Source of the DNA: Alphaproteobacteria bacterium | GTDB taxonomy: Bacteria; Pseudomonadota; Alphaproteobacteria; SMXS01 | Direction: 5' to 3' | Assembly: GCA_028284945.1 (NCBI GenBank) | Contig: JANQQJ010000006.1 | Coordinates: 1 to 64,000, forward strand | Length of the DNA stretch: 64,000 nucleotides | Shown here: positions 1-64,000 of the stretch, one piece after another | Numbering within the stretch: the first letter of the stretch is position 1 | Layout: each line of letters opens with the position of its first letter | Position numbers and translations under genes: made by a program | Notes under the pieces: generated by a model | Seen by the model: the letters and a program-made list of their open reading frames with translations, nothing else | Databases searched by the model: none | Told to the model about the DNA's origin: nothing

Positions 1-1
1 C

Positions 2-106
2 TGGACCGCCTATGACGCGAAGTTCTTCAATCTCGACCTGCCCGAGGAAATCCCCATGGTCATTCAGGACCGCGCCTATACATCACCAATCTGGTACACC
101 CCCTGA
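2..106 (+). CDS. DUF3604 family protein, C-terminal end only
   Basis: An open frame enters from the left edge and stops with TGA at 104-106, leaving 34 codons. The visible residues end in AYTSPIWYTP, which is the usual closing motif of DUF3604 proteins as I recall the family. These are large, mostly uncharacterised proteins often secreted by marine bacteria. A PPIase and a HupE/UreJ protein follow about 0.9 kb downstream, neighbours I associate with DUF3604 genes. The start and most of the gene lie outside the window, so the call rests on the C-terminal motif and context. Confidence 0.6.
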   Translation, partial: WTAYDAKFFNLDLPEEIPMVIQDRAYTSPIWYTP

Positions 107-151
107 CAAGAACCATCTAAACTCCCATCAGGTAAAGTTCAGAGGAAAAAC

Positions 152-982
152 ATGACCAACCGTTTTGACGGCAAGACCGTGCTGATTACGGGCGCGGCCA
201 GTGGCATCGGCGCGGAAACCGCGCGCCGGTTTGCTGACGAAGGCGCCAATCTGATTGTCGCTGACCTTCAGAAAGAGGCCGGGACCGCATTGGTTGAAGA
301 GATCGGCGATGCCGCACGGTTCATGTCGGTGAATGTCATTCAAGAAGCGCAGGTTTCAGCAGCGGTGGATTTCGCGGTGGCCGAATTCGGGTCACTCGAT
401 GTGATGGTCAACAATGCCGGGATCGTCGGCGCCATCGGCTCGATCATGGAAACCACCGAGAAGGAATATGACCTGACGGCAGATATTCTGCTCAAAGGCG
501 TGTTCTTTGGCATGAAGCATGCCGCGCGGGTGATGGTGCCGCAAGGCAGCGGATCGATCCTGTCGCTATCCAGCGTAGCGGGCGTTACCGGTGGCCTGGG
601 GCCGCATATCTATGCAGCGTGCAAGCATGGTGTGATCGGCATGACCAAGTCCGTCGCGTCGGAAATGTCGCAGCATGGAGTCCGGGTGAACGCGGTGGCG
701 CCCGGCAGTATCGTCTCGCCGATGACGGCCGATGTCGGCACAGGTGATCCGACGGACCTTGAAACAACGGCGGAAGGCATCGGCGAGGGTTCGCCGCTGG
801 GTTTTGCCGGTATGCCGATTGATATCGCGGAGGGGCTGCTCTATTTGGCGAGCGATGCGGCACGCTATGTCACGGGTCATACGCTTGTCATTGACGCGGG
901 CATGACCACCGGGGCCAAGCCGTCACGCCTGACGACACGCGAATCCGGTCTCTTGCGCGAAGCGGGCGGCCGCGGCGCTTAG
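152..982 (+). CDS. SDR family NAD(P)-dependent oxidoreductase
   Basis: This 276-residue classical short-chain dehydrogenase/reductase interconverts an alcohol and a ketone in the cytoplasm. The nucleotide-binding glycine motif TGAASGIG is at residues 13-20. Asp38 ends the second beta strand (VADLQ), which suggests NAD rather than NADP. NNAG is at 87-90, and the catalytic Ser (about 141), Tyr154 and Lys158 are present (YAACK). A GAGGAAA Shine-Dalgarno precedes the ATG. The C-terminus runs about 20 residues past the usual 250, ending in a Gly/Arg-rich tail. The substrate cannot be told. The gene is 17 bp upstream of the PPIase gene and probably in its operon. Confidence 0.9.
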   Translation: MTNRFDGKTVLITGAASGIGAETARRFADEGANLIVADLQKEAGTALVEEIGDAARFMSVNVIQEAQVSAAVDFAVAEFGSLDVMVNNAGIVGAIGSIMETTEKEYDLTADILLKGVFFGMKHAARVMVPQGSGSILSLSSVAGVTGGLGPHIYAACKHGVIGMTKSVASEMSQHGVRVNAVAPGSIVSPMTADVGTGDPTDLETTAEGIGEGSPLGFAGMPIDIAEGLLYLASDAARYVTGHTLVIDAGMTTGAKPSRLTTRESGLLREAGGRGA

Positions 983-999
983 GACAGGATTTTCAGTCA

Positions 1000-1911
1000 G
1001 TGGGTAAACTGTTGCGTGACCCCTTGGGGCACTTTCTTCTGGCGGGGCTGGGGTTGTTCTTGCTCTATGCGCTGCTGTCACCTGAGTCTGCACCTGAAGA
1101 AGACCCGATGGTCATCGCGGTCGACCGTCCGGCGCTGCTGAACTTCATTCAGTACCGCACGAAACGCTTCGACCCGGAGCAGGCAGGCGCTCGGTTGGAC
1201 GGCCTGTCGGAAAAGGCGCGCACCGATTTGATCAACGACTATGTGCGCGAAGAGGCGCTGCACCGTGAGGCGCTCGCACTGGGCCTGGACGCCGATGACT
1301 ATGTCATCCGCCGCCGGCTGGTCCAGAAGGTCGAGTTCATGGCCCAGGGCGTCGCACAATCCGATACCCCGCCGGACGAACAGACCCTGCGAGACTGGTA
1401 CGAGGCCAATCTGGACCGCTATGCAGCCCCGGCGCAGATCACCTTTACGCATGTCTATTACTCGTCGGAGCAACGCGGTGAAGTGGGGGCGCTGGCATTG
1501 GCGCGGGGCACATTGGCGCGGCTGAATTCGACCGGTGCGGTGTTTACCGACGCGCCGCGGTATGGTGAACGGTTCCTCTATAACCTGAACTATGTCGACA
1601 GGCCGCGGGCCGACATAGTGGATCACTTCGGCCCGGCCATGGCGTCCGCGGTGTTCAATTTGGCACCTAGCCTGGAAGCCTGGCACGGCCCCTATCAGTC
1701 GCCGCACGGATCTCATCTTGTGATGGTCACCAATATCAAGCCTGCCGGCGTGCCCCCCTTCGAAGAGGTGCGGGACCGGGTGCGCCAGGATGTTGTTGCG
1801 GAAACCGGTGCCGAACGGCAGGCGGCTGTGATCGACGAGGTGTTGGCGCGCTATGAGGTCAAGATAGACCTTGAGCCTGCGGCACCTGAGACGCCAGAGG
1901 CCACGCCTTGA
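1000..1911 (+). CDS. Membrane-anchored parvulin-type peptidylprolyl isomerase
   Basis: This 303-residue protein resembles PpiC/SurA-type peptidyl-prolyl isomerases. One N-terminal membrane segment (about residues 10-29) is followed by an acidic linker and a periplasmic domain. Residues about 120-255 read as a degenerate PpiC_2 (parvulin) fold, with conserved ITFTHVYY and GPYQSPHGSHLV stretches. It begins with GTG at 1000, 17 bp after the SDR. Its TGA stop overlaps the TTG start of the HupE/UreJ gene, so the two are probably translationally coupled. A likely role is folding or maturing an envelope partner; that is inferred from context. True isomerase activity is uncertain. Confidence 0.8.
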   Translation: MGKLLRDPLGHFLLAGLGLFLLYALLSPESAPEEDPMVIAVDRPALLNFIQYRTKRFDPEQAGARLDGLSEKARTDLINDYVREEALHREALALGLDADDYVIRRRLVQKVEFMAQGVAQSDTPPDEQTLRDWYEANLDRYAAPAQITFTHVYYSSEQRGEVGALALARGTLARLNSTGAVFTDAPRYGERFLYNLNYVDRPRADIVDHFGPAMASAVFNLAPSLEAWHGPYQSPHGSHLVMVTNIKPAGVPPFEEVRDRVRQDVVAETGAERQAAVIDEVLARYEVKIDLEPAAPETPEATP

Positions 1912-2894
1912 CCGGCCTGCGCAGGTCACTTTTTCTCCTGGCCTTTCTGGGGTTGGCCATGGCCCCGGCGCAGGCGCATGACAGCCGGCCGCTCTATATC
2001 GAGATCGTCGAAAGTGAAGCGGGGCAGGTAGACCTTACCTGGAAAACACCGGCGTCTGTTGCCTTTCCCAACCGCCCGTTGGTGACACTGGACGACGGGT
2101 GTTCGTCATCGTTGCCGCCGCGTGTCGATGCGGCCAATCTGATTGGCCGCGTTACCTATCAATGCACCGAAGGAGTCTCGGGACGTGTGCTCGGCATTGA
2201 GTATCCCGGCTATAATCCGTCGCTATCGACGCTGATGCGGGTGACCTATGCAACGGGCGAGGTCCAGACTGTTCGGGCTGGGCCTGACGAGGTGGCGATT
2301 GAATTGCCATCGGCAGAAACAGCAGGCGGGGTCGCGATTCAGTACGGCATCCTCGGTGTCGAGCATATTCTGCTGGGGTTCGACCATCTGCTTTTCCTTG
2401 CCTGCCTGGTGCTGATCGCAGGGACCTTGCGCCGGATTGTCATAACGGTCACAGGCTTCACCCTTGCTCATTCCCTCACCCTGGCGTTAGCGAGCCTTGA
2501 TCTGGTGCGCGTGCCGATACCGCCGGTGGAGGCCGTCATTGCCTTGAGTATTGTTTTTCTTGCGACCGAACTGGCACGGGAGCGGCGCGATACGCTCACC
2601 TGGCGCTATCCGATCTCGGTTTCTGCTTCGTTCGGATTGCTGCACGGGTTTGGTTTCGCTTCCGTGCTGGCTGACATCGGGCTCCCGCAGCGCGAGGTGC
2701 CGGTTGCTCTGCTGTCGTTTAATTTGGGCGTGGAGGTGGGTCAGTTGTTATTTATCGCCGTGCTGTTGCCGGTGCTGTGGCTACTTAGGAAAGCCGTTGG
2801 TTCGGACCGCCTGACACGCCCGATTGCCTATCTGGTCGGCGCATTGGCATCCTATTGGATGATCGACAGAATTGCGGGCTTTACAGTCGCCTAG
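1908..2894 (+). CDS. HupE/UreJ family membrane protein
   Basis: This 328-residue protein has a Sec signal peptide (about residues 1-23, ending AQA), a periplasmic domain of about 120 residues, and a C-terminal HupE/UreJ-like core of about six to seven membrane helices. The conserved histidines and acids of the family are visible: VEHILLGFDHLLFL (about 151-164), FTLAHSLTL, LLHGFGFA and NLGVEVGQ. HupE/UreJ proteins are best known as nickel or cobalt permeases next to hydrogenases and ureases. This longer form with a periplasmic domain has no known metal enzyme nearby, so its substrate is open. The start is TTG at 1908, overlapping the upstream stop (TTGA). Confidence 0.85.
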   Translation: MTGLRRSLFLLAFLGLAMAPAQAHDSRPLYIEIVESEAGQVDLTWKTPASVAFPNRPLVTLDDGCSSSLPPRVDAANLIGRVTYQCTEGVSGRVLGIEYPGYNPSLSTLMRVTYATGEVQTVRAGPDEVAIELPSAETAGGVAIQYGILGVEHILLGFDHLLFLACLVLIAGTLRRIVITVTGFTLAHSLTLALASLDLVRVPIPPVEAVIALSIVFLATELARERRDTLTWRYPISVSASFGLLHGFGFASVLADIGLPQREVPVALLSFNLGVEVGQLLFIAVLLPVLWLLRKAVGSDRLTRPIAYLVGALASYWMIDRIAGFTVA

Positions 2895-2914
2895 CACCCC
2901 ATAAGTCGCTCAAT

Positions 2915-2943
2915 CGGACAAACACGTCTTTTTGGTGTATAAT
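2915..2943 (+). promoter_or_regulatory. Candidate sigma70-like promoter for the DUF2189 gene
   Basis: A perfect TATAAT at 2938-2943 lies 17 bp downstream of CGGACA (2915-2920, four of six matches to TTGACA). It sits in the 96-117 bp gap before the DUF2189 gene. Identified by eye only. Confidence 0.45.
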
Positions 2944-3011
2944 CCTTAGGTCTCGAAGGCTTTACGGTTGCGCTGCGTGTTGCAGCGCCCATGGAAATCG
3001 GGGATTACGAC

Positions 3012-3800
3012 ATGATTGATGCAACGATGGAACGGGAGGCCGCAGCCGGCCAACCCGCTATTGAGACTATTGGTGCCCAAGATCTCAAGGATGCGTTGAA
3101 GGCGGGCCTTGATGACTTTATGGCCATGCGGACAGACGTTCTGTTCCTGGCGTTGATGTATCCGGTGGTTATGCTAGCGGTGGTCCGCCTGACCTTCGGG
3201 TCGGGACTTCTGGAAATGGTCTTCCCGATGGTTACCGGGTTGGCGCTTTTGGGCCCGTTGATTGCAACCGGTCTCTATGAGATCAGCCGGTTGCGCGAGC
3301 GTGGTGAATTTGTGTCCTGGCGGCAGTCTTTTGCCGTGTTCCAGTCCTCACGCATATGGGCCATTCTGACCCTTGGATTGGCGCTGCTGGCGCTATTTGC
3401 GGTCTGGTTGGGTGCCGCGTCAGCGATCTATCAGGCGCATTATGGCGACATGGAACCGCCCTCACTCGCCTGGTTCTTTGAAGAAGTGCTGACCACTGGG
3501 AATGGATGGTCGCTGATCATTATCGGGCACGCAGTTGGTCTGATTTTTGCCTTCGCTGTACTTTTGATCAGCGTGGTGTCGTTTCCCATGATCGTAGACC
3601 GGAACTGTACCGCTGTGCGGGCTGTCCTGACTTCGATCAAGGTGGTTGCGGTCAATCCAGGAACAATGATCCTGTGGGGGTTGATCGTAACGGCCGCGAT
3701 GATGATTGGCACACTGCCCTTGTTTGTCGGGCTGATCTTTGTGATGCCCGTACTGGGGCACGCCAGCTGGCACCTATATCGCCGGACGGTGCGATTCTGA
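3012..3800 (+). CDS. DUF2189 family integral membrane protein
   Basis: This protein of 262 residues (269 from the upstream ATG at 2991) has about six hydrophobic segments and matches the DUF2189 family of bacterial inner-membrane proteins, whose function is unknown. Typical features are the early DLKDALKAGLDDF stretch, the GPLIATGLYEISRLRERGE loop and the SFPMIVDR segment. I prefer ATG 3012 because GGGGA lies about 7 bp upstream; ATG 2991 has no obvious ribosome site. The gene stands alone behind its own candidate promoter. No role can be inferred from the neighbours. Confidence 0.8.
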   Translation: MIDATMEREAAAGQPAIETIGAQDLKDALKAGLDDFMAMRTDVLFLALMYPVVMLAVVRLTFGSGLLEMVFPMVTGLALLGPLIATGLYEISRLRERGEFVSWRQSFAVFQSSRIWAILTLGLALLALFAVWLGAASAIYQAHYGDMEPPSLAWFFEEVLTTGNGWSLIIIGHAVGLIFAFAVLLISVVSFPMIVDRNCTAVRAVLTSIKVVAVNPGTMILWGLIVTAAMMIGTLPLFVGLIFVMPVLGHASWHLYRRTVRF

Positions 3801-3905
3801 CGCGGTAACAGTTGACGCGCAGCGCATGATTGTTCTTCCCTGTAGCGGCAGATAGGGCGAAGCTGCCTTGCTGTCGTTTTGGGGACTGGGAAGAATAGAA
3901 CGGGC

Positions 3906-5438
3906 ATGACAAAAAAGATTTTGAGCGGCGATCGCGAGATCGCCGTCGAGACTACGTTAGCCAATGGGGCACGCGCCGCCACCGGGCTGGAAGAACTGGG
4001 GCTCGGCCCGGGCGACGCGATTGCCATGTTCCTGCGCAATGACTTCCCCAATTTCGAAGTCGGCATCGCGGCAGGCCTGCTCGGTCTCTACGCGGTGCCG
4101 ATCAATTGGCACTATGGCGCTGAAGAGGCCGGCTATGTGCTCGAGGACAGTGGCGCGAAGGCACTCGTTGTCCATGCCGACATGTTGCCGGGTATCCAAT
4201 CCGGAATTCCGGGTGGCGTGCATGTCTTTGTCGTTGAAACGCCTGAAGAAATTGCCCGCGCCTATGGACTGACGCCGTCGCAGACCCAGGTACCTGAAGG
4301 GGCGACTCTGTGGAACGATTGGACCGGCCGGTTCGACCTTTACGAACCGAAGGACGTGCCCGCGCCCGGCGCGATGATCTACACCTCGGGCACTACCGGG
4401 CGGCCCAAGGGTGTGCGCCGTAAACCGACCCGACCGGAAGAGATGGATGAACTGTTCCGGGTGATCAATATTGCCTTCGGCCTGCGTCCCGGCGCCCGCA
4501 CCATTATTCCGGCGCCCATGTATCACTCGGCACCGAATTCTTATTCAGGATTGTCGATCCGACAGGAACTTGACGAAATCGTGCTGATGCCGCGGTTCGA
4601 TCCCGAAGAACTGCTGCGGCTGATCGAAAAACACAAAATCACCCATCTTCAGACTGTACCGACGATGTTCGTCAGGCTGCTAAAGCTCGATCCCGAAATC
4701 CGCGCCAAATACGATGTCTCGAGCCTGGAACATGTGGTCCATGCCGCGGCGCCCTGTGCTCCGGAGGTCAAGGAAGGAATGATCGAGTGGTGGGGTCCCA
4801 TCATCAACGAATATTACGGCTCGACCGAGACCGGGTCGGTGGTGTTTTGCACGTCAGAAGACTGGTTGGGCCACCGCGGTACAGTCGGCAAGCCGATGCC
4901 GGGCGTCGAGCTGCGGATTCTCGATGATGACGGCAATGATCAGCCGGTGAATGTGCCGGGCGACGTCTATGTCCGGATCACCGACGGGCCTGATTTCACC
5001 TATAATAATGACGACGCCAAGCGCAAAAAGGCGGAGCGTCATGGGCTGATTGCGCCGGGTGACATCGGCTATGTCGATGAAGACGGATTCCTTTATCTTT
5101 GCGACCGGCGCAACGACATGGTGATCTCGGGCGGTGTGAATATCTATCCGGCAGAGATCGAAGGCTGCCTGATCAACCACCCGGAAATCGCCGATTGCGC
5201 CGTCTTCGGCATTCCCGATGACGAGTTTGGCGAGTCCCTAGCCGCTTATATCCAGCTGCGCGATGGGGCTGGCATCGGTGATGATGATGTGCGGGCGCAT
5301 GTCCGGCAGCATTTGGCGGCCTACAAGGTTCCCAAAGTGGTCGAACTGGTCGATGATCTGCCGCGGGAAGACTCCGGCAAAATCTTCAAACGCAAACTGC
5401 GCGAGCCCTATTGGGAAGGCCGCGATAACCGAATCTAA
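3906..5438 (+). CDS. Acyl-CoA synthetase (AMP-binding ligase)
   Basis: This 510-residue ANL-superfamily ligase activates a carboxylic acid through an acyl-adenylate to its CoA thioester. The P-loop-like motif YTSGTTGRPKG, the A5 motif YGSTET, the hinge DRRNDMVISGG and the catalytic lysine in DSGKIFKRKL are all present. The N-terminus is somewhat short, lacking most of the usual first 40 residues. The C-terminus LREPYWEGR is nearly repeated in the ligase at 21002-22576 (LREPYWAGR), so the two belong to one subfamily. ATG 3906 is preferred over the upstream GTG at 3879. A GFA and a VOC gene follow in the same orientation. The substrate is unknown; fatty, aromatic or steroid acids are all possible. 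Confidence 0.88.
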   Translation: MTKKILSGDREIAVETTLANGARAATGLEELGLGPGDAIAMFLRNDFPNFEVGIAAGLLGLYAVPINWHYGAEEAGYVLEDSGAKALVVHADMLPGIQSGIPGGVHVFVVETPEEIARAYGLTPSQTQVPEGATLWNDWTGRFDLYEPKDVPAPGAMIYTSGTTGRPKGVRRKPTRPEEMDELFRVINIAFGLRPGARTIIPAPMYHSAPNSYSGLSIRQELDEIVLMPRFDPEELLRLIEKHKITHLQTVPTMFVRLLKLDPEIRAKYDVSSLEHVVHAAAPCAPEVKEGMIEWWGPIINEYYGSTETGSVVFCTSEDWLGHRGTVGKPMPGVELRILDDDGNDQPVNVPGDVYVRITDGPDFTYNNDDAKRKKAERHGLIAPGDIGYVDEDGFLYLCDRRNDMVISGGVNIYPAEIEGCLINHPEIADCAVFGIPDDEFGESLAAYIQLRDGAGIGDDDVRAHVRQHLAAYKVPKVVELVDDLPREDSGKIFKRKLREPYWEGRDNRI

Positions 5439-5457
5439 CTGGACCAGGAGCAGGATT

Positions 5458-5862
5458 ATGGAACTGACAGGACGGTGCTATTGCGGTCAGGTCAAATACA
5501 AAGCCACGGGCGATGCAATGATGAAGGCGCAATGCCATTGCCGAGAGTGCCAATATATGACGGGCGGGGGACCGAACTTGTTTATCGCCATGCCGAAGGA
5601 GGGCTTCGAATACACGCAAGGTGAACCGGCCAAATTCACCCGCGACGACATTGAAAATCCGGTAACGCGGGAGTTCTGCCCGAATTGTGGGACTCATCTG
5701 ATTACCGATCCGCCGGGATTCCCGGCAGTGATTGTCAAGGTCGGTACGCTGGATGACCCCAGTGTCCTCGAAAAGCCTGATATGGCGATCTTCATGATTG
5801 ATGCACAGCCGTTCCACGAAGTGCCGGAAGGCGTGGCCACCTTCGACCGGTTCCCGGGATAG
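5458..5862 (+). CDS. GFA family zinc-binding protein
   Basis: This 134-residue protein has the Mss4-like/GFA fold signature: CYCG near residue 8, CHCREC near 33, and CPNCGTH near 77, which bind structural and catalytic zinc. The family is named after a glutathione-dependent formaldehyde-activating enzyme, but most members have unknown substrates. It starts at ATG 5458 behind CAGGA, 19 bp after the acyl-CoA ligase, so the two are likely co-transcribed. The length is normal for the family. Confidence 0.88.
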   Translation: MELTGRCYCGQVKYKATGDAMMKAQCHCRECQYMTGGGPNLFIAMPKEGFEYTQGEPAKFTRDDIENPVTREFCPNCGTHLITDPPGFPAVIVKVGTLDDPSVLEKPDMAIFMIDAQPFHEVPEGVATFDRFPG

Positions 5863-5907
5863 GGAAACCGGGCCGCTGACGGCTCTTACCGGTAGGAGTA
5901 TCGGAAA

Positions 5908-6501
5908 ATGACTGAGAAGAACGAAAAGTTTGAAATCAAAGGCGTTAATCACCTGGCGTTGACCTGCAAAGACATGAAGAAGACGGTGGAATTCTATTCC
6001 GGTGTCCTTGGCATGCCGTTGATCAAGACAATCGATCTGCCGCGTGGCCTGGGTCAGCACTTCTTCTTCGATATCGGCAATGGGGATTCCCTGGCGTTCT
6101 TCTGGTTTCCCGATTCACCTGAATCCGAGCCTGGTATAACCCATCCCGAAAATCTGGTCGGCCAGGGGTCGATCACCACGGCGAATGCGTCCATGAACCA
6201 CATCGCTTTCAACATCGACGCCGACAAGATCGAAGACTATCGCCAGAGGCTTGTCGATGCAGGCATAGAGGTCACGCCAGTTGTCAATCACGATGACTCG
6301 CCAGAAGGCGCTCATCTGGATGTCACGCCGTCGACTTTTGTAAGGTCGATTTATTTTCTGGACCCTGATGGGATTCAGCTCGAATTCGCTGGCTGGACAC
6401 GCGCGTTGGGTGCCGGTGACGTCAGCCATGAGCCGGCAACGGCAGACGACCGGGCCCGGTATCTGGAAATCCAGGAACAGGCGCGCCGGGCAGCAGAATA
6501 G
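5908..6501 (+). CDS. VOC family (glyoxalase/extradiol-type) protein
   Basis: This 197-residue protein has a vicinal-oxygen-chelate fold with paired beta-alpha-beta-beta-beta modules. Likely metal ligands are the His in NHLAL (about residue 15), the His in MNHIAF (about 95) and the Glu in LEFAGW (about 156). The family includes glyoxalases, extradiol dioxygenases and epimerases. The sequence does not separate these, although dioxygenase-like chemistry fits the catabolic surroundings. It is the last gene of the ligase-GFA-VOC run, 45 bp after the GFA gene. Confidence 0.85.
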   Translation: MTEKNEKFEIKGVNHLALTCKDMKKTVEFYSGVLGMPLIKTIDLPRGLGQHFFFDIGNGDSLAFFWFPDSPESEPGITHPENLVGQGSITTANASMNHIAFNIDADKIEDYRQRLVDAGIEVTPVVNHDDSPEGAHLDVTPSTFVRSIYFLDPDGIQLEFAGWTRALGAGDVSHEPATADDRARYLEIQEQARRAAE

Positions 6502-6595
6502 GGCCGATCCCCGGGCCTATAGTCCCCCGACCTATCTTCATTGTGAGTCCGGGGTGTTGATGCGACTGATCCAGACAGCGATCCTATCCCTATAA

Positions 6596-6628
6596 GTCAT
6601 ATGACCCGGGTGTCCGGTCTTTCCGGAC
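6596..6628 (+). promoter_or_regulatory. Palindrome and hairpin ahead of the MarR gene
   Basis: A perfect 10-bp palindrome, GTCATATGAC, lies at 6596-6605. A stem GTCCGG/CCGGAC (6612-6617 and 6623-6628, loop TCTTT) ends 7 bp before the MarR start. MarR regulators often repress their own gene by binding short palindromes, so the first could be an operator. This is inference. Confidence 0.35.
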
Positions 6629-6634
6629 GCTCTT

Positions 6635-7150
6635 ATGACAGTGGAAAAGCCTATGACGGCAACCGCAGCCCAAAAACCCCATCAAACAGTCGATTCGAAC
6701 ATGCCCTATGCCGACCCGGCAGAGAGTATCGGCTATTTGACCAGGGTCGCGTTCCGCCGGTTTGCCCGCGCGCTGGAACAGCGGACGATGAAACACGGTA
6801 TTTCGAGTGGTCAGTGGCGGTTCTTGCGCGTGCTCTGGCAGGAAGACGGCATTTCGCAGCGTGAACTTAGCCACCGGGTCGATATGCGCGAACCGACAAC
6901 GGTTGTCGCGCTGAAGGCCCTGGAAAAGAAGGACCTTGTTGTCCGTGAGCGCGACAAAGCCGACCGGCGGAAAATCCGTGTTTATCTAACTGACGAGGCG
7001 TGGGGGCTGCATGACCGGCTGGTGCCGTTCGTGAACGAGGTTAATGTGATTGCCGCTCAAGGGATCAGCGCCGAGGAGGTGGCCACAGCCAAGCGTGTTT
7101 TGGTCGCAATGACGGAAAACCTGGCGCCGGAAACACAGGCAGCGAGCTAG
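6635..7150 (+). CDS. MarR family transcriptional regulator
   Basis: This 171-residue winged helix-turn-helix regulator has the MarR DNA-binding core at about residues 60-125: the ISQRELSHRVDMREPTT recognition segment and the wing DKADRRKIRVYLT. MarR proteins are dimeric repressors released by small aromatic or lipophilic ligands. The first 20 residues are poorly conserved-looking, and ATG 6653, preceded by GGAAAAG, is an alternative start. The gene precedes the CMD-kinase-dehydrogenase trio by 146 bp. It may regulate that operon or the divergent-looking palindrome in its own leader. Confidence 0.87.
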   Translation: MTVEKPMTATAAQKPHQTVDSNMPYADPAESIGYLTRVAFRRFARALEQRTMKHGISSGQWRFLRVLWQEDGISQRELSHRVDMREPTTVVALKALEKKDLVVRERDKADRRKIRVYLTDEAWGLHDRLVPFVNEVNVIAAQGISAEEVATAKRVLVAMTENLAPETQAAS

Positions 7151-7202
7151 GACTTTAAAGCGATAGCCTGATAGCCAAATTTCCCGGTTCCGTTCCAGAC
7201 AC

Positions 7203-7290
7203 TCCCCTTTTCGACATTTGACTGGTCGCGTCCGCCGCGCGCGGTCATGATCGGTTATCGGGATGCCGATATTCGTGTTCGAAAAGGGGA
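7203..7290 (+). promoter_or_regulatory. Long-range inverted repeat covering a ribosome-binding site
   Basis: A perfect 12-bp inverted repeat has TCCCCTTTTCGA at 7203-7214 and TCGAAAAGGGGA at 7279-7290. The right arm contains the AAGGGGA ribosome site of the gene starting at 7297. In RNA the left arm could pair with and mask it. Confidence 0.45.
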
Positions 7291-7296
7291 CAATTC

Positions 7297-7950
7297 ATGC
7301 CACGACTGAAACAGGTGCCGCGCGCGGAGGCGGGACCGGAAGCTCTCAAGTTTTATGACGCTCTGTTCGGTGACCGCGATCCGGTTACTGAGCCGGGAAC
7401 GGCAACAGGAACACCGGGAAACTGGTGGACCGTCTTTGCGCTGCGGCCCTACATCTTCCAGCACGCGACCGATCATTTTGGCATGTTCGGCATGTTTGCC
7501 GAGAAGTCGGTCAGTGAACTTGACCCAGCCATTCGCGAGATCGGCATCATGCGGGCCGGTTATGCGACGGGCAGCCAGTTTGTCTTCTCGCAGCACTGCA
7601 AGGCCGCGCGGCGCCACGGCATTTCCGATGAAAAGATCGCGGCCATTCCGCACTGGCAGGCCAGCGACGCATGGTCGCCGTTGGAACGGCTGGTCCTTGC
7701 CTACACCGATTGTTTGATTCTTGACCGGGGCCGGGTGCCCGATGGGTTGTTCGATGCGCTGCACGAGCAGATGTCTGATGGGGACATTCTCGAGCTCAGC
7801 TATCACATCTGCGGCTATAACCTGCACGCGGTGATGTGCAAGGCGCTGCGGCTGGAATATGACGATGTGCCGGAGCGGATCGAGGAAGTGCCGATGCCGG
7901 ACGGACCAGGCGTTCAGGACTGGGCCGGACGCGCCTGGGCCGACGATTAG
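7297..7950 (+). CDS. Carboxymuconolactone decarboxylase family protein
   Basis: This 217-residue protein belongs to the AhpD/CMD fold family. The core is around residues 55-135, with IREIGIMRAGY and SQFVFSQHCKAARRHG as the family signature. A single Cys-His pair is present instead of the CxxC of AhpD, which argues against a peroxidase-type disulfide role. It is the first gene of a tight trio, 9 bp upstream of the kinase-like gene. Its AAGGGGA ribosome site lies within the 7203-7290 inverted repeat. The substrate is unknown. Confidence 0.82.
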   Translation: MPRLKQVPRAEAGPEALKFYDALFGDRDPVTEPGTATGTPGNWWTVFALRPYIFQHATDHFGMFGMFAEKSVSELDPAIREIGIMRAGYATGSQFVFSQHCKAARRHGISDEKIAAIPHWQASDAWSPLERLVLAYTDCLILDRGRVPDGLFDALHEQMSDGDILELSYHICGYNLHAVMCKALRLEYDDVPERIEEVPMPDGPGVQDWAGRAWADD

Positions 7951-7959
7951 GGAATTTCG

Positions 7960-8973
7960 TTGCCGGTAGATGCCCAGACCCAGAACACGCTTCACCAGGC
8001 GCTGATACGCATGGGCCTTATCTCGACAGCCGACTGTCTAAACGTTGCACCCATGACCGGCGGCATTTCCTGCGACGTATTCCGCGTCGACCTGCCCACC
8101 GGGCCGATCTGCATGAAGCGGCCATTGCCCAAGCTCAAGGCCAGGAAAGACTGGTATGCGCCTGTCGAACGCAGTGAGTATGAGGTCGCCTGGATAGAGG
8201 AAGTCGCCAAAATTTTACCCGGTGCGGTGCCACAGATTCTGGGCGAAGATCGGGACACTGGTCTGTTTGCGATGGATTATCTGCCGCCTGAAATCTACCC
8301 GGTCTGGAAGCATCAGCTTCGCGACGGGGTCATTGATACTCGGGTCGCTGAACAACTGGGGGACATGATCGGTCAAATCCATTCTGCGACGGCGGACCGG
8401 CAGGACTTGGCCGAACGCTTTGCCGAGGCAGCACGGTTCTTTCATGCGCTTCGGATCGATGCCTATTTTTTGGATACGGGGCGAGAGCACCCTGACTGTC
8501 AAGATCGTATCGAGGCGCTGGCTAACCGCACGGAAGCGACGCACTTGACGCTGGTGCATGGCGATTTCAGCCCCAAGAACATTCTCGCCGGACCAGACGG
8601 CCCGGTGCTGCTTGATGCCGAGACCGGCCACAATGGCGACCCGGCTTTTGATCTTGCCTTTTGTCTCAATCACCTGTTGCTGAAGTGTATCTGGCGCCCC
8701 ATATGGACCGATCAATATCTAGCCTGTTTTTCATCTTTGTCCGGGGCCTATCTGGCGCGGGTCAATTGGGAACCGGTTGAAGACATAGAAGCCAGAATTG
8801 CCTCGTTGCTGCCGGTGATGCTGCTGGCCCGGATTGATGGAAAGTCACCGGTCGAATACATCACCAAGGATGTTGAGAGGGATTTTGTGCGGGGATTCGC
8901 CAAACCGTTGATCCATGCGCCGCCGGCAACCCTGAGCGAGGTTTCTGTGCTATGGCAGAGGGCGCGGGCGTAA
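7960..8973 (+). CDS. Phosphotransferase, aminoglycoside phosphotransferase-like fold
   Basis: This 337-residue protein has a kinase fold of the APH/choline-kinase type. The catalytic loop HGDFSPKN is at residues 200-207 (catalytic Asp202, metal-binding Asn207). The DxD-like metal motif LLDAETG follows at about 216. Members phosphorylate small hydroxylated molecules. Position between a CMD protein and a hydroxyacid dehydrogenase suggests metabolite phosphorylation rather than antibiotic resistance. The start is TTG at 7960 with AGGGA a few bases upstream, 9 bp after the CMD stop. Its TAA overlaps the next ATG (TAATG), so the pair is translationally coupled. Confidence 0.82.
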   Translation: MPVDAQTQNTLHQALIRMGLISTADCLNVAPMTGGISCDVFRVDLPTGPICMKRPLPKLKARKDWYAPVERSEYEVAWIEEVAKILPGAVPQILGEDRDTGLFAMDYLPPEIYPVWKHQLRDGVIDTRVAEQLGDMIGQIHSATADRQDLAERFAEAARFFHALRIDAYFLDTGREHPDCQDRIEALANRTEATHLTLVHGDFSPKNILAGPDGPVLLDAETGHNGDPAFDLAFCLNHLLLKCIWRPIWTDQYLACFSSLSGAYLARVNWEPVEDIEARIASLLPVMLLARIDGKSPVEYITKDVERDFVRGFAKPLIHAPPATLSEVSVLWQRARA

Positions 8974-9917
8974 TGAAGGCGGTCCTGCAATATCGCGCAA
9001 GCAGCGGATTTGTTGAGCAGCTTGAAGAGAGGCGGCCTGGCTGGCTTCAGATCGCCATCGTTGATGAAACCGACAAAACGCGATTTACGAGCGAAATGGC
9101 CGATGCTGATATCCTGCTGCATGTGCTTGAGCCGGTGACGGCCGGTGTGATCCAGGCCGCGCCATCGCTCAAGCTGATCCAGAAGATCGGTGTGGGCGTG
9201 AACACCATCGATCTTGATACGGCAAAGAAACAGGGCGTTGCCGTTGCCAACATGCCTGGCACCAACAGTCAGGCGGTCGCGGAACAGACGCTGATGCTGA
9301 TGCTTTCGGCTTTGCGCCGGACGGTCGAATTCGATCAGCAGACTCGTGCCGGAAAGGGCTGGCGGATGGCGCCAGACGTGTTCGATCAGGTGGGTGAAAT
9401 TGCCGGGCGCACGGTCGGACTGGTCGGTTATGGCGCGATCCCGAGAGTATTGGCATCTGTTCTCAAGGCGTTGGGGGCGGAGGTCATCTACACCGCGACG
9501 AGGCCGAAACGGGATGCTGTTGGTCGCTTCTGTTCAATTGACGAATTGCTTGAGCGCGCCGATATCGTCTCGCTTCACATACCGCTGACCCCTGAAACCG
9601 ATAAAATAATCAATGCAAACGCCCTGGCGCGCATGAAGCCGGGCGCTATTCTGGTCAATACAGCCCGCGGCGGCCTGGTTGATGAGGCGGCGCTGGTCGA
9701 GGCGCTGACATCGGGTCAACTGCGGGCCGCGGGCCTGGACGTGTTCGCACAGGAACCTGTCGATCCCGGCAATCCGTTATTGGCCCTCGACAATGTTGTG
9801 CTGGCGCCCCATGCCGCCTGGCTGACGCCGGAAACCCTGGCGCGCAGCATCGGTGTCGCGATTGAGAATTGCCGCCGGGTCCGCGACGGGGAAGACCTTC
9901 TACACCAGGTGGTTTAG
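8973..9917 (+). CDS. D-isomer-specific 2-hydroxyacid dehydrogenase
   Basis: This 314-residue NAD-dependent dehydrogenase is of the D-lactate/phosphoglycerate dehydrogenase type. The Rossmann turn VGYGAIP is at about 151 (a Pro replaces the usual final Gly). NTARGGLVDE (about 228-237) carries the catalytic Arg region, and APHAAW (about 281) holds the catalytic His. It reduces a 2-oxo acid or oxidises a D-2-hydroxy acid. I chose ATG 8973 because it overlaps the upstream stop; an in-frame ATG at 8952 would lie inside the kinase gene. Its stop overlaps the convergent DUF3237 stop by 4 bp. Confidence 0.88.
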   Translation: MKAVLQYRASSGFVEQLEERRPGWLQIAIVDETDKTRFTSEMADADILLHVLEPVTAGVIQAAPSLKLIQKIGVGVNTIDLDTAKKQGVAVANMPGTNSQAVAEQTLMLMLSALRRTVEFDQQTRAGKGWRMAPDVFDQVGEIAGRTVGLVGYGAIPRVLASVLKALGAEVIYTATRPKRDAVGRFCSIDELLERADIVSLHIPLTPETDKIINANALARMKPGAILVNTARGGLVDEAALVEALTSGQLRAAGLDVFAQEPVDPGNPLLALDNVVLAPHAAWLTPETLARSIGVAIENCRRVRDGEDLLHQVV

Positions 9918-10417
9918 AGAATCTGAAAGATCCGGTAACGAACACCGCTCGGTGTGCGCTGACCAAGGCCAACGGCGACAATGTGGTTCAGCCAATCATA
10001 TTGCGGTGCCCCGGTCTCGAACGTCGGCAGCGTCCGGAAGTAGTATTCCGCCGGGTCCATCTCCTCGACTTTGGCGGGATCGATGAAGTCTGGGATAACC
10101 GCAGCGGGGATTACCAACCGGCCGCTATAGGTCACATAGATCTGCGCGCCGTCATCTGTTTCCCAGACCGACCGGACATCCAGCATTGTGTTGACCGTTC
10201 CGTCTTCCAGCACGCCAGACCGGGACCAATCAGCGCCACTTTCAAGAATCCGTCCCATGAGCCTGGGGCCGGTGATCGTTCCGCCGACGATGTTGCTTAT
10301 CCGGCGGTTATGCCAGAGGCTGGGCCCCAGTAGGGGCTCGCCCTCCTGCAAATCGATCTCGGCCTGGCACAGAAATTCTGAATTAAGAGTCATTTGCGCG
10401 AGCTTTTCATCTGACAT
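9914..10417 (-). CDS. DUF3237 family protein
   Basis: This 167-residue protein matches DUF3237, small beta-barrel-like proteins of unknown function found beside catabolic genes. Visible family features are the GGTITGPRLMGRI strand and the AEYYFRTLPTFETG region near the end. ATG 10417 is chosen because AAAGGGGA lies just upstream; the frame stays open another 30 codons upstream without a ribosome site. It is convergent with the hydroxyacid dehydrogenase, with overlapping TAG and TAA stops at 9914-9917. It is divergent from the NTF2-like gene at 10594. Confidence 0.82.
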   Translation of the reverse strand: MSDEKLAQMTLNSEFLCQAEIDLQEGEPLLGPSLWHNRRISNIVGGTITGPRLMGRILESGADWSRSGVLEDGTVNTMLDVRSVWETDDGAQIYVTYSGRLVIPAAVIPDFIDPAKVEEMDPAEYYFRTLPTFETGAPQYDWLNHIVAVGLGQRTPSGVRYRIFQIL

Positions 10418-10593
10418 TGTCGGGTCCCCTTTGACCATGAGCGGAGTCGGCAGTGATCGCGTAGCAATATGAAACAGCTCGATGCGAAAAGCAGCCGCGT
10501 TGCGCAATTTGCCATTGCCGGCCCGATTGGGGGGCTCCCCGGCGGGTCCGGCTGTCCTATACTGTTGGAAGTTATTTTCAGGAGGGACTCAGG

Positions 10594-11079
10594 ATGACAG
10601 ATGCGCTTCAGCTATTGAAAGACAAAGCGGAGATTCAGGAGACAATCCTGAAATATGCGACCGGGCTCGACACCCGGGATTTCGCGCTCTATCGCTCAAT
10701 TTTTGCCGATGAGGTCGACATCGATTTCTCTTCCTATAGCGGTCAGCCGGCCTCACGGATGACCGGTGACGAATGGGGGCAGATGGTGCAACGCATGTTG
10801 CCTGGATTCGATGCGACTCAGCATGTGCTAACCAACTTCGTCATTGATGTAGACGGTGACGAGGCGACCGCTAACGTCTATGTCCAGGCAGAACACTTCA
10901 TTGCGAATTCCCAAGGCGATAACAGCCATACATTGGGTGGCTACTATGTCCACAAACTGAAACGGCACGGCTCGGAATGGAAAATCCACGCGACCACCCT
11001 CAACGTGACGTGGAACCGCGGTAACCGGGACGTTTACCGGCTGGCAACCGAGCGCGTCGAAGCGGGTAACCAGACCTAA
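10594..11079 (+). CDS. NTF2-like / SnoaL-like protein
   Basis: This 161-residue protein has the cone-shaped NTF2-like fold typical of SnoaL_4 proteins. An N-terminal helix carries IQETILKYATGLDTRDFALYRSIF. The middle has the ATQHVLTNFVID strand, and the end has the WKIHATTLNVTWNRGN strand. Relatives include ketosteroid isomerase, dehydratases and ring-dioxygenase beta subunits, so it may be a small enzyme or a binding protein. It has a strong AGGAGGGA ribosome site. The substrate is unknown. Confidence 0.82.
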   Translation: MTDALQLLKDKAEIQETILKYATGLDTRDFALYRSIFADEVDIDFSSYSGQPASRMTGDEWGQMVQRMLPGFDATQHVLTNFVIDVDGDEATANVYVQAEHFIANSQGDNSHTLGGYYVHKLKRHGSEWKIHATTLNVTWNRGNRDVYRLATERVEAGNQT

Positions 11080-11208
11080 AACCGGAAGACATTCGGTTCT
11101 GGTTTAAGGGTCTACCGAGGCTAAACCAGCACCGGTGCTTGATAGGCCTTTTCGCGAACCAAACCCCCATGCTAGCGTGCCGCCCACGTGTTCAAGAGGA
11201 CAGATCAG

Positions 11209-12438
11209 ATGGATTTCAATGATACCCCCGAAGAAGCCGAATTCCGCAGCGAAGTGCGCGCCTGGCTTGATGACAATGTGCAGAAGGACTGGCGCGACCG
11301 CATGGTCAATGGCCGCTTCGGCGAGGTCTGCCGCGAATGGCAGAAGATCAAATATGACGGGGGCTGGGCCTGTGTGAACTGGCCAAAGGAATATGGTGGC
11401 CGGGGGCTCACGCCGATCCAGTCGGTGATCTGGAGCCAGGAAGAATCCAAAGTTGCGCCGCCCAGCGCGGCGATGCTGGTGGTTGGCCTGGGCATGACCG
11501 GGCCGATGCTGATGGTCCACGCCAATGACGAACAGAAGGCGCGCCTGCTGCCCAAGACAGCGAGTGCGGAGATCGTTTGGTGCCAGCTGTTCTCTGAACC
11601 CGCTGGTGGGTCGGATCTGGCGGCCTTGCGCACCAAGGCGGTCCCCGATGGTGATGAATGGGTGATCAACGGCCAGAAAATCTGGTCGTCAGGCGCGCAT
11701 GAGTCCGACTGGGGCATTCTTGTCACCCGGACCGATCCGACCGTACCGAAACACAAGGGCCTTACTTTCTTTGTGGTCGATATGAAGACCCCGGGGATCG
11801 ACCCGCGGCCCATCAAACAAATTTCCGGTCAGGCCCACTTCAACGAAGTGTTCCTGAACGACGTGCGTATTCCAGATGCAAACCGCATCGGTGCCGTGGG
11901 TGACGGCTGGAAAGTCGCGATGACCACGCTGATGAACGAACGTCTCGCGGTGGGTGCCTCTGGTGGTGCGGCAGGTGCGGCAGGGAATTTCGATTCGCTC
12001 TTCGACATGGTCCGCGACCTTGAAGGCGAAGACGGGCCGCTGATCGGCGACCGTGTGGTCCGCGAAAAGCTGGCTGACTGGTATTGCCGCGAGGCCGGTA
12101 TCCGCAATGTGAATGCCCGGACGGTCTCGGCGCTATCGCGTGGTGACACGCCAGGCCCCGAGGCATCGATCTCCAAGCTCATCCAGGGGCCGCAGAAGCA
12201 GGATATGGCGTCGTTCGGCATGGACCTGCAGGACATGGCCGGTACGCTGATCGATCCGGAAATGGCGGCGCGCCGCGCTGAGTTTCAATACTCGCTGCTT
12301 GGCTCGCCTGCGGGCCGGATTGCCGGCGGCACGGACGAAATCATGCGCAATATCATCGCCGAACGCGTGCTTGGATTGCCGGGCGATATCCGTGTCGACA
12401 AGGATGTCCCCTTCAGTGATATCCCGACCGGGGCTTAG
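11209..12438 (+). CDS. Acyl-CoA dehydrogenase family protein
   Basis: This 409-residue FAD enzyme introduces an alpha-beta double bond into an acyl-CoA and passes electrons to ETF. The N-terminal helical domain covers about residues 1-120. The FAD signature WCQLFSEPAGGSDLA is at about 124. The middle beta domain includes KIWSSGAHESDWGILV. The C-terminal helical domain holds GGTDEIMRNIIAERVLGLP. ATG 11209 has AGAGGA about 8 bp upstream and is preferred over GTG 11188. Enzymes of this subtype often act on branched, terpenoid or steroid side-chain acyl-CoAs; that specificity is inference. A palindromic repeat follows. Confidence 0.9.
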   Translation: MDFNDTPEEAEFRSEVRAWLDDNVQKDWRDRMVNGRFGEVCREWQKIKYDGGWACVNWPKEYGGRGLTPIQSVIWSQEESKVAPPSAAMLVVGLGMTGPMLMVHANDEQKARLLPKTASAEIVWCQLFSEPAGGSDLAALRTKAVPDGDEWVINGQKIWSSGAHESDWGILVTRTDPTVPKHKGLTFFVVDMKTPGIDPRPIKQISGQAHFNEVFLNDVRIPDANRIGAVGDGWKVAMTTLMNERLAVGASGGAAGAAGNFDSLFDMVRDLEGEDGPLIGDRVVREKLADWYCREAGIRNVNARTVSALSRGDTPGPEASISKLIQGPQKQDMASFGMDLQDMAGTLIDPEMAARRAEFQYSLLGSPAGRIAGGTDEIMRNIIAERVLGLPGDIRVDKDVPFSDIPTGA

Positions 12439-12452
12439 GTCCTAGCAATCGG

Positions 12453-12558
12453 CGTCATTGCGAGGGGCCCGAAGGGCGACGCGGCAATCCAGCTGCTTTG
12501 ACATTCTGGATTGCTTCGCTATTGCCGCGCATTTGCGCGGCAGTCGCTCGCAATGACG
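12453..12558. repeat. Dispersed palindromic intergenic repeat (GTCATTGCGAG type)
   Basis: The outer 12-bp arms CGTCATTGCGAG (12453-12464) and CTCGCAATGACG (12547-12558) are perfect inverted copies. Inner arms GCAATCCAG and CTGGATTGC also pair. The element fills the gap between convergent gene ends. Similar extragenic palindromes are common in Alphaproteobacteria. No coding potential was seen. Confidence 0.8.
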
Positions 12559-12567
12559 ATTATGCGT

Positions 12568-13548
12568 CTACCCCCAAACCTCTGAACCGGGCGGCATCAG
12601 TGTACTGCCACCATAGGTGATGCCGGGTTCCCGGTCTTTCGCTAGTAACAGCGGTCCGTCCAGGTCGACCCAGTCGGCGCCCTGCGCGACGAGGACCGCT
12701 GGCGCCATGGCAAGCGACGTGCCCAGCATGCAGCCGACCATGATTTTCAGGCCGCGGTCGCGCGCGGCATCCCGCAGCGCCAGCGCTTCGGTCAGGCCGC
12801 CCGCTTTGTCGAGTTTGATGTTTACCGCTTGATATTTCTCGGCAATGTCATCCAGCTCATCGCGTGTGTGGATGCTTTCATCGGCACACAAGGGAATGGG
12901 ACTTGAATTGCCACGCAAAATGTCATCCTCACCTTCTGGTAGCGGCTGTTCGATGACGGCGACCTGCAGCTGCATGAGTTGAGGCAGCAGAAAGTCCAGC
13001 TTGCCCGGTGTCAGCGACTCATTGGCATCGACGATCAAGGTGCAGTCGGGGGATGCGGCGCGGACCGCGCGCAACCGCGTCAGGTCCATTTCATCACCCG
13101 CCATTTTTACTTTCAACACTGGCCGGTCAGCAGCAGCTTCTGCGGCGCTGAGCATGGCATCCGGCGTATCGATGCTGAGCGTGAAGGCCGTGGTCAACGG
13201 TCCCGGCTCGCCTTGGCCGGCAAGCTGCCACACGGGTTGGCTGCTGCGTTTGGCCTCCAGATCCCAGAATGCGCAATCCAGCGCGTTGCGCGCGGCGCCT
13301 GCGGGCAAGAGGTCCTGCAGGGTACTGCGATCGAACCCCGCTTCGACGGTTTTTCGGATGCCTTCAAGCTGTGCCGCAACCGATTGCGCGCTTTCACCAT
13401 AGCGGACATTGGGGCCGCATTCGCCGCGCCCGTTGTATCCGTCTGCGTGTAATTCGACCACGACAACATCGGTCGCAGTGGCTTCCCGCCGGGCGATTCG
13501 GAACACACCGGCGACCGGCCAGCTTTCAGTAGCGATGCGTAGGTCCAT
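12568..13548 (-). CDS. Dipeptide epimerase (enolase superfamily)
   Basis: This 326-residue protein (338 from ATG 13584) belongs to the muconate lactonising/L-Ala-D/L-Glu epimerase branch of the enolase superfamily. The KxK catalytic motif is visible as LKVKMAG. The metal ligands are in IVDANES, VIEQPLP and LCADESIH. The second catalytic lysine is in NIKLDKAGG. The C-terminal barrel end reads MVGCMLGTSLAMAPA. The usual role is muropeptide recycling by epimerising L-Ala-D-Glu. It stands among catabolic genes and is divergent from the enoyl-CoA hydratase, so another dipeptide substrate is possible. The start is uncertain between 13548 and 13584. Confidence 0.82.
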   Translation of the reverse strand: MDLRIATESWPVAGVFRIARREATATDVVVVELHADGYNGRGECGPNVRYGESAQSVAAQLEGIRKTVEAGFDRSTLQDLLPAGAARNALDCAFWDLEAKRSSQPVWQLAGQGEPGPLTTAFTLSIDTPDAMLSAAEAAADRPVLKVKMAGDEMDLTRLRAVRAASPDCTLIVDANESLTPGKLDFLLPQLMQLQVAVIEQPLPEGEDDILRGNSSPIPLCADESIHTRDELDDIAEKYQAVNIKLDKAGGLTEALALRDAARDRGLKIMVGCMLGTSLAMAPAVLVAQGADWVDLDGPLLLAKDREPGITYGGSTLMPPGSEVWG

Positions 13549-13616
13549 GTCTTTTGGGTGGTCTGTTGCAGCGGGACGCGACATTATACGCCCAACTGAT
13601 AAATGGGAGACAGATC

Positions 13617-14432
13617 ATGTCACAGCCGCAGGTACAATCCGACACCGATTCAGAAGTCCTTTACGAGGTCGCCGATCACATCGCGACCATCACGCTTAAT
13701 GCGCCCGACCGGATGAACACCATCTCCGGCGAGATGCTCAACACGCTGACAGAGATTTTGCTGACGGCTGACCGCGACCCGGAAGTCCGCTGCATCATCA
13801 TGACCGGCAATGGCCGCGCCTTCTGCGCGGGCCTTGATCTGCGGGGCGCGGGCCAGGGCGGCACGGGCCTCAGTGGTGCATCCCAGACCACTAATCTGGA
13901 TGTGCGGGCGACGCCGCCGACCGTGATGCACAATCTGGATACGCCGTTGATCTGTGCGCTCAATGGCGGTGCGGCCGGTTACGGCATGGATATGGCCATG
14001 GGCTGCGACATCCGCATCATGGGCACGTCGGGCAAGCTGTCTGCCGCCTTCACCAAGCGCGGGCTGCTGCCCGAATCCGGCGGCACCTGGATTTTGCCGC
14101 GGCTGCTGGGTTGGGCCAAGGCGGCAGAGGTGATCTTCACCGGCCGCACCATGGGCGCCGAAGAATGCCTGGAATATGGCCTGGTCAATCACGTTGTCGC
14201 TGATGAAGACGTGCAGGGCACAGCCCGCGAGCTGGCGGCCGAGATCGCGTCAAACGCACCGCTGGCGGTTGCAGCAGCCAAACGGATGATGCGCATGGGT
14301 CTAAAGGAGACGTTCGACGAGCACGTTCATCACGTCTTCCTGCAATTGCTGCCGCTGATGCGCACCAAGGATTTTGGTGAAGGCGTGAAAGCGTTCATGG
14401 AAAAACGCGATCCCGATTTCCAGGGGAAGTAG
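13617..14432 (+). CDS. Enoyl-CoA hydratase/isomerase family protein
   Basis: This 271-residue crotonase-fold enzyme shows the oxyanion-hole segments GNGRAFCAGLDL (about residue 60) and NGGAAGYGMDMAMGCD (about 117). A catalytic Glu candidate lies in LLPESGGTWILPRL. Only one of the two classical catalytic glutamates is clear, so isomerase or hydrolase activity is possible. A GGGAGA ribosome site precedes ATG 13617. It is a close relative of the gene at 51642, which shares the WILPRLLG stretch. It is transcribed away from the dipeptide epimerase. Confidence 0.88.
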   Translation: MSQPQVQSDTDSEVLYEVADHIATITLNAPDRMNTISGEMLNTLTEILLTADRDPEVRCIIMTGNGRAFCAGLDLRGAGQGGTGLSGASQTTNLDVRATPPTVMHNLDTPLICALNGGAAGYGMDMAMGCDIRIMGTSGKLSAAFTKRGLLPESGGTWILPRLLGWAKAAEVIFTGRTMGAEECLEYGLVNHVVADEDVQGTARELAAEIASNAPLAVAAAKRMMRMGLKETFDEHVHHVFLQLLPLMRTKDFGEGVKAFMEKRDPDFQGK

Positions 14433-14442
14433 GCTCAAGGGT

Positions 14443-14556
14443 GTTCGTACTTCGAGACGGCGCTACGCGCCCCTCAGTACGAACGGACTTTAGCCAGCAA
14501 ACTCAAACCGTTCGTCCTGAGGAGCCCGCTTCAGCGGGCGTCTCGAAGGGCGGACG
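14443..14556. repeat. Dispersed palindromic repeat, double unit (ACTTCGAGACGG type)
   Basis: The first unit is bounded by GTTCGTACT (14443-14451) and AGTACGAAC (14476-14484). The second contains CCGTTCGTCCTGAGGAG and GTCTCGAAGGGCGGACGG. It lies between convergent gene ends. The same family recurs at 17221-17340. Confidence 0.8.
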
Positions 14557-14561
14557 GCACT

Positions 14562-15458
14562 TCACTCCGCCGCTGCAGCCTGTGGCACCGTCTCGGCGAG
14601 CGCCGGGTCATCGTCGTGGACCTGCACCAGTTCCAGATAGGAATCGTGGAAGTAGACGAAGGAAACGTCACCGCCGCCGTCGGGGAATGACTCGCGGGTC
14701 ACATCCAGCACGCCCTGTTTGTTCCAGGCGCCCATGCGGAAGTGGGAGTAACCGGCTTCCTTGAAGATGTCTTCGGTCCAGCGTGGTTCGATCCCATTGC
14801 CTTCCAGTGGCGTCAGCAGCACGATGGTGATGCCGGGTTTCTCGCGGCGAAGACGGGTAGCGTTGGCATAGCCGTAGAAGTCGACCGGCCCCTGGTTTTC
14901 CATGTCGAAGTGTTTGCACCAGTCAGCGGCGATCTGCTCCAGCTGGTCCGGTGCGGTGCAGATATAGATAACGTTGTTTTCGGCCCGGGTTGGTTGGGTG
15001 GGGCCCAGTTCGAAGACTTGTTTCTGCGGCCCGCGCACCAGGATCCAGTCCGCATCGCCTGATTTGAACGCGGCTTCATCCTCCGGCGGGCCCAGCGGTG
15101 TAACAAGGTCTTCCGCCTGCCATGCGGCATAAAGCCCGCGCGGGTCGGCATGGGTCAACCGGAAGAAGGTGTCGCCGACACGGGGCCGGTCGGTCGCCGG
15201 GCGCTCGACAGCCGTATAGGACGTAAAGCTGTCCATCTCGATATAGTCGACGTCTTCCTGGTTGCCCCGGTTCCAGATATATTGACGGCCCAGGCCCGGA
15301 TACATGTTTTCAATGAGCGTGCGGAACTCGGCGAGTTCAAGGAAGCGCAGCGCGCCCTTCAAGTCTCCGGTAATGGGGATGTCTTTCTGCACCGCGTCTT
15401 CCGGCGGCATGGCTTCAATGATGGTGGTGCCGTAATGGGCGATGGATGGCGCTGGCAT
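14562..15458 (-). CDS. VOC superfamily protein, double module
   Basis: This 298-residue protein has two VOC-like halves. The first covers about residues 25-160 and ends in QVFELGPT. The second covers about 165-280 and ends in FVYFHDSYLELVQV, the usual terminal metal-ligand strand (HDSYLELV). The length and double architecture resemble extradiol-type or glyoxalase-like proteins. First-module ligands are poorly conserved. It is divergently arranged with the VOC gene at 15569, sharing a 110-bp intergenic region, so the two are probably co-regulated. The function is not resolved. Confidence 0.72.
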   Translation of the reverse strand: MPAPSIAHYGTTIIEAMPPEDAVQKDIPITGDLKGALRFLELAEFRTLIENMYPGLGRQYIWNRGNQEDVDYIEMDSFTSYTAVERPATDRPRVGDTFFRLTHADPRGLYAAWQAEDLVTPLGPPEDEAAFKSGDADWILVRGPQKQVFELGPTQPTRAENNVIYICTAPDQLEQIAADWCKHFDMENQGPVDFYGYANATRLRREKPGITIVLLTPLEGNGIEPRWTEDIFKEAGYSHFRMGAWNKQGVLDVTRESFPDGGGDVSFVYFHDSYLELVQVHDDDPALAETVPQAAAAE

Positions 15459-15568
15459 GATTGTCTTCCCTGACCTGATTCTTTTGTGGGCGATAAACTA
15501 GCAGAGCCGGAGCGTCTGGCCTAGTATCACCAGCACGCATGACTTTATGAAACGGGATCACCTCCACC

Positions 15569-16429
15569 ATGAATATGGTTCAGACACATCACGGCATCAG
15601 CTGTTCGGATATCGTTGCCACCAAGCGGGTGCTGAAAGTGCTCGGCTTTCATGGGCATCAGCCCGGCGCGCCGGAGCCGCTGATTTATAAGAACACCGCC
15701 GACGACTATATCGGCCAGATTACCGCGCCGGTGCTGGGCGACAAATATCACACCCACTATGTCGAAAACACCGATACGGGCCATCAGGTCGACCTGATCG
15801 AAATCCAGCCGGAAGCACTGACGCCGCGCGCGTGGGACGTGCCCGCGCAGGGCGATCTGGTGATCGGCTTTCCGGTCGATGATCCGATGGAAATGTATAA
15901 GGCGATGCAGGCGGCCGACCCTGACTGCCAGTATTCAGAGCCCTTTGAGGTGCCAGAGGAAGACGGCATCCGCTTCGTCTGGCGTGACGGGCAGCACTCG
16001 ATCCTGACGCGGGGCAAGGACCCGTTTGCGATCCTGCATTACAATTCAGCCGACTGGCCAAAGGCGCGCGCCTTTTACGAAGAGGTGCTGCAGGTCGGTG
16101 TTGAGCCGCTGGCGGGCCGCGAAGCCGGTTGTGACCGCTTTGCGCTCGCCGGTATCAAGGGCCGCATGGATGTTGAAGTGCGCGACAGCACGCCGCGGCT
16201 CGACTTCCGCGCCTGGGGCAAACACTACCCGTCAGCCAATCACTTCCGGCTGATCGAACGGGACTTCGACCACATCGAACCCAAAGTCGCCGAAGCGCAT
16301 GAGGTCGGCTATGTCATCCCGCCGATGGGTGGATTCCAGTTTATCCATGGCCCCACGTCAGAGACCATTGAGATGTTCGACAAGAGCTTCGCGCCCGGCG
16401 CCCTGACCGACGCCGAGGCTGCGGAGTAG
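15569..16429 (+). CDS. VOC superfamily protein
   Basis: This 286-residue protein has an N-terminal VOC module (VQTHHGISCSD through YVENTDTGHQVDLIEI, about residues 4-80) and a weaker second module (about 150-275). The second starts near AILHYNSADWPKARAFYEEVL, typical of the helix after the first VOC strand, and ends ETIEMFDKS. Metal-ligand candidates are the early His residues and the terminal Glu. ATG 15575 is an alternative start. It diverges from the double-VOC gene at 15458. Substrate unknown. Confidence 0.72.
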   Translation: MNMVQTHHGISCSDIVATKRVLKVLGFHGHQPGAPEPLIYKNTADDYIGQITAPVLGDKYHTHYVENTDTGHQVDLIEIQPEALTPRAWDVPAQGDLVIGFPVDDPMEMYKAMQAADPDCQYSEPFEVPEEDGIRFVWRDGQHSILTRGKDPFAILHYNSADWPKARAFYEEVLQVGVEPLAGREAGCDRFALAGIKGRMDVEVRDSTPRLDFRAWGKHYPSANHFRLIERDFDHIEPKVAEAHEVGYVIPPMGGFQFIHGPTSETIEMFDKSFAPGALTDAEAAE

Positions 16430-16433
16430 TGAC

Positions 16434-17201
16434 CTAAAGCCCACCGGTCACCGACAGGATCTGGCCGGTCACCCAGCTTGATGCGTCTGAGGCGAGGTAG
16501 ACCGCTGCCGGGGCGATGTCTTCTTCCGCGCCCATGCGCTGCAGCGGAATGCCGATCATATCGACCAGGCCGGGCAGGGCTTCTTCGGTCAGGTTGAGGG
16601 CTTCCATGAACACTTCCGTCGGGATCGGCCCGGGGGCAATGGCGTTGACGCGGATCTTGGGCGCCAGCTCCAGCGAGAGTGTCTGGGTCAGCTGATTCAC
16701 ACCCGCCTTGGCCGCGCCATAGGGACCGTTATTGGGCGAGCCCTTGGCGGCCGCGACGGATGAAATATTGATCACTGTGCCGCCGTTTTCCATTTTGCGG
16801 GCCGCTGCGACAGAGCCCAGCCAAACGGCTTTGAGGTTCAGGCCTGACTGGAAATCCCACTGGCTTTCGGGCGTGTCGATCAAGTCGCGCATCACCCGGT
16901 CGTCGGCGCCGCCCGCATTGTTGACCCAGCAGGTCAGCTTGCCGAGCTGCTTGACCGTTTCGTCGGCCAGATTGTTGATGTCGTCCGTCACCATCATGTC
17001 CGTCGTGATGGCGGCCGCATTGCGGCCCAGCGCGCGAATTTCATCGGCGACCGCTTCGATCTCGTTGGTCCGGCGTGCTGCCACGGCAACATCGGCGCCC
17101 GCTTCGGCCAGTGCCAGTGCGATGGCGCGGCCAATGCCGCGCCCGGCGCCTGTCACGACGGCCACCTGGCCATCCAGGCGGAATTGATCCATGACGTTCA
17201 T
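16434..17201 (-). CDS. SDR family oxidoreductase
   Basis: This 255-residue classical SDR has TGAGRGIGRA near residue 17. An Arg-rich second strand end (AARRT) suggests NADP(H). NNAGG is at about 94, ISSVAAAK holds the catalytic serine, and PYGAAK holds the Tyr-x3-Lys pair. It is the most distal gene of the seven-gene minus-strand catabolic run. It is clearly paralogous to the SDR at 22583-23362, sharing the PYGAxK and SSWVTGQ segments. It may act on a hydroxyl produced by the P450 or by acyl-chain hydration; that is inference. Confidence 0.9.
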   Translation of the reverse strand: MNVMDQFRLDGQVAVVTGAGRGIGRAIALALAEAGADVAVAARRTNEIEAVADEIRALGRNAAAITTDMMVTDDINNLADETVKQLGKLTCWVNNAGGADDRVMRDLIDTPESQWDFQSGLNLKAVWLGSVAAARKMENGGTVINISSVAAAKGSPNNGPYGAAKAGVNQLTQTLSLELAPKIRVNAIAPGPIPTEVFMEALNLTEEALPGLVDMIGIPLQRMGAEEDIAPAAVYLASDASSWVTGQILSVTGGL

Positions 17202-17220
17202 AAGGTTCTCCCCGATTTGC

Positions 17221-17340
17221 CTGTTTGCCCGCCCGTACTTCGAGACGGTCCTTTCAGGACCTCCTCAGCACGAACGGGCTGTTGATAATCCGTTCGCCCT
17301 GAGGAGCCAGGCTTGCCGGGCGTCTGAAAGGGCAAACGGA
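17221..17340. repeat. Dispersed palindromic repeat, second copy of the 14443 family
   Basis: It contains CGTACTTCGAGACGG, CCTCAGCACGAACGG, CCGTTCGCCCTGAGGAG and GTCTGAAAGGGC in the same order as the 14443-14556 element. Outer GTTTGCCC/GGGCAAAC arms pair. It separates the SDR and P450 genes of the minus-strand run and could form a processing or stabilising hairpin in the transcript. Confidence 0.78.
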
Positions 17341-17360
17341 TTTATGACTTCCTATGGTGC

Positions 17361-18650
17361 CTAAGCCTTCTTCTTGTCGAAGGAAATATGCAGTTCCTTC
17401 ATCGGCCGCAGGCAGAAATTCGGATGGTGGCGGAAGGCGTTGCCCTCCTTGAGCTCAAAATCGTCGATCCGGTCGGTGAAGGCTTTGAAGCTCCAATAGA
17501 GTTCGCGGCGTGCCAGCGGCGCGCCCAGGCAGTGATGGATGCCTGACCCGAACCCGACATGAGACCCCGCGTTCTTGCGCTCCAGGTTGATGTCGTTCGG
17601 GCATTCGAAGTGGCGCGGGTCGCGGTTTGCTGCCGCATAGCGGATGTTGATCAGCGCGCCTGCTGGAATAGTCACGCCATGCAGTTCGACGTCTTTGGCC
17701 GCCGAGCGGAACAGCCCTTGTACCGGGCCTTCCAGCCGCACAACCTCTTCGCACAGGTTCCGCAGATATTTGTCCGGGTCTGATTTCAACTGTTCCCAGA
17801 CGGGCCGGTTGCGCCCCAACAGCATGATGCCATGAGCGATCGCATTGGTGGTGGTTTCCGAGCCACCGACGAACGTGTCGGCCATCATTTCCGAATGCAG
17901 CTCATTATCGTTGAGCTTGCGGCCCCATTCGGGGATTTCGTTATTCACAAGGTCCGACAGCAGTGTGTCGTCCGGCTGTTTGCGCAGCCGCTCGAAGATC
18001 GGCTGGAAATAGTGTTGAGCCTCAATCTCCTGCTCGACCGACCAGCGTTCCTCGTCCTCGGTCTGCATCATGCCCAGGCGCTGGACCCAGGCATCAGTCC
18101 AGGCCTTGATCTGCCAGATGTCTTCTTCCTTCGCGCCCATCTGCTTGCCGATGGTGAGCAAAGGCAGTGGAACCGCGAACTGGCGCACCCATTCGCATTC
18201 GCCCTCATCGATGAAGTCGTCCATCAATTTGTAAGCCAGGTTCTCCACAAAGGGATCCAGGTCCTTGATCTTGCCGGCCCGGAAGGCGACGTCGAACATG
18301 GCACGCATCTGCTTATGGTTCGGGTCGTCGCGCCCGGCCAGCGTCGGCGCGGGCAGCCAGCCTTTGCTCTCATAAAGGTCGCGCATGCGCTGGGCGCGGC
18401 CTTCATCCAGAACGCCGCGATTGTCCTTGCGCTCATTCGTGAAGTTTTCGGTATCCATCAGAATGGCGCGGATATCAGCATAGCGCGTGACCACATAAAA
18501 CCCGGTGATCGGGTCCTGCCACACCGGTGCTTCCTCGCGTAGCACGTCATAGGCCGGATACGGACATTCCTGAACCTCGGCATCAAGGAGGTTCACTTCG
18601 TCTGGTGAGCCCGGAATGATCGGGTCATCCATGCGATTGACTTCGGTCAT
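17361..18650 (-). CDS. Cytochrome P450
   Basis: This 429-residue soluble bacterial P450 is a haem monooxygenase that hydroxylates a hydrophobic substrate. The I-helix oxygen-activation motif is VGGSETTTN. The K-helix ExxR is EVVR. The haem loop FGSGIHHCLG places the axial cysteine at residue 374. Length is normal for class I CYPs, which need a ferredoxin and reductase; none is encoded in this window. It lies 97 bp downstream of a DapB-like gene in a run with an acyl-CoA ligase and SDRs. Such settings are known from terpenoid and steroid side-chain degradation, but the substrate here is not known. Confidence 0.93.
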   Translation of the reverse strand: MTEVNRMDDPIIPGSPDEVNLLDAEVQECPYPAYDVLREEAPVWQDPITGFYVVTRYADIRAILMDTENFTNERKDNRGVLDEGRAQRMRDLYESKGWLPAPTLAGRDDPNHKQMRAMFDVAFRAGKIKDLDPFVENLAYKLMDDFIDEGECEWVRQFAVPLPLLTIGKQMGAKEEDIWQIKAWTDAWVQRLGMMQTEDEERWSVEQEIEAQHYFQPIFERLRKQPDDTLLSDLVNNEIPEWGRKLNDNELHSEMMADTFVGGSETTTNAIAHGIMLLGRNRPVWEQLKSDPDKYLRNLCEEVVRLEGPVQGLFRSAAKDVELHGVTIPAGALINIRYAAANRDPRHFECPNDINLERKNAGSHVGFGSGIHHCLGAPLARRELYWSFKAFTDRIDDFELKEGNAFRHHPNFCLRPMKELHISFDKKKA

Positions 18651-18747
18651 CGTCTTCCCCTGAAAAAATCTACCTGCGTCCCCGTGCCCATCTTAGGGGC
18701 GGGCGGTTTACCTTCAAGGATGAATTTAAGCCGCCCGGGCGGACAGA

Positions 18748-19824
18748 CTACTTCTTTTTCGCCGGTTTCTTTGCCGGCACGTTGACCAGGCCCTTACCCA
18801 TGATCCAGGGCAGGTCGAGGAAGGTCTTGATGCCCGGTTCCGCCTCACAGACATAGGGAATTGCGTTCACCGCGTGGGTCGCCGTCGACAACAGGCCGCC
18901 ATCGACCCACAGGGGCGACAGTTCGATGCGGATATTGGGCTCGCCCTTGATCGCCACAGAATGAACGCCCTGCGGCCAGTCCTTGCCGACGCTTTCATGC
19001 ATCCGCCAGACGGTTTCGTGCACGATCACCTTCTTGCGGCCGACCATGCCGGCCCATTCCCAACGCTGGCCCGCGACCGTGCCTTTCTTGACCGTACCGG
19101 CGGCCGTTTTCAGGTTCTTCTTCGCCAGCTCACGGGTCGTCTTGTCTGTGATCTTGTCGAGTTTGACGCCCAGCCCGTCGGCCACCATCTGGATGTTCTC
19201 GCGAAACAAGCCGGTCAGCCAGTTTGAATACCGCGCCGTGGCCTTGCGGAACTCTGCCGGTGTCTTGCCGAAGTTCATCATGTCGAACATGACTTCGGGT
19301 GACGGGTAATACTCGAAGTTGGAAATCTCCTGCACATAAACCTGGTCGATCCGGTTCGACAGAGACGTCATGGTCAAGGGCAACAGGTCACCGACCCAGC
19401 CTGGGTTCACCCCGGTTGAATGGAAGGTCGTGCCACCCTTTTTGCACGCGGCGTTCAGGCGCCGGACCACTGATGGACCATGTACCTTGGGGTACATATA
19501 GCCGACAGTAGTGATAACGTTTTTGCCCGAGGCCAACAGTTTGCAGATGGTCGCGATATCCGCATCCGGATCGTCGCCATAGACCAGCGAGGGCAGCGGC
19601 GTGTGAATCACCACATCGGCCTTGGTATTCAGGATTTCGTCGATATCGTTGGTCGCCGTCACACCCTGCTTTTTGATCCCGGCGATAGTGCCTGCGTCTT
19701 GCCCGGCCTTTTCATCCGAATAGACATAAAGCCCGGCCAGCGACATCCCCTTGCGGCCGGCGACCGCCTGCATGGCGTGTGTACCGACGTTCCCGCTCGA
19801 CCACTGAATTACTTTGTAAGGCAT
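18748..19824 (-). CDS. DapB-like NAD(P)-dependent dehydrogenase, paralogue 1
   Basis: This 358-residue protein resembles the dihydrodipicolinate reductase N-terminal domain and amine-dehydrogenase-like proteins. A Rossmann fold begins VIQWSSGNVG (about residues 4-13), followed by ADVVIHTPLPS and NVITTVGYMYP, then KKGGTTFHSTGVNPG. The rest is an alpha/beta domain. It is much longer than true DapB (about 270), so lysine synthesis is unlikely. The C-terminus is lysine-rich (PAKKPAKKK). A paralogue lies 72 bp upstream. The two may form a heteromer or act at different steps; the reaction is unknown. Confidence 0.78.
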   Translation of the reverse strand: MPYKVIQWSSGNVGTHAMQAVAGRKGMSLAGLYVYSDEKAGQDAGTIAGIKKQGVTATNDIDEILNTKADVVIHTPLPSLVYGDDPDADIATICKLLASGKNVITTVGYMYPKVHGPSVVRRLNAACKKGGTTFHSTGVNPGWVGDLLPLTMTSLSNRIDQVYVQEISNFEYYPSPEVMFDMMNFGKTPAEFRKATARYSNWLTGLFRENIQMVADGLGVKLDKITDKTTRELAKKNLKTAAGTVKKGTVAGQRWEWAGMVGRKKVIVHETVWRMHESVGKDWPQGVHSVAIKGEPNIRIELSPLWVDGGLLSTATHAVNAIPYVCEAEPGIKTFLDLPWIMGKGLVNVPAKKPAKKK

Positions 19825-19896
19825 GACGCACTCTCCGTTTTTTCAGGGGCGGTACCCTACACGGCCCGATCCGTGGCCCCAATAGGTGATAAGGGC

Positions 19897-20976
19897 CTAG
19901 CGCTTTTTCTTCGCGGGCTTCTTTTTCGGCACGTTGACCAGGCCTTTGCCCATGATCCAGGGCAGGTCAAGGAAGGTTTTGATCCCCGGATCGGCCTTAC
20001 AGACATGGGGGATGGCGTTGACCGCGTGCAGTGCGGCTGCATCGAGCATGCTGTCGATCCAGTCTCCCGCGATCTCGATCCGGATATTCGGTTCGCCGTT
20101 AATTGTGACCGAGTGGTCACCTTGGGGCCAGTCCTTGGCCGCGGCCTCATGCATGCGCCAGATCGTCTCATGGGTAATGACCTTTTTGCGTCCGGCCCAG
20201 CCGGCCCATTCCCAGCGTTGGCCTGCAACCGTGCCCTTCTTAATTGTGCCGGACCCGGTCTTGTGATTCCGCGTGGCGAGAGAAAGTGTCGTTTTTGTGG
20301 ATATCTTGTCCAACGTCACACCCAGCCCATCGGCGACCATCTGGATACTCTCGCTGAACAACTCGGTTAGCCAGCGCGCGTGCCGCCCGGAATCCTTCTT
20401 GAACTGGGCCCGGGTTTTGCCGAACCCCATAATGTTGAACATGATGACGGGGGCGTTGCCATGCTGAAAATTCGATATTTCCCGCACGGCGACCTGATCG
20501 ATCCGGTTGGACAGGGACGACATGGTGAGCGGCAGCAGATCGCCGATCCATCCGGGGTTGCTGCCAGTGGAATGAAAGGTCGTGCCGCCTTTCTTGCAGG
20601 CCGCGTTCAGCTTCCGCACCACCCGGGGGCCATGGAATTTCGGGTACATGTAGCCCACGGTGGTGATGACGTTCTTGCCGGAGGCCAGAAGCTGGCAAAT
20701 GATGTTGAGATCGGCATCCGGATCGTCGCCCCAGACCACAGAGGGCAGGGGCGTATGAATGACCACATCAGCCTTGGTCTTGAGGATTTTATCCATGTCA
20801 TCGGTAGCGATGACGCCGGTCTTTTTCACACCGACGATGGTGCCGGCGTCTTTACCCACCTTGTCGGGGGAATAGACATAAAGCCCGGCCAGCGACATGT
20901 CTGACCGCCCGGCGACAGCGGCAATGGCAGGGGCGCCGACACCGCCGCTCGCCCATTGAATGACTTTATAGGCCAT
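19897..20976 (-). CDS. DapB-like NAD(P)-dependent dehydrogenase, paralogue 2
   Basis: This 359-residue protein is a close paralogue of the one at 18748-19824. It has the same N-terminal Rossmann start (VIQWASGGVG), the same VVIHTPLPS and KKGGTTFHSTG segments, and a similar lysine-rich end (KKKPAKKKR). Differences concentrate in the middle domain (residues about 165-260), where substrate specificity may lie. The pair arose by tandem duplication. It lies 25 bp downstream of the acyl-CoA ligase in the same run. The natural substrate is not known; family members include 2,4-diaminopentanoate dehydrogenase-like enzymes. Confidence 0.78.
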   Translation of the reverse strand: MAYKVIQWASGGVGAPAIAAVAGRSDMSLAGLYVYSPDKVGKDAGTIVGVKKTGVIATDDMDKILKTKADVVIHTPLPSVVWGDDPDADLNIICQLLASGKNVITTVGYMYPKFHGPRVVRKLNAACKKGGTTFHSTGSNPGWIGDLLPLTMSSLSNRIDQVAVREISNFQHGNAPVIMFNIMGFGKTRAQFKKDSGRHARWLTELFSESIQMVADGLGVTLDKISTKTTLSLATRNHKTGSGTIKKGTVAGQRWEWAGWAGRKKVITHETIWRMHEAAAKDWPQGDHSVTINGEPNIRIEIAGDWIDSMLDAAALHAVNAIPHVCKADPGIKTFLDLPWIMGKGLVNVPKKKPAKKKR

Positions 20977-21001
20977 GAGGTCGTCTCCTCTATGTCTGTC
21001 G

Positions 21002-22576
21002 CTAGCCCACCCGCCCTTCGCGGCCGGCCCAATAGGGTTCGCGGAGCTCGCGTTTCAACAGTTTGCCGATGGTTGAGCGGGGCAGGCTGTCGCGGAACTC
21101 AACGGCGGACAGCCGTTGTTGTTTGCCAAGCTGTTGATTGGCCCAATTGCAGATTTCTTCTGCGGTCGCCGCTGCGCCTTCCTGCGTAACAACCAAGCCC
21201 AGGGGCGTTTCACCCCAGTCGTCACTGGGAATGCCGATCACCGCCACGTCATGTACATCCGGGTGTTTCTGCAGCGCGGCTTCCAGGTCAGCGGCATAGA
21301 CGTTGAAGCCGCCGGAGATGATCATGTCCTTCATACGGTCGAGTAGAATGACAAAGCCGTCTTCGTCCATCTTGCCCATGTCGCCGCTGCGCTGCCAGAT
21401 GCGGCCCTGCTCGTCGACCCAGCGGGACTCGGCCGTTTTGTCCGGCTTGTTGTAGTAACCGGTCATCATGAAGTCGGACCGGCCGATCAGTTCACCCGTT
21501 TCGCCGCGCGGCACCTCGTTCATATCCTGATCGACAATGCGGAATTCCGCGCCCTCGATCGGTTGCCCGACCGTGTGCAGCTTGTCGGGATGATCGTGCG
21601 CATCGAGCCGGCAGCCGACCCCGCCTTCTGTCATGCCGTAGATTTCAGTCAGGCCCCCAGGCCAGTCGGTGATCAACCACTTCTTGTGCTCGGGCCGCAG
21701 GGGCGCCGACGTGGAGAATTTCCAGATGAAACTGCTGAGGTCGTATTTCCCCACATCCGGAAAATCATGCAGCCGGTGGTACTGCACCGGCACCTGAATG
21801 GTGTGGGTCGCCTTTTCCTGTTCTGCCAGACGCAGATAATTCGCCGTGTCCGACCGCGGCAGCAGAATCACCGTGCCGCCCCAGGCCACCGTGGGCAACA
21901 GGGCAAACAGCGTTGTGTTGGAATAGAGCGGCGTCGACAGGATCATCCGCGTGTCGGTCCAAAAACCGTATTGGTCGCGCCCGCCCCAATAGGAAATACG
22001 GGTGCGGTGATCGTGCAGAATGCCCTTCGGCACGCCAGTGGTGCCTGATGAATAGATGATGTTGAAATCATCCAGCACATCGATGCTGGTGTCCGGATTA
22101 AGGTCCGGTTGGCCCGCGATCCAGCCGTGATAATCGGACCAGCGGGCATCACTGAAGTCGAACGCAAACCGCCCGCCCTCCAAAATGCTCGGAAGGTCCG
22201 CATCAATCTCATCGATCAACGGTTTGGTTTTAAGCGATATGAACAGGGCTTTGGCGCCACTGTCCTGGATCATCAACTTAAGCGAATCCGCTGTTGCCAT
22301 GCCCGACAGCGGCACGACGCAGGCCCCGGCGCGCAGGATGCCGAAGAAGGTGCAGAAATAGTCGACCGACGTATCGGCCAGAATCGCGACCTTGTCGTTG
22401 CGGCCAATGCCCAGTGCGATCAGGCCATTGGCCACGCGGTTGACCGTGTTGTCGACTGCCGCCCAGGAGAGGCGGGTGTCTTCGAACACCAGCGCCTCTC
22501 CATCAGGGCGCGTTCGAGCGTGATAGTCGATCAGGTCCGAGATGTCGGCCTGATCGCTAAACGCGGACAGAGCCAT
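21002..22576 (-). CDS. Acyl-CoA synthetase (AMP-binding ligase)
   Basis: This 524-residue ANL ligase activates a carboxylic acid as its CoA ester. Visible motifs are YSSGTTGVPKG (A3), YGMTEGG (A5), RSGDMGKMDEDGF (A7), DRMKDMIISGG (A8) and the catalytic lysine in STIGKLLKRELR. The C-terminus LREPYWAGR resembles that of the ligase at 3906-5438. It is 6 bp downstream of an SDR and 25 bp upstream of the DapB-like pair. A CoA ligase in this run suggests that the pathway handles an acid or an oxidised side chain. Confidence 0.9.
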   Translation of the reverse strand: MALSAFSDQADISDLIDYHARTRPDGEALVFEDTRLSWAAVDNTVNRVANGLIALGIGRNDKVAILADTSVDYFCTFFGILRAGACVVPLSGMATADSLKLMIQDSGAKALFISLKTKPLIDEIDADLPSILEGGRFAFDFSDARWSDYHGWIAGQPDLNPDTSIDVLDDFNIIYSSGTTGVPKGILHDHRTRISYWGGRDQYGFWTDTRMILSTPLYSNTTLFALLPTVAWGGTVILLPRSDTANYLRLAEQEKATHTIQVPVQYHRLHDFPDVGKYDLSSFIWKFSTSAPLRPEHKKWLITDWPGGLTEIYGMTEGGVGCRLDAHDHPDKLHTVGQPIEGAEFRIVDQDMNEVPRGETGELIGRSDFMMTGYYNKPDKTAESRWVDEQGRIWQRSGDMGKMDEDGFVILLDRMKDMIISGGFNVYAADLEAALQKHPDVHDVAVIGIPSDDWGETPLGLVVTQEGAAATAEEICNWANQQLGKQQRLSAVEFRDSLPRSTIGKLLKRELREPYWAGREGRVG

Positions 22577-22582
22577 CGGGGC

Positions 22583-23362
22583 TTACGCGCCGCCAGTGAC
22601 AAAAAGGCACTGGCCGGTGACCCAGCTTGACGCGTCGGAGGCCATGTAGACGACGGCAGCGCCGATATCTTCCGGTTCGCCCCAGCGTTCCAGCGGCAAC
22701 TGGATGTACTGCTTCAATTCGGCTTCGCGTTCGGGCGTGTGCATCTTCATCGAGTCGATGAAGTTCTCTGTCGGGATCGGTCCGGGCGCCACCGCATTGA
22801 TGCGGATATTGGGCGCCAGCTCGCGCGAGAAGGTGGCCGTCATGCTATTGACGGCTGATTTGGACGCGCCATAGGGACCGTTCTTTGGGTTCGGGCCCAT
22901 ATTCTTTGATGAGCTGGAGGAGATATTAACGATGGAGCCGCCATTTTCCTTCATGTGCTTGGCGGCCTCTACGCAACCGGCCCAGACCGCCGTCAGGTTC
23001 AGGTTGATCTGCGCCTGAAACTCCTCGACAGAGGTGCGTGTCATCCAGCGCGGCGTGCCATCGGGCAGGCCACCGGCATTGTTAACCCAAATATCGATCT
23101 TGCCGAACGCTTCAACGGCTGCGTTACCCAGCCGCTCCAGGTCGGCTTCGCTGGTGACATCGGTCTGAACCGCGATGGCCTGGCGCCCCCGATCGCGGAC
23201 TTCCTGCGCGACGCTCTCAATATCGTCCTTGCTCCGGGCTGCGATAACGACATCCGCCCCGGCTTCGGCCAGGCAATGCACAATGCCCCGGCCAATGCCT
23301 TTACCGCCGCCTGTAACAACCGCGGTTTTCCCGTCCAGTTTGAACTGGTCTAATACACTCAT
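22583..23362 (-). CDS. SDR family oxidoreductase
   Basis: This 259-residue classical SDR has TGGGKGIGRG near residue 17, AARSKD (NADP-type), NNAGG near 94, a serine-rich ISSSSSKN strand end, and PYGASKSA carrying Tyr-x3-Lys. It is a paralogue of the SDR at 16434-17201. It is second in the minus-strand run after the MDR gene and 6 bp upstream of the ligase, so tight co-expression is likely. Its substrate is presumably the same molecule handled by the P450 and ligase; that is inference. Confidence 0.9.
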   Translation of the reverse strand: MSVLDQFKLDGKTAVVTGGGKGIGRGIVHCLAEAGADVVIAARSKDDIESVAQEVRDRGRQAIAVQTDVTSEADLERLGNAAVEAFGKIDIWVNNAGGLPDGTPRWMTRTSVEEFQAQINLNLTAVWAGCVEAAKHMKENGGSIVNISSSSSKNMGPNPKNGPYGASKSAVNSMTATFSRELAPNIRINAVAPGPIPTENFIDSMKMHTPEREAELKQYIQLPLERWGEPEDIGAAVVYMASDASSWVTGQCLFVTGGA

Positions 23363-23437
23363 CGATTTTCCCCTGACTTTTGATCTTCGTTGAACCCTGC
23401 ATAGGGTGTTATGGGCTGGCGTGCAACCAGCGGCCCG

Positions 23438-24469
23438 TTAGCTGTCGGCGGCAGGCAGTTTGACGACCATCTTGCCCTTGTTCTTGCCGGAATAGAGGTC
23501 GTGGAACGCCTGACCGAAATCCTGTACGTCGCCCTCAAAAACGTGCTCTGCGAACTTCAGTTTGCCAGCGGTTGCCCACTCGGACATGTGTTTGCGGGCC
23601 GTCTCGAACCGGTCTGCATAGTCGAAGACAACAAAGCCCTGCATGCGGGCCCGCATGGTCCCCAGCCAGATATATTGTTTGGGTCCCGCCATCTCGTCCT
23701 GCGAATATTGCGAGGTTGAGCCACACAACAGAACCGTCCCGTGCAGCGCGATCCAGCGCAGGCTTTCATCCAGCACATGGCCCCCGACATTATCGAAGAT
23801 GAAGTCGATCCGGTCCGGCGCTGCTTCGACCAGTTTTTCGTATAGATCGCCGTCCTTGTAATCGACGGCCGCGTCGAAGCCGAGTTCGTCGACCAGCCAT
23901 GCGCATTTTTCGGGCCCGCCAGCAATCCCGATTACCCGCGCCCCGGCCAGCTTGGCGAATTGACCGGCCATGGTGCCGACGGCGCCAGCCGCCCCGTTAA
24001 TCACGACGGTCTGGCCTGGTTGGGGCTTGCAGGCGTCAAAAATCGCGAAATAGGCAGTTAAGCCCGAAACGCCATAGCCGCCCAGCCACGCCGACAGCGG
24101 CGCTTTTGAAATATCACAGCGTTCAAGGCCGGTGCCGTCCGAAACGGCATAGTTCTGAACCCCGACGCCCGCGACCACATAGTCGCCCACGGCCCAGTCC
24201 GGATGGTTGGATTGTACAATCTTGCCCGCGATGGAATTGCGGATCAGGTCGCCGGGCTCGACTCGGAACAGAAAGTCCTTGCTGTCGCGCACGATCAGCC
24301 GAAGGGCCGCATCCATTGACAGATAATGACTTTCAATCAGCACTTCGCCGTCACCCGGTTCGGGGACCGGTGCTTGCCGCACCTCCATATCATCCGGGCC
24401 CAGAAGCCCCTGTGGAACCTGTTTCAGATAGACCTGATTGTTGCGTGCGCCCTCTGCTGTGCCGCTCAT
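23438..24469 (-). CDS. MDR-family NADP-dependent oxidoreductase
   Basis: This 343-residue zinc-free medium-chain reductase is of the prostaglandin/leukotriene reductase type, which reduces enone double bonds using NADPH. The nucleotide loop INGAAGAVGTMAGQ (about residue 156) and FDNVGGHVLDESL (about 223) are typical. ATG 24469 is chosen because GGGGGGAG lies just upstream; the frame extends further upstream without a ribosome site. It is the first gene of the minus-strand run and divergent from the TonB receptor. A relative is at 37348-38367. Confidence 0.87.
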   Translation of the reverse strand: MSGTAEGARNNQVYLKQVPQGLLGPDDMEVRQAPVPEPGDGEVLIESHYLSMDAALRLIVRDSKDFLFRVEPGDLIRNSIAGKIVQSNHPDWAVGDYVVAGVGVQNYAVSDGTGLERCDISKAPLSAWLGGYGVSGLTAYFAIFDACKPQPGQTVVINGAAGAVGTMAGQFAKLAGARVIGIAGGPEKCAWLVDELGFDAAVDYKDGDLYEKLVEAAPDRIDFIFDNVGGHVLDESLRWIALHGTVLLCGSTSQYSQDEMAGPKQYIWLGTMRARMQGFVVFDYADRFETARKHMSEWATAGKLKFAEHVFEGDVQDFGQAFHDLYSGKNKGKMVVKLPAADS

Positions 24470-24651
24470 TTTTCTCCCCCCCTTACATCGAACAGTCATG
24501 CATGACCGTAGCTGACAGTGCTGGGCCAATGCCTTGTGAGTCAAGGTGAAACGCGGATTGACCGCGTGTTTCCGACCTTCAAACCGGGGCATCGGCGCGT
24601 TCATTATGATGCATTTCTGCAACACCGGAAAACTATCTTTTCCGCTAACAG

Positions 24652-24670
24652 TCACGCGTGCGTGATTTTT
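24652..24670. promoter_or_regulatory. Palindromic site in the MDR/TonB divergent region
   Basis: TCACGC-GT-GCGTGA followed by six T residues lies midway in the 297-bp gap between the divergent catabolic run and the TonB receptor. A near-identical TCACGCGTGA plus T-tract lies at 50807-50822, also between divergent genes. It could be an operator shared by two loci. The rest of the gap shows no clear promoter. Confidence 0.35.
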
Positions 24671-24766
24671 TCGTGACGGGACTCCGCTGCGGGACTAGTC
24701 TCGCCTTCAATTACGTCCGCAAAAAATGCGGCGTTCGAGGTATGTCACCTACTGGGGAGTCTCCAA

Positions 24767-27589
24767 ATGACATCAAAGACGAGTCGGATTCTATCCGCAG
24801 CCGGCCTGGCGTTTGGCTTGATGGCCGCGCAGCCAGCACTGGCCCATATGACCGCGATCGATCCGGGTGTCGCACCCGATGACGTCCAAGGCGGCACGGT
24901 TACGTTGCCGAACGGACAGCAGGCTGATGTTATCAGCCGCGAGCAGTGCGAAGCGCAAAAGACAGGCGATGAGTCCTGTAATGATGGTGAGTTGTTTGTT
25001 CGCACCGCCGCGCCATTGGCAGCGGGCTCGCAGGTCAGCTATTCGGTTGTTGTAAATGGGCAGACCCGCACGGGTACGGCGACAGCCGGTTCCGGCGGCA
25101 GCTTGGCTGGTGTCCTGTCGGCGGCGATCGGAGCGGCATCGCGCGCTGGGCTCGAAACGATTATGTCAACGGCGACGCGTCAAGCGACTGATCTGCAGTC
25201 AACGCCGATTGCAACAACCGCAGTTTCCGCGGAGGCGATTGAAAAGCGCTTTGTTGACGATATTCGCGGCTTGGCCGATCTCGTCCCGAACGTGACGATT
25301 GAGAACATTACGGGCTTCAATGCCGCATCAATCGGTATTCGCGGTACAGGCACCAACGACATTATTACGACCATTGACTCAGCAGTCGGTGTGGTTGTCG
25401 ACGAAATGGCACTGGTGCACACCCAGGGCCAATTGCTGGATCCGTTCGACGTTGAAAACGTCGAAATTCTGCGTGGTCCGCAGGGTACACTGTTCGGTAA
25501 GAACACCACTGGTGGTGTTGTCCTGATCCGGACCAAACGCCCGGTCCACAACGAATACAATGGCCACGTGCAGCTTCGTGCCGGTAATCACAGCACGTTG
25601 GAAGGCCGTGTTGCAGTGAACGTGCCCCTGCTGGAAGACAAGCTCTCCATGCGGTTCGTCGGCACCTATCAGTATGATGCGGGTCAGTACACCAATGACA
25701 AAGTCAGCCAAGTCTATCCCAATGCTGACGGGCAAACGCCACTTGGTTTGCCTGTAAACGGTGACGGCCGCAGCCTGGATGGCACGGATGTGTTCTACGG
25801 ACGTGCCAAGGTGCTGTTCACGCCGTCTGACAACTATGAAGCGCTGCTGACGTTTGAATTGCTGCGCGACCGTTCCGATACGCCGCCGGCAATCAACGAG
25901 ACGCCGCTGGATGGCCAGCTCGATAAGTTCGGCATTCCCCGTGAGTTCCTGTTCAATCCGATCGGCTTCCCGGGCTTCCAGCAGACCTGTCCGGGCGGTG
26001 AGAAAGCCAAGCAGAGCTGTATCTTCAGCACCGGCGTCAGCTTCCGTGACGATGGGCTGCGCATGGAGCGCGGCCACCGCATGGAAGTCGAGGGCATCTA
26101 TCTGGATCAGGAACTTGATCTGGAAAACATGACGATCGAGCTGTTCCTCGGTTACCGTCATCAGAAAGAGCGTCTGCCCAGCACCTATACGGGTGAGGCA
26201 TTCCCGTCACTGTTCGACGCCACGCGTAATCTGGAGCGCCGTCAGTTCCAGGCTGAACTGCGCTTCACGTCCAACTTCGACGGTCCGTTCGACTTCATTG
26301 CTGGTGCCGCTTACTTCACCAATGACAATGACTGGCGCGCGATGAGCTATGTTGGCTTCACCAATGTGCCGATCAATCTCGGCGGCTGTAACATCGTCGA
26401 TCCCGTTGGCGACCCGAACTGTTTCGTCATCAATGGCGCGGCAAACGAACGCCCGAACTTTGCGCAGCTGACCCAAGACGCTGAAGCCATCGGCATCTAC
26501 TTCGAAGGCTACTACCAGATCACCGATGCGCTGCGTTTGACCTTCGGTGCTCGTTATTCCTACGAGAAGAAGACGTTCTTCAAGGGTAATGGCGCATCGC
26601 TGACGCTGGATGAGGTTGAGCTCTTCCGATCCACTGGCGGCGACCGCACCTTGGGTGATATGCTGCTGGAAGGTGTCGATCCGATGAACCCGGGCCGCTT
26701 CAACTTCTTCGTCGACAATCGCGACAGCTGGGACAACGTCACCTTCAAGGGTGTGTTGGACTATGATTTCGGCGATGGCAGCTTTGCCTATTTCAGCTTC
26801 AACCAGGGTTTCAAATCGGGCAGCTTCGCCGAAACCTGTACGTCAATCGGTACGTGTGAGGCGTTTGATGAGGAATCCGCCGACTCTTACGAGTTGGGCT
26901 ATAAGGGTGACTTCTTCGACAACACGGTCCGTGTGAACTTCGCTGCGTTCTATACCAAGATCAACGACGTGGTTCGGTCTCAGGTTGTCCGTATCATCAA
27001 CCAGTTCGGCGACCCCGATCAGGAAACCCAGTTCCGGAACATTGCCGGTCAGGAAAATTATGGTCTCGAACTTGAGATCACCTGGCTGGTCACTGAGAAC
27101 TTCCGGGCGAACTTCAATGGTTCTTACCTGCATTCACGGTATACGGAGTTCTTCACCGATGTTGACGGTGGCGCCGGCAGTGAGACCATGAACGAGTGTT
27201 TGAACCTTGATGAGGCGGGTAACGACGACGCGTCGTGCCTGGGTATCCGCCCGAACTTCGCCCCGACATGGCAGTTCGGTGCCGATTTCACCTGGGACAT
27301 CCCGCTGGGTAATTCCGGCATGATGGTCTGGAACGGCAGCATTCACTGGATGCCGGAATACGAATATTCGGTCTTCAATTCAGACTTCACCCAGGTTCAG
27401 GAGCGTACGCTCATCAACATGAGCCTGACCTGGATTGATCCGCAGGATCGTTTCCAGGTGTCTGTGTTCGTCAAGAACCTGCTCAATGAAACCTATCGTG
27501 TTTCGGCCAACTCCGTTGCCGGCCTCTGGAACTTCTCCCAGTACGGTCAGGATCGGCGTTGGGGCGGTGAGTTGAACTTCCGCTTCTAA
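24767..27589 (+). CDS. TonB-dependent outer-membrane receptor with unusual N-terminal domain
   Basis: This 940-residue receptor actively imports a substrate across the outer membrane using TonB. It has a signal peptide (about residues 1-26, ending ALA). About 90 residues of uncharacterised domain containing Cys-x9-Cys (REQC...DESC) follow. A TonB-box-like stretch (ETIMSTATRQ) comes next, then the plug with NVEILRGPQGTLFGKNTTGG (about 225-245), and the 22-strand barrel ending in ELNFRF. The terminal Phe is the normal assembly signal. The extra domain does not read like an STN or carboxypeptidase-regulatory domain. It diverges from a seven-gene catabolic run and is followed by an MFS transporter, so it probably imports the run's substrate. 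Confidence 0.93.
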   Translation: MTSKTSRILSAAGLAFGLMAAQPALAHMTAIDPGVAPDDVQGGTVTLPNGQQADVISREQCEAQKTGDESCNDGELFVRTAAPLAAGSQVSYSVVVNGQTRTGTATAGSGGSLAGVLSAAIGAASRAGLETIMSTATRQATDLQSTPIATTAVSAEAIEKRFVDDIRGLADLVPNVTIENITGFNAASIGIRGTGTNDIITTIDSAVGVVVDEMALVHTQGQLLDPFDVENVEILRGPQGTLFGKNTTGGVVLIRTKRPVHNEYNGHVQLRAGNHSTLEGRVAVNVPLLEDKLSMRFVGTYQYDAGQYTNDKVSQVYPNADGQTPLGLPVNGDGRSLDGTDVFYGRAKVLFTPSDNYEALLTFELLRDRSDTPPAINETPLDGQLDKFGIPREFLFNPIGFPGFQQTCPGGEKAKQSCIFSTGVSFRDDGLRMERGHRMEVEGIYLDQELDLENMTIELFLGYRHQKERLPSTYTGEAFPSLFDATRNLERRQFQAELRFTSNFDGPFDFIAGAAYFTNDNDWRAMSYVGFTNVPINLGGCNIVDPVGDPNCFVINGAANERPNFAQLTQDAEAIGIYFEGYYQITDALRLTFGARYSYEKKTFFKGNGASLTLDEVELFRSTGGDRTLGDMLLEGVDPMNPGRFNFFVDNRDSWDNVTFKGVLDYDFGDGSFAYFSFNQGFKSGSFAETCTSIGTCEAFDEESADSYELGYKGDFFDNTVRVNFAAFYTKINDVVRSQVVRIINQFGDPDQETQFRNIAGQENYGLELEITWLVTENFRANFNGSYLHSRYTEFFTDVDGGAGSETMNECLNLDEAGNDDASCLGIRPNFAPTWQFGADFTWDIPLGNSGMMVWNGSIHWMPEYEYSVFNSDFTQVQERTLINMSLTWIDPQDRFQVSVFVKNLLNETYRVSANSVAGLWNFSQYGQDRRWGGELNFRF

Positions 27590-27616
27590 GCTACGGCTGA
27601 CGATACCAACAGAAGG

Positions 27617-27643
27617 GGCGGGTGCTGCGGCACCCGCCTTTTT
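27617..27643 (+). terminator. Rho-independent terminator after the TonB receptor gene
   Basis: A perfect 9-bp stem, GGCGGGTGC (27617-27625) and GCACCCGCC (27630-27638), has a TGCG loop and is followed by TTTTT at 39-43. It ends the receptor transcript 28 bp after the stop, so the MFS gene probably has its own promoter or depends on read-through. Confidence 0.92.
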
Positions 27644-27703
27644 GTTTGTATCGAACGCCAATAATCAGTTGATTGCCAGCCTCAGCCATAGGCTAATGAA
27701 CTC

Positions 27704-29089
27704 ATGAGTTCCCAACCCGCCGCGACAGAGAGTGCGCCTGGATCAGGCGCTTCAGAACCTCCCTGGCCCAACATCCGCTATGCGTGGTTTGTCGTCTTCA
27801 TCCTCTATATCGCGTCGATCTTCTCGTTTCTCGACCGGCAGATTATTTCGCTGATGGTTGAAGACATTAAGGTCGACCTTGGCCTGACTGACTTCCAGAT
27901 CGGGATGGTGCAGGGGCTTCCCTTCGGGCTGTTCTACGCTTTGATGTCGATCCCCATCGCGCTGGCGGCAGACCGCTATAACCGCCGGAACATCATCGTC
28001 ATCGGCGTGACGTTCTGGAGCCTGGCGACGGCCGCATGCGGCCTGGCGGCCAATTTCTGGCATCTGTTCCTGGCCCGCGTCGGCGTGGGCAGCGGCGAAG
28101 CGACCCTGAGTCCGTCCGCCTATTCCATGATCAGCGACTATTTCCCCAAGTCTAAGCTGGCATTGGCCATGGCTGTGTTCACCATGGGCAATCTGACCGG
28201 TGTGGGTCTGGCGATGATTCTGGGCGGCGAAGTGATTGCTTATGCCAAGAGCCTGGGCAGCCTGGAATTCTGGCTTCTGGGCGAACTGCGGCCCTGGCAA
28301 TTCTCGTTCATCGTGATCGGTTTGCCTGGCGTATTGCTGGCGATGTGTGTGTTTCTGATCCGTGAACCCGTAAGGCGTGGCCGGCTTAACGCGGACGGTG
28401 CGTCGGAGACAGACGGAACCAGCCTGAAGGAGTTCTTCGCTTTTGCTGGCCAGCACAAACTGACCTTTGCGTCGCTGTTTGGCAGCTTTACGCTTTTGGT
28501 GCTGGTCGCCTATGGCAACTTCGGCTGGGTACCGACCTTCCTTATCCGCACCTATGGCATGACAGAGGTTCAGGCCGGCGCCGCCTATGGCACCGTGGTG
28601 CTGTTCTTTGGTACCAGTGGCGCCTTCTTCGGCGGTTGGTTATCAAGCTGGCTGGCCAAACGGGGGCATGGCGACGCGCCCTATCGGGCGACTATGCTGT
28701 GTTCCATTCCCACCGCGCCCCTGGCGCTGGCGGCGTTCGTTTTATCGCCGAACGAGAATTGGTCGGTCGCGCTGCTGGCGCCGCTTCAATTTGTTGGGGC
28801 CGTTCCGGCCGGGCTGGCCGCGACGGCGATGATGACGATCACACCCAATCAGATGCGGGCCAAGATCGGCTCTGCCTATCTGTTTTTCAGCAACGCGATT
28901 GGACTGAGCCTGGGTGCGACCACCGTCGGGTTCCTGACGACCTATGTGTTTCATGATCCAGCGCGGGTGGATTACTCGCTGGCCATTGTCAACTGCATCG
29001 GCGCGCCGCTGGCCGTGATCGTGATCTGGTTTGGCATGAAGCCGTTTCGCGCCAGCCTCGAAAGGGTTGAAAGCCAGGCGACGGCTTAG
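27704..29089 (+). CDS. MFS transporter (spinster-like)
   Basis: This 461-residue 12-helix inner-membrane carrier is of the major facilitator superfamily. Helix 1 carries FSFLDRQIISLM and loop 2-3 has the ADRYNRR signature. Helix 4-5 shows the GVGSGEATLSPSAYSMISDYFP stretch typical of spinster-type MFS. It lies just downstream of the TonB receptor, behind a terminator. The pair gives an outer- then inner-membrane import path for a hydrophobic substrate; the substrate is inferred only from context. The start is ATG 27704. Confidence 0.88.
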   Translation: MSSQPAATESAPGSGASEPPWPNIRYAWFVVFILYIASIFSFLDRQIISLMVEDIKVDLGLTDFQIGMVQGLPFGLFYALMSIPIALAADRYNRRNIIVIGVTFWSLATAACGLAANFWHLFLARVGVGSGEATLSPSAYSMISDYFPKSKLALAMAVFTMGNLTGVGLAMILGGEVIAYAKSLGSLEFWLLGELRPWQFSFIVIGLPGVLLAMCVFLIREPVRRGRLNADGASETDGTSLKEFFAFAGQHKLTFASLFGSFTLLVLVAYGNFGWVPTFLIRTYGMTEVQAGAAYGTVVLFFGTSGAFFGGWLSSWLAKRGHGDAPYRATMLCSIPTAPLALAAFVLSPNENWSVALLAPLQFVGAVPAGLAATAMMTITPNQMRAKIGSAYLFFSNAIGLSLGATTVGFLTTYVFHDPARVDYSLAIVNCIGAPLAVIVIWFGMKPFRASLERVESQATA

Positions 29090-29096
29090 GCAGCCA

Positions 29097-30668
29097 TTAC
29101 TCGGCGGCTGCCCCGGGGGCGGGTGGTGGCGACTTGCGCCGGCGGCTGACCGCGGGCTTCTTGGCTGCAGAGCTCTTTGCGGTTCTGCTCTTCGCCGTTC
29201 TGCTTTTGGCCGCAGGTTTGCGGCGCGGCGGGGTCGGCTTCTTCGGCGGGATTGCGGCATCGCGCAGCTCAATGAAGGCTTCGCGCAGGCAGCTGATATA
29301 GAATTCCGGATCCGGCATAACCTCGCGGTCGGACATCGCGGTAATCGTCACCTTGCTGTTATAGCTCAGGACTGTGTGGAACAGCGCCTGGGCGTTCTGG
29401 ACAATGCCAAGGCCATATTGATTGACCAGTTCGGCACCACAGAAATAGAGCGGTTGCTGCGGTCCGGGAACGTTCGTGACCACCGTGTTGAAGCTGGGCT
29501 GCATCTGCGTGGCCAACCCCATCTGAGAGAACATCCGCGCGGCCATCCCCGTCGTCGCAGAAGGGATGAACTGGCTGAAATCGGTCATCAGTCGGGCGCC
29601 AACGGCGTTGGTCAACTCTTTTGAATCCGCCGTCGAGTTGCGGACGGCTTCCAGGCGCTGAAGCGGATCGGCGATATCAGTACCCAGTGACGCCAGCATG
29701 CCGGCCACCTCGTTGCCGCCATTGCGGGCGTTGGCGGCGTCGCTCCGTACGGAGACCGGCGACAGGGTGATCAGCGACTTATCCGCGGGGAGCTCCCCGC
29801 GCGCTTCAAGGTAACGGCGCAGTGCGCCGCCCGTTATGGCGATTACGACGTCGTTGACTGTCGCGCCGCGCACGGCATTCTTCATCTCACGGATATCGGA
29901 CAGATCGACCGAAATTCCGTTGACCACACGGTGGCCCGAGACCTCGCCGTTGAAGCGGGTTTGCGGCACGTCTCCAATCGGGGATGGCATGCGGATGGCG
30001 TCTTCGCCAATCGTGGCCAGCAAACGCGTCGAGGCGGGGACGGATTCAGCCATGACGCGCATGAACTTCATTGGTTGGGCCAGATTATTCAAATAGGCAC
30101 GCCCCAAGAGTTCTAGTTCATTGGGGGGGCTGTCGGGCGACCACGGTTCAGGGTCACCCTGGCGAAGCCCGGGTTCGGTTTCATGAAGCGCGGTATTCAT
30201 CGCCACACTCGAAACACCGTCGATAGCGGCGTGGTGTAGCTTGGTAATTATCGCAAAGCTGCCGGGCGGCAGGCCTTCGACATTGTCGAGGCCTTCAACC
30301 ACATGCATCGACCAAAGCGGGCGCTTCAGGTCGAGCGGGCGGTCGTAGATTCGTGAGGCCAGAATACATAATTGCCGCCAGTCGCCGGGCTGCGGCAGCG
30401 CGACGTGACGAACGTGATATTCCAGATCGAACTTATCGTCATCCACCCAATAGGGATGGTCCAGGTTCAGGGGAACACTGGCAACTTTCTGACGGTACCT
30501 GGGGGCGCGGTGTATCCGCGCCGCCAGGTAGGTCAGTATCTGGCGGAAGCGAAGCTTGGCGCCGGGGACGGTCGACTGATCGTAGATGTAAAGCCCGCCA
30601 ATGTGGTTTGAGACGCGCTCGTTCTCCAGGTAGAGAAAGGATGCATCAAGCGGGCTTAATTGTTCCAT
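29097..30668 (-). CDS. Wax ester synthase/diacylglycerol acyltransferase (WS/DGAT)
   Basis: This 523-residue enzyme esterifies a fatty acyl-CoA to a fatty alcohol or diacylglycerol, making wax ester or triacylglycerol. The catalytic HHAAIDG is at residues 145-151. PLW (about 117-119) and VNDVVIAITGGALR (about 275) are also family signatures. The last 45 residues are a Lys/Arg/Ala/Pro-rich tail with repeated AKSRTAKS units, not part of the usual fold. It is 33 bp downstream of a phasin gene in the same orientation. The pair suggests a lipid-granule locus. A long tail of this type may bind nucleic acid or granule surface; that is inference. Confidence 0.92.
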   Translation of the reverse strand: MEQLSPLDASFLYLENERVSNHIGGLYIYDQSTVPGAKLRFRQILTYLAARIHRAPRYRQKVASVPLNLDHPYWVDDDKFDLEYHVRHVALPQPGDWRQLCILASRIYDRPLDLKRPLWSMHVVEGLDNVEGLPPGSFAIITKLHHAAIDGVSSVAMNTALHETEPGLRQGDPEPWSPDSPPNELELLGRAYLNNLAQPMKFMRVMAESVPASTRLLATIGEDAIRMPSPIGDVPQTRFNGEVSGHRVVNGISVDLSDIREMKNAVRGATVNDVVIAITGGALRRYLEARGELPADKSLITLSPVSVRSDAANARNGGNEVAGMLASLGTDIADPLQRLEAVRNSTADSKELTNAVGARLMTDFSQFIPSATTGMAARMFSQMGLATQMQPSFNTVVTNVPGPQQPLYFCGAELVNQYGLGIVQNAQALFHTVLSYNSKVTITAMSDREVMPDPEFYISCLREAFIELRDAAIPPKKPTPPRRKPAAKSRTAKSRTAKSSAAKKPAVSRRRKSPPPAPGAAAE

Positions 30669-30701
30669 CGACGGGCCGACCGTTCCTAAAGCGACGCTGG
30701 C

Positions 30702-31130
30702 TTATTTGGCAGACGCCTGAAGGTCGCTGACAGATTCCTGCCAACGGCGGCCCAGAACGCTCCAGGCTTCAGTCTGCGACTTGCTGGCGATCTCGGCCAG
30801 TTCGCGGAAATTGGCGACGGACTTTTCGAAGTTCTCGCGCGCGACTTCAGCGGGCTTCGACATCAGGTCGCCGCCGTTGCCGGATGTCAGGCTCTGCGCC
30901 GAATCCTGGAACTGCGTGAACGCTTCGGTCAGCATTTCCTGCTGGCGCGAGGCGAGGGTCTGCATGCCTTCAACGGTAATGCGGCCGGCTTCGCTGATCG
31001 CATCCATGTTGGCCTGGCCGGTCTTCATGACCGCGTCCATGTCCATGCCCGGCAGGTTGGCCGGCTGGAACTGTGACATCTGCTTGGAAAAAGTCTCGAA
31101 CATCTCTGAAAACGGGTTGGTCTGGCTCAT
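30702..31130 (-). CDS. Phasin family protein
   Basis: This 142-residue mostly helical protein is of the phasin_2 type. Repeated short amphipathic helices carry the typical Q/E/A-rich segments RQQEMLTEAFTQFQD and ENFEKSVANFRELAEIASKSQTEA. Phasins coat polyhydroxyalkanoate granules, and similar proteins coat other storage bodies. ATG 31130 is chosen because GGAGAGCTCC precedes it. The gene sits between the WS/DGAT gene and a candidate PhaR-regulated promoter. No PHA synthase is in the window, so coating of neutral-lipid bodies is an alternative role. Confidence 0.85.
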   Translation of the reverse strand: MSQTNPFSEMFETFSKQMSQFQPANLPGMDMDAVMKTGQANMDAISEAGRITVEGMQTLASRQQEMLTEAFTQFQDSAQSLTSGNGGDLMSKPAEVARENFEKSVANFRELAEIASKSQTEAWSVLGRRWQESVSDLQASAK

Positions 31131-31211
31131 TGGAGCTCTCCTTGTTGTGCCTTCATACTGGCTCACAAAAGCCGATCTCGACCGTCTTGTAGGCATGGCC
31201 ACCGTCTTTTG

Positions 31212-31248
31212 TTGCACTGCAATATAAATACGAAAATGTATATTGCAA
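31212..31248 (-). promoter_or_regulatory. Phasin promoter with TTGCA-type operator
   Basis: On the minus strand, TTGCAA (31243-31248) and TATATT (31221-31226) are spaced 16 bp as a sigma70-like promoter. A TTGCACTGCAA palindrome (31212-31222) overlaps the -10. A 9-bp inverted repeat TGCAATATA/TATATTGCA (31218-31226, 31239-31247) spans the core. TGCA-type palindromes are known PhaR targets in phasin promoters. The remaining 310-bp gap to the hydrolase is AT-richer and shows no other clear site. Confidence 0.5.
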
Positions 31249-31440
31249 CCGCTAAATTGGGTGAAGCCATTGGAAAGTAGGGTGAAATAGGTGGGGGTTA
31301 AGTTACCACCCCGTTACATCCCGCGGATTCTTGATGCAAATGCAAATAAATCAAGGGGTTACCGCAGGCGAAAATGGGCGATAGGATGACATTAGTGTTA
31401 CCGCCATTTGACGTGGTTTTCTCATGACAAGGCCCACTTG

Positions 31441-32223
31441 ATGAACATGCACACGCAGCACGAGACCCAGCAATATCCCGCTCCATCGGCGCTTTGGTCG
31501 TTGCTGGAGCCGGCACGGGCCTTCACGGAAATCGGCATGTTGACGGCGTCTTACCCCTTTCTGGCAACGGTCCCACGCGGCGATGGCCACCCGGTGATGG
31601 TGCTGCCTGGATTTATGGGTAGTGACAGCTCAACGGCGGTCCTGCGTAACTTCCTGACGACGCTGGGCTATGAAGTTTACCCGTGGGCCCTGGGGCGCAA
31701 TTTCGGCCCGCGCGGCGATATCGAGCACCGCATGGTCGAACGGGTTAATCATTTGGCGGCGACTCACGGCGAACAGGTCAGCCTGGTTGGTTGGAGCCTG
31801 GGCGGTGTTTTTGCCCGGCAGATCGCCCGTGACATTCCCGACGCGGTTCGTCAGGTCATTACCCTGGGCAGCCCATTCGGCAGTCCCGGACAGGGCGGCA
31901 CGAACAAGGAAATATCCGAACTCTACGAGATGCTGTCGGGCGATTATGTCAGCCACAAGCCCGCACATGAGCACGCGTGGCTGCGGTCGCGTCCGCCGGT
32001 GCCCAGCACGGCGATTTTCTCCAAGACAGATGGTGTTGCTGTCTGGCAGGTCTGCGTCGAAGACCCGCACGATTATACCGACAATATCGAAGTCTGCGGC
32101 AGCCATACCGGATTGGGTTTCAACCCGATGGTCCTCTATGCGGTCGCTGACCGGCTTGCCCAGGACGCCGATGAATGGGAGCCGTTCGACCGCAGTGGCA
32201 TGCGGAGCGTCTTTTACGGATAA
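31441..32223 (+). CDS. Alpha/beta hydrolase (lipase-like)
   Basis: This 260-residue alpha/beta hydrolase has the nucleophile elbow GWSLGG and an upstream VLPGFMG oxyanion loop. The likely catalytic His is in GSHTGLGFNP near residue 220. No signal peptide is evident. It diverges from the phasin/WS-DGAT unit, so it could hydrolyse stored lipid or PHA; that is inference. Two ATGs are close (31441 and 31447), and AAGG precedes the first. An NTF2-like gene follows after 36 bp. Confidence 0.8.
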   Translation: MNMHTQHETQQYPAPSALWSLLEPARAFTEIGMLTASYPFLATVPRGDGHPVMVLPGFMGSDSSTAVLRNFLTTLGYEVYPWALGRNFGPRGDIEHRMVERVNHLAATHGEQVSLVGWSLGGVFARQIARDIPDAVRQVITLGSPFGSPGQGGTNKEISELYEMLSGDYVSHKPAHEHAWLRSRPPVPSTAIFSKTDGVAVWQVCVEDPHDYTDNIEVCGSHTGLGFNPMVLYAVADRLAQDADEWEPFDRSGMRSVFYG

Positions 32224-32259
32224 TCTCCGCGGCCTTCCCGGCCATTAAGGAGATGTTCC

Positions 32260-32820
32260 ATGGCAGCCGATTCTGCCCCAATTCCTTCCCTTGTTCAGGA
32301 TGTGATCGACAAACAGGCGATCACAGAAATCATCTATCGCTATTGCCGCGGTCTCGACCGGATGGACAAGGCACTCACCCTGTCCTGCTGGCACGAAGGC
32401 GGTACTGACGATCACGGCGCGTTGTTCAGCGGCACTGCTGAAGACTTTGTCGCCTGGGTCTGGCCGGTACATGAGGCGATGGAGCGCACGCAGCACACCA
32501 TCAGCAACATCCTGATTCAGGTGGATGGCGACAGGGCGGGTGCTGAGTCCTATTACACGGTCTATCTGCGCACCCCGGCCGAGGGTGGTGTCGTCGATAT
32601 TGTCGGGGGCGGGCGCTACTGTGACGAGTTCGAAAAGATCGACGGCGTCTGGCGAATCAGGCACCGGCAATCGGTCAGCGACTGGACCCAGGTGTTACCG
32701 GTGGGGGAGCAGAACCTGTCAGGTGCAATTCCGCCAAACAATCCGGACAACCGGACGATCACTGGCGTCCGTGATCCGTCCGACTATTCCTATCAGGTTC
32801 TGAAGCGCGTTTTCGGTTAG
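32260..32820 (+). CDS. NTF2-like / SnoaL-like protein
   Basis: This 186-residue protein has an NTF2-like fold with the typical N-terminal helix IIYRYCRGLDRMDKAL and central AMERTQHTISNILIQ strand. Relatives include bile-acid 7-alpha-dehydratase-like and ring-hydroxylating beta-subunit-like proteins. The His in ERTQHTISN and the Asp in YRYCRGLD are candidate active-site residues. It lies 36 bp after the hydrolase and is convergent with DUF937. The substrate is unknown. Confidence 0.8.
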   Translation: MAADSAPIPSLVQDVIDKQAITEIIYRYCRGLDRMDKALTLSCWHEGGTDDHGALFSGTAEDFVAWVWPVHEAMERTQHTISNILIQVDGDRAGAESYYTVYLRTPAEGGVVDIVGGGRYCDEFEKIDGVWRIRHRQSVSDWTQVLPVGEQNLSGAIPPNNPDNRTITGVRDPSDYSYQVLKRVFG

Positions 32821-32825
32821 CCGGG

Positions 32826-33419
32826 TTACCGGCGTTTGAGAAAACTGCCCAGCAAACTCCCGCCGACCTCCGTGATCTCATCCATCACGCTGCCATCGCC
32901 GTCTGCATCCAGCATCTTGGTGATGCCGCTCAGTCCGTCAGGCAGCGCCGCTTCGGCCTGGGATCTTTCACTTTGAAGCAGATCGGTCAATTCACCGGCG
33001 CCCAGATTGTCCTGCTGCTTCTTGCGGCTAAGCGCCGCCATGATGATCGGCGCCAGCATCGCCAGAATCTTGCCGGCTGAACCCGTGTCGATTCCGCTGG
33101 CTTTGGAAACGGCCTGTGCGGCGTCGCCCTGGCGGTTGCCCAGCAGGTGTCCCAGAATGCCACCGCCATGTTGACTGGTCATCGCGCCAATCAGCCCCGG
33201 AAGGTTGTCCAGAATGCCGCCATCATGGTCGCGGTCCAGGGCACCCATCAACCCAGGCGCACCACCGGATTGCGTGTTTTTGGCCAAACCGGTGGTCAGC
33301 ATCGCCAGAGCCGGCGGAATGGCCGCTTCCAGTTGATCGCGAGGCACACTGGCTTCCGCGCTCATCGCATCCAGCGCCGGGCGGTCCAGCGCCTGTTGAA
33401 TCAGGTCCATAAGTTCCAT
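32826..33419 (-). CDS. DUF937 family protein
   Basis: This 197-residue protein has the DUF937 arrangement of short glycine-rich repeats and hydrophobic helices (SQHGGGILGHLLGNRQ, KILAMLAPIIMAAL). DUF937 proteins are of unknown function and are often near envelope or regulatory genes. It is 53 bp downstream of the HerA-like gene on the same strand, so the two are probably co-transcribed. No signal peptide is obvious. Confidence 0.8.
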   Translation of the reverse strand: MELMDLIQQALDRPALDAMSAEASVPRDQLEAAIPPALAMLTTGLAKNTQSGGAPGLMGALDRDHDGGILDNLPGLIGAMTSQHGGGILGHLLGNRQGDAAQAVSKASGIDTGSAGKILAMLAPIIMAALSRKKQQDNLGAGELTDLLQSERSQAEAALPDGLSGITKMLDADGDGSVMDEITEVGGSLLGSFLKRR

Positions 33420-33472
33420 GTGACTCTCCTGTTCATGGGGTGACGCGGCCAGCGCCGCGTAACGGTGTTTGA

Positions 33473-34966
33473 TTACCGGGTCAGGGACCCGAGGATGCCG
33501 CGAAGAAGTTTGCGGCCGATCTGGCTGCCGATCGACCGGGCCACGGATTTCGCAAAAGCTTCTCCAACGCTTTGCCGGTTGGACCGCCGCCCACTGCTGC
33601 GGCGCGTGCTTCGTTCAGCCTTGGCGCGGGCCTTTTCTGCAGCCTCTCGTTCTTCTGCTTCGGCCTGTCGCTTGGCTGTTTCCTCAGCGCGTTTGGTCAG
33701 AATTTCATGCGCCGACTCCCGGTCGATGGCATCGTCATACACGCCAGAGACCGGGCTGCGGTCGATGACAGCAGCGCGCTCGGCGTCGACGGCGGGGCCC
33801 AGCCGTGACGCAGGCGGGCGAATCAACGTCTGCTGAACGATGCCGGGCACACCTTTCGGGTTGAGCATGGATGTCAGCGCCTCGCCAACACCCAATTGCG
33901 TGATCACCTTTTCCGTATCCAGGTCCGGGTTCTGGCGGAATGTCGTGGCTGCGGCACGCACAGCTTTTGCATCGCGTGGTGTATAGGCGCGCAGCGCGTG
34001 TTGAACCCTGTTGCCTAACTGGCCCAGCACGTCATCGGGCACGTCCATCGGGTTCTGGGTGACAAAGAAGACGCCCACGCCTTTGGACCGGATCAGCCGG
34101 ACGACCTGGGTGATGCGGTCGATCAGCGCTTTGGGGGCATCTTTGAAGAGCAGGTGCGCCTCGTCGAAGAAAAACACAAGCTTTGGCTTTTCCGGGTCGC
34201 CCACCTCGGGCAGTTCTTCAAACAATTCCGACAGCAGCCAGAGCAACATGGTGCTGTACAGTTTTGGTGCCTCGATCAGCTTGTCGGCCGCCAGGACATT
34301 GACGAAACCATGGCCTTCATACGTCGTGCGCATGAAGTCATTAAGCTTCAGCGCGGGCTCACCGAAGAAGTTTTCCGCGCCCTGTGCTTTGAGTGTCAGC
34401 AGGCGGCGCTGGATTGCGCCGACCGACGCGCTTGAAACATTGCCATATTCAGCCCGGATTTCCTTTGAGTTATCGGACAGGAAGGTCAGCATGGACCGCA
34501 GGTCATCGAGATCGAGAAGCAGCAGACCTTCGTCATCAGCGACTTCGAAGGCAATGTGCAGGACGCCTTCCTGGGTCTCGTTCAGGTCGAGAAGGCGGGA
34601 TAGCAAGAGCGGCCCCATCTCGGAAATTGTTGTGCGGATCGGGTGACCCTGTTCGCCGAACACATCCCAGAACACGGTCGGGACCGGCGCAAAACCGTAG
34701 TCGTCAAGCCCGATGGTGTTGGCGCGCTTGAACAGAAAGTCCTTGGGTTCGCCCGCCTGACTGATACCGGACAGGTCGCCTTTCACATCGGCAACGAACA
34801 CCGGCACGCCCTGTTTGCTGAATCCCTCGGCCATGATCTGAAGCGTCACAGTCTTACCGGTACCCGTGGCGCCGGCAACCAGGCCGTGCCGGTTGGCTCT
34901 GGAAAGTTCCAGATATTGCGGTTCGACCGCGCCGCCGATGAACAACCGGTTCTGTTCGTCTATCAT
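33473..34966 (-). CDS. HerA-like helicase / DUF853 ATPase
   Basis: This 497-residue ATPase is of the DUF853/HerA-HP family. Walker A is GATGTGKT near residues 32-39 and Walker B is VFFFDEAH. An arginine-finger-like segment comes after [12 protein letters not shown]. The C-terminal 110 residues are charged and low-complexity ([14 protein letters not shown]). HerA-like ATPases are hexameric DNA motors, but this subfamily has no settled role; no NurA nuclease is nearby. It is divergent from the Rieske oxygenase, with a 202-bp shared intergenic region. Upstream features there are not clear. Confidence 0.85.
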
Positions 34967-35168
34967 CTGGTCTGCGCCCCTTCATTAATGGTCGTGACAC
35001 TGCGCCGAGTCAGGTGTCTGGATCAGGAGCGGAGTATCGGCATCGATAGCCGTGCCGTCCAGACCCGTAACGATATTGATAATCCGGCAGACGGCACAGG
35101 TTGCTCGTTGTTTGCCCGATCGCCTCCGCCCGGATAAAGTCATGCCTGCAGGGAAGGGGACGATCACC

Positions 35169-36548
35169 ATGACCGTCGAAAAAGACATCAAACCGGGCGA
35201 GGCGCGCTGCCCCGGTGTCAGCGTGCAGGACCTTTTGGACAAGGACAGCCGGCCTGTCCCTGATTACCTGCGCCAACAGGACTATGAATTTCTGGGCGAT
35301 GAGCCGATTCCCTATCAGCGATATACCTCGCGCGATTTTTTCGATCAGGAACTGGACCAGCTCTGGCCGCGGGTCTGGCAGTGGGCCTGCCGGGAAGAAC
35401 ATATTCCCGAGCCCGGAGACTACGTGGTTTACGATTTTGGACCCTTTTCCGTCATTGTGACCCGCACGGAAAGCGGCGATATCGCGGCGTTCCGAAACGC
35501 CTGTACCCACCGGGGCACCAAGCTCAGGGAGGCCAATACCAGTGGCAGTGCGGTCAATTTCCGCTGTCCCTATCATGGCTGGACCTTCGATCTCGAAGGC
35601 AACCTGACTGACTATATGTGCGAGTGGGATTTCCCCCATGTCGATCCGAAGGAGTACGGCCTTGACCCGGTCTCGGTCGGCACATGGGGCGGCTTTGTCT
35701 TCATCAATCTCGATCCCGACGCGCTGTCTTTAGATGAGTATCTCGATCCCTTGCCGGATCACATTGAAAGCAAGATCTTTGAAGACCGCTACATCGCGAT
35801 GCATGTCCAGAAGGAACTGAACTGTAACTGGAAGATCGCCTCGGAGGCCTTCCTTGAGGCCTATCACGTGATGGAGACACACAGCCAGCTGACCGGCGCC
35901 AGCGGCGACGCCAATACGCAATATGATTTCTATGGCGACCATGTGAACCGCCTGATCAACGTGGCGGGTATTTCCGGCAGTTATGTTGAACGGCCACTGA
36001 CGGAGCAGGAAATTCTCGATAGTTTCCTGGTGGGTGATAGCGGTGACGTGAGTGAGAAGCCGACGGTGCCTGAAGGCGGGACCGCGCGGCAGGTCGTCGC
36101 ACAGTCGTTCCGCGATCTGGCGGCGTCTACGGGCACGGATCTGTCGGCGTTTTGTGATAGCGAGATCGTCGATTCGATTGCCTATTTCATCTTCCCGAAC
36201 CAACAGTTCTTTGCTGGCGTGTCTTTTCCGATTGTCTACCGCTTCCGGCCGATCGGCCTTGAACATGACCGGACACTGTTTGATCTAATCCTGCTCAAGA
36301 CCAAGCCGAGTGATGGCTCACCCTGGGAAACGGCAGAGCCGTTCCAAATCGGCCATGGCGAGTCGTTCGCGGTGGTACCGGGTCTCGATCCCTATATCGC
36401 CAACATCTATGACCAGGACACCGGCAATGTGGCAGCCGCTCATCAGGGTGCGCTGACAGCCGGCAGGTCGGGCGCGACCCTGGCCAATTATCAAGAAGTG
36501 CGAATCCGGCACATGCACCAAACGCTGGAAAAATATCTGGGGCTCTAG
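35169..36548 (+). CDS. Rieske oxygenase, alpha subunit
   Basis: This 459-residue oxygenase carries a Rieske [2Fe-2S] cluster and a mononuclear iron site, and hydroxylates or demethylates an aromatic or steroid-like ring. The Rieske ligands are Cys112, His114, Cys133 and His136. Iron ligands His233 and His238 lie in the ASEAFLEAYHVMETH helix. ATG 35169 has AAGGGGA upstream and is preferred over earlier in-frame starts. No beta subunit, ferredoxin or reductase is adjacent. An SDR follows after 18 bp and could oxidise a dihydrodiol; that is inference. Confidence 0.9.
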   Translation: MTVEKDIKPGEARCPGVSVQDLLDKDSRPVPDYLRQQDYEFLGDEPIPYQRYTSRDFFDQELDQLWPRVWQWACREEHIPEPGDYVVYDFGPFSVIVTRTESGDIAAFRNACTHRGTKLREANTSGSAVNFRCPYHGWTFDLEGNLTDYMCEWDFPHVDPKEYGLDPVSVGTWGGFVFINLDPDALSLDEYLDPLPDHIESKIFEDRYIAMHVQKELNCNWKIASEAFLEAYHVMETHSQLTGASGDANTQYDFYGDHVNRLINVAGISGSYVERPLTEQEILDSFLVGDSGDVSEKPTVPEGGTARQVVAQSFRDLAASTGTDLSAFCDSEIVDSIAYFIFPNQQFFAGVSFPIVYRFRPIGLEHDRTLFDLILLKTKPSDGSPWETAEPFQIGHGESFAVVPGLDPYIANIYDQDTGNVAAAHQGALTAGRSGATLANYQEVRIRHMHQTLEKYLGL

Positions 36549-36566
36549 CCCCGCTGGGGGGAAAAC

Positions 36567-37262
36567 ATGGCAACGGTTTTGATCACCGGTTCGGCACGGG
36601 GTATCGGTTTCGAGCTCGTCAAACAATATGCGGCGGCGGGTGACCGGGTCTATGCGACCACAAGGACCCCTGCGTCAGCAGATGCGCTCAATGCCTTCGC
36701 GGCAGACTCAGATGGCCTCGTCACCGTCCACGCCATGGATGTGGGCGATATGGCTTCGGTCCAGGCGTTCGCTGAAGAAATTGGCGATACCCCACTCGAC
36801 ATCGTGATCAACAATGCCGGTGTCTGGGGCGGGTTGGAGACGCAGATTTTCGACAACATGGACTATGATAACTGGGCGTTTGAGTTCAATGTCATGGCGA
36901 TGGGGCCTTGGCGGGTGATGCAGACCTTCTGGGACAATGTGCTCGCCAGCGATCAGAAGAAGATCGTCACCATGACCAGCCAGGTTTCAGCCCATGCTTA
37001 TGATCATATCGTTGGTTACTCTTATGCCAGCGCAAAGGCTGCGGTGAACCGGCTGGTCACGGCACTGGCCGAAGAGAAGAAGGATACCGGCATCACGCTT
37101 GCCTTGATGCATCCAGGTTGGGTGAAGACCGATATGGCCGGTGATGTTGCCGATATCGAACCCGTCGAAAGCGCCATCGGCGTGCATAAGGTCATTAATG
37201 AAATGACCCATGCCGATACCGGCAAGTTCCTTAAATGGGACGGTGGTATCCACCCCTGGTAA
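36567..37262 (+). CDS. SDR family oxidoreductase
   Basis: This 231-residue short SDR has TGSARGIGFE near residue 7, NNAGVWGG near 80 and YSYASAK carrying Tyr-x3-Lys. The short length and the TKT-like GWVKTDMAG end resemble sepiapterin- or carbonyl-reductase-like (C-factor) SDRs. It is 18 bp after the Rieske gene and 85 bp before an MDR reductase, probably one operon. The substrate is unknown. Confidence 0.88.
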   Translation: MATVLITGSARGIGFELVKQYAAAGDRVYATTRTPASADALNAFAADSDGLVTVHAMDVGDMASVQAFAEEIGDTPLDIVINNAGVWGGLETQIFDNMDYDNWAFEFNVMAMGPWRVMQTFWDNVLASDQKKIVTMTSQVSAHAYDHIVGYSYASAKAAVNRLVTALAEEKKDTGITLALMHPGWVKTDMAGDVADIEPVESAIGVHKVINEMTHADTGKFLKWDGGIHPW

Positions 37263-37347
37263 GCACGGCTGCCAATCGGCACTAACCGGTTCTCAAGCGC
37301 AGCGCCTCTGCTATGGTGCGCGCCATATCGAGAATCGGGAGCAGATC

Positions 37348-38367
37348 ATGAACAACATGGTGAATCAGCAGTGGACCCTGGCGGCCCGGCCACAGGGCAT
37401 GGTGAAGGTCGAGGATTTCAATCTCGTCGAAACCGAAATCCCCGAGGTTGGCGAGGGGCAGGTCCTCGTGCGGCTGACGCATATTGCCTATGAGCCGGCC
37501 ATGCGCGGCTGGATCCGCGAAGGCGAAAGCTATGTGAAACCTGTGCAGATCGGTGAGGTGATGCGTGCCGCAGGCGCGGGCGAGGTGATCGAATCCAGGC
37601 ATGACAGCCTTAAATCGGGCGACACGGTCTCCGGCATGTTCGGCTGGCAGCAATACGCTGTTGTCGATGTGGAAGGCGCGTTGCTGCCGGTGCAGAAGCT
37701 GCCTACCGGCGTCACCCCTGAAATGGCGCTGAGCGTGCTGGGGATTACCGGGTTGACCGCTTATTACGGCATGCTGCGTGTCGGCAAACCGCAAGAGGGT
37801 GAAACGGTGGTGGTTTCCGGTGCTGCCGGCGCCACCGGCTCGATTGCCGGACAGATCGCCAAGATCAAGGGTTGCCGGGTGATCGGCATTGCCGGTGGAG
37901 CGGAAAAATGCCGTTGGCTGGTGGAAGAAGCCAGGTTCGACGGCGCTATCGACTATAAGTCGGAGAAGGTTGGCAAGCGCATGAAGGAACTCTGCCCCGA
38001 CGGCATCAATGTCTTCTATGACAATGTCGGGGGTGAGATTCTGGAGGCGGCGCTTAACAATCACGTGGTTGGCGCGCGCATCGTGCTATGCGGCGGGATT
38101 TCCGGCTACAACACCGAAGCAGAGGTGCCGCCTGGGCCGAAAAACTACATGAACCTGATCACCACGCCCGCGACCATGCAGGGGTTTCTGCTGGGCCAAC
38201 TGGGCGCAGATATGGGTAAAGCCGCCGGTGAACTCGGCCAATGGGTCGCCCAGGGCAAAATCAACTTTGCGGTCGACGTTCAGGAAGGCTTTGAAAACGT
38301 GCCGAAAACCTTCCTGCGCCTGTTTCACGGCCAGAATCTGGGCAAGCAGCTCTGCAAGGTGGGTTGA
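37348..38367 (+). CDS. MDR-family NADP-dependent oxidoreductase
   Basis: This 339-residue zinc-free medium-chain reductase resembles that at 23438-24469. The loop VVSGAAGATGSIAGQ (about residue 153) and FYDNVGGEILEAAL (about 220) bind the cofactor. It probably reduces enone double bonds. ATG 37348 follows GGGAG. The order Rieske-SDR-MDR suggests stepwise oxidation and reduction of one substrate. Ferrochelatase begins 32 bp later. Confidence 0.88.
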   Translation: MNNMVNQQWTLAARPQGMVKVEDFNLVETEIPEVGEGQVLVRLTHIAYEPAMRGWIREGESYVKPVQIGEVMRAAGAGEVIESRHDSLKSGDTVSGMFGWQQYAVVDVEGALLPVQKLPTGVTPEMALSVLGITGLTAYYGMLRVGKPQEGETVVVSGAAGATGSIAGQIAKIKGCRVIGIAGGAEKCRWLVEEARFDGAIDYKSEKVGKRMKELCPDGINVFYDNVGGEILEAALNNHVVGARIVLCGGISGYNTEAEVPPGPKNYMNLITTPATMQGFLLGQLGADMGKAAGELGQWVAQGKINFAVDVQEGFENVPKTFLRLFHGQNLGKQLCKVG

Positions 38368-38399
38368 ACCAAGGGGCGGAATTGGGCGTATAGACCGGT

Positions 38400-39434
38400 A
38401 TGGGCGCAATAGAGCATAGCTTTTCAGAGGAGTCCGACGCCTCCGCCGGGCGGATCGGCGTGCTTTTGATCGCGCTCGGCACGCCGGATGAGGCAACGCC
38501 GGAGGGCGTCCGCGCGTTTCTGAAAGAGTTCCTTAGCGACCAGCGGGTTATTGAGCTACCGCCGCTGCTCTGGCAGCCGATCTTGCGCGGTATCATCTTG
38601 AATGTGCGCCCCAAGAAGGTCGCGCACGCCTATCAGGCGATCTGGATGGAGGATGAAGACGAGTCGCCCTTGCGCCACTACACCCGGGCGCAGAGCGATG
38701 GCGTGGCCTCGGCCATGGGGCAAAAGCGAAACGACGTGATCGTCGATTGGGCGATGCGCTATGGCACGCCGTCGGTGGCGGATCGTCTCAAGGCCTTGAA
38801 GGATCAGGGCTGTGACCGGATTCTGACCGTCGCGCTTTATCCGCAATATAGTGCGACTACGACGGCATCGGCCTATGACGCGGTGTTCCACGCGCTTGAA
38901 GATATGCGCTGGCAACCGTCTATCCGATCGGCGCCGCCCTTCCACGACGATCCGGCCTATATTGAAGCGCTCGCCACCTCGGTCGAGGATCATTTGGCGA
39001 CGCTCGATTTTGAGCCTCAGACGGTGATTGCCTCCTATCACGGTATACCGAAACCCTATTCGGACGCAGGTGATCCCTATTTGCAGCATTGCCAGATCAC
39101 CAACCGGTTGCTCGGGCAGCGGCTGGGCTGGGGCGAAGACCGGCTGCGGCTGACCTTCCAGTCCCGCTTCGGTTTTCAGGAATGGCTGCGACCCTATACC
39201 GATGAAACGCTGCAACGCCTGCCCGGCGAAGGCATTAAACGGGTTGCGGTGCTGGCGCCGGCCTTCCTGGCGGACTGCCTGGAAACCCTGGAAGAAATCG
39301 CCATGCAGGGCCGCGATACGTTCCTCGCCGCTGGCGGGGAACAGTTCAGCTATATCCCCTGCCTCAACGACGGCGAGGGCGCGATGGCCGCGCTTACCGC
39401 GCTTGTCGAGCGGGAGCTCGCCGGCTGGGTTTAG
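38400..39434 (+). CDS. hemH: Ferrochelatase
   Basis: This 344-residue enzyme inserts ferrous iron into protoporphyrin IX, the last step of protohaem synthesis. The active-site His lies in SYHGIPKPY (about residue 215). The second metal-site acidic residue is in the AFLADCLETLEEI segment (about 290). Length and sequence are typical, with no C-terminal 2Fe-2S cysteines. It is 32 bp after the MDR gene and 190 bp before squalene-hopene cyclase. Haem supply could matter for the P450 and Rieske-rich surroundings, but that link is only speculative. Confidence 0.95.
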   Translation: MGAIEHSFSEESDASAGRIGVLLIALGTPDEATPEGVRAFLKEFLSDQRVIELPPLLWQPILRGIILNVRPKKVAHAYQAIWMEDEDESPLRHYTRAQSDGVASAMGQKRNDVIVDWAMRYGTPSVADRLKALKDQGCDRILTVALYPQYSATTTASAYDAVFHALEDMRWQPSIRSAPPFHDDPAYIEALATSVEDHLATLDFEPQTVIASYHGIPKPYSDAGDPYLQHCQITNRLLGQRLGWGEDRLRLTFQSRFGFQEWLRPYTDETLQRLPGEGIKRVAVLAPAFLADCLETLEEIAMQGRDTFLAAGGEQFSYIPCLNDGEGAMAALTALVERELAGWV

Positions 39435-39447
39435 GGTCTTAGCCATT

Positions 39448-39580
39448 CGTCTCTCGATACAATCGGCGCTTCGCACCGATCACTCGAGACGAACGGCTTT
39501 TTACACAGTTGCTTTTTCCCGTTCGCGTCGAGTGCCAGGCGCGAGCGCTGCGAGCGCGTGGTGTATCGAGACGGAACGGG
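39448..39580. repeat. Imperfect palindromic intergenic repeat before shc
   Basis: Left arm CGTCTCTCGATAC (39448-39460) and right arm GTATCGAGACG (39563-39573) are inverted copies apart from two extra bases. Inside are CCGTTCGCGTCGAG and GCGAGCGCTGCGAGCG. It resembles, but is not identical to, the 14443 family. It occupies most of the 190-bp hemH-shc gap, where no promoter was clear. Confidence 0.65.
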
Positions 39581-39624
39581 CTCCATATTGACACCCGTAC
39601 CGCTCTGGACCACAACCGCAGCCC

Positions 39625-41655
39625 ATGAATATTGAGAACCCTCAGCATTCCGGCGGGCGGGAGCAGCGCCTGCGCGCGGCGATCGACAATGGCATCGGCT
39701 GGTCGGTCTCACGCCAGCACAAGGACGGCTATTGGGTCGGCAAGCTGCAGTCCAACTCCTGCATGGAAGCGCAGTGGATTCTGGCGCTGCATGTGCTGGG
39801 CCTGAACGACCACAGGCTGCGCCCCGGGTTGGTGCGGTCCCTGCTGCGTGAACAGCGCGAAGATGGTTCCTGGGGCATTTACCATGACGCGCCGGCAGGC
39901 GACATCAACACCACGGTGGAAGCCTATGCGGCGTTGCGCTGCGCCGGGCATTCAGCGGATGAGCCAGTGCTTAAAAAGGCCCGCGCCTGGATTGCAGAGC
40001 GCGGCGGGCTCAAACATATTCGGGTGTTCACCCGCTATTGGCTGGCGCTGATCGGTGAGTGGCCGTGGACGCACACGCCCAACCTGCCTGCTGAAGTGGT
40101 GCGCTTTCCGCTCTGGTTTCCGTTCAACATCTATAATTTTGCCAGCTGGGCCCGCGCGACCCTGATGCCGCTGGCGGTGCTGAGCGCCCGGCGGCCGGTC
40201 ACGCCCTTGCCCGAACCGCTGGATGAGCTCTTTCCAGGCGGCCGCGATAATTTTGATTATCGCCTGCAGAAGAAGTCTGGCGTCTTCTCGTGGGAGCGTT
40301 TCTTCCTGACCGCCGATAAAATCCTGCACAAACTGCAGACATGGAACGCGGTGCCGGGCCGCGAAACCGCCATCACGCGGATCAATGAATGGATCATCAA
40401 GCATCAGGATGCAGATGGCGCCTGGGGCGGCATTCAACCGCCCTGGATCTATTCGCTGATGGCGCTTCATGGCGAGGGCTATCCACTGACCCACCCGGTG
40501 ATGAAAAAGGGCCTGGCCGCGCTGGAAGACCCGCGCTGGATGTATGAGCGTGACGGCGCCACATACATCCAGGCCTCCGTCTCACCGGTGTGGGACACGG
40601 TGCTGACCCTGCTCGCCATGGAAGACTGTGACGCTCAGGAGGCCAATCAGGCGGCTGTCGACCGCGCGATTGATTGGCTGCTCGACAATGAAGTTCGGGT
40701 GAAGGGCGACTGGGCCGTCAAAGTGCGGGGTGTAGAGCCCGGCGGGTGGGCATTCGAATATGAAAATCTGGCCTATCCAGATGTCGACGATACCGCTGTC
40801 GCCTTGATCGTGCTGGCCCGCCACCGGGACAATCCGAAATGGAAAGCGCGCGATATTGACGGGGTGATCGAGCGCGCCACCAACTGGATGCTCGCCATGC
40901 AGTGCAGTGGCGGCGGCTGGGCGGCGTTCGACAAGGACAATGACAAGCAGATCCTCTGCAAAATCCCGTTCTGCGACTTTGGTGAGGCGCTCGACCCGCC
41001 CAGCATCGATGTGACCGCCCATGTCTTGGAAGCGCTGGGCGTGCTGGGATACGACCGCAGCCACCCTGCCGTCGCGCGCGGACTGGATTTTCTGAAGTCA
41101 GAGCAGGAGGCTGACGGCAGTTGGTGGGGCCGCTGGGGCGTCAACTATATCTATGGCACCGCCGCCGCGCTGCCCGCCATGAAAGCGGTGGGTGAAGATA
41201 TGCGCACGCCCGAAACCGAGCGCGCCGCCGACTGGATTCTCTCCGTCCAGAACGCCGACGGCGGCTGGGGGGAGAGCTGTGGCTCCTATATGGATGCGTC
41301 GCTGGCAGGCAAGGCCGACAGCACCGCCTCACAGACCGGCTGGGCGCTGATGTCGCTCCTGGCCGTGGGCCGGGCCCAAGACCGCGCCGCCATCGAAAAG
41401 GGCCTCAAATACCTGACAGACCGGCAACAGGCCGGCACCTGGGACGAGCCGCAGTTCACCGGCACTGGCTTTCCCGGCTATGGGCTGGGCCGCCATATCG
41501 ACCTGGGCCAACAGGGGCTGGAGAAGAACCTGGGCCAGTCGGTCGAACTCTCCCGCGCGTTCATGATCAACTACAACCTCTACCGCCACTACTTCCCGCT
41601 CATGGCCATGGGCCGTGCCGAGAAGTATTTGGCCCGTCTGGGGAATGAGGGGTAG
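39625..41655 (+). CDS. shc: Squalene-hopene cyclase
   Basis: This 676-residue monotopic membrane enzyme cyclises squalene to hopene/hopanol for hopanoid membrane lipids. The protonating DxDD motif is DVDD at residues 386-389. Several QW repeats are visible, such as QEADGSWWGRWG and QNADGGWGE. Length is typical. No other hopanoid genes (hpnC-E) are in the window. A second copy of its 3' end survives as a remnant at 43054-43097. The next gene, of AlbA_2 type, starts 13 bp downstream. Confidence 0.95.
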   Translation: MNIENPQHSGGREQRLRAAIDNGIGWSVSRQHKDGYWVGKLQSNSCMEAQWILALHVLGLNDHRLRPGLVRSLLREQREDGSWGIYHDAPAGDINTTVEAYAALRCAGHSADEPVLKKARAWIAERGGLKHIRVFTRYWLALIGEWPWTHTPNLPAEVVRFPLWFPFNIYNFASWARATLMPLAVLSARRPVTPLPEPLDELFPGGRDNFDYRLQKKSGVFSWERFFLTADKILHKLQTWNAVPGRETAITRINEWIIKHQDADGAWGGIQPPWIYSLMALHGEGYPLTHPVMKKGLAALEDPRWMYERDGATYIQASVSPVWDTVLTLLAMEDCDAQEANQAAVDRAIDWLLDNEVRVKGDWAVKVRGVEPGGWAFEYENLAYPDVDDTAVALIVLARHRDNPKWKARDIDGVIERATNWMLAMQCSGGGWAAFDKDNDKQILCKIPFCDFGEALDPPSIDVTAHVLEALGVLGYDRSHPAVARGLDFLKSEQEADGSWWGRWGVNYIYGTAAALPAMKAVGEDMRTPETERAADWILSVQNADGGWGESCGSYMDASLAGKADSTASQTGWALMSLLAVGRAQDRAAIEKGLKYLTDRQQAGTWDEPQFTGTGFPGYGLGRHIDLGQQGLEKNLGQSVELSRAFMINYNLYRHYFPLMAMGRAEKYLARLGNEG

Positions 41656-41668
41656 GGGTTAGAATCCA

Positions 41669-42853
41669 ATGCCGATCAACCAAATCGATTTCGATAGCGT
41701 GTCCGAGGTGGACCTGCGGGAACTAGTAGATGCAGCCGTTCCCGAAGGAATCGCGCTGGAATACAAGCGCGACCCTTATGGCGCGCGCGGCCAAGACAAG
41801 CGTGAGTTTCTTAAGGATATGACGTCCTTGGCAAATTCCGAGGGCGGTCACTTGATCATCGGAATCGAAGAGGCGGAGGGTGTTGCTGAGCGAATTGTCG
41901 GGATTGGGGACATTGATGTTGATGCCGAGATCAACCGCCTCGAATCTCTCTTACGGGACGCTGTTGAACCCCGGGCTCTAGGTGTCCGAATGAGGGCCGT
42001 ACAAACGGCCGACGGTGTCGTGGTAGTAATCCGCGTTCCTCGAAGCTTGAACCCGCCTCACAGGGTAACGAGCGCGGGTTCAAACAAGTTCTTCGTTCGT
42101 AACTCGGGGGGCGTTCACGAGGCCAGTGTAGAGGAGCTTCGCGCATTGTTCACACGTACGGCCAGCATCCGGCAGCAAATTGAAACGTTCCGGCAAAGGC
42201 GAATCGAAGACATTGTTGAGGGAAGAGGCCCACAACAATTGCCCGATGAAGGTCGCCTGGTTGTTCACCTCGTCCCTCTCGCGACGTTTGGCGCAAATGA
42301 TCAGGTTCATCCCGAAGACGCTCTTCACCTAAGTCAGAGGTTTTGGCCGATGGCGGCCGGAGGCAATTCACCTCGCTTCAACATTGATGGGTTCATCAAC
42401 GTTCGTGGCGGAGATGAGTGTTATGGCTATACACAGGTTCTTAGGGACGGATCAGTTGAGGCCACGAAGGCTGGGATTATTCGCGTCTGGGACGATGGGC
42501 GCATAGTTAATGCCGGTGCTCTTTGCTCTGCCCTTTTTCAAGTTGCTTCGACCTATTTTGAGGGCCTCGCGTCCCTCGGCGTGGTTCCGCCGATCAGTGT
42601 TATGATTTCGCTACAGGGTGTCGCCGGAGCCCGACTTGCGCTGCCCGCCCGGCGCTTCGATGCGACCCCGGTTCAACAGTTTCCGGGTAGGGATCCGCTG
42701 CTCATGCCGGAAGTCGTGATTAACGAATTCCAGTCAGCCGAAGATGCAATGGTCTCGCTGCGACCAGCGCTTGACGCGCTATGGAACGCAGCAGGGTTCT
42801 CCACATGCACATTCTACAACGAAGACGGTTCTTGGAATCAGCAACCACAATAA
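41669..42853 (+). CDS. AlbA_2-domain (Schlafen-like) putative ATP-binding protein
   Basis: This 394-residue protein has an N-terminal AlbA_2 domain. Features are LEYKRDPYG (about residue 31), FLKDMTSLANSEGGHLIIGI (about 48), an RVPRSLNPP strand and FFVRNSGGVHEAS (about 142). Proteins with this domain include transcriptional regulators and phage-defence effectors. The 250-residue C-terminal part is not recognised. Codon use and GC look lower than in its neighbours, and it sits between shc and a pseudogene scar, so it may be horizontally acquired. The start is ATG 41669, 13 bp after shc. Function unknown. Confidence 0.75.
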   Translation: MPINQIDFDSVSEVDLRELVDAAVPEGIALEYKRDPYGARGQDKREFLKDMTSLANSEGGHLIIGIEEAEGVAERIVGIGDIDVDAEINRLESLLRDAVEPRALGVRMRAVQTADGVVVVIRVPRSLNPPHRVTSAGSNKFFVRNSGGVHEASVEELRALFTRTASIRQQIETFRQRRIEDIVEGRGPQQLPDEGRLVVHLVPLATFGANDQVHPEDALHLSQRFWPMAAGGNSPRFNIDGFINVRGGDECYGYTQVLRDGSVEATKAGIIRVWDDGRIVNAGALCSALFQVASTYFEGLASLGVVPPISVMISLQGVAGARLALPARRFDATPVQQFPGRDPLLMPEVVINEFQSAEDAMVSLRPALDALWNAAGFSTCTFYNEDGSWNQQPQ

Positions 42854-42912
42854 CTTCCTTGCCACTGGCCCACTAATCGCGCTTGGGCCAATCGCAACAG
42901 AGGCGCCCGAAC

Positions 42913-43058
42913 TTAGTCGAGCGGCTGGTTGTGTTTGTCCTTGATCGTCAGGGCGGTGAGGAACGAGATCACCGATAGGGCAATGATGTAATAGACGAAG
43001 GCCATGTCGTCATGGCTGCGGTTGATCAGCCACACGGCCACCATGGGCGCGGTGCCGC
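42913..43058 (-). pseudogene. Remnant of a second MHS-type MFS gene, 3' end
   Basis: Read on the minus strand, this encodes about 48 residues (GTAPMVAVWLINRSH ... ALTIKDK, ending at TAA 42913-42915). These closely match the C-terminus of the intact transporter at 43199-44467 (GTAPMVAVWLIGRTH ... ALTIKDK). No frameshift is visible, but the upstream part of the gene is gone. It is cut at a GCCGC (43054-43058) shared with the shc remnant that follows. Confidence 0.85.
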
Positions 43059-43097
43059 GCAGAGAAGTACTTCGAGCGTTTGGGCAATGAGGGTTAG
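43054..43097 (+). pseudogene. Remnant of a second squalene-hopene cyclase gene, 3' end
   Basis: Translating from 43056 gives RAEKYFERLGNEG then TAG (43095-43097). This matches the end of the intact cyclase (RAEKYLARLGNEG) at 41655, at about three quarters nucleotide identity. Only the last 13 codons remain, fused to the MFS remnant. The 345-bp stretch 42854-43198 therefore holds two gene ends and a repeat, with no functional gene. Confidence 0.82.
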
Positions 43098-43111
43098 CCC
43101 GCTACTCTAGC

Positions 43112-43181
43112 CGTCACCCCGGCGTAGGCCGGGGTCCAGTCTGGCAGTCATTCTGGATTCCTGCCTGCGCCGGAATGACAG
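43112..43181. repeat. Dispersed palindromic repeat (GTCACCCCGG type)
   Basis: CACCCCGGCGTAGGCCGGGGT forms a hairpin, followed by CTGGATTCCTGCCTGCGCCGGAATGAC. The layout is typical of abundant alphaproteobacterial intergenic repeats. It lies between the shc remnant and the intact MFS gene end. Confidence 0.75.
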
Positions 43182-43198
43182 AGACGTTGGCGTAGGCC

Positions 43199-44467
43199 CT
43201 AACGATCCAGCACCTCGCCGCGTTTGTCCTTGATGGTGAGTGCAACGAGGAACGAGATCGCCGACAGCGCCATAATGTACCAGACAAAGGCGATGTCGCT
43301 GTGGGTGCGGCCGATCAGCCAGACCGCGACCATCGGCGCGGTGCCGCCGAACAGGGCAAAGGTGATGTTGTAGCTGAAGCCCACCGCCGTCACGCGCACC
43401 TTGTGCGGGAACATCTCGACCAGGGTGGACGGAATTGAGGCGGCAAACATCGCGATCAACAGGGCAAAGCCGATCTGCCCGCTCAGGATCAGTACCGGGT
43501 CGGGGTGGTGCATCAGCCAGATCAGCGGATAGGTGAACAGCACCATGCCGGCATAGCCGGTGGTGAGCATCAGCCGCCGTCCCAATTTATCTGACAGCCA
43601 CGCGCAGAGCGGGATGAACACCAGCATGGAGGCAACCGCCATCGTATTGATATCAAGCGCGGTGGATTCCGGTTCCTTCACCGTGCTGACCAGCCAGGTC
43701 ACCAGATAGACGAAGATCATGTAATAGCCGGCGGCATAGCCCAGGATCAGCCCGAAGCCGCGGGCAATGTTCTTCCAGTGGTCGCGGAAGGCCAGCACGA
43801 CCGGTGATTTTTCCGGCAGGTCGCTGGGCGTGTCGTGCAGGCCGCGGCGCAGGAAGACGCCGATAACGGCGACCAGAATGCCCAGGCCGAAAGCCACCCG
43901 CCAGCCCCAGTCAGCGAGTTGGTCTGCATCCAGCAGGCCGGAGAGCAGCGCGCCGACCCCCGATGCCATCAAAATCCCGATATTGGCGCCATTGAGCGGG
44001 AAGGCCGAGAACAGGGCGCGCCGGTTGGCGGGCGAGTGTTCGGCCAGATAAACGACAGAGCTGGTATATTCACCGCCCACGGCCAGGCCTTGCGCCATGC
44101 GCAGCATGACCATCAGAACCGCCGCGGCCACGCCCCAGCTTTCCGCCGTCGGCAAGATGGCGATCAGCCCGGTGGGCACGGCCATCATCATCACCGAATA
44201 GAACAGGGCTTTTGACCGCCCGAACCGGTCACCGACATAACCGAACAAAGCGGCGCCCACCGGCCGCATGAAGAAACCGGCGGCAAAGGCGCCAAAGGAC
44301 GCGATCAGCGAAAACACCGGGTCGTCTGAAGGGAAAAACTGCTTGGCGATAATCGGGGCGAAAAAGCCGTAAACGGCGAAATCGTACCACTCCAGCACGT
44401 TGCCGATGGCACTAGCACCGGCGAGGCGTTTCAGGGACGGTTTGGATGATTCTGCTGCAGTCGACAT
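43199..44467 (-). CDS. MFS transporter, metabolite:H+ symporter (MHS) type
   Basis: This 422-residue 12-helix carrier is of the MHS/ProP-like subfamily. The early helix reads NVLEWYDFAVYGF, loop 2-3 is GDRFGRSK and loop 4-5 is GLAVGGEYTSSVVYLAEH. Such proteins import organic acids or osmolytes with protons. It is convergent with shc apart from the insert between them. A decayed copy of its 3' end lies at 42913-43058. The substrate is unknown. Confidence 0.88.
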   Translation of the reverse strand: MSTAAESSKPSLKRLAGASAIGNVLEWYDFAVYGFFAPIIAKQFFPSDDPVFSLIASFGAFAAGFFMRPVGAALFGYVGDRFGRSKALFYSVMMMAVPTGLIAILPTAESWGVAAAVLMVMLRMAQGLAVGGEYTSSVVYLAEHSPANRRALFSAFPLNGANIGILMASGVGALLSGLLDADQLADWGWRVAFGLGILVAVIGVFLRRGLHDTPSDLPEKSPVVLAFRDHWKNIARGFGLILGYAAGYYMIFVYLVTWLVSTVKEPESTALDINTMAVASMLVFIPLCAWLSDKLGRRLMLTTGYAGMVLFTYPLIWLMHHPDPVLILSGQIGFALLIAMFAASIPSTLVEMFPHKVRVTAVGFSYNITFALFGGTAPMVAVWLIGRTHSDIAFVWYIMALSAISFLVALTIKDKRGEVLDR

Positions 44468-44617
44468 AGGCGCTTCCCCTCATATGTCGTTTCAGACCGG
44501 GCAATCTCTTAGCACGAACCACCCCGCGTGCGGGATGGGAAATACTGCCTTAATTCCAACCTTCCCCTTGTTTCCAGGCGGTAAACCGGCTTTGCTTGGC
44601 GGTCAGGGGAGATGACC

Positions 44618-45901
44618 ATGAAATTCGGGATTTTTTACGAACATCAGCTACCGCGGCCCTGGGGCCCGGATTCAGAACGCAACCTGATTCAGGAGGCGCT
44701 CGATCAGGTGGAACTCGCCGACCGGCTGGGCATCGACTATGCGTGGGAGGTGGAGCACCACTTCCTCGAAGAATATTCGCACTCCTCCGCGCCTGAGGTG
44801 TTCCTGGCCGCCTGTTCGCAACGCACCAAGAATATCCGGCTGGGCCACGGCATCATGTTGATGCCGCCCGGCTATAACCATCCGGCGCGCTGCGCGGAAC
44901 GCATTGCCATGCTCGATCTGGTCTCGAACGGGCGGGTTGAGTTCGGCACTGGCGAGAGCTCGTCGCTGGCAGAGCTGGGCGGTTATGGCGTCGACGTCGA
45001 CGAGAAACGCGACCAGTGGCGCGAAACCACCGAACAGGTCGCCAATATGATGGTGATGGACCCCTATCCGGGCTTTGAGGGGAAATATTTCTCCATGCCC
45101 TGCCGCAATGTGCTGCCCAAGCCAGTGCAGAAGCCGCACCCGCCGCTCTGGGTGGCGTGCTCGAACCGCGACACCATCCGGCTGGCGGCGCGGCTGGGCA
45201 TCGGGGCGCTCACCTTCGCCTTCATCGAACCGTCCGAGGCCAAGATGTGGGTCGATGAGTATTATTCGATCATCGAAAGCGATGAGTGCGTGCCCATCGG
45301 CCATGCGGTCAATGCCAACATCGCCGCCGTCACCGGCTTCTCCTGCCATGAAGACCAGGAAGAGGCGCACCGGCGCGGCGCCGACGGCTTCCGCTTCTTC
45401 ACCTATGGGCTCGGCCACCACTATATTTTCGGCGAGCACACGCCGGGCCGCACCGACATCTGGAAGCTGTTCCAGGAGCACAAGGATCATCTGCCGCCCA
45501 TGGGCGCATCCAACGGCATCGGCACGCCGGAGCATGTGCGCAACCATCTGCTCGCCATGGAAGACGCCGGCGTCGACCAGATGGTTTTCATCCAACAAGG
45601 CGGCAACAACAAGCACGAGCACATCTGTGAGTCGCTGGAGCTGTTTGCGAGCGACGTCATGCCCGAATTCAAAGAGCGGGAACCGGCGCGGGAGGCGGCC
45701 AAAGCCGAACGGCTGGCACCTGCTATTGAGCGCGCCATGGCCCGGAAAGAGTGGATGAAGCCGCTCGCAGATGAGGAGATCCCGACCATGCTCGCACTCG
45801 GCCGCCAGATCGCCGAAGCGCCTAAGGAAGAGAATGAGCCGGAAGAGGCCAATCTCTGGGATTCCATGCAAGAGGCCGCCGACCAGCCGGCCGCCGAATA
45901 A
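44618..45901 (+). CDS. LLM class flavin-dependent oxidoreductase
   Basis: This 427-residue bacterial-luciferase-like monooxygenase uses FMNH2 or F420-type flavin with O2. N-terminal FGIFYEHQLPRPWG and the conserved AWEVEHHFLEEYSHSSAPEVFLAACSQRT segment (about residues 40-70) are typical. ATG 44618 is chosen because AGGGGAG ends 6 bp upstream; ATG 44612 is too close. The last 40 residues are acidic. It starts an operon with an acyl-CoA ligase and a hydrolase, suggesting Baeyer-Villiger-like or side-chain oxidation; that is inference. Confidence 0.88.
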   Translation: MKFGIFYEHQLPRPWGPDSERNLIQEALDQVELADRLGIDYAWEVEHHFLEEYSHSSAPEVFLAACSQRTKNIRLGHGIMLMPPGYNHPARCAERIAMLDLVSNGRVEFGTGESSSLAELGGYGVDVDEKRDQWRETTEQVANMMVMDPYPGFEGKYFSMPCRNVLPKPVQKPHPPLWVACSNRDTIRLAARLGIGALTFAFIEPSEAKMWVDEYYSIIESDECVPIGHAVNANIAAVTGFSCHEDQEEAHRRGADGFRFFTYGLGHHYIFGEHTPGRTDIWKLFQEHKDHLPPMGASNGIGTPEHVRNHLLAMEDAGVDQMVFIQQGGNNKHEHICESLELFASDVMPEFKEREPAREAAKAERLAPAIERAMARKEWMKPLADEEIPTMLALGRQIAEAPKEENEPEEANLWDSMQEAADQPAAE

Positions 45902-45919
45902 CCCCTGGAGTACGATCTG

Positions 45920-47611
45920 ATGGGCGCAGAACTCAGCTATGCCTGCGGTACGGGCAGCCGACCGCTGGTCTATGAGACCATCGGCAACGCGTTCGACCGG
46001 ACGGCAGCGCGCTTTCCGGACAAGACGGCGATGGTCGCGCGGCATCAGAACATCCGCTGGAGCTACCGGGAGTTTCAGGCGCAGGTCGATGCGCTGGCGG
46101 CGGGCTTGCTTGCATTGGGGCTTCAGCCCGGCGACCGGGTGGGCATCTGGTCACCCAACTGCGCGGAGTGGGCGGTCACCCAGTACGCGACTGCCAAGGC
46201 GGGGCTCATCCAGGTCAATATCAACCCGGCCTACCGTCCGCAGGAGCTTGCCTATTGCCTCAACAAGGTTGGCTGCCGGGCGCTGATTACAGCGGCACGG
46301 TTCAAGACCAGCGACTATATCGGCATGCTGCAGGGCCTGATCCCTGAGCTGGCGGACAGCACACCGGGTTCGCTGACGTCCAAGGATTTCCCAGACCTCG
46401 AGATGCTGATCCGGCTGGGCGACGAAGAAACGCCCGGCTTTCTGAGCTATGGCGACGTGTTGCAGCGCGGCGGGGATGCCGAGCGGGCCCGACTGGCCGA
46501 ACTCGCGGGCACGTTGCAGCCGGACGATCCCATCAATATCCAGTTCACCAGCGGCACGACCGGCTCGCCCAAGGGCGCGGTCCTGAGCCATTTCAATATT
46601 CTGAACAATGCCGATCTGACCGCCCAGGGCATGGCCATGACGGAGGCGGACACACTGGTCTGCCCGCTGCCGCTCTACCACTGCGCGGGCATGGTGATCT
46701 CGAGCCTGTCCTGCGTGGCGGTGGGCGCCACCATCGTCTACCCGGATGAAGCCTTCGATCCATCCTCTGTGCCGGCGGCGGTTCAGGAAGAGGCCGCCAC
46801 CGTGCTGGTCGGGGTCCCGACCATGTTTCTGGGCGAGCTCGACCACCCGGACTTTGGCTCGTTCGATGTCTCCAGCCTGCGGGCGGGCTTCATCGGCGGC
46901 GCGCCCTGCCCGGTGGAGCTGATGAAGCGGATCACAAGCGACCTGCATATCCCCGAGATCACCATCGTCTATGGCATGACGGAGACCAGCCCGGTCAGCT
47001 TCCAGACGGCGCTCGATGACCCGATCGAGAAACGCGTCGGTACGGTCGGGCGCGTACACCCGCATGTCGAAACGCGGATCATCGATGCGGAGGGCCGCAC
47101 GGTGCCGCGCGGCGTGCAGGGGGAAGTATTGACCCGTGGTTATCTGGTCATGCCCGGCTATTGGGACGATGCGGAAAAGACCTCAGAAGCCATCGACAGC
47201 GCGGGCTGGATGCACACCGGCGACCTGGGGGTCATGGACGAGGAAGGCTATGTCGCCATCACCGGGCGGGCCAAGGACATGGTGATCCGGGGCGGCGAGA
47301 ACATCTATCCGCGCGAGGTGGAGGAATTCCTCTACACCCACCCCGATATTCAGGAAGTCCAGGTTTTCGGCGTGCCCGACGACAAGTTCGGCGAGGAACT
47401 GTGTGCCTGGGTCCAGTTGCGGGACGGCGCCTCGATCGAAGAGGAGGATGTGCGGTCTTTCTGTCGTGGCGAGCTCGCGCATTATAAAATCCCGCGCTAC
47501 GTGCGCTTCGTCGACGCGTTCCCCATGACGGTGACCGGTAAAATTCAGAAATTTGCCATGCGCGACGCCATGATCGAAGAAGGCCTTACTGGCCCTGGAA
47601 CTGTCGGCTAG
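45920..47611 (+). CDS. Fatty-acid-type acyl-CoA synthetase (AMP-binding ligase)
   Basis: This 563-residue FadD-like ligase has [16 protein letters not shown] (A3), [10 protein letters not shown] (A5), [12 protein letters not shown] (A7), [15 protein letters not shown] (A8) and the catalytic lysine in TVTGKIQKF. Length and motifs fit medium- or long-chain fatty acid activation. It differs clearly from the 3906 and 21002 ligases, which end in LREPYW. It follows the LLM gene after 18 bp and precedes the hydrolase gene by 35 bp, so one operon is likely. Confidence 0.92.
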
Positions 47612-47646
47612 CACGCGCCTTTGGGCCAAGGAAAAAAGGCATTTGC

Positions 47647-48576
47647 ATGGGGACGTTTCCAGTCAGGACTGAAATGGTCGAGGCCAATGGTCTGACTTTC
47701 GAGGTCGACATGTGCGGCGATGGGGACAAGTTCGCCCTGTGTCTGCACGGCTTTCCGGAACACTCTTTTTCATGGCGTTATCAACTGCCGCTGCTGGCTT
47801 CGCTGGGATACACGGCCTGGGCGCCGAACCAGCGCGGTTATGGCAAATCCAGCCGCCCAAAGGGCGTTGAGAATTATGCCATTGAGCATCTGGTCGCCGA
47901 TGCGGCAGGCTTGATCGATGCATCCGGTTTCAGCGATGTGACCCTGATCGGTCATGACTGGGGCGCGGTCGTGTCCTGGGCATTTGCGATCCAGCAGATC
48001 AGACCGCTGGAGCGGCTCGTGATCATGAATGTGCCCCACCCTGCACCGTTCATTGAGACCATCCGGACCAGCAAGGAGCAGCGCCGAAAATCCTGGTATA
48101 TCCGCTTCTTTCAGATTCCCTGGCTGCCGGAGTTCTTGTTGGGCCTGGGTGGCGCCAAGCGTGTCGGTGCAGCGTTTTCCGGCATGGCGCGCGACAAGGC
48201 CAATTTTGGCCCCGACGTGATCCAGGTTTACCGGGACAATGCGGCCCAGCCAGGCGCTTTGACGGCCATGATCAACTGGTATCGGGCCAATTTCAGCGAC
48301 AAGGGTGGCCTGTCATCAATGGTCGATGGCAACGTCCCGACAATCGAAACCCCCACGCTGATGCTCTGGGGCGAGGCGGATGACGCGCTTGGCAAGGAGA
48401 CGACCCTGGGCACAGAGCAATATATGCAGGACTTTACGATCCGATACCTGCCCGGCGTCTCTCACTGGGTCCAACAGGAAGCGCCTGAAGCGGTGAATGC
48501 GGCGCTCGAAGCTTGGTTGACCGGGCAGCCGATTCCGGACGAGGGCCCGGATGGTCGCCAGCTCTCGCCGACATAG
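47647..48576 (+). CDS. Alpha/beta hydrolase, epoxide-hydrolase-like
   Basis: This 309-residue alpha/beta hydrolase has the LCLHGFPEHSFSWRYQ oxyanion loop and the GHDWGAVVSW nucleophile elbow, where Asp is the nucleophile as in epoxide hydrolases and haloalkane dehalogenases. The catalytic His is in GVSHWVQQEAPE near residue 280. It follows the acyl-CoA ligase after 35 bp in the same operon. It probably opens an epoxide, perhaps one formed by a monooxygenase of this region; that is inference. Confidence 0.88.
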   Translation: MGTFPVRTEMVEANGLTFEVDMCGDGDKFALCLHGFPEHSFSWRYQLPLLASLGYTAWAPNQRGYGKSSRPKGVENYAIEHLVADAAGLIDASGFSDVTLIGHDWGAVVSWAFAIQQIRPLERLVIMNVPHPAPFIETIRTSKEQRRKSWYIRFFQIPWLPEFLLGLGGAKRVGAAFSGMARDKANFGPDVIQVYRDNAAQPGALTAMINWYRANFSDKGGLSSMVDGNVPTIETPTLMLWGEADDALGKETTLGTEQYMQDFTIRYLPGVSHWVQQEAPEAVNAALEAWLTGQPIPDEGPDGRQLSPT

Positions 48577-48603
48577 CCCTCGTCCCCTTCAGTCAGAAAT
48601 TTG

Positions 48604-49308
48604 ATGACGTCGACACAGCTTGACAGGTCCGATGACGCGATTGACGCCCATCTACGGTTCAAATGGCGCAACTTAGTAGAACCCTGGCACGGCCCCATTG
48701 CAGATGCTGCGGCAGAATTCTCCCCGCCTTCGGCGCGGATACTGGACATCGGCTGCGGTTATGGCGTGCTGACCGAGATCGTGCAGAATCGCTTGCCAGA
48801 CGCGACCGTGGATGTGGCAGAGGCCTATCAGGCGCGGCTTGATGCAGCCAAAGAGCGGGTGCCGTCAATTGACTCGATGTTTTTGATGGACGAACAGGAT
48901 TTCGACGTCCGAGACCGGATCCCAGGCCACTATGACATCGTGATTTTGTCCCATGTCATGGAGCATCTGCTGCGGCCGGCGGATGGGCTGGAGGACGTCA
49001 TGACCCTCCTTAAGCCGGGCGGTCATGCCATTGTTGCCGTGCCAAATCCGGGTCGCCCAGAGGTATTGGTACGCAATATTTTTCGCAGGAAGAAGGTCAA
49101 CAAGGGCCACGTCTATTCGTGGGACCGGAGCCATTGGATCAATTTTCTCGAGGTGATCCTGGGACTCGAGGTGGTTGCCTATCGTGAGGACACGCTGATC
49201 CCGTTCCCGGGCCGGCTGGGCCGTTTTCTCGGCCGGCGCTTTGGCCGCTCTCTGGTAAGACTGTTCCCATGGTTGTCGATGTCCCACATCGCGGTTATTC
49301 GCCGCTAG
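48604..49308 (+). CDS. Class I SAM-dependent methyltransferase
   Basis: This 234-residue methyltransferase shows the motif-I sequence LDIGCGYGVLTE near residue 43, motif-II-like YDIVILSHVMEHL, and LKPGGHAIVAVPNPGRP (motif IV/V), typical of small-molecule or lipid methylases. The stop overlaps the convergent methyltransferase stop at a palindromic CTAG. It could belong to the upstream operon (28 bp after the hydrolase). The substrate is unknown. Confidence 0.85.
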   Translation: MTSTQLDRSDDAIDAHLRFKWRNLVEPWHGPIADAAAEFSPPSARILDIGCGYGVLTEIVQNRLPDATVDVAEAYQARLDAAKERVPSIDSMFLMDEQDFDVRDRIPGHYDIVILSHVMEHLLRPADGLEDVMTLLKPGGHAIVAVPNPGRPEVLVRNIFRRKKVNKGHVYSWDRSHWINFLEVILGLEVVAYREDTLIPFPGRLGRFLGRRFGRSLVRLFPWLSMSHIAVIRR

Positions 49309-50078
49309 GGTTTTGTCACTAGAAATAAATATCTGTTAATGCTGAAGAAATAGCGGCCCTCGGCGCCCAGCGCCTTTTGCTCCGCATACCAGGCATTGGC
49401 TTCATCTTCGGAAATACCGTTCCGGCCGATGGCGAAATCAGCGATCCCTTTGATTATGCCAAAGCTGAACGTATTGCGGTGGAATTCCGGGTTGAACATC
49501 GGAATCGCGTCACGCTGGCGGATAGTAAACCCTGCGTCGCGCAGCATGGGGGCGAGGAATTGCGGCAGGCTGCGATGCACGAAATGATCGTCCCACGCGG
49601 TCATCACCCGCGCCATGCGCTCTGGGTGTTCCGTGTGCAGAACCAGTGAATCATAGTCGGTGTCCAAAATGACCGCACGGCCGCCGGGTTTCAGCACCCT
49701 GAACAGTTCTTTCAGCGCCAGTGGCATGTCCTCGACATATTCATAGACCTGGGTCGACGTCGCCGCGTCTATCGTCGCATCGTCAAACGGTAGGGCTGTC
49801 GCGTCGGCGACTTCAAAGCGCGCCCAATCCATATCCACACATCGGTTTTGGGTCATCGCGATCATCGGTGCGCTGAGGTCGATGCCGTGGCAAGCCCCCG
49901 TCTTACCGACGATGGCGGCCATGTCGCGCGCCAGCAGGCCCGGACCCACGCCAATATCAAGCGCGGTTTCACCGGGGACCAACTGCAATGAGTTCAGCAC
50001 CGCATTGCGCTGCGCGGTCACATCGGGGGTCTGGTAAACCGCTTCGATCCAGCGGGCGGCGTCCTCATCGAAATCCAT
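49305..50078 (-). CDS. Class I SAM-dependent methyltransferase (UbiE-like)
   Basis: This 257-residue methyltransferase has LDIGVGPGLLARDMA (about residue 40), DATALPFDDATIDAATSTQVYEYVED and FRVLKPGGRAVILDTDYDS, as in ubiquinone/menaquinone and arsenite-type methylases. It is not identical to the neighbouring one at 48604, with which it is convergent. It is on the same strand as the EthD gene just upstream. The substrate cannot be told from sequence. Confidence 0.85.
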   Translation of the reverse strand: MDFDEDAARWIEAVYQTPDVTAQRNAVLNSLQLVPGETALDIGVGPGLLARDMAAIVGKTGACHGIDLSAPMIAMTQNRCVDMDWARFEVADATALPFDDATIDAATSTQVYEYVEDMPLALKELFRVLKPGGRAVILDTDYDSLVLHTEHPERMARVMTAWDDHFVHRSLPQFLAPMLRDAGFTIRQRDAIPMFNPEFHRNTFSFGIIKGIADFAIGRNGISEDEANAWYAEQKALGAEGRYFFSINRYLFLVTKP

Positions 50079-50081
50079 GGA

Positions 50082-50753
50082 TCAAGCCTTGATAATGTGT
50101 TCGCGCACCAGCATGGATGGTGCAGCGGCGGGCAGAGTTTTAAAGTTGGGTTCGTCGGCGTCGATCACCTTGTGATGCGGGTCTTGCCCGGCGGCCATGA
50201 TGTCCTCAAGACTGCTGAACCACGTCGACCCATAGCCATCGCAGAATACGTCCTTGCCGGATTTATAGGCGCCCGGTAGCACATGACTTTGCACGTGGCG
50301 GACGACGCCCGGCAGGTCAGCCACAAGCGACCCGTGGGTTTCGCGCCAATAAGATTGAAAGTCGGCGACGGCCATGTCTGCGCGCCGGTTAGTCGGTTTA
50401 ATCGATTTGACCGCACCGTCGGGTGCATCGCCCTCCTTGATCACATGCTCTTCGACCAGCAATAGCGACAGTGATGTGCGGTCAATGAATCGTGCTTCAT
50501 CTGCCTCCACCTCTGTCCAATAGGGTTTGGCGGCGTTGGCTTTCATGACTTCACGGCTTTCGAACCAGATTTCGACCACGCCATCGAAGATCGATTCGCC
50601 GTTGCGGGTTTCGGGCAGTGGATGGTTCTGTACATAGCGGTCGACGCCGTCCAGGCCCATCACAACGCCGGAATGCTGGCCCAGCCAGTAGTCGAAAAAC
50701 TCGTCATCGGGCATACCGATGCGTTTGCGAAAGAATTCAACGACTTTGACCAT
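50082..50753 (-). CDS. EthD-domain protein, tandem domains
   Basis: This 223-residue protein has two dimeric ferredoxin-like (EthD) modules. The first covers about residues 1-100 (VEFFRKRIGMPDDEFFDYWLGQHS). The second covers about 105-223 (the FQSYWRETHGSLVADLPG stretch). EthD proteins accompany oxygenases and hydrolases in ether, aromatic and terpene breakdown. ATG 50753 is chosen because GGGGAG lies upstream; the frame remains open further upstream. It is divergent from the CMD-family gene at 50910, with a shared palindrome at 50807-50816. Confidence 0.85.
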   Translation of the reverse strand: MVKVVEFFRKRIGMPDDEFFDYWLGQHSGVVMGLDGVDRYVQNHPLPETRNGESIFDGVVEIWFESREVMKANAAKPYWTEVEADEARFIDRTSLSLLLVEEHVIKEGDAPDGAVKSIKPTNRRADMAVADFQSYWRETHGSLVADLPGVVRHVQSHVLPGAYKSGKDVFCDGYGSTWFSSLEDIMAAGQDPHHKVIDADEPNFKTLPAAAPSMLVREHIIKA

Positions 50754-50805
50754 ATTCGGCGTCTCCCCTGTTCGAATGGTGATTTGAGCATGTGCCGCGT
50801 TCACC

Positions 50806-50822
50806 GTCACGCGTGATTTTTT
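50806..50822. promoter_or_regulatory. Palindromic site in the EthD/CMD divergent region
   Basis: TCACGCGTGA (50807-50816) is a perfect 10-bp palindrome followed by a T-tract. The same core plus T-tract occurs at 24652-24670 in another divergent catabolic intergenic region. It is a candidate operator. Confidence 0.35.
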
Positions 50823-50909
50823 CCTTGGCGGCAGGGGGGTGCTGACGCATGTTCTAAAGCAACAGCACCCGGCCAACCGTGCCGGGAACAGACCCGAAGG
50901 AGATTGATG

Positions 50910-51500
50910 ATGACCCGCATTGAAAAAATCGACGTTGAAAACTGGGACCCCGAACTGCGTGAAATGACCCGCGCAGATGAAGCGACCCCCCTTGAACAAG
51001 GTCTTATGCGTATCTATGCGCACGTGCCGGGCATTGCCAAGGGCCTCGCCGGTTTCGGCGGATCCTTGAAGATGAACCGCACCCTGCCGGAACGTCTGGT
51101 GGAATTGGTGCGCCTGCGTATTGCGTTCCACAACCAGTGCCGCAGCTGCATGGCGATCCGATATACCGATGCGCTTGAGGACGGTGTGACGGAGGATCTG
51201 GTCTGCTCGCTCGAAAAGCCGATGGAAGCCGACAATCTGACCGACGCGGAAAAAGTTGCCATCGAATATGGCGAGCGGTTTGCCACCAATCACCTGTCGA
51301 TTGATGACGACATGTATAACCGCCTTCGCGAACACTTCACCGAAGCGCAACTTGTGGAACTGGGCACCATCGCCGCCTTCTTCGTCGGGTTCGGCCGTCT
51401 GGCTGCGACCTGGAGCATGACCGAAGAACTCCCTGAAAAATTCCAGGACACCAGCGCGCCGATTGCGCCCTGGGGTGAAGAAGCGATCGTCGTTCGCTGA
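50910..51500 (+). CDS. Carboxymuconolactone decarboxylase family protein (AhpD-like)
   Basis: This 196-residue protein has the AhpD core with CxxC in the CRSCMAIR motif (about residues 71-78). A conserved LSIDDDMYNRLREHFTEAQLVELG segment follows. The CxxC may support peroxidase-type redox chemistry, unlike the single-Cys protein at 7297. The ribosome site AAGGAG sits 7 bp before ATG 50910 (ATG 50907 is also possible). It diverges from the EthD gene. A palindromic repeat follows. Confidence 0.85.
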   Translation: MTRIEKIDVENWDPELREMTRADEATPLEQGLMRIYAHVPGIAKGLAGFGGSLKMNRTLPERLVELVRLRIAFHNQCRSCMAIRYTDALEDGVTEDLVCSLEKPMEADNLTDAEKVAIEYGERFATNHLSIDDDMYNRLREHFTEAQLVELGTIAAFFVGFGRLAATWSMTEELPEKFQDTSAPIAPWGEEAIVVR

Positions 51501-51524
51501 AGTAGGTTAGCGTATTCTCAATTG

Positions 51525-51630
51525 CCCCTCACCCGGTCTTCGCTTCGCTCAGACCACCCTCTCCCCGCCGGGGAGAGGGATGCATAGGCTTGGCGAGCAA
51601 ATGCGAGCCTAGCCGACGCCGGGTGAGGGG
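51525..51630. repeat. Palindromic repeat supplying a ribosome-binding site
   Basis: Outer arms CCCCTCACCCGG (51525-51536) and CCGGGTGAGGGG (51619-51630) are perfect 12-bp inverted copies. An inner CCCTCTCCCC/GGGGAGAGGG hairpin also forms. The right arm runs into GGGGGAG, the ribosome site of the enoyl-CoA hydratase whose ATG is at 51642. Confidence 0.78.
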
Positions 51631-51641
51631 GAGAACCAACA

Positions 51642-52448
51642 ATGTATGACGACATCCTCTATGCGATAGACGATCCGGTCGCGATCATCACGCTCAACCG
51701 GCCGGATCGGTTGAACGCCTTTACCTACAAGACGCTGGATGAGCTGAAAGACGCCGTCCTGAAGGCGCAGGCTGACCCGGCGGTGGTCGGTATTGTCATC
51801 ACCGGGGCGGGCCGCGGGTTCTGCGCCGGGCTTGATGCGGTGACCCTGGCTGAGAGCGCCGGGCCGGGCGCCAGCCGTAAAGTGGCCGCAGCTGATCCAG
51901 ACGAGACGCCGGGGCTTTTCTCTTATCTGTTGGATGTCGAAAAACCCGTCATTGCCGCGGTGAATGGCGTTGCGGCAGGTGGCGGGTTCGTGCTGGTCGC
52001 ACTCTGCGATATACGTTTTGCTGCGCCCGAGGCGGTGTTCACGTCTGTCTTTTCAAAGCGCGGCTTGATTTCCGAACACGGCACCAGCTGGATTTTGCCG
52101 CGGCTGCTGGGCGCAGGCCGTGCGCTCGATCTGCTCTGGTCGTCGCGCAAGGTCGGCGCGGAAGAGGCACTGCGCATCGGCCTCGTTGAATTCGTCACCG
52201 GGTCTGATGATCTGTTGGATCAGGCAAGGGCCTATATCGTCGATTTGGCAGAGAACGTGTCGCCCGCGTCGATGCGGGAGACAAAGCGGCTGGTCTACAG
52301 CCATATGGGGCTGGGCTATGATCCGGCTTTGCGTGAAACGCATGAGGCGATGCGCGCCAGCCTGAAACGGGCCGATGCCAAAGAAGGCGTCGATTCTTTC
52401 GTGGAACGCCGCCCACCTGATTTTCCGAGGATTGGGGGCGAAGACTAA
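51642..52448 (+). CDS. Enoyl-CoA hydratase/isomerase family protein
   Basis: This 268-residue crotonase-fold enzyme shows GAGRGFCAGLDAVTL and NGVAAGGGFVLVALCD (oxyanion hole). A single clear catalytic acid candidate lies in GLISEHGTSWILPRLLG. It is closely related to the gene at 13617. It probably acts on an enoyl-CoA of the local catabolic pathways. It overlaps the next SDR gene (TAATG), so the two are translationally coupled. Confidence 0.88.
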   Translation: MYDDILYAIDDPVAIITLNRPDRLNAFTYKTLDELKDAVLKAQADPAVVGIVITGAGRGFCAGLDAVTLAESAGPGASRKVAAADPDETPGLFSYLLDVEKPVIAAVNGVAAGGGFVLVALCDIRFAAPEAVFTSVFSKRGLISEHGTSWILPRLLGAGRALDLLWSSRKVGAEEALRIGLVEFVTGSDDLLDQARAYIVDLAENVSPASMRETKRLVYSHMGLGYDPALRETHEAMRASLKRADAKEGVDSFVERRPPDFPRIGGED

Positions 52449-53200
52449 TGGGCCGCGTGTCGGGCAAAATCGCATTGGTGACGGGCGCTGCTGACGGCAT
52501 TGGCGCGGCCAGTTCCCGGTTGCTGGCTGCGGAAGGGACAACTGTCGTTGTCACCGACATCAATACCGATGGTGCTGTCGCCTTGGCTGACGAGGTCGGC
52601 GGGTTGGGGCTGGAACTCGATGCCGGAAGCGAGGCGGACTGGATTCGTGCGATTGAGACGGTCAAGGACCGCTATGGCCGATTGGATATTCTGGTTAACA
52701 ATGCCGGCGTTGGTTCGGGGATCGGCGATATCGAGCATCAGACGCTTGATGACTACCGCGAGGTGATGCGGGTGTGCGTCGACAGCACCTTCATCGGCAG
52801 CAAGCTGGCCGTCGAGCTGATGAAGGAGAGCGGCGGCTCGATCATCAACATTTCCTCCATCCATGGCATCAAGGCCGCGCCGCATGAGGCAGCCTATTCC
52901 GCGGCCAAAGGGGCGGTGCGCCTGCTGACTAAGTCGGTGGCGCTCTACTGCGCCCGGTCCGGTTATCCCATCCGGGCCAATTCAATCCATCCAGGCTATA
53001 TCCTGACCACCATCCTGAAGGAGTGGATGGAGCGGTCGGGCAACACGACGGACATTATGGCTCAACTGCTCGACCAGCATCCCATCGGGTTCCTCGGCGA
53101 GCCCGAGGATATCGCCAAGGGCGTGCTCTATCTCGCCAGTGATGACTCGCGCTTTATGACCGGGTCGGAACTGGTGATCGACGGCGGTTTCTCACTCTAG
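52448..53200 (+). CDS. SDR family oxidoreductase
   Basis: This 250-residue classical SDR has TGAADGIGAA near residue 13, NNAGVGSG near 85, ISSIHGIK carrying the serine, and AAYSAAKGA with Tyr-x3-Lys. It is translationally coupled to the enoyl-CoA hydratase (TAATG). A hydratase followed by an SDR fits hydration then oxidation, as in beta-oxidation-like steps; that is inference. Its stop overlaps the convergent galE stop at CTAG. Confidence 0.92.
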   Translation: MGRVSGKIALVTGAADGIGAASSRLLAAEGTTVVVTDINTDGAVALADEVGGLGLELDAGSEADWIRAIETVKDRYGRLDILVNNAGVGSGIGDIEHQTLDDYREVMRVCVDSTFIGSKLAVELMKESGGSIINISSIHGIKAAPHEAAYSAAKGAVRLLTKSVALYCARSGYPIRANSIHPGYILTTILKEWMERSGNTTDIMAQLLDQHPIGFLGEPEDIAKGVLYLASDDSRFMTGSELVIDGGFSL

Positions 53201-54183
53201 CGCCGCTGATTGAGCTGGCGTTCCCAGTTGAGTGCATGTTCGACGATGATTTCCAGATCGTCCAGTTGGGGTTCCCAGGATAGTGTGTCGCGCACGAGGT
53301 CAGCGCGGGAGACCAGACTGGGCGGGTCACCGGCGCGCCGTGGGCCAACCTCCACGGGCAATCTCTCCCCCGTCACGCTTTCCAGCGCGGCAATGACTTC
53401 CCGCACTGAAGCACCGCGGCCATAGCCGCAATTCATCACCTGCGCCTCGCCGCCATCCAGCAGATAGTCCAGCGCTTTGACATGGGCGTCGGCCAGATCT
53501 GTGACATGAATGTAGTCGCGCACGCCGGTACCGTCCGGCGTGTCGTAATCGTCGCCGAAAATGGTGAGGGTCTCACGCAGGCCTAGCGCCGTTTGCACCG
53601 CCAGCTTGATCAGATGGGTCGCATTGGCCATGGACTGGCCGCGCCGTCCCTGCGGATCGGCGCCGGCAACATTGAAATAGCGTAGCGCGACATAGCGGAA
53701 ATCGTGGGCGGCAGCGGTATCGCGCAGCATGAACTCGGTCATCAGTTTTGAGGTGCCGTAAGGTGAAATCGGGACTTTGGCGCTGTCTTCCGTGACCGGT
53801 ACGACCTCGGGCTCGCCATAGACGGCGGCGGTTGAGGAGAAAATCAACTTATCCACGCCTGCCGCAACACAGGCTTCAATCAGGCCCTGAGAGGCGACTG
53901 TGTTGTTGCGATAGTAAAGGAGGGGGTTTTCGACGGATTCCGGCACGATGATCGACCCGGCAAAGTGCAGCACCGCCTGAATGCCCTTATCGGCCAGAAG
54001 GTTATCCAGTTCTGGCCGGTCCGAGACGTCACCTCGCACGAAATCGGCTTCGCCGGGCGCGATTGCCTGATCGCCGTTCGAGAGGTTATCCAGCACAACA
54101 ACGTCGTGACCTGCATCCAGTAGCAATTGTGCCGTATGACTGCCGATGTAGCCTGCCCCGCCGGTAACCAGTACTCTCGCCAT
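53197..54183 (-). CDS. galE: UDP-glucose 4-epimerase
   Basis: This 328-residue NAD-dependent extended SDR interconverts UDP-glucose and UDP-galactose. The N-terminal GGAGYIGSHTAQLLLDAGH (about residues 7-25), VVLDNLSNGD, and the catalytic SPYGTSK (about 145-151) are typical of GalE. It lies at the edge of the exopolysaccharide genes, divergent from the outer-membrane beta-barrel gene. Supply of UDP-galactose for the polymer is a reasonable role. Its own operator is unclear; a GTCACAGCGTGAC palindrome lies at 54252-54264 in the intergenic region. Confidence 0.95.
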   Translation of the reverse strand: MARVLVTGGAGYIGSHTAQLLLDAGHDVVVLDNLSNGDQAIAPGEADFVRGDVSDRPELDNLLADKGIQAVLHFAGSIIVPESVENPLLYYRNNTVASQGLIEACVAAGVDKLIFSSTAAVYGEPEVVPVTEDSAKVPISPYGTSKLMTEFMLRDTAAAHDFRYVALRYFNVAGADPQGRRGQSMANATHLIKLAVQTALGLRETLTIFGDDYDTPDGTGVRDYIHVTDLADAHVKALDYLLDGGEAQVMNCGYGRGASVREVIAALESVTGERLPVEVGPRRAGDPPSLVSRADLVRDTLSWEPQLDDLEIIVEHALNWERQLNQRR

Positions 54184-54378
54184 GACCTGCCCCTTCTGAC
54201 CATTTGACTTGGTAGCTTTTGGCCCAATTCATTGCAATGCACAAATCCACGGTCACAGCGTGACAGGGACCATTGAATCCACTATGTTTTTCGCGACCGT
54301 CGCGACGGTAGGCGTTGTTGCGAAGGGTAATGTCTGGGGCGCTTCTTAAAGTTTTAATGCTGCGGGGGAACTATCGGA

Positions 54379-55668
54379 TTGGTTGAAAATCGCCGACATT
54401 TCGACACATCACGGCTGTGTGGCTTGCTTTTGGGCCTAATGCTCGTTGCGGGCCTCATGACAACCATGTCCGCTGCTAAAGCGCAGGACAGCGGCTACGG
54501 TACGCAGGGAAATACGGTGCGGGACCGGGAGCGTCCCGACTATGACGCCGTGGGTGCACGGGTCGGAAGTTTCAGAATCTTGCCGCTGCTGGATCTGGGC
54601 GTGCGCTATACGGACAACGTCTTTGCGACCCCGGGGGACAAGATCTCGGATGCGGTTTTCACCGTGCGGCCACAGCTTAATGTCCGGTCGGATTGGTCGC
54701 GTCACCTGCTCACGTTTAGTGCGACCGGCAATCTGGGGTTTTTTGCTGATCTGGGCAGCGAAGACTATGAGGACGTGCTGATTCGTCTAATGGGTCAGAT
54801 TGACATCACCAGGAATAGCCGGATTACGCTGTCGATCGGGGCTGACCGCCTGCATGAGGCGCGGGACTCACCCGATGACGCAGGTGGTCTAAGGCCGACA
54901 ATATACTATCTTTTGACGCCAAGGGTAGAGATCGCATTCCCCTTAGGTCAGATCAGTGTGAAAATTGGCAGCAATATGCGGATCTTTGACTACAACGATA
55001 CACTGGCCGCTGGTGGTGTTGTGATCAACGAAGATGACCGTGACCGCCTCATTTGGGAAGGGTCCCTGGAGCTGGGCTATGTCATATCGCCCTCGGTCCG
55101 CGGCTTTGTAAGAGGCACCTATAATATTCGCGACTATGACGACCTGGTCGATGACCGGGGCCGGATGCGCGATTCAGATGGGTTCGGCGTGGTAGGCGGG
55201 ATTTTTCTGGATCTGACCGGCAGTTTATCGATGCAGGCGTTTATTGGATATCGTCGGCAGGTGTTCGATGACGTCAACTTTGTCACCATTGACGGCATCA
55301 CGGGGGGACTGGATCTAACCTGGACGCCCACCCAGTTGACAACGGTCAGGCTCGGTGTGACCCGGGAGGTTCGCGAAACGACGCAGCTCAATGCATCGGG
55401 TGTGTTCAGGACTGAATTCCGTGCGATCATTGATCACGAATTGCTGCGTCAGCTCATTGTCAGTGTGCGCGGCGGCGTGTCAGAAAGCGACTTCCGAGGC
55501 AATGGCCGTAGCGATACATCCTGGCGCGCGGGGGTAGGGGCGACCTATTTTATCAATAGGACCCTCAATCTGGATTTCTCCTATGAGTATCGAAACCGTG
55601 AATCAAACCTCGATTTTGAGGATTTCAGCCGGAATTCGGCGAGCCTCAGACTCAGAGTTCAACTCTAG
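54379..55668 (+). CDS. Outer-membrane beta-barrel protein of an exopolysaccharide locus
   Basis: This 429-residue protein has a signal peptide (about residues 1-33, ending AKA) and many alternating hydrophobic strands, consistent with an outer-membrane barrel of the BBP2_2 (PF10082) type. The last residue pair is QL after SLRLRV, an uncommon but acceptable barrel end. Members accompany polysaccharide export genes. It starts with TTG 54379. The short OPX protein follows 16 bp later, so it may form the outer-membrane pore for the polymer; that is inference from position. Confidence 0.75.
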   Translation: MVENRRHFDTSRLCGLLLGLMLVAGLMTTMSAAKAQDSGYGTQGNTVRDRERPDYDAVGARVGSFRILPLLDLGVRYTDNVFATPGDKISDAVFTVRPQLNVRSDWSRHLLTFSATGNLGFFADLGSEDYEDVLIRLMGQIDITRNSRITLSIGADRLHEARDSPDDAGGLRPTIYYLLTPRVEIAFPLGQISVKIGSNMRIFDYNDTLAAGGVVINEDDRDRLIWEGSLELGYVISPSVRGFVRGTYNIRDYDDLVDDRGRMRDSDGFGVVGGIFLDLTGSLSMQAFIGYRRQVFDDVNFVTIDGITGGLDLTWTPTQLTTVRLGVTREVRETTQLNASGVFRTEFRAIIDHELLRQLIVSVRGGVSESDFRGNGRSDTSWRAGVGATYFINRTLNLDFSYEYRNRESNLDFEDFSRNSASLRLRVQL

Positions 55669-55684
55669 AAAGTATGGAACAGCC

Positions 55685-56239
55685 GTGTTGACGTCATTCC
55701 TAGGCAGACGATTTGGTCCGGTGCTGGCCGTCATTGCAGGCGTTTTGAGCAGTTTGGTTTCGCTGCCGGCGGCGGCTCAGGAAGATTATCGGCTGGGAAC
55801 CGGCGATCTGCTGCGCATTACCGTGTTTGGCGAGGCGGACCTGTCTGGTGAGTTCAAGGTTAGCGATACAGGAACTGTTTCAGTGCCGCTGATAGGCGAG
55901 GTATCGGCTGAGGGACTGACCGCGTCGCAACTTGAAGTGTCCATTACCGATGCGCTGCAACCCGATTATCTGATCAGCCCGAGCGTGGGTGTCGAGGTTC
56001 TCAACTACCGCCCGTTTTTCATCATGGGTGAGGTGCGAAATCCGGGAAGTTACCCCTATGTTAGCGGAATCTCTGTTGTGGAGGCGGTTGCGCTCGCGGG
56101 CGGGTTCACTTACCGGGCCCGCACCGGCGAGGTTTTTGTCAGGCGAGCAGGTGCGGACTCGGATTCGGAGCAGTTGGTATCGGTCAGCGTACCCGTGCTT
56201 CCTGGCGATGTAATCAGGGTGCGTGAACGTTTCTTCTGA
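55685..56239 (+). CDS. Short OPX polysaccharide export protein (Wza-like, SLBB)
   Basis: This 184-residue protein has a signal peptide ending AAAQ, a Poly_export domain (YRLGTGDLLRITVFGEADLSG) and an SLBB-like domain (FFIMGEVRNPGSYPYVSG). It lacks the C-terminal helix that forms the outer-membrane channel of Wza. Short OPX proteins of this kind are known to work with a separate beta-barrel, such as the gene just upstream. GTG 55685 is preferred over the overlapping ATG 55583, which would extend into the barrel gene. No lipobox cysteine is seen. Confidence 0.85.
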   Translation: MLTSFLGRRFGPVLAVIAGVLSSLVSLPAAAQEDYRLGTGDLLRITVFGEADLSGEFKVSDTGTVSVPLIGEVSAEGLTASQLEVSITDALQPDYLISPSVGVEVLNYRPFFIMGEVRNPGSYPYVSGISVVEAVALAGGFTYRARTGEVFVRRAGADSDSEQLVSVSVPVLPGDVIRVRERFF

Positions 56240-56346
56240 TCACGTTATGCAATGCCGGGCGGAATCGGGGAACGGAAATATCCTTTGATACAGGGCGGGG
56301 AACGTTCTAAGCCGTGTGTCAGATTGGGCTGTAAGGCGTAGAGTGG

Positions 56347-58563
56347 ATGAACGAACAATCTGAGGCCCGTCGCGCCAGCTTGCTGTCTCTCTATGGCGTT
56401 TTCGGCGGGGAGGATGACTCGACCGTTACGATTCGGCATCTGCTGAACGTACTTTGGCGGCGGCGCCTGCCTATTATCCTCGCCGTTGTCGCGATCATGG
56501 CGATTACCGTCGCGATGGTTCAGAATATGCAGCCGATTTACTCCTCCACGAGCGAAATTCTTGTGGAGCCGCGGGTCAACAGGCTCGCCGAGACAGCATC
56601 TATTCTGAGCGGGCTGCCCGCAGACTTTGAAACGATCCAGACCGAGATTGAAGTGCTGTCCTCCAGGCGGCTGCACGAACGCGTTGTCGATAATCTCGAT
56701 CTTACTAAGGACGCTGAGTTCAATTTCACGCTACAGGAACCGGGATGGCGCGCGCGCATCCGGCAGTCGATATTTGGCAAGCCCAAACCGATGCAGCCCG
56801 AAGATATTCATAGGGCCACCGTCGGCGCTTTGTCTTCACGCGTCTCAATCGGCAGTCAGGGCCGCAGCCGCGTGATCACTGTCACGGCACAGTCGAAAGA
56901 CCGGCAGAAGGCTGCAAAATTGGCTAACGCTGTTGTCGAAGCCTATCTGGTTTCTCAATTGGAGGCCAAATTCGATGAAACAGAGCGTACCGTCGGGTGG
57001 TTGAACCGCCGCCTTGAGGAACTGCGGGAGCAGGTGCGCACCTCTGAAAGGGCGGTTGAGAATTATCGGCAAGAAGCGGATCTGATCACTGGTCGAAATT
57101 CGCTGTCCGCGACTGAAGAACAGATGTCGTCGCTGAATAGCCAAATTGTGATGGCCCAGGCGCGCGCCGCAGAGGCAGAAGCGCGGCTGTCCAACCTTCA
57201 GGGCGACCTAGAGGACAGCGGGGTCGCGGCGGCAGACAGCTCCATCGCCGAGGTCCTCAATAATGATCTCATTCAGCGCCTGCGGGAACAGGAGTCGCAG
57301 CTTCAGAGGCAGGTTGCCGTTCTGGCTCAGCGCTACGGCCCCAAACACCCGAAGATGATCGAGCTGCGAGCCGAAATCGCGGATTTGCGTGGCGATGTGG
57401 AGATTGAGGTTGCCAAGGTCATCGCGTCGCTGCGTGGCGAAGTCGAGATTGCAAAATCTCAGGAACGCACGCTGATGGCCGCGCAGCGCAGGCTTGAACA
57501 AGGCCTGTCCAATATCAACGCCAGGGAAATCGACCTTCGCGAATTAGAGCGTGAGGCGGAAGCCAATCGGGCACTGATGGAGGCATTTCTTGGCCGCTTC
57601 AAGCAGTTGGCTGAACAGGAAGACCTTCAAACGACGGACTCCCGGGTGATATCTGAAGCGGCCCCACCGGTTGCGCCCAGCCACCCGAAGAAAAGGCAGA
57701 TTATGGCGCTTGCTCTTATTGCGTCATTTGGTGTCGGCCTGGCGATCGCCTTTGTTCTGGAGGCCCTGGATAACGCCTTCAGGACGCCCAGGGATCTCGA
57801 AAAAGCGAGCGGGCTTCCTGTGCTCTCTGTGGTTCCGGTAGCAAAATTCGATCCCAATCGGCCGGGCGGTTCGGCCAACCTTATCGTCAGCGAGCCCCTG
57901 TCGCGATACGCCGAAAGTATGCGGAACCTTCTTGTCAGCATGAATCTGTCAAATGTTGACAACCCTCCCAAGGTCATTGCCATTGCGTCGACCCAGCCCG
58001 CAGAGGGTAAGTCGACAACGGCGTTGGCCCTGGCGGCGACTGCGGCCTCCATGGGCAAATCCGTTGCCTTGATGGATTGCGACCTGCGGCGCCCCAGCAT
58101 TCATGAAGAGCTGAAAGAGGACAGAAGTCCTGGCGTTATCGACGTGCTCGCCGGCGAAAAGACCCTGGCTGAGGTTACCCGGCAGCAGGAAGAACTGGGC
58201 TTCGACTTTATCTGCGCGGGCCGGCACGTTCAAAACGCGCTCAGTTTAATCGAATCGCAGCGGTTTATTCAGATCCTTGACGAGTTGCGCAATGACTACG
58301 ACCTTGTTGTGGTTGATACGCCACCAATGCTGGCGGTCGCCGATGCGCGGGTATTGGTCGACAGGTGTGATTCCGCCTTGTTCGCTGTCCGGTGGGGCAA
58401 GACCCCCAAAGCAACCGTGCTGGATGGCTTGAAGCGTATGGAGGATACCGCGGCGAAAGTGGCCGGTGCGGTCCTGACCCGTGCGGACTATAGCCGTCTG
58501 TCGTCCTACCAGTACGGCACAACCTATTACCGTGATGCATATAAGCGGTACTACAGCAGTTAG
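56347..58563 (+). CDS. Polysaccharide copolymerase with BY-kinase domain (Wzc-like)
   Basis: This 738-residue protein has an N-terminal Wzz domain between two membrane helices (about residues 36-57 and 449-470), a long coiled-coil (about 200-420), and a bacterial tyrosine-kinase domain. Walker A AEGKSTT has Lys555, Walker A' is ALMDCDLRRPS, and Walker B is LVVVDTPPM. The C-terminal tyrosine cluster (YGTTYYRDAYKRYYSS) is the autophosphorylation tail. It governs chain length and export of the exopolysaccharide. A 107-bp gap follows the OPX gene with no clear site. No cognate tyrosine phosphatase lies in the window. Confidence 0.95.
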   Translation: MNEQSEARRASLLSLYGVFGGEDDSTVTIRHLLNVLWRRRLPIILAVVAIMAITVAMVQNMQPIYSSTSEILVEPRVNRLAETASILSGLPADFETIQTEIEVLSSRRLHERVVDNLDLTKDAEFNFTLQEPGWRARIRQSIFGKPKPMQPEDIHRATVGALSSRVSIGSQGRSRVITVTAQSKDRQKAAKLANAVVEAYLVSQLEAKFDETERTVGWLNRRLEELREQVRTSERAVENYRQEADLITGRNSLSATEEQMSSLNSQIVMAQARAAEAEARLSNLQGDLEDSGVAAADSSIAEVLNNDLIQRLREQESQLQRQVAVLAQRYGPKHPKMIELRAEIADLRGDVEIEVAKVIASLRGEVEIAKSQERTLMAAQRRLEQGLSNINAREIDLRELEREAEANRALMEAFLGRFKQLAEQEDLQTTDSRVISEAAPPVAPSHPKKRQIMALALIASFGVGLAIAFVLEALDNAFRTPRDLEKASGLPVLSVVPVAKFDPNRPGGSANLIVSEPLSRYAESMRNLLVSMNLSNVDNPPKVIAIASTQPAEGKSTTALALAATAASMGKSVALMDCDLRRPSIHEELKEDRSPGVIDVLAGEKTLAEVTRQQEELGFDFICAGRHVQNALSLIESQRFIQILDELRNDYDLVVVDTPPMLAVADARVLVDRCDSALFAVRWGKTPKATVLDGLKRMEDTAAKVAGAVLTRADYSRLSSYQYGTTYYRDAYKRYYSS

Positions 58564-58617
58564 TGCCATACACCACGGTCGTCAGAACCCGATAGCGCCC
58601 CTCCTTCGAATGGTATC

Positions 58618-59751
58618 ATGGTAGATCACAGCGCCGACAAAGGGCCTGACTTGGCAATTGTGTTGTTGAGCGCCGGCGGGGGCGGCGCTGAGCGAGTCAG
58701 TATCCTGCTGGCCAATGAGTTCGCCCGCCGCGGCCGCTCAGTTGCAATCTTGATGTTGAGGCGCAGAGGGCCGTTGCTTGGGATGATTGACCCCCGGGTT
58801 CAGGTTCACGATCTTGGGGGCCGCCGGACAATTTGGAGTATCAGGCGTCTCGCGGCGACGATCAGGCGTCTGAAGCCAAAAACAATTATCGCTGCGATGG
58901 TCGAAGTCAATGTGGGTACAGCCATCGCCGCGCGTCTCGCCGGGACACGCGCAAAACTGATCTTGACAGAGCATAACCAGACCGACCGCAACTTCGATGT
59001 TGCAAGCACCCTGTCGGTTCGATTGGCGTTTCGCCTGATCCGATTTGTGTATCCGCTTGCCGATCGGGTGGTCTGTGTATCCCAAGGCGTGGCGGACTCG
59101 TTGATGCGGTTTTCAGGGCTGCCGCCCGCCAAAATCGACGTGATTCACAATCCTATCGTGTCCTCGGATCTTCTGGATAAAGCAGCCATGGAGTGTCCTC
59201 ATCCGTGGCTTTCGGACAAGACTGTTCCAGTTGTTCTTGCCGCGGGCCGGTTGGTGACGGCCAAGGATTTTGAAATGCTGTTGCACGCCTTTGCCAGAAT
59301 TCGAAAGGCAAGGGACTGCCGGCTCATCATTTTGGGTGAGGGTGAAAAGCGTAAGGTTCTTCAGAATTTGTGCGAGACCTTGGGCGTCGCAGAAGATGTT
59401 GAGATCACCGGATTCGTCTCAAATCCTTATACCTATATGCAGCGCTGTGATGTGTTTGCCCTGTCTTCCGCCTGGGAAGGCTTTCCGACGGTTCTTGTCG
59501 AGGCTCTCGCTTGTGGCGCCAAAATTGTCTCGACCGATTGCCCCAGCGGGCCCCGTGAAATCCTCTGCGATGGGAAGTTCGGATCCTTGACCCCAGTCGG
59601 GGATCCCGACAGGTTTGCTGCGGCAATTATTGAGGTTCTGGACAATCCTGTTTCGTGCGGCGCGCTGGCGCGGGGGCAGGGGTTTACAGTCGAAAAGTCA
59701 ACGGATCAGTATGATATTCTGATCAAAGATCTCGAGAACCGCGCAGCCTGA
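58618..59751 (+). CDS. Glycosyltransferase family 4 protein
   Basis: This 377-residue GT-B enzyme has an N-terminal acceptor domain with SAGGGGAERVS and a C-terminal nucleotide-sugar domain. VVLAAGRLVTAKDF and the EGFPTVLVEALACG stretch (the E-x7-E-like motif) are in the latter. It likely adds one sugar to the lipid-linked repeat unit. It lies 54 bp after the autokinase and 1 bp before the sulfotransferase ATG, so co-translation is likely. Donor and linkage cannot be read from the sequence. Confidence 0.9.
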   Translation: MVDHSADKGPDLAIVLLSAGGGGAERVSILLANEFARRGRSVAILMLRRRGPLLGMIDPRVQVHDLGGRRTIWSIRRLAATIRRLKPKTIIAAMVEVNVGTAIAARLAGTRAKLILTEHNQTDRNFDVASTLSVRLAFRLIRFVYPLADRVVCVSQGVADSLMRFSGLPPAKIDVIHNPIVSSDLLDKAAMECPHPWLSDKTVPVVLAAGRLVTAKDFEMLLHAFARIRKARDCRLIILGEGEKRKVLQNLCETLGVAEDVEITGFVSNPYTYMQRCDVFALSSAWEGFPTVLVEALACGAKIVSTDCPSGPREILCDGKFGSLTPVGDPDRFAAAIIEVLDNPVSCGALARGQGFTVEKSTDQYDILIKDLENRAA

Positions 59752-59752
59752 G

Positions 59753-60487
59753 ATGTTGCCGGATACGCCACCGATTATTGTATTGGGTGCCAATCACGCC
59801 GGGACACGATTGGTCGTCGATATCCTTCAGGCGATGGGAAGCGATGCCGGGCACATAGATAATGTTTGGCGCGAAGAGTCGGATTTTCTGGCGCTTCACC
59901 GGCAGTTGATCAACGAGGTTAGCGATGCTGGTTGGGATGCGACCATTTTCGACTCTGACTTCCTTGCGGCTTTCGAGGATGATCGGCGATTTGTGGCACG
60001 GATAGAGACGTGGCGTCAGGGCGATGCGGGGTCCGGGTTTGATGTTGACAGCGTGGCCTGGCACTGGAAATGCCCGACTGCAATCCTGTTTCTCCCAACC
60101 TGGCTCCAGGTCTTCCCCGACGCCCGGTTTATTCATGTCCAACGCGATGCGGTCGATGTGGCAGCAAGCCTGTTGCGGCGGCGCGAAGTGCCGACCATTG
60201 CTGCCGGGGTGCGGCTCGATGAGATCATGAACGAGCGGGTTGAAACGCAGGTGACGCAGATGCGGCGCTATTTCCACCTGCGGTTCGAGGATATCCGCGA
60301 GAGGCTCGGCGATCTGGCAAGCGCGGCGGGTCTTCTCCCGAACGCAGAACAGATAGAGGCAGCTGCGGCGCTCATTAGACCGGGAAGAATCTTTCGTTGG
60401 AACCGCAACCGCTCTCTGTCCTCGAACGCCTGGGAGCAGGTCGTCGCAGCGCGCAGCAGGCTCTATCGTCTGGCAAGAGGCCGCTAA
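59753..60487 (+). CDS. Sulfotransferase family protein
   Basis: This 244-residue protein has a PAPS-binding-like loop LGANHAGTRL near residue 11 and a 3'-phosphate segment FIHVQRDAVDVAASLL (about 124-139). These match the sulfotransferase fold, though the loop is unusual. It starts 1 bp after the GT4 stop. Its likely role is sulfation of the nascent or completed polymer. It is convergent with another sulfotransferase at 60513, with a 25-bp gap. PAPS-synthesis genes are not in this window. Confidence 0.8.
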   Translation: MLPDTPPIIVLGANHAGTRLVVDILQAMGSDAGHIDNVWREESDFLALHRQLINEVSDAGWDATIFDSDFLAAFEDDRRFVARIETWRQGDAGSGFDVDSVAWHWKCPTAILFLPTWLQVFPDARFIHVQRDAVDVAASLLRRREVPTIAAGVRLDEIMNERVETQVTQMRRYFHLRFEDIRERLGDLASAAGLLPNAEQIEAAAALIRPGRIFRWNRNRSLSSNAWEQVVAARSRLYRLARGR

Positions 60488-60512
60488 TCCTGGACCGGTG
60501 CCTCCGGTCTGT

Positions 60513-61460
60513 TCAGTCGTTCAGGTTCCAGCCTATCCCGGTTTCACGTTCCAATTCGGCGACGGATGGCTGCAGTAACTCGGCCAGAATGGCACGATCC
60601 CGATCTGAAACTTTTGAGGTTTTGCCTTTGTTTAGTGCCGGATACCGTTTGTGTTTCGTCGACGGGTCCAGTCCCAGAAACTCGTAACTCCTCGCCATGG
60701 TCTCGCCGGGGTCGTCGAAAAGATCTTCCGCTTTCAATAAAAGCAGCCTGTTTTCTGCTCTCAGCGGCAAAATCTGTCGCAGCTGATCGATATAGTTGCT
60801 GCGGAAAATATAGCTATACCGGCGCTGCCAGGTGCTGTTGTAAGACGGATCTGAGGACATTCTCTTCCATTCATCGTCCGTCAGTCTGCCTTCGGCCATG
60901 ACAGCGTCGATCAGCGAAAGCGGCTCTGTGCCGTGCCTTTTTTCATGAAAATAGTGAGAGATCGTGCGCTCGACCGGGTTGCGCAACAAGGCGATCAGCT
61001 TCACGTCCGGTAGATCCGTCGTAATGCGGGTAAGAGCGTGAGGGTGTGCCATGTAGTAGGGCGAGGCTTCACCTGAAATGCTGTTGGCGGATGCCAGTTC
61101 TTCAGCAGAGGGAAAGTGGGCTCTGTACCAGGCCTCACCTCGACTGTAGCTCAGGTCGAAGTAGTGAATTTCCTTCCTCAATGCCCTTTGGACGCTGGGA
61201 TGTCGGGACAGATATGCATGGAAGGATGAGGTGCCCGCCTTTTGAGCGCCAATAATGATGAAGTGCGGCAACGTCCCTTCTGTTTGGGCCAAACGTCGGC
61301 GCAGAAACGCATAGGTCTCTTTCGCTGCCCGCTTGCGTTCACGCAAAGACCAGTGAAACAGTGGCAAAAATCGTCTTTTCAAGTGATCGAGCGCTGGCTC
61401 TTTCACGGACAACCCCCATGCCTGTACTCTGTGTAAGGCAGAAGCAGTTATCACGATCAT
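60513..61460 (-). CDS. Sulfotransferase domain protein (heparan-sulfotransferase-like)
   Basis: This 315-residue protein has the PAPS loop IIIGAQKAGTSSFH (about residues 65-78) and 3'-phosphate contacts in LIALLRNPVERTISHYFH, typical of polysaccharide sulfotransferases. The open frame continues upstream over the flippase end, but ATG 61460 avoids overlap and is the likely start. It is 73 bp downstream of the flippase on the same strand. With its neighbour at 59753 it implies two sulfation steps or two positions on the polymer. Confidence 0.85.
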   Translation of the reverse strand: MIVITASALHRVQAWGLSVKEPALDHLKRRFLPLFHWSLRERKRAAKETYAFLRRRLAQTEGTLPHFIIIGAQKAGTSSFHAYLSRHPSVQRALRKEIHYFDLSYSRGEAWYRAHFPSAEELASANSISGEASPYYMAHPHALTRITTDLPDVKLIALLRNPVERTISHYFHEKRHGTEPLSLIDAVMAEGRLTDDEWKRMSSDPSYNSTWQRRYSYIFRSNYIDQLRQILPLRAENRLLLLKAEDLFDDPGETMARSYEFLGLDPSTKHKRYPALNKGKTSKVSDRDRAILAELLQPSVAELERETGIGWNLND

Positions 61461-61533
61461 TGCGGTCTGACCATCACCTTGAGATCGCTGCCGGGTACAT
61501 GGGCTTTTACGCTCATTGCCCCATGCCTCGGCT

Positions 61534-63081
61534 TCAGGAGCTTTTGAGAGAGCTGCTTTCGTCCAGCGTTTCTGATGAGATTGGTCGATCCAGACCCGCT
61601 TTGGCCAACCTGATACCTTTCCATATTGCCTCGCGGCCTCCCGCGAAAAGAAGAACAATCGACCAGTTCAGCGCATAGCTGGTGACTAGCCCGAGAACGA
61701 ACAGCACCGCAGGGTGAAGCGCCAACATTTGGCTCATCGTGAACAGGGCCACGGATGAACAAACGAAGCCGGGCGCGAAAATCAGGATCGTCATGATCAG
61801 GTCGCTCAGGTTGATTGCAGAGCCGCGGGTCACCCAAACCATGTGAATGGGCGTCAGGACCAGGACGACAACGCCCGCATAGGCAGCAGCTAGGCCGGCC
61901 GGCCCCCACTGGACGCCGATCACCATTGCGGTGACAACAAAGACCGCACGCAAGATGCCCCATTGCCGGAATTCTCTCCCTCTCCCTTCTGCGATAAACA
62001 GCCAATTGAACATGACGACCATGGTGCGAATAACAGCCAGGACGCCAAACGCCTGGAATATCGGAATGACCGGCCCCCATCCGTCCCCCAATAAAAGAGG
62101 CACAAGGTGATCTGCCATCAAGACGGCACACAATATACCGGGCGAAACGATCAGAATCGCCAAACGGTTCAGTGCCAGAAAGGATTGTCTATACCGATCC
62201 GGGTCGTGGACAAGACGGCTCAAGATGGTTTGTGCCACCGACGCGATTGCGCCGGTCGTTCTACCGGTGGGTGCAAGCACCAGCTTGAAGGCTCGGTCAT
62301 AGAAGCCCAGTGCGGTTTGTCCCCAGGTCTTTGCGATGAGAATCGTGTCGGCGTTGTCGGTTACGAAATTCATCAAGCGGGCGACAGCGATGTTTATCCC
62401 AAATCGCAGCATGCCACCCACACGAACAGAACGGTCGTACCAGCCGGGCACCCAGCCGCTGAAGATCCAGGAGAGAATGACGCCGGTGATCGTACTGGCA
62501 GCCTCCATGACAAAGAGGGCCCAAAAGCTGGGCCAGAACTGAGCGTAAATCAGCCCTGCTGTGATTCCGACAACAAGGGCGCAGACGGATATCGCGCCGC
62601 GATGGATGAAGCGCAACCGCCGGAGCAAGACCAGTTGATGGAGCCCCCCCGTACCGCTCAGGATCAGCAGAAGGCCATAAGCGACAACAAGATCGGCAAC
62701 TTCGGCAACGTCATAGAAGCCACTGATCAGTGGCGCTGACGCAATCGTCAGAAGACCCGTGACAAAGACAACACCCAGGTAACACCAGTACAGATTCGAA
62801 AGCTCGGCATGGGTCAGGTCTTTCCGCTGAATGACGGCCTGGCCGATGCCCATTCCCGAGATGAGGGTGGCAAGGGCGTATGCGGGCAGGGCCATGGCCA
62901 CCAAACCGAAGTCCGATGGTGCCAAAATCCGGGCCATGGTGATGGTCCAGGCAAAGTGCAGGAGTGAGTTGATGACCTGTGTGGCCATAATCACGGCTGC
63001 GCCTTGCCCCGTTTTCCGCTTCAGCGTGCCCACGTCCTCATCAAAACTGAGGGATGGTTTGCGGTCCTTCGGTTCGCTCAA
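61534..63081 (-). CDS. Oligosaccharide flippase (MOP superfamily, Wzx-like)
   Basis: This 515-residue polytopic protein has about 14 membrane segments and a Wzx/WzxC-like start (GQGAAVIMATQVINSLLHF). It should flip lipid-linked repeat units across the inner membrane. The C-terminal soluble end is Ser-rich. It lies upstream of the second sulfotransferase and divergent from the sugar-transferase gene, with 228 bp between. No Wzy polymerase is identified in the window. The spacing to the sulfotransferase suggests one operon. Confidence 0.88.
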   Translation of the reverse strand: MSEPKDRKPSLSFDEDVGTLKRKTGQGAAVIMATQVINSLLHFAWTITMARILAPSDFGLVAMALPAYALATLISGMGIGQAVIQRKDLTHAELSNLYWCYLGVVFVTGLLTIASAPLISGFYDVAEVADLVVAYGLLLILSGTGGLHQLVLLRRLRFIHRGAISVCALVVGITAGLIYAQFWPSFWALFVMEAASTITGVILSWIFSGWVPGWYDRSVRVGGMLRFGINIAVARLMNFVTDNADTILIAKTWGQTALGFYDRAFKLVLAPTGRTTGAIASVAQTILSRLVHDPDRYRQSFLALNRLAILIVSPGILCAVLMADHLVPLLLGDGWGPVIPIFQAFGVLAVIRTMVVMFNWLFIAEGRGREFRQWGILRAVFVVTAMVIGVQWGPAGLAAAYAGVVVLVLTPIHMVWVTRGSAINLSDLIMTILIFAPGFVCSSVALFTMSQMLALHPAVLFVLGLVTSYALNWSIVLLFAGGREAIWKGIRLAKAGLDRPISSETLDESSSLKSS

Positions 63082-63309
63082 GTTGGGCCTCGATGCGGAG
63101 TGGTCAGTAGCCTGTCAATACACCGCCATTTGTGGAAGAACAAACGATAGCAGAAGGGCTTGGCGGCATTTAGCCAAAACGGTGTACTTGCATTATACTT
63201 GGCATTTGCGGCTAAATGAGGGCGAGTCCGGTCGAACGGGGGCTATTCGGTGGGGTCAAATGTCGTGCTGAAAGTGCGCGAGCAAAATGGATCAGAGGCC
63301 GTCAGTGCG

Positions 63310-64000
63310 ATGCCGATAAAGAAAATGGCTGGCACCCGTATTTCGGCGCGTGTTGTGGAACTCATCGCGGCGGTCGGAGATGCCCTGGTTATTCTGGGGG
63401 CGGCTTTTTTGGCGCACCTTTTGAGATTCGGCGACGCTTCACTGCCTCCTGGTTCGCTCTACGCCGCACTTTTGCTGGCATTGTTCAGCATTAACATTTT
63501 TCATTGGCGGAAGCTCTATACGTTAGAGACCTATTCCCGGCGCATTGAGCACCTTGTCGAATTGGTCGGAAGCTACACGCTGGCGGCGCTTTTGGTTCTG
63601 GCCATCGGATTCGGGGCTAAAACGTCTGCTGATTTCTCCAGGCTGTGGTTCGGCCTTTGGACCATTCTGACGATTATCTTGTTGTCGGGATGGTTTGTTT
63701 TACGATCCGTTTTCGTCCGTGCAGTCCAAAGGAAAGGCGGTCTTCGCGACCGGCTGTTAATTATCGGCACGCCGCAGGCGGCGCATGAGTTTACCGATTG
63801 GCTGGACACCTACGCCCCCAGGCAGACGGCCGTGATGGCGGTCGTTACGACTGCAAAACCCGCGGCGTCGGACGTAAACGGACATAAGATTCACATTGGG
63901 CTGGATACGCTGGCAGAGGTTGCCGAGCAATTGATGCCGGACAAAGTGGTCTTGCTGGTCGATTGGTCGGATGAGGTGATCGTCAATTCATGCCTGGAAA
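63310..64000 (+). CDS. Initiating sugar-phosphate transferase, N-terminal part (truncated by window)
   Basis: About 230 residues are visible before the window ends. They form a short N-terminus, about four membrane helices (LIAAVGDALVILGAAFLAH, the LYAALLLALF and TLAALLVLAIGFG segments, and the LTIILLSGW segment) and a CoA-binding-like Rossmann domain starting DRLLIIGTPQAA. This matches the WbaP/GumD/EpsE polyprenyl-glycosylphosphotransferase family. The C-terminal catalytic domain should follow outside. It starts polymer assembly by attaching a sugar phosphate to undecaprenyl phosphate. ATG 63310 is the chosen start; in-frame GTGs at 63265 and 63274 are possible. Confidence 0.82.
   Translation, partial: MPIKKMAGTRISARVVELIAAVGDALVILGAAFLAHLLRFGDASLPPGSLYAALLLALFSINIFHWRKLYTLETYSRRIEHLVELVGSYTLAALLVLAIGFGAKTSADFSRLWFGLWTILTIILLSGWFVLRSVFVRAVQRKGGLRDRLLIIGTPQAAHEFTDWLDTYAPRQTAVMAVVTTAKPAASDVNGHKIHIGLDTLAEVAEQLMPDKVVLLVDWSDEVIVNSCLE

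Follow-up and report, generated by a model that had tools for sequence, protein, structure and literature searches.

Does the run of oxidoreductase and ligase genes that faces a TonB-dependent receptor in this 64-kb window (the whole stretch of DNA analysed) constitute one pathway, and for what kind of compound? An earlier note described seven minus-strand genes opposite a receptor and an MFS carrier, and open reading frames and domain searches bear this layout out. The minus strand carries a short-chain dehydrogenase/reductase, SDR1 (16434..17201; PF13561, 1.3e-56), a cytochrome P450 (17361..18650), two DapB-like paralogues (copy 2 at 18748..19824 and copy 1 at 19897..20976), an AMP-binding acyl-CoA ligase (21002..22576; PF00501, 9.7e-74), a second short-chain dehydrogenase/reductase, SDR2 (22583..23362; PF13561), and MDR, a double-bond reductase of the curcumin/prostaglandin type (23438..24469; PF16884 and PF00107). 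These genes are tightly spaced (6-159 bp) and diverge from the TonB-dependent outer-membrane receptor, or TBDR (24767..27589; PF00593 and PF07715), behind which the MFS transporter gene stands (27704..29089; PF07690, 6.5e-43), both on the plus strand.

The MDR start is moved from 24655 to 24469 because a ribosome-binding site (GGGGGGGAG) and sibling homologues of 343 aa agree with a protein of this length, and the divergent promoter region is therefore 297 bp. It contains a candidate regulatory element on the plus strand (24650..24677), an inverted repeat GTCACG..CGTGAC whose 18-bp core is identical at 16 of 18 positions in the same place upstream of the receptor orthologue of sibling genome G003 (G003:C2:673079, 71% nucleotide identity). 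Between the receptor and the MFS gene lies a strong terminator-like plus-strand hairpin (27612..27643) with a 14-pair stem followed by TTTTT, although this kind of site, taken as a class, is no commoner here than in shuffled sequence. Adjacency therefore does not imply one shared transcript. The order of receptor and then carrier holds, but this hairpin speaks against a single unit, and the MFS gene may form a transcription unit of its own.

The block probably extends leftward beyond SDR1 to a pair of two-domain VOC-like proteins and an enoyl-CoA hydratase. The pair, u14562 (14562..15458, minus strand) and u15569 (15569..16429, plus strand), has no match in Pfam, NCBIfam or the PDB, and it is called VOC-like from a residue pattern only, in which the conserved His157, His225 and Glu268 of u15569 form a possible metal triad. 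The AlphaFold model is poor (pLDDT 44). The u14562 gene stays beside the DapB-like locus in G003 and G009 and, in other families, in G131 and G234, while u15569 is 65-76% identical in G003, G009 and G131; the pair probably belongs to the island. The hydratase/isomerase family protein (13617..14432, plus strand; PF00378) is a possible member at the left edge. It is 70-78% identical and sits at the corresponding position in each of the three genera in which the block occurs, and it stays under the cut-offs of PRK06210 and EchA19, the NCBIfam models closest to it. A mandelate racemase-like gene at 12568 does not belong to the pathway; it is DgcA, an N-acetyl-D-Glu racemase, above cut-off.

The earlier note proposed comparing gene order across genomes, with absence of co-occurrence in relatives as evidence against a pathway. 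The genes, receptor and MFS carrier included, co-occur in three genera, and the proposal thus survives this check. Window positions 11000-30900 map in order to G003:C2:634977-681656 and G004:C2:327833-364193, both in another genus than the window genome, again with receptor and MFS carrier, whereas positions 43000-62900, taken as a control from elsewhere in the window, are scattered over several places in sibling genomes. The DapB-like gene is found in nine of the ten genomes of the order examined. In sibling loci the gene set stays together despite insertions and a local order swap, and sibling versions add further catabolic genes (a second P450, an Fe-ADH, ABM proteins and an SMP-30-like lactonase) as well as a MarR-EmrAB pump. 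Accident does not explain the run. The synteny also takes in unrelated genes on both sides, DgcA to the left and the hopene cyclase region to the right, and the linkage may therefore in part reflect general conservation of gene order.

The tandem pair called DapB-like by the earlier note is present, and its kinship to DapB is limited to the N-terminal domain. Each copy combines an N-terminal PF01113 (DapB_N) domain with a C-terminal PF19328 (DAP_DH_C) domain, the latter above the gathering score in both (8.6e-22 and 9.2e-20), and the copies are 74% identical. Assignment as DapB fails on scores of 28.7 and 31.1 bits to TIGR00036 (cut-off 122), which cover residues 5-81 only; a role in lysine synthesis is rejected on this score and on the presence in Pfam searches of DAP_DH_C instead of the DapB C-terminal domain. 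Similarity to native amine dehydrogenases is significant over the whole length. The rows of two plasmid proteins were left out of an alignment used for structure prediction. The predicted model of copy 2 (pLDDT 89.8) matches these enzymes with Z scores of 32-36 (35.9 to TtherAmDH, 7xdu, and 35.2 to 6g1m), and Gfo/Idh proteins, biliverdin reductase and BioU appear in the fold comparison only among general Rossmann relatives. By sequence and predicted fold, then, the DapB-like proteins are relatives of the native amine dehydrogenases (AmDH4, TtherAmDH, MsmeAmDH and CfusAmDH; PF19328), with which they have the two-domain architecture in common.

They differ from these enzymes in lacking the catalytic P3 glutamate. 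Where AmDH4 has EE, the alignment shows GY in each copy, the orthologues have a common VGYM motif, and the glutamate is missing in all orthologues of the order. Judged from this residue, amine dehydrogenase activity is improbable for the pair. The proteins correspond to the Glu-less group G5 of the family, whose assayed members are inactive as amine dehydrogenases (PMC11164908). The duplication is seen in this genome alone, siblings carrying one copy, and the pair therefore cannot define the pathway as the earlier note had it. Copy 1 diverges about three times faster in the tree, and the faster-diverging copy possibly serves a second substrate.

Of 28 loci outside the order, nine have an SDR gene adjoining the DapB-like gene, where about one is expected from a background adjacency of 2-5%. 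The corresponding association with a P450 (4 of 31 loci) is too weak for a claim. A link to Rieske proteins in 1.4-Mb genomes was also discarded: the surroundings there consist of pantothenate and phosphate genes, and the proximity of the Rieske gene is therefore probably incidental.

The P450 scores above the PF00067 gathering score and has the I-helix (GGSETT), ExxR (EEVVR) and Cys-ligand (FGSGIHHCLG) motifs. It is 69-73% identical at the same locus in siblings, as is SDR1 (67-79%), and SDR2, which scores high enough for the generic model PRK07231, is 71-78% identical. The acyl-CoA ligase (64-73% identical in siblings) has FadD13 as its nearest solved relative. It does not score as CasG, the steroid side-chain CoA synthetase (237.5 bits to NF052580, cut-off 750), and a steroid side-chain pathway receives no support in any genome of the order examined, since none exceeds this cut-off. 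The MDR protein reaches 295 bits to NF058644 (cut-off 440), and its solved relatives are double-bond reductases. The MFS protein is 58-64% identical to proteins encoded beside TBDRs in G001, G003, G004 and G009.

Pairing a TonB receptor with a P450 in divergent operons is an established arrangement for taking up and attacking steroids (PMC7793797). The edc estradiol-degradation cluster of Novosphingobium (Caenibius) tardaugens has a P450, an acyl-CoA dehydrogenase, VOC-type proteins and a substrate TonB receptor in divergent operons, as here (PMC7793797). This P450 and receptor arrangement recurs in sibling loci. The likeness to edc is one of gene families and layout, not of EdcA or EdcB sequence, and the island differs in its extra CoA ligase, MDR and Glu-less pair. 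An EdcC-type indolepyruvate ferredoxin oxidoreductase is absent from the domain-scanned genes, and no gene in the window is large enough to encode one, the longest complete reading frame being the 940-aa receptor; the nearest thing to an EdcB-type extradiol 4,5-dioxygenase is the adjoining VOC-like pair with its possible metal triad, poor model and lack of a database match. In the dit abietane diterpenoid cluster of Pseudomonas abietaniphila, whose substrate is a carboxylic diterpenoid, a P450, an SDR and a CoA ligase occur together with a ring oxygenase. The first three are common to the island, a likeness of gene content that serves as a lead only, and we know of no dit combination of a TonB receptor with a DapB-like protein. 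A literature search brought up no description of a P450/DapB-like/CoA-ligase cluster, and the gene order, which the earlier note did not recognise, matches no pathway that we can name either.

These gene families, linked over three genera, divergent from a TonB receptor and including a protein that has lost the amine dehydrogenase glutamate, read somewhat more naturally than otherwise as an island, conserved within the lineage, for the catabolism of a hydrophobic compound that is probably alicyclic, terpenoid-like or steroid-like. Its manner would be like that of edc but with different enzymes, and we infer the substrate and each step. No close characterised homologue pointing to a substrate was found, which counts against this reading. 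Passage of the compound through the outer membrane would depend on the receptor, and its passage through the inner one possibly on the MFS carrier. The P450 would hydroxylate an unactivated carbon, the SDRs would oxidise the alcohol to a ketone, and the Glu-less enzyme might perform a further NAD(P)-dependent carbonyl or alcohol step on the same compound series, which could account for the recurring SDR adjacency. The MDR would reduce a conjugated C=C, the ligase would form a CoA thioester to be shortened by the enoyl-CoA hydratase and an acyl-CoA dehydrogenase, and the VOC-like pair may act on an intermediate by cleaving or isomerising it. That the Glu-less enzyme performs a new step on the P450/SDR product, in an undescribed pathway, is a tentative proposal.

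The main rival is detoxification, because sibling clusters carry the EmrAB pump. The P450 and oxidoreductases would modify and export a toxic hydrophobic compound, for example a host or algal defence terpenoid, instead of using it as a carbon source, and the MDR family does include alkenal/double-bond reductases able to remove reactive enones. We consider this unlikely: the block in the window genome is without EmrAB, TonB receptors import, and the linkage of CoA ligase, enoyl-CoA hydratase and acyl-CoA dehydrogenase points to beta-oxidation.

Inherited gene order might instead have kept two or more unrelated units side by side, the receptor and MFS carrier serving one substrate and the enzyme run another. 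The hairpin after the receptor gene, the several TBDRs in tandem at a sibling locus, the independence of the DapB-like gene in other families and the colinearity elsewhere of sub-blocks of about 8 kb all fit this arrangement, which nevertheless seems improbable given that the set remains together across genera despite insertions (47 kb in G003 compared with 20 kb here). Squalene-hopene cyclase, WS/DGAT and phasin genes adjoin the block in a neighbourhood kept in siblings, and they could suggest that the block makes or tailors a lipid or secondary metabolite, for instance starting from the hopanoid that the cyclase produces, with the MFS protein as exporter. Export would not call for a TonB receptor, and the annotated genes of the block include no NRPS, PKS or terpene synthase, which makes this explanation very improbable.

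A search of the genome for 16S found none, and its class was inferred from RpoB, whose nearest match is 7ye1, from Caulobacter. The order is a P450-rich, little-sampled alphaproteobacterial lineage whose genomes of 2-4 Mb each give 18-40 P450 matches, and oxidation chemistry may be found there. Native amine dehydrogenase relatives without the glutamate occur widely, and a conserved island in which one of them stands beside a CoA ligase, a P450, SDRs and a TonB receptor offers a testable pathway. If the proposed new step by the Glu-less enzyme is real, it would give the large, functionless G5 branch of the family its first native role.

All nine genes that the earlier note placed between 16434 and 29089 were recovered at those coordinates in the ORF list and domain scans. 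The minus strand carries an SDR (SDR1, 16434-17201), a P450, two DapB_N + DAP_DH_C proteins (copy 2, 18748-19824; copy 1, 19897-20976), an acyl-CoA ligase, a second SDR and an MDR; the plus strand carries a TonB receptor (24767-27589) and an MFS carrier. For the MDR, codon scores, the strength of the ribosome-binding site and lengths in siblings place the start at 24469, not 24655. The 6-159 bp spacing between enzyme genes is compatible with a single predicted transcript, and 297 bp separate the MDR from the receptor. A GTCACG...CGTGAC motif in this divergent region (24650-24677) is a candidate regulatory element; its 18-bp core recurs, with 16 matching positions, at the equivalent site ahead of the receptor orthologue in the sibling genome G003. 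No regulator gene occurs within the window's block. A terminator-like hairpin (27612-27643) lies between the receptor and MFS genes. The receptor begins with an N-terminal extension (24767-25200) that is absent from the G003 orthologue and that Pfam does not recognise.

The host assembly (3.56 Mb, 99% complete, with the window as contig 5) yielded no 16S gene. Among solved structures its RpoB is nearest to 7ye1 (2171 bits vs 1802 for the next), which we take to be Caulobacter RpoB, and the host is therefore placed in the Alphaproteobacteria. Its order was sampled by ten genomes from one family and three genera. These have 18-40 P450 matches each (30 in the host), which makes the order P450-rich, and the P450 density of host and order is high for Proteobacteria.

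As the earlier note proposed, we compared gene order, and the run proved conserved. Positions 11000-30900 map colinearly to a single place in G003 (C2:634977-681656) and in the sibling G004 (C2:327833-364193). Both include acyl-CoA dehydrogenase and racemase/ECH (enoyl-CoA hydratase/isomerase), followed in G003 only by a VOC-like pair, then SDR1, P450, DapB-like gene, ligase, SDR2, MDR, receptor and MFS, to which the match in G003 adds WS/DGAT. Insertions (a MarR-EmrAB pump, Fe-ADH, a second P450, ABM proteins and extra TonB receptors) lengthen the island to 36-47 kb. In a third sibling, G009, SDR1 and P450 are swapped and the MDR lies elsewhere; the remaining set is still together, over two apparently adjoining contigs. 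Colinearity despite insertions, with the G009 set kept together, makes linkage of the run look maintained across siblings. General synteny also contributes, since the left neighbour at 12568 is the cell-wall gene DgcA. A control stretch (43000-62900) maps to several separate places, although some 8 kb of it also keeps its order. Within the control stretch, 50150-58560 is colinear with G003 C1:1950560-1958724, which has gained an additional P450 by insertion, with 73% identity to the cluster P450. Elsewhere, 35112-41655 encodes a Rieske oxygenase, SDR and MDR, then ferrochelatase and squalene-hopene cyclase; its MDR-ferrochelatase-cyclase order is common to siblings G001 and G004.

The VOC-like pair at 14562-15458 and 15569-16429 is likely part of the island, because in other families homologues of both (G131) or of the first only (G234) accompany a DapB-like gene, each time with a Rieske oxygenase. 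The 15569-16429 product looks like a two-domain VOC protein by its conserved His157, His225 and Glu268; neither database searches nor a structure model confirmed this assignment.

The tandem pair, called DapB-like in the earlier note, is not DapB: TIGR00036 reaches 29-31 bits where its cut-off is 122, and matches the first 80 residues only. In sequence comparison these proteins match native amine dehydrogenases (AmDHs) over their whole length. When copy 2 was modelled with AlphaFold (pLDDT 89.8) and its fold compared, with Foldseek among the tools, Z was 32-36 to AmDH structures and then fell to 19 for DapB. Both copies have lost the catalytic glutamate, AmDH4's EE being replaced by GY, and their VGYM motif recurs in the order's orthologues. 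Such Glu-less proteins are assigned to group G5 and reported to be inactive as amine dehydrogenases (PMC11164908).

The genome holds no PF19328 members beyond the pair. In a tree of 18 sequences the copies are fully supported sisters with branches of 0.30 and 0.097: the pair is a lineage-specific duplication, seen only in this genome, that diverged unevenly. The DapB-like gene is found in 9 of the order's 10 genomes, and since one copy suffices in siblings, the pathway does not require the tandem. Two or three adjacent Glu-less PF19328 paralogues also occur in unrelated phyla (loci L007, 8159-11524; L005, L009, L011 and L063). Most side-by-side pairs are old, with recent sisters only in the window and in Mycobacterium sp. 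M26.

Outside the order, an SDR lies within 400 bp of the DapB-like gene in 9 of 28 loci (7 of 26 when a genome supplying three is counted once). About one is expected from a background of 0.026 per kb, a rough figure drawn from seven SDRs more than 3 kb away. P450 genes lie close by in no more than 4 of 31 loci. These include an Ilumatobacter MAG (P450 59%, DapB-like 56%) and the Sphingobium plasmid pKN1, which has P450, SDR and DapB-like gene in a row. Four loci (L058-L061) in AT-rich 1.3-1.4-Mb genomes of family f49 carry a single DapB-like gene, 45-47% identical, which in the 1.4-Mb genomes stands alone amid housekeeping genes; its retention suggests a role beyond the island. These varied contexts show the enzyme to be a portable module that does not belong to this pathway alone.

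The receptor would import the substrate, the P450 hydroxylate it and the SDRs oxidise it; the Glu-less enzyme may perform a further carbonyl step and the MDR, whose closest named solved relatives are double-bond reductases, an ene-reduction. The ligase, closest to FadD13 among solved structures, would activate the product with CoA for beta-oxidation. Solved relatives of the P450 have many differing substrates, and no steroid side-chain synthetase model scores above cut-off in the order's genomes. Enzyme classes alone lead us to favour, as substrate, an acid or ketone of alicyclic or terpenoid-like type.

By layout the closest described system is the edc estradiol cluster, with P450, VOC proteins, acyl-CoA dehydrogenase and TonB receptor in divergent operons (PMC7793797); the likeness lies in uptake plus P450 attack. 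However, no EdcC-like gene is seen in the window, EdcB has at most a candidate counterpart in the VOC-like pair, and the island adds a ligase, an MDR and the Glu-less enzyme, so we do not class it as an edc member. Its families and linkage are established. The island is a real, conserved and uncharacterised locus, probably catabolic, that includes one enzyme class of no known function.
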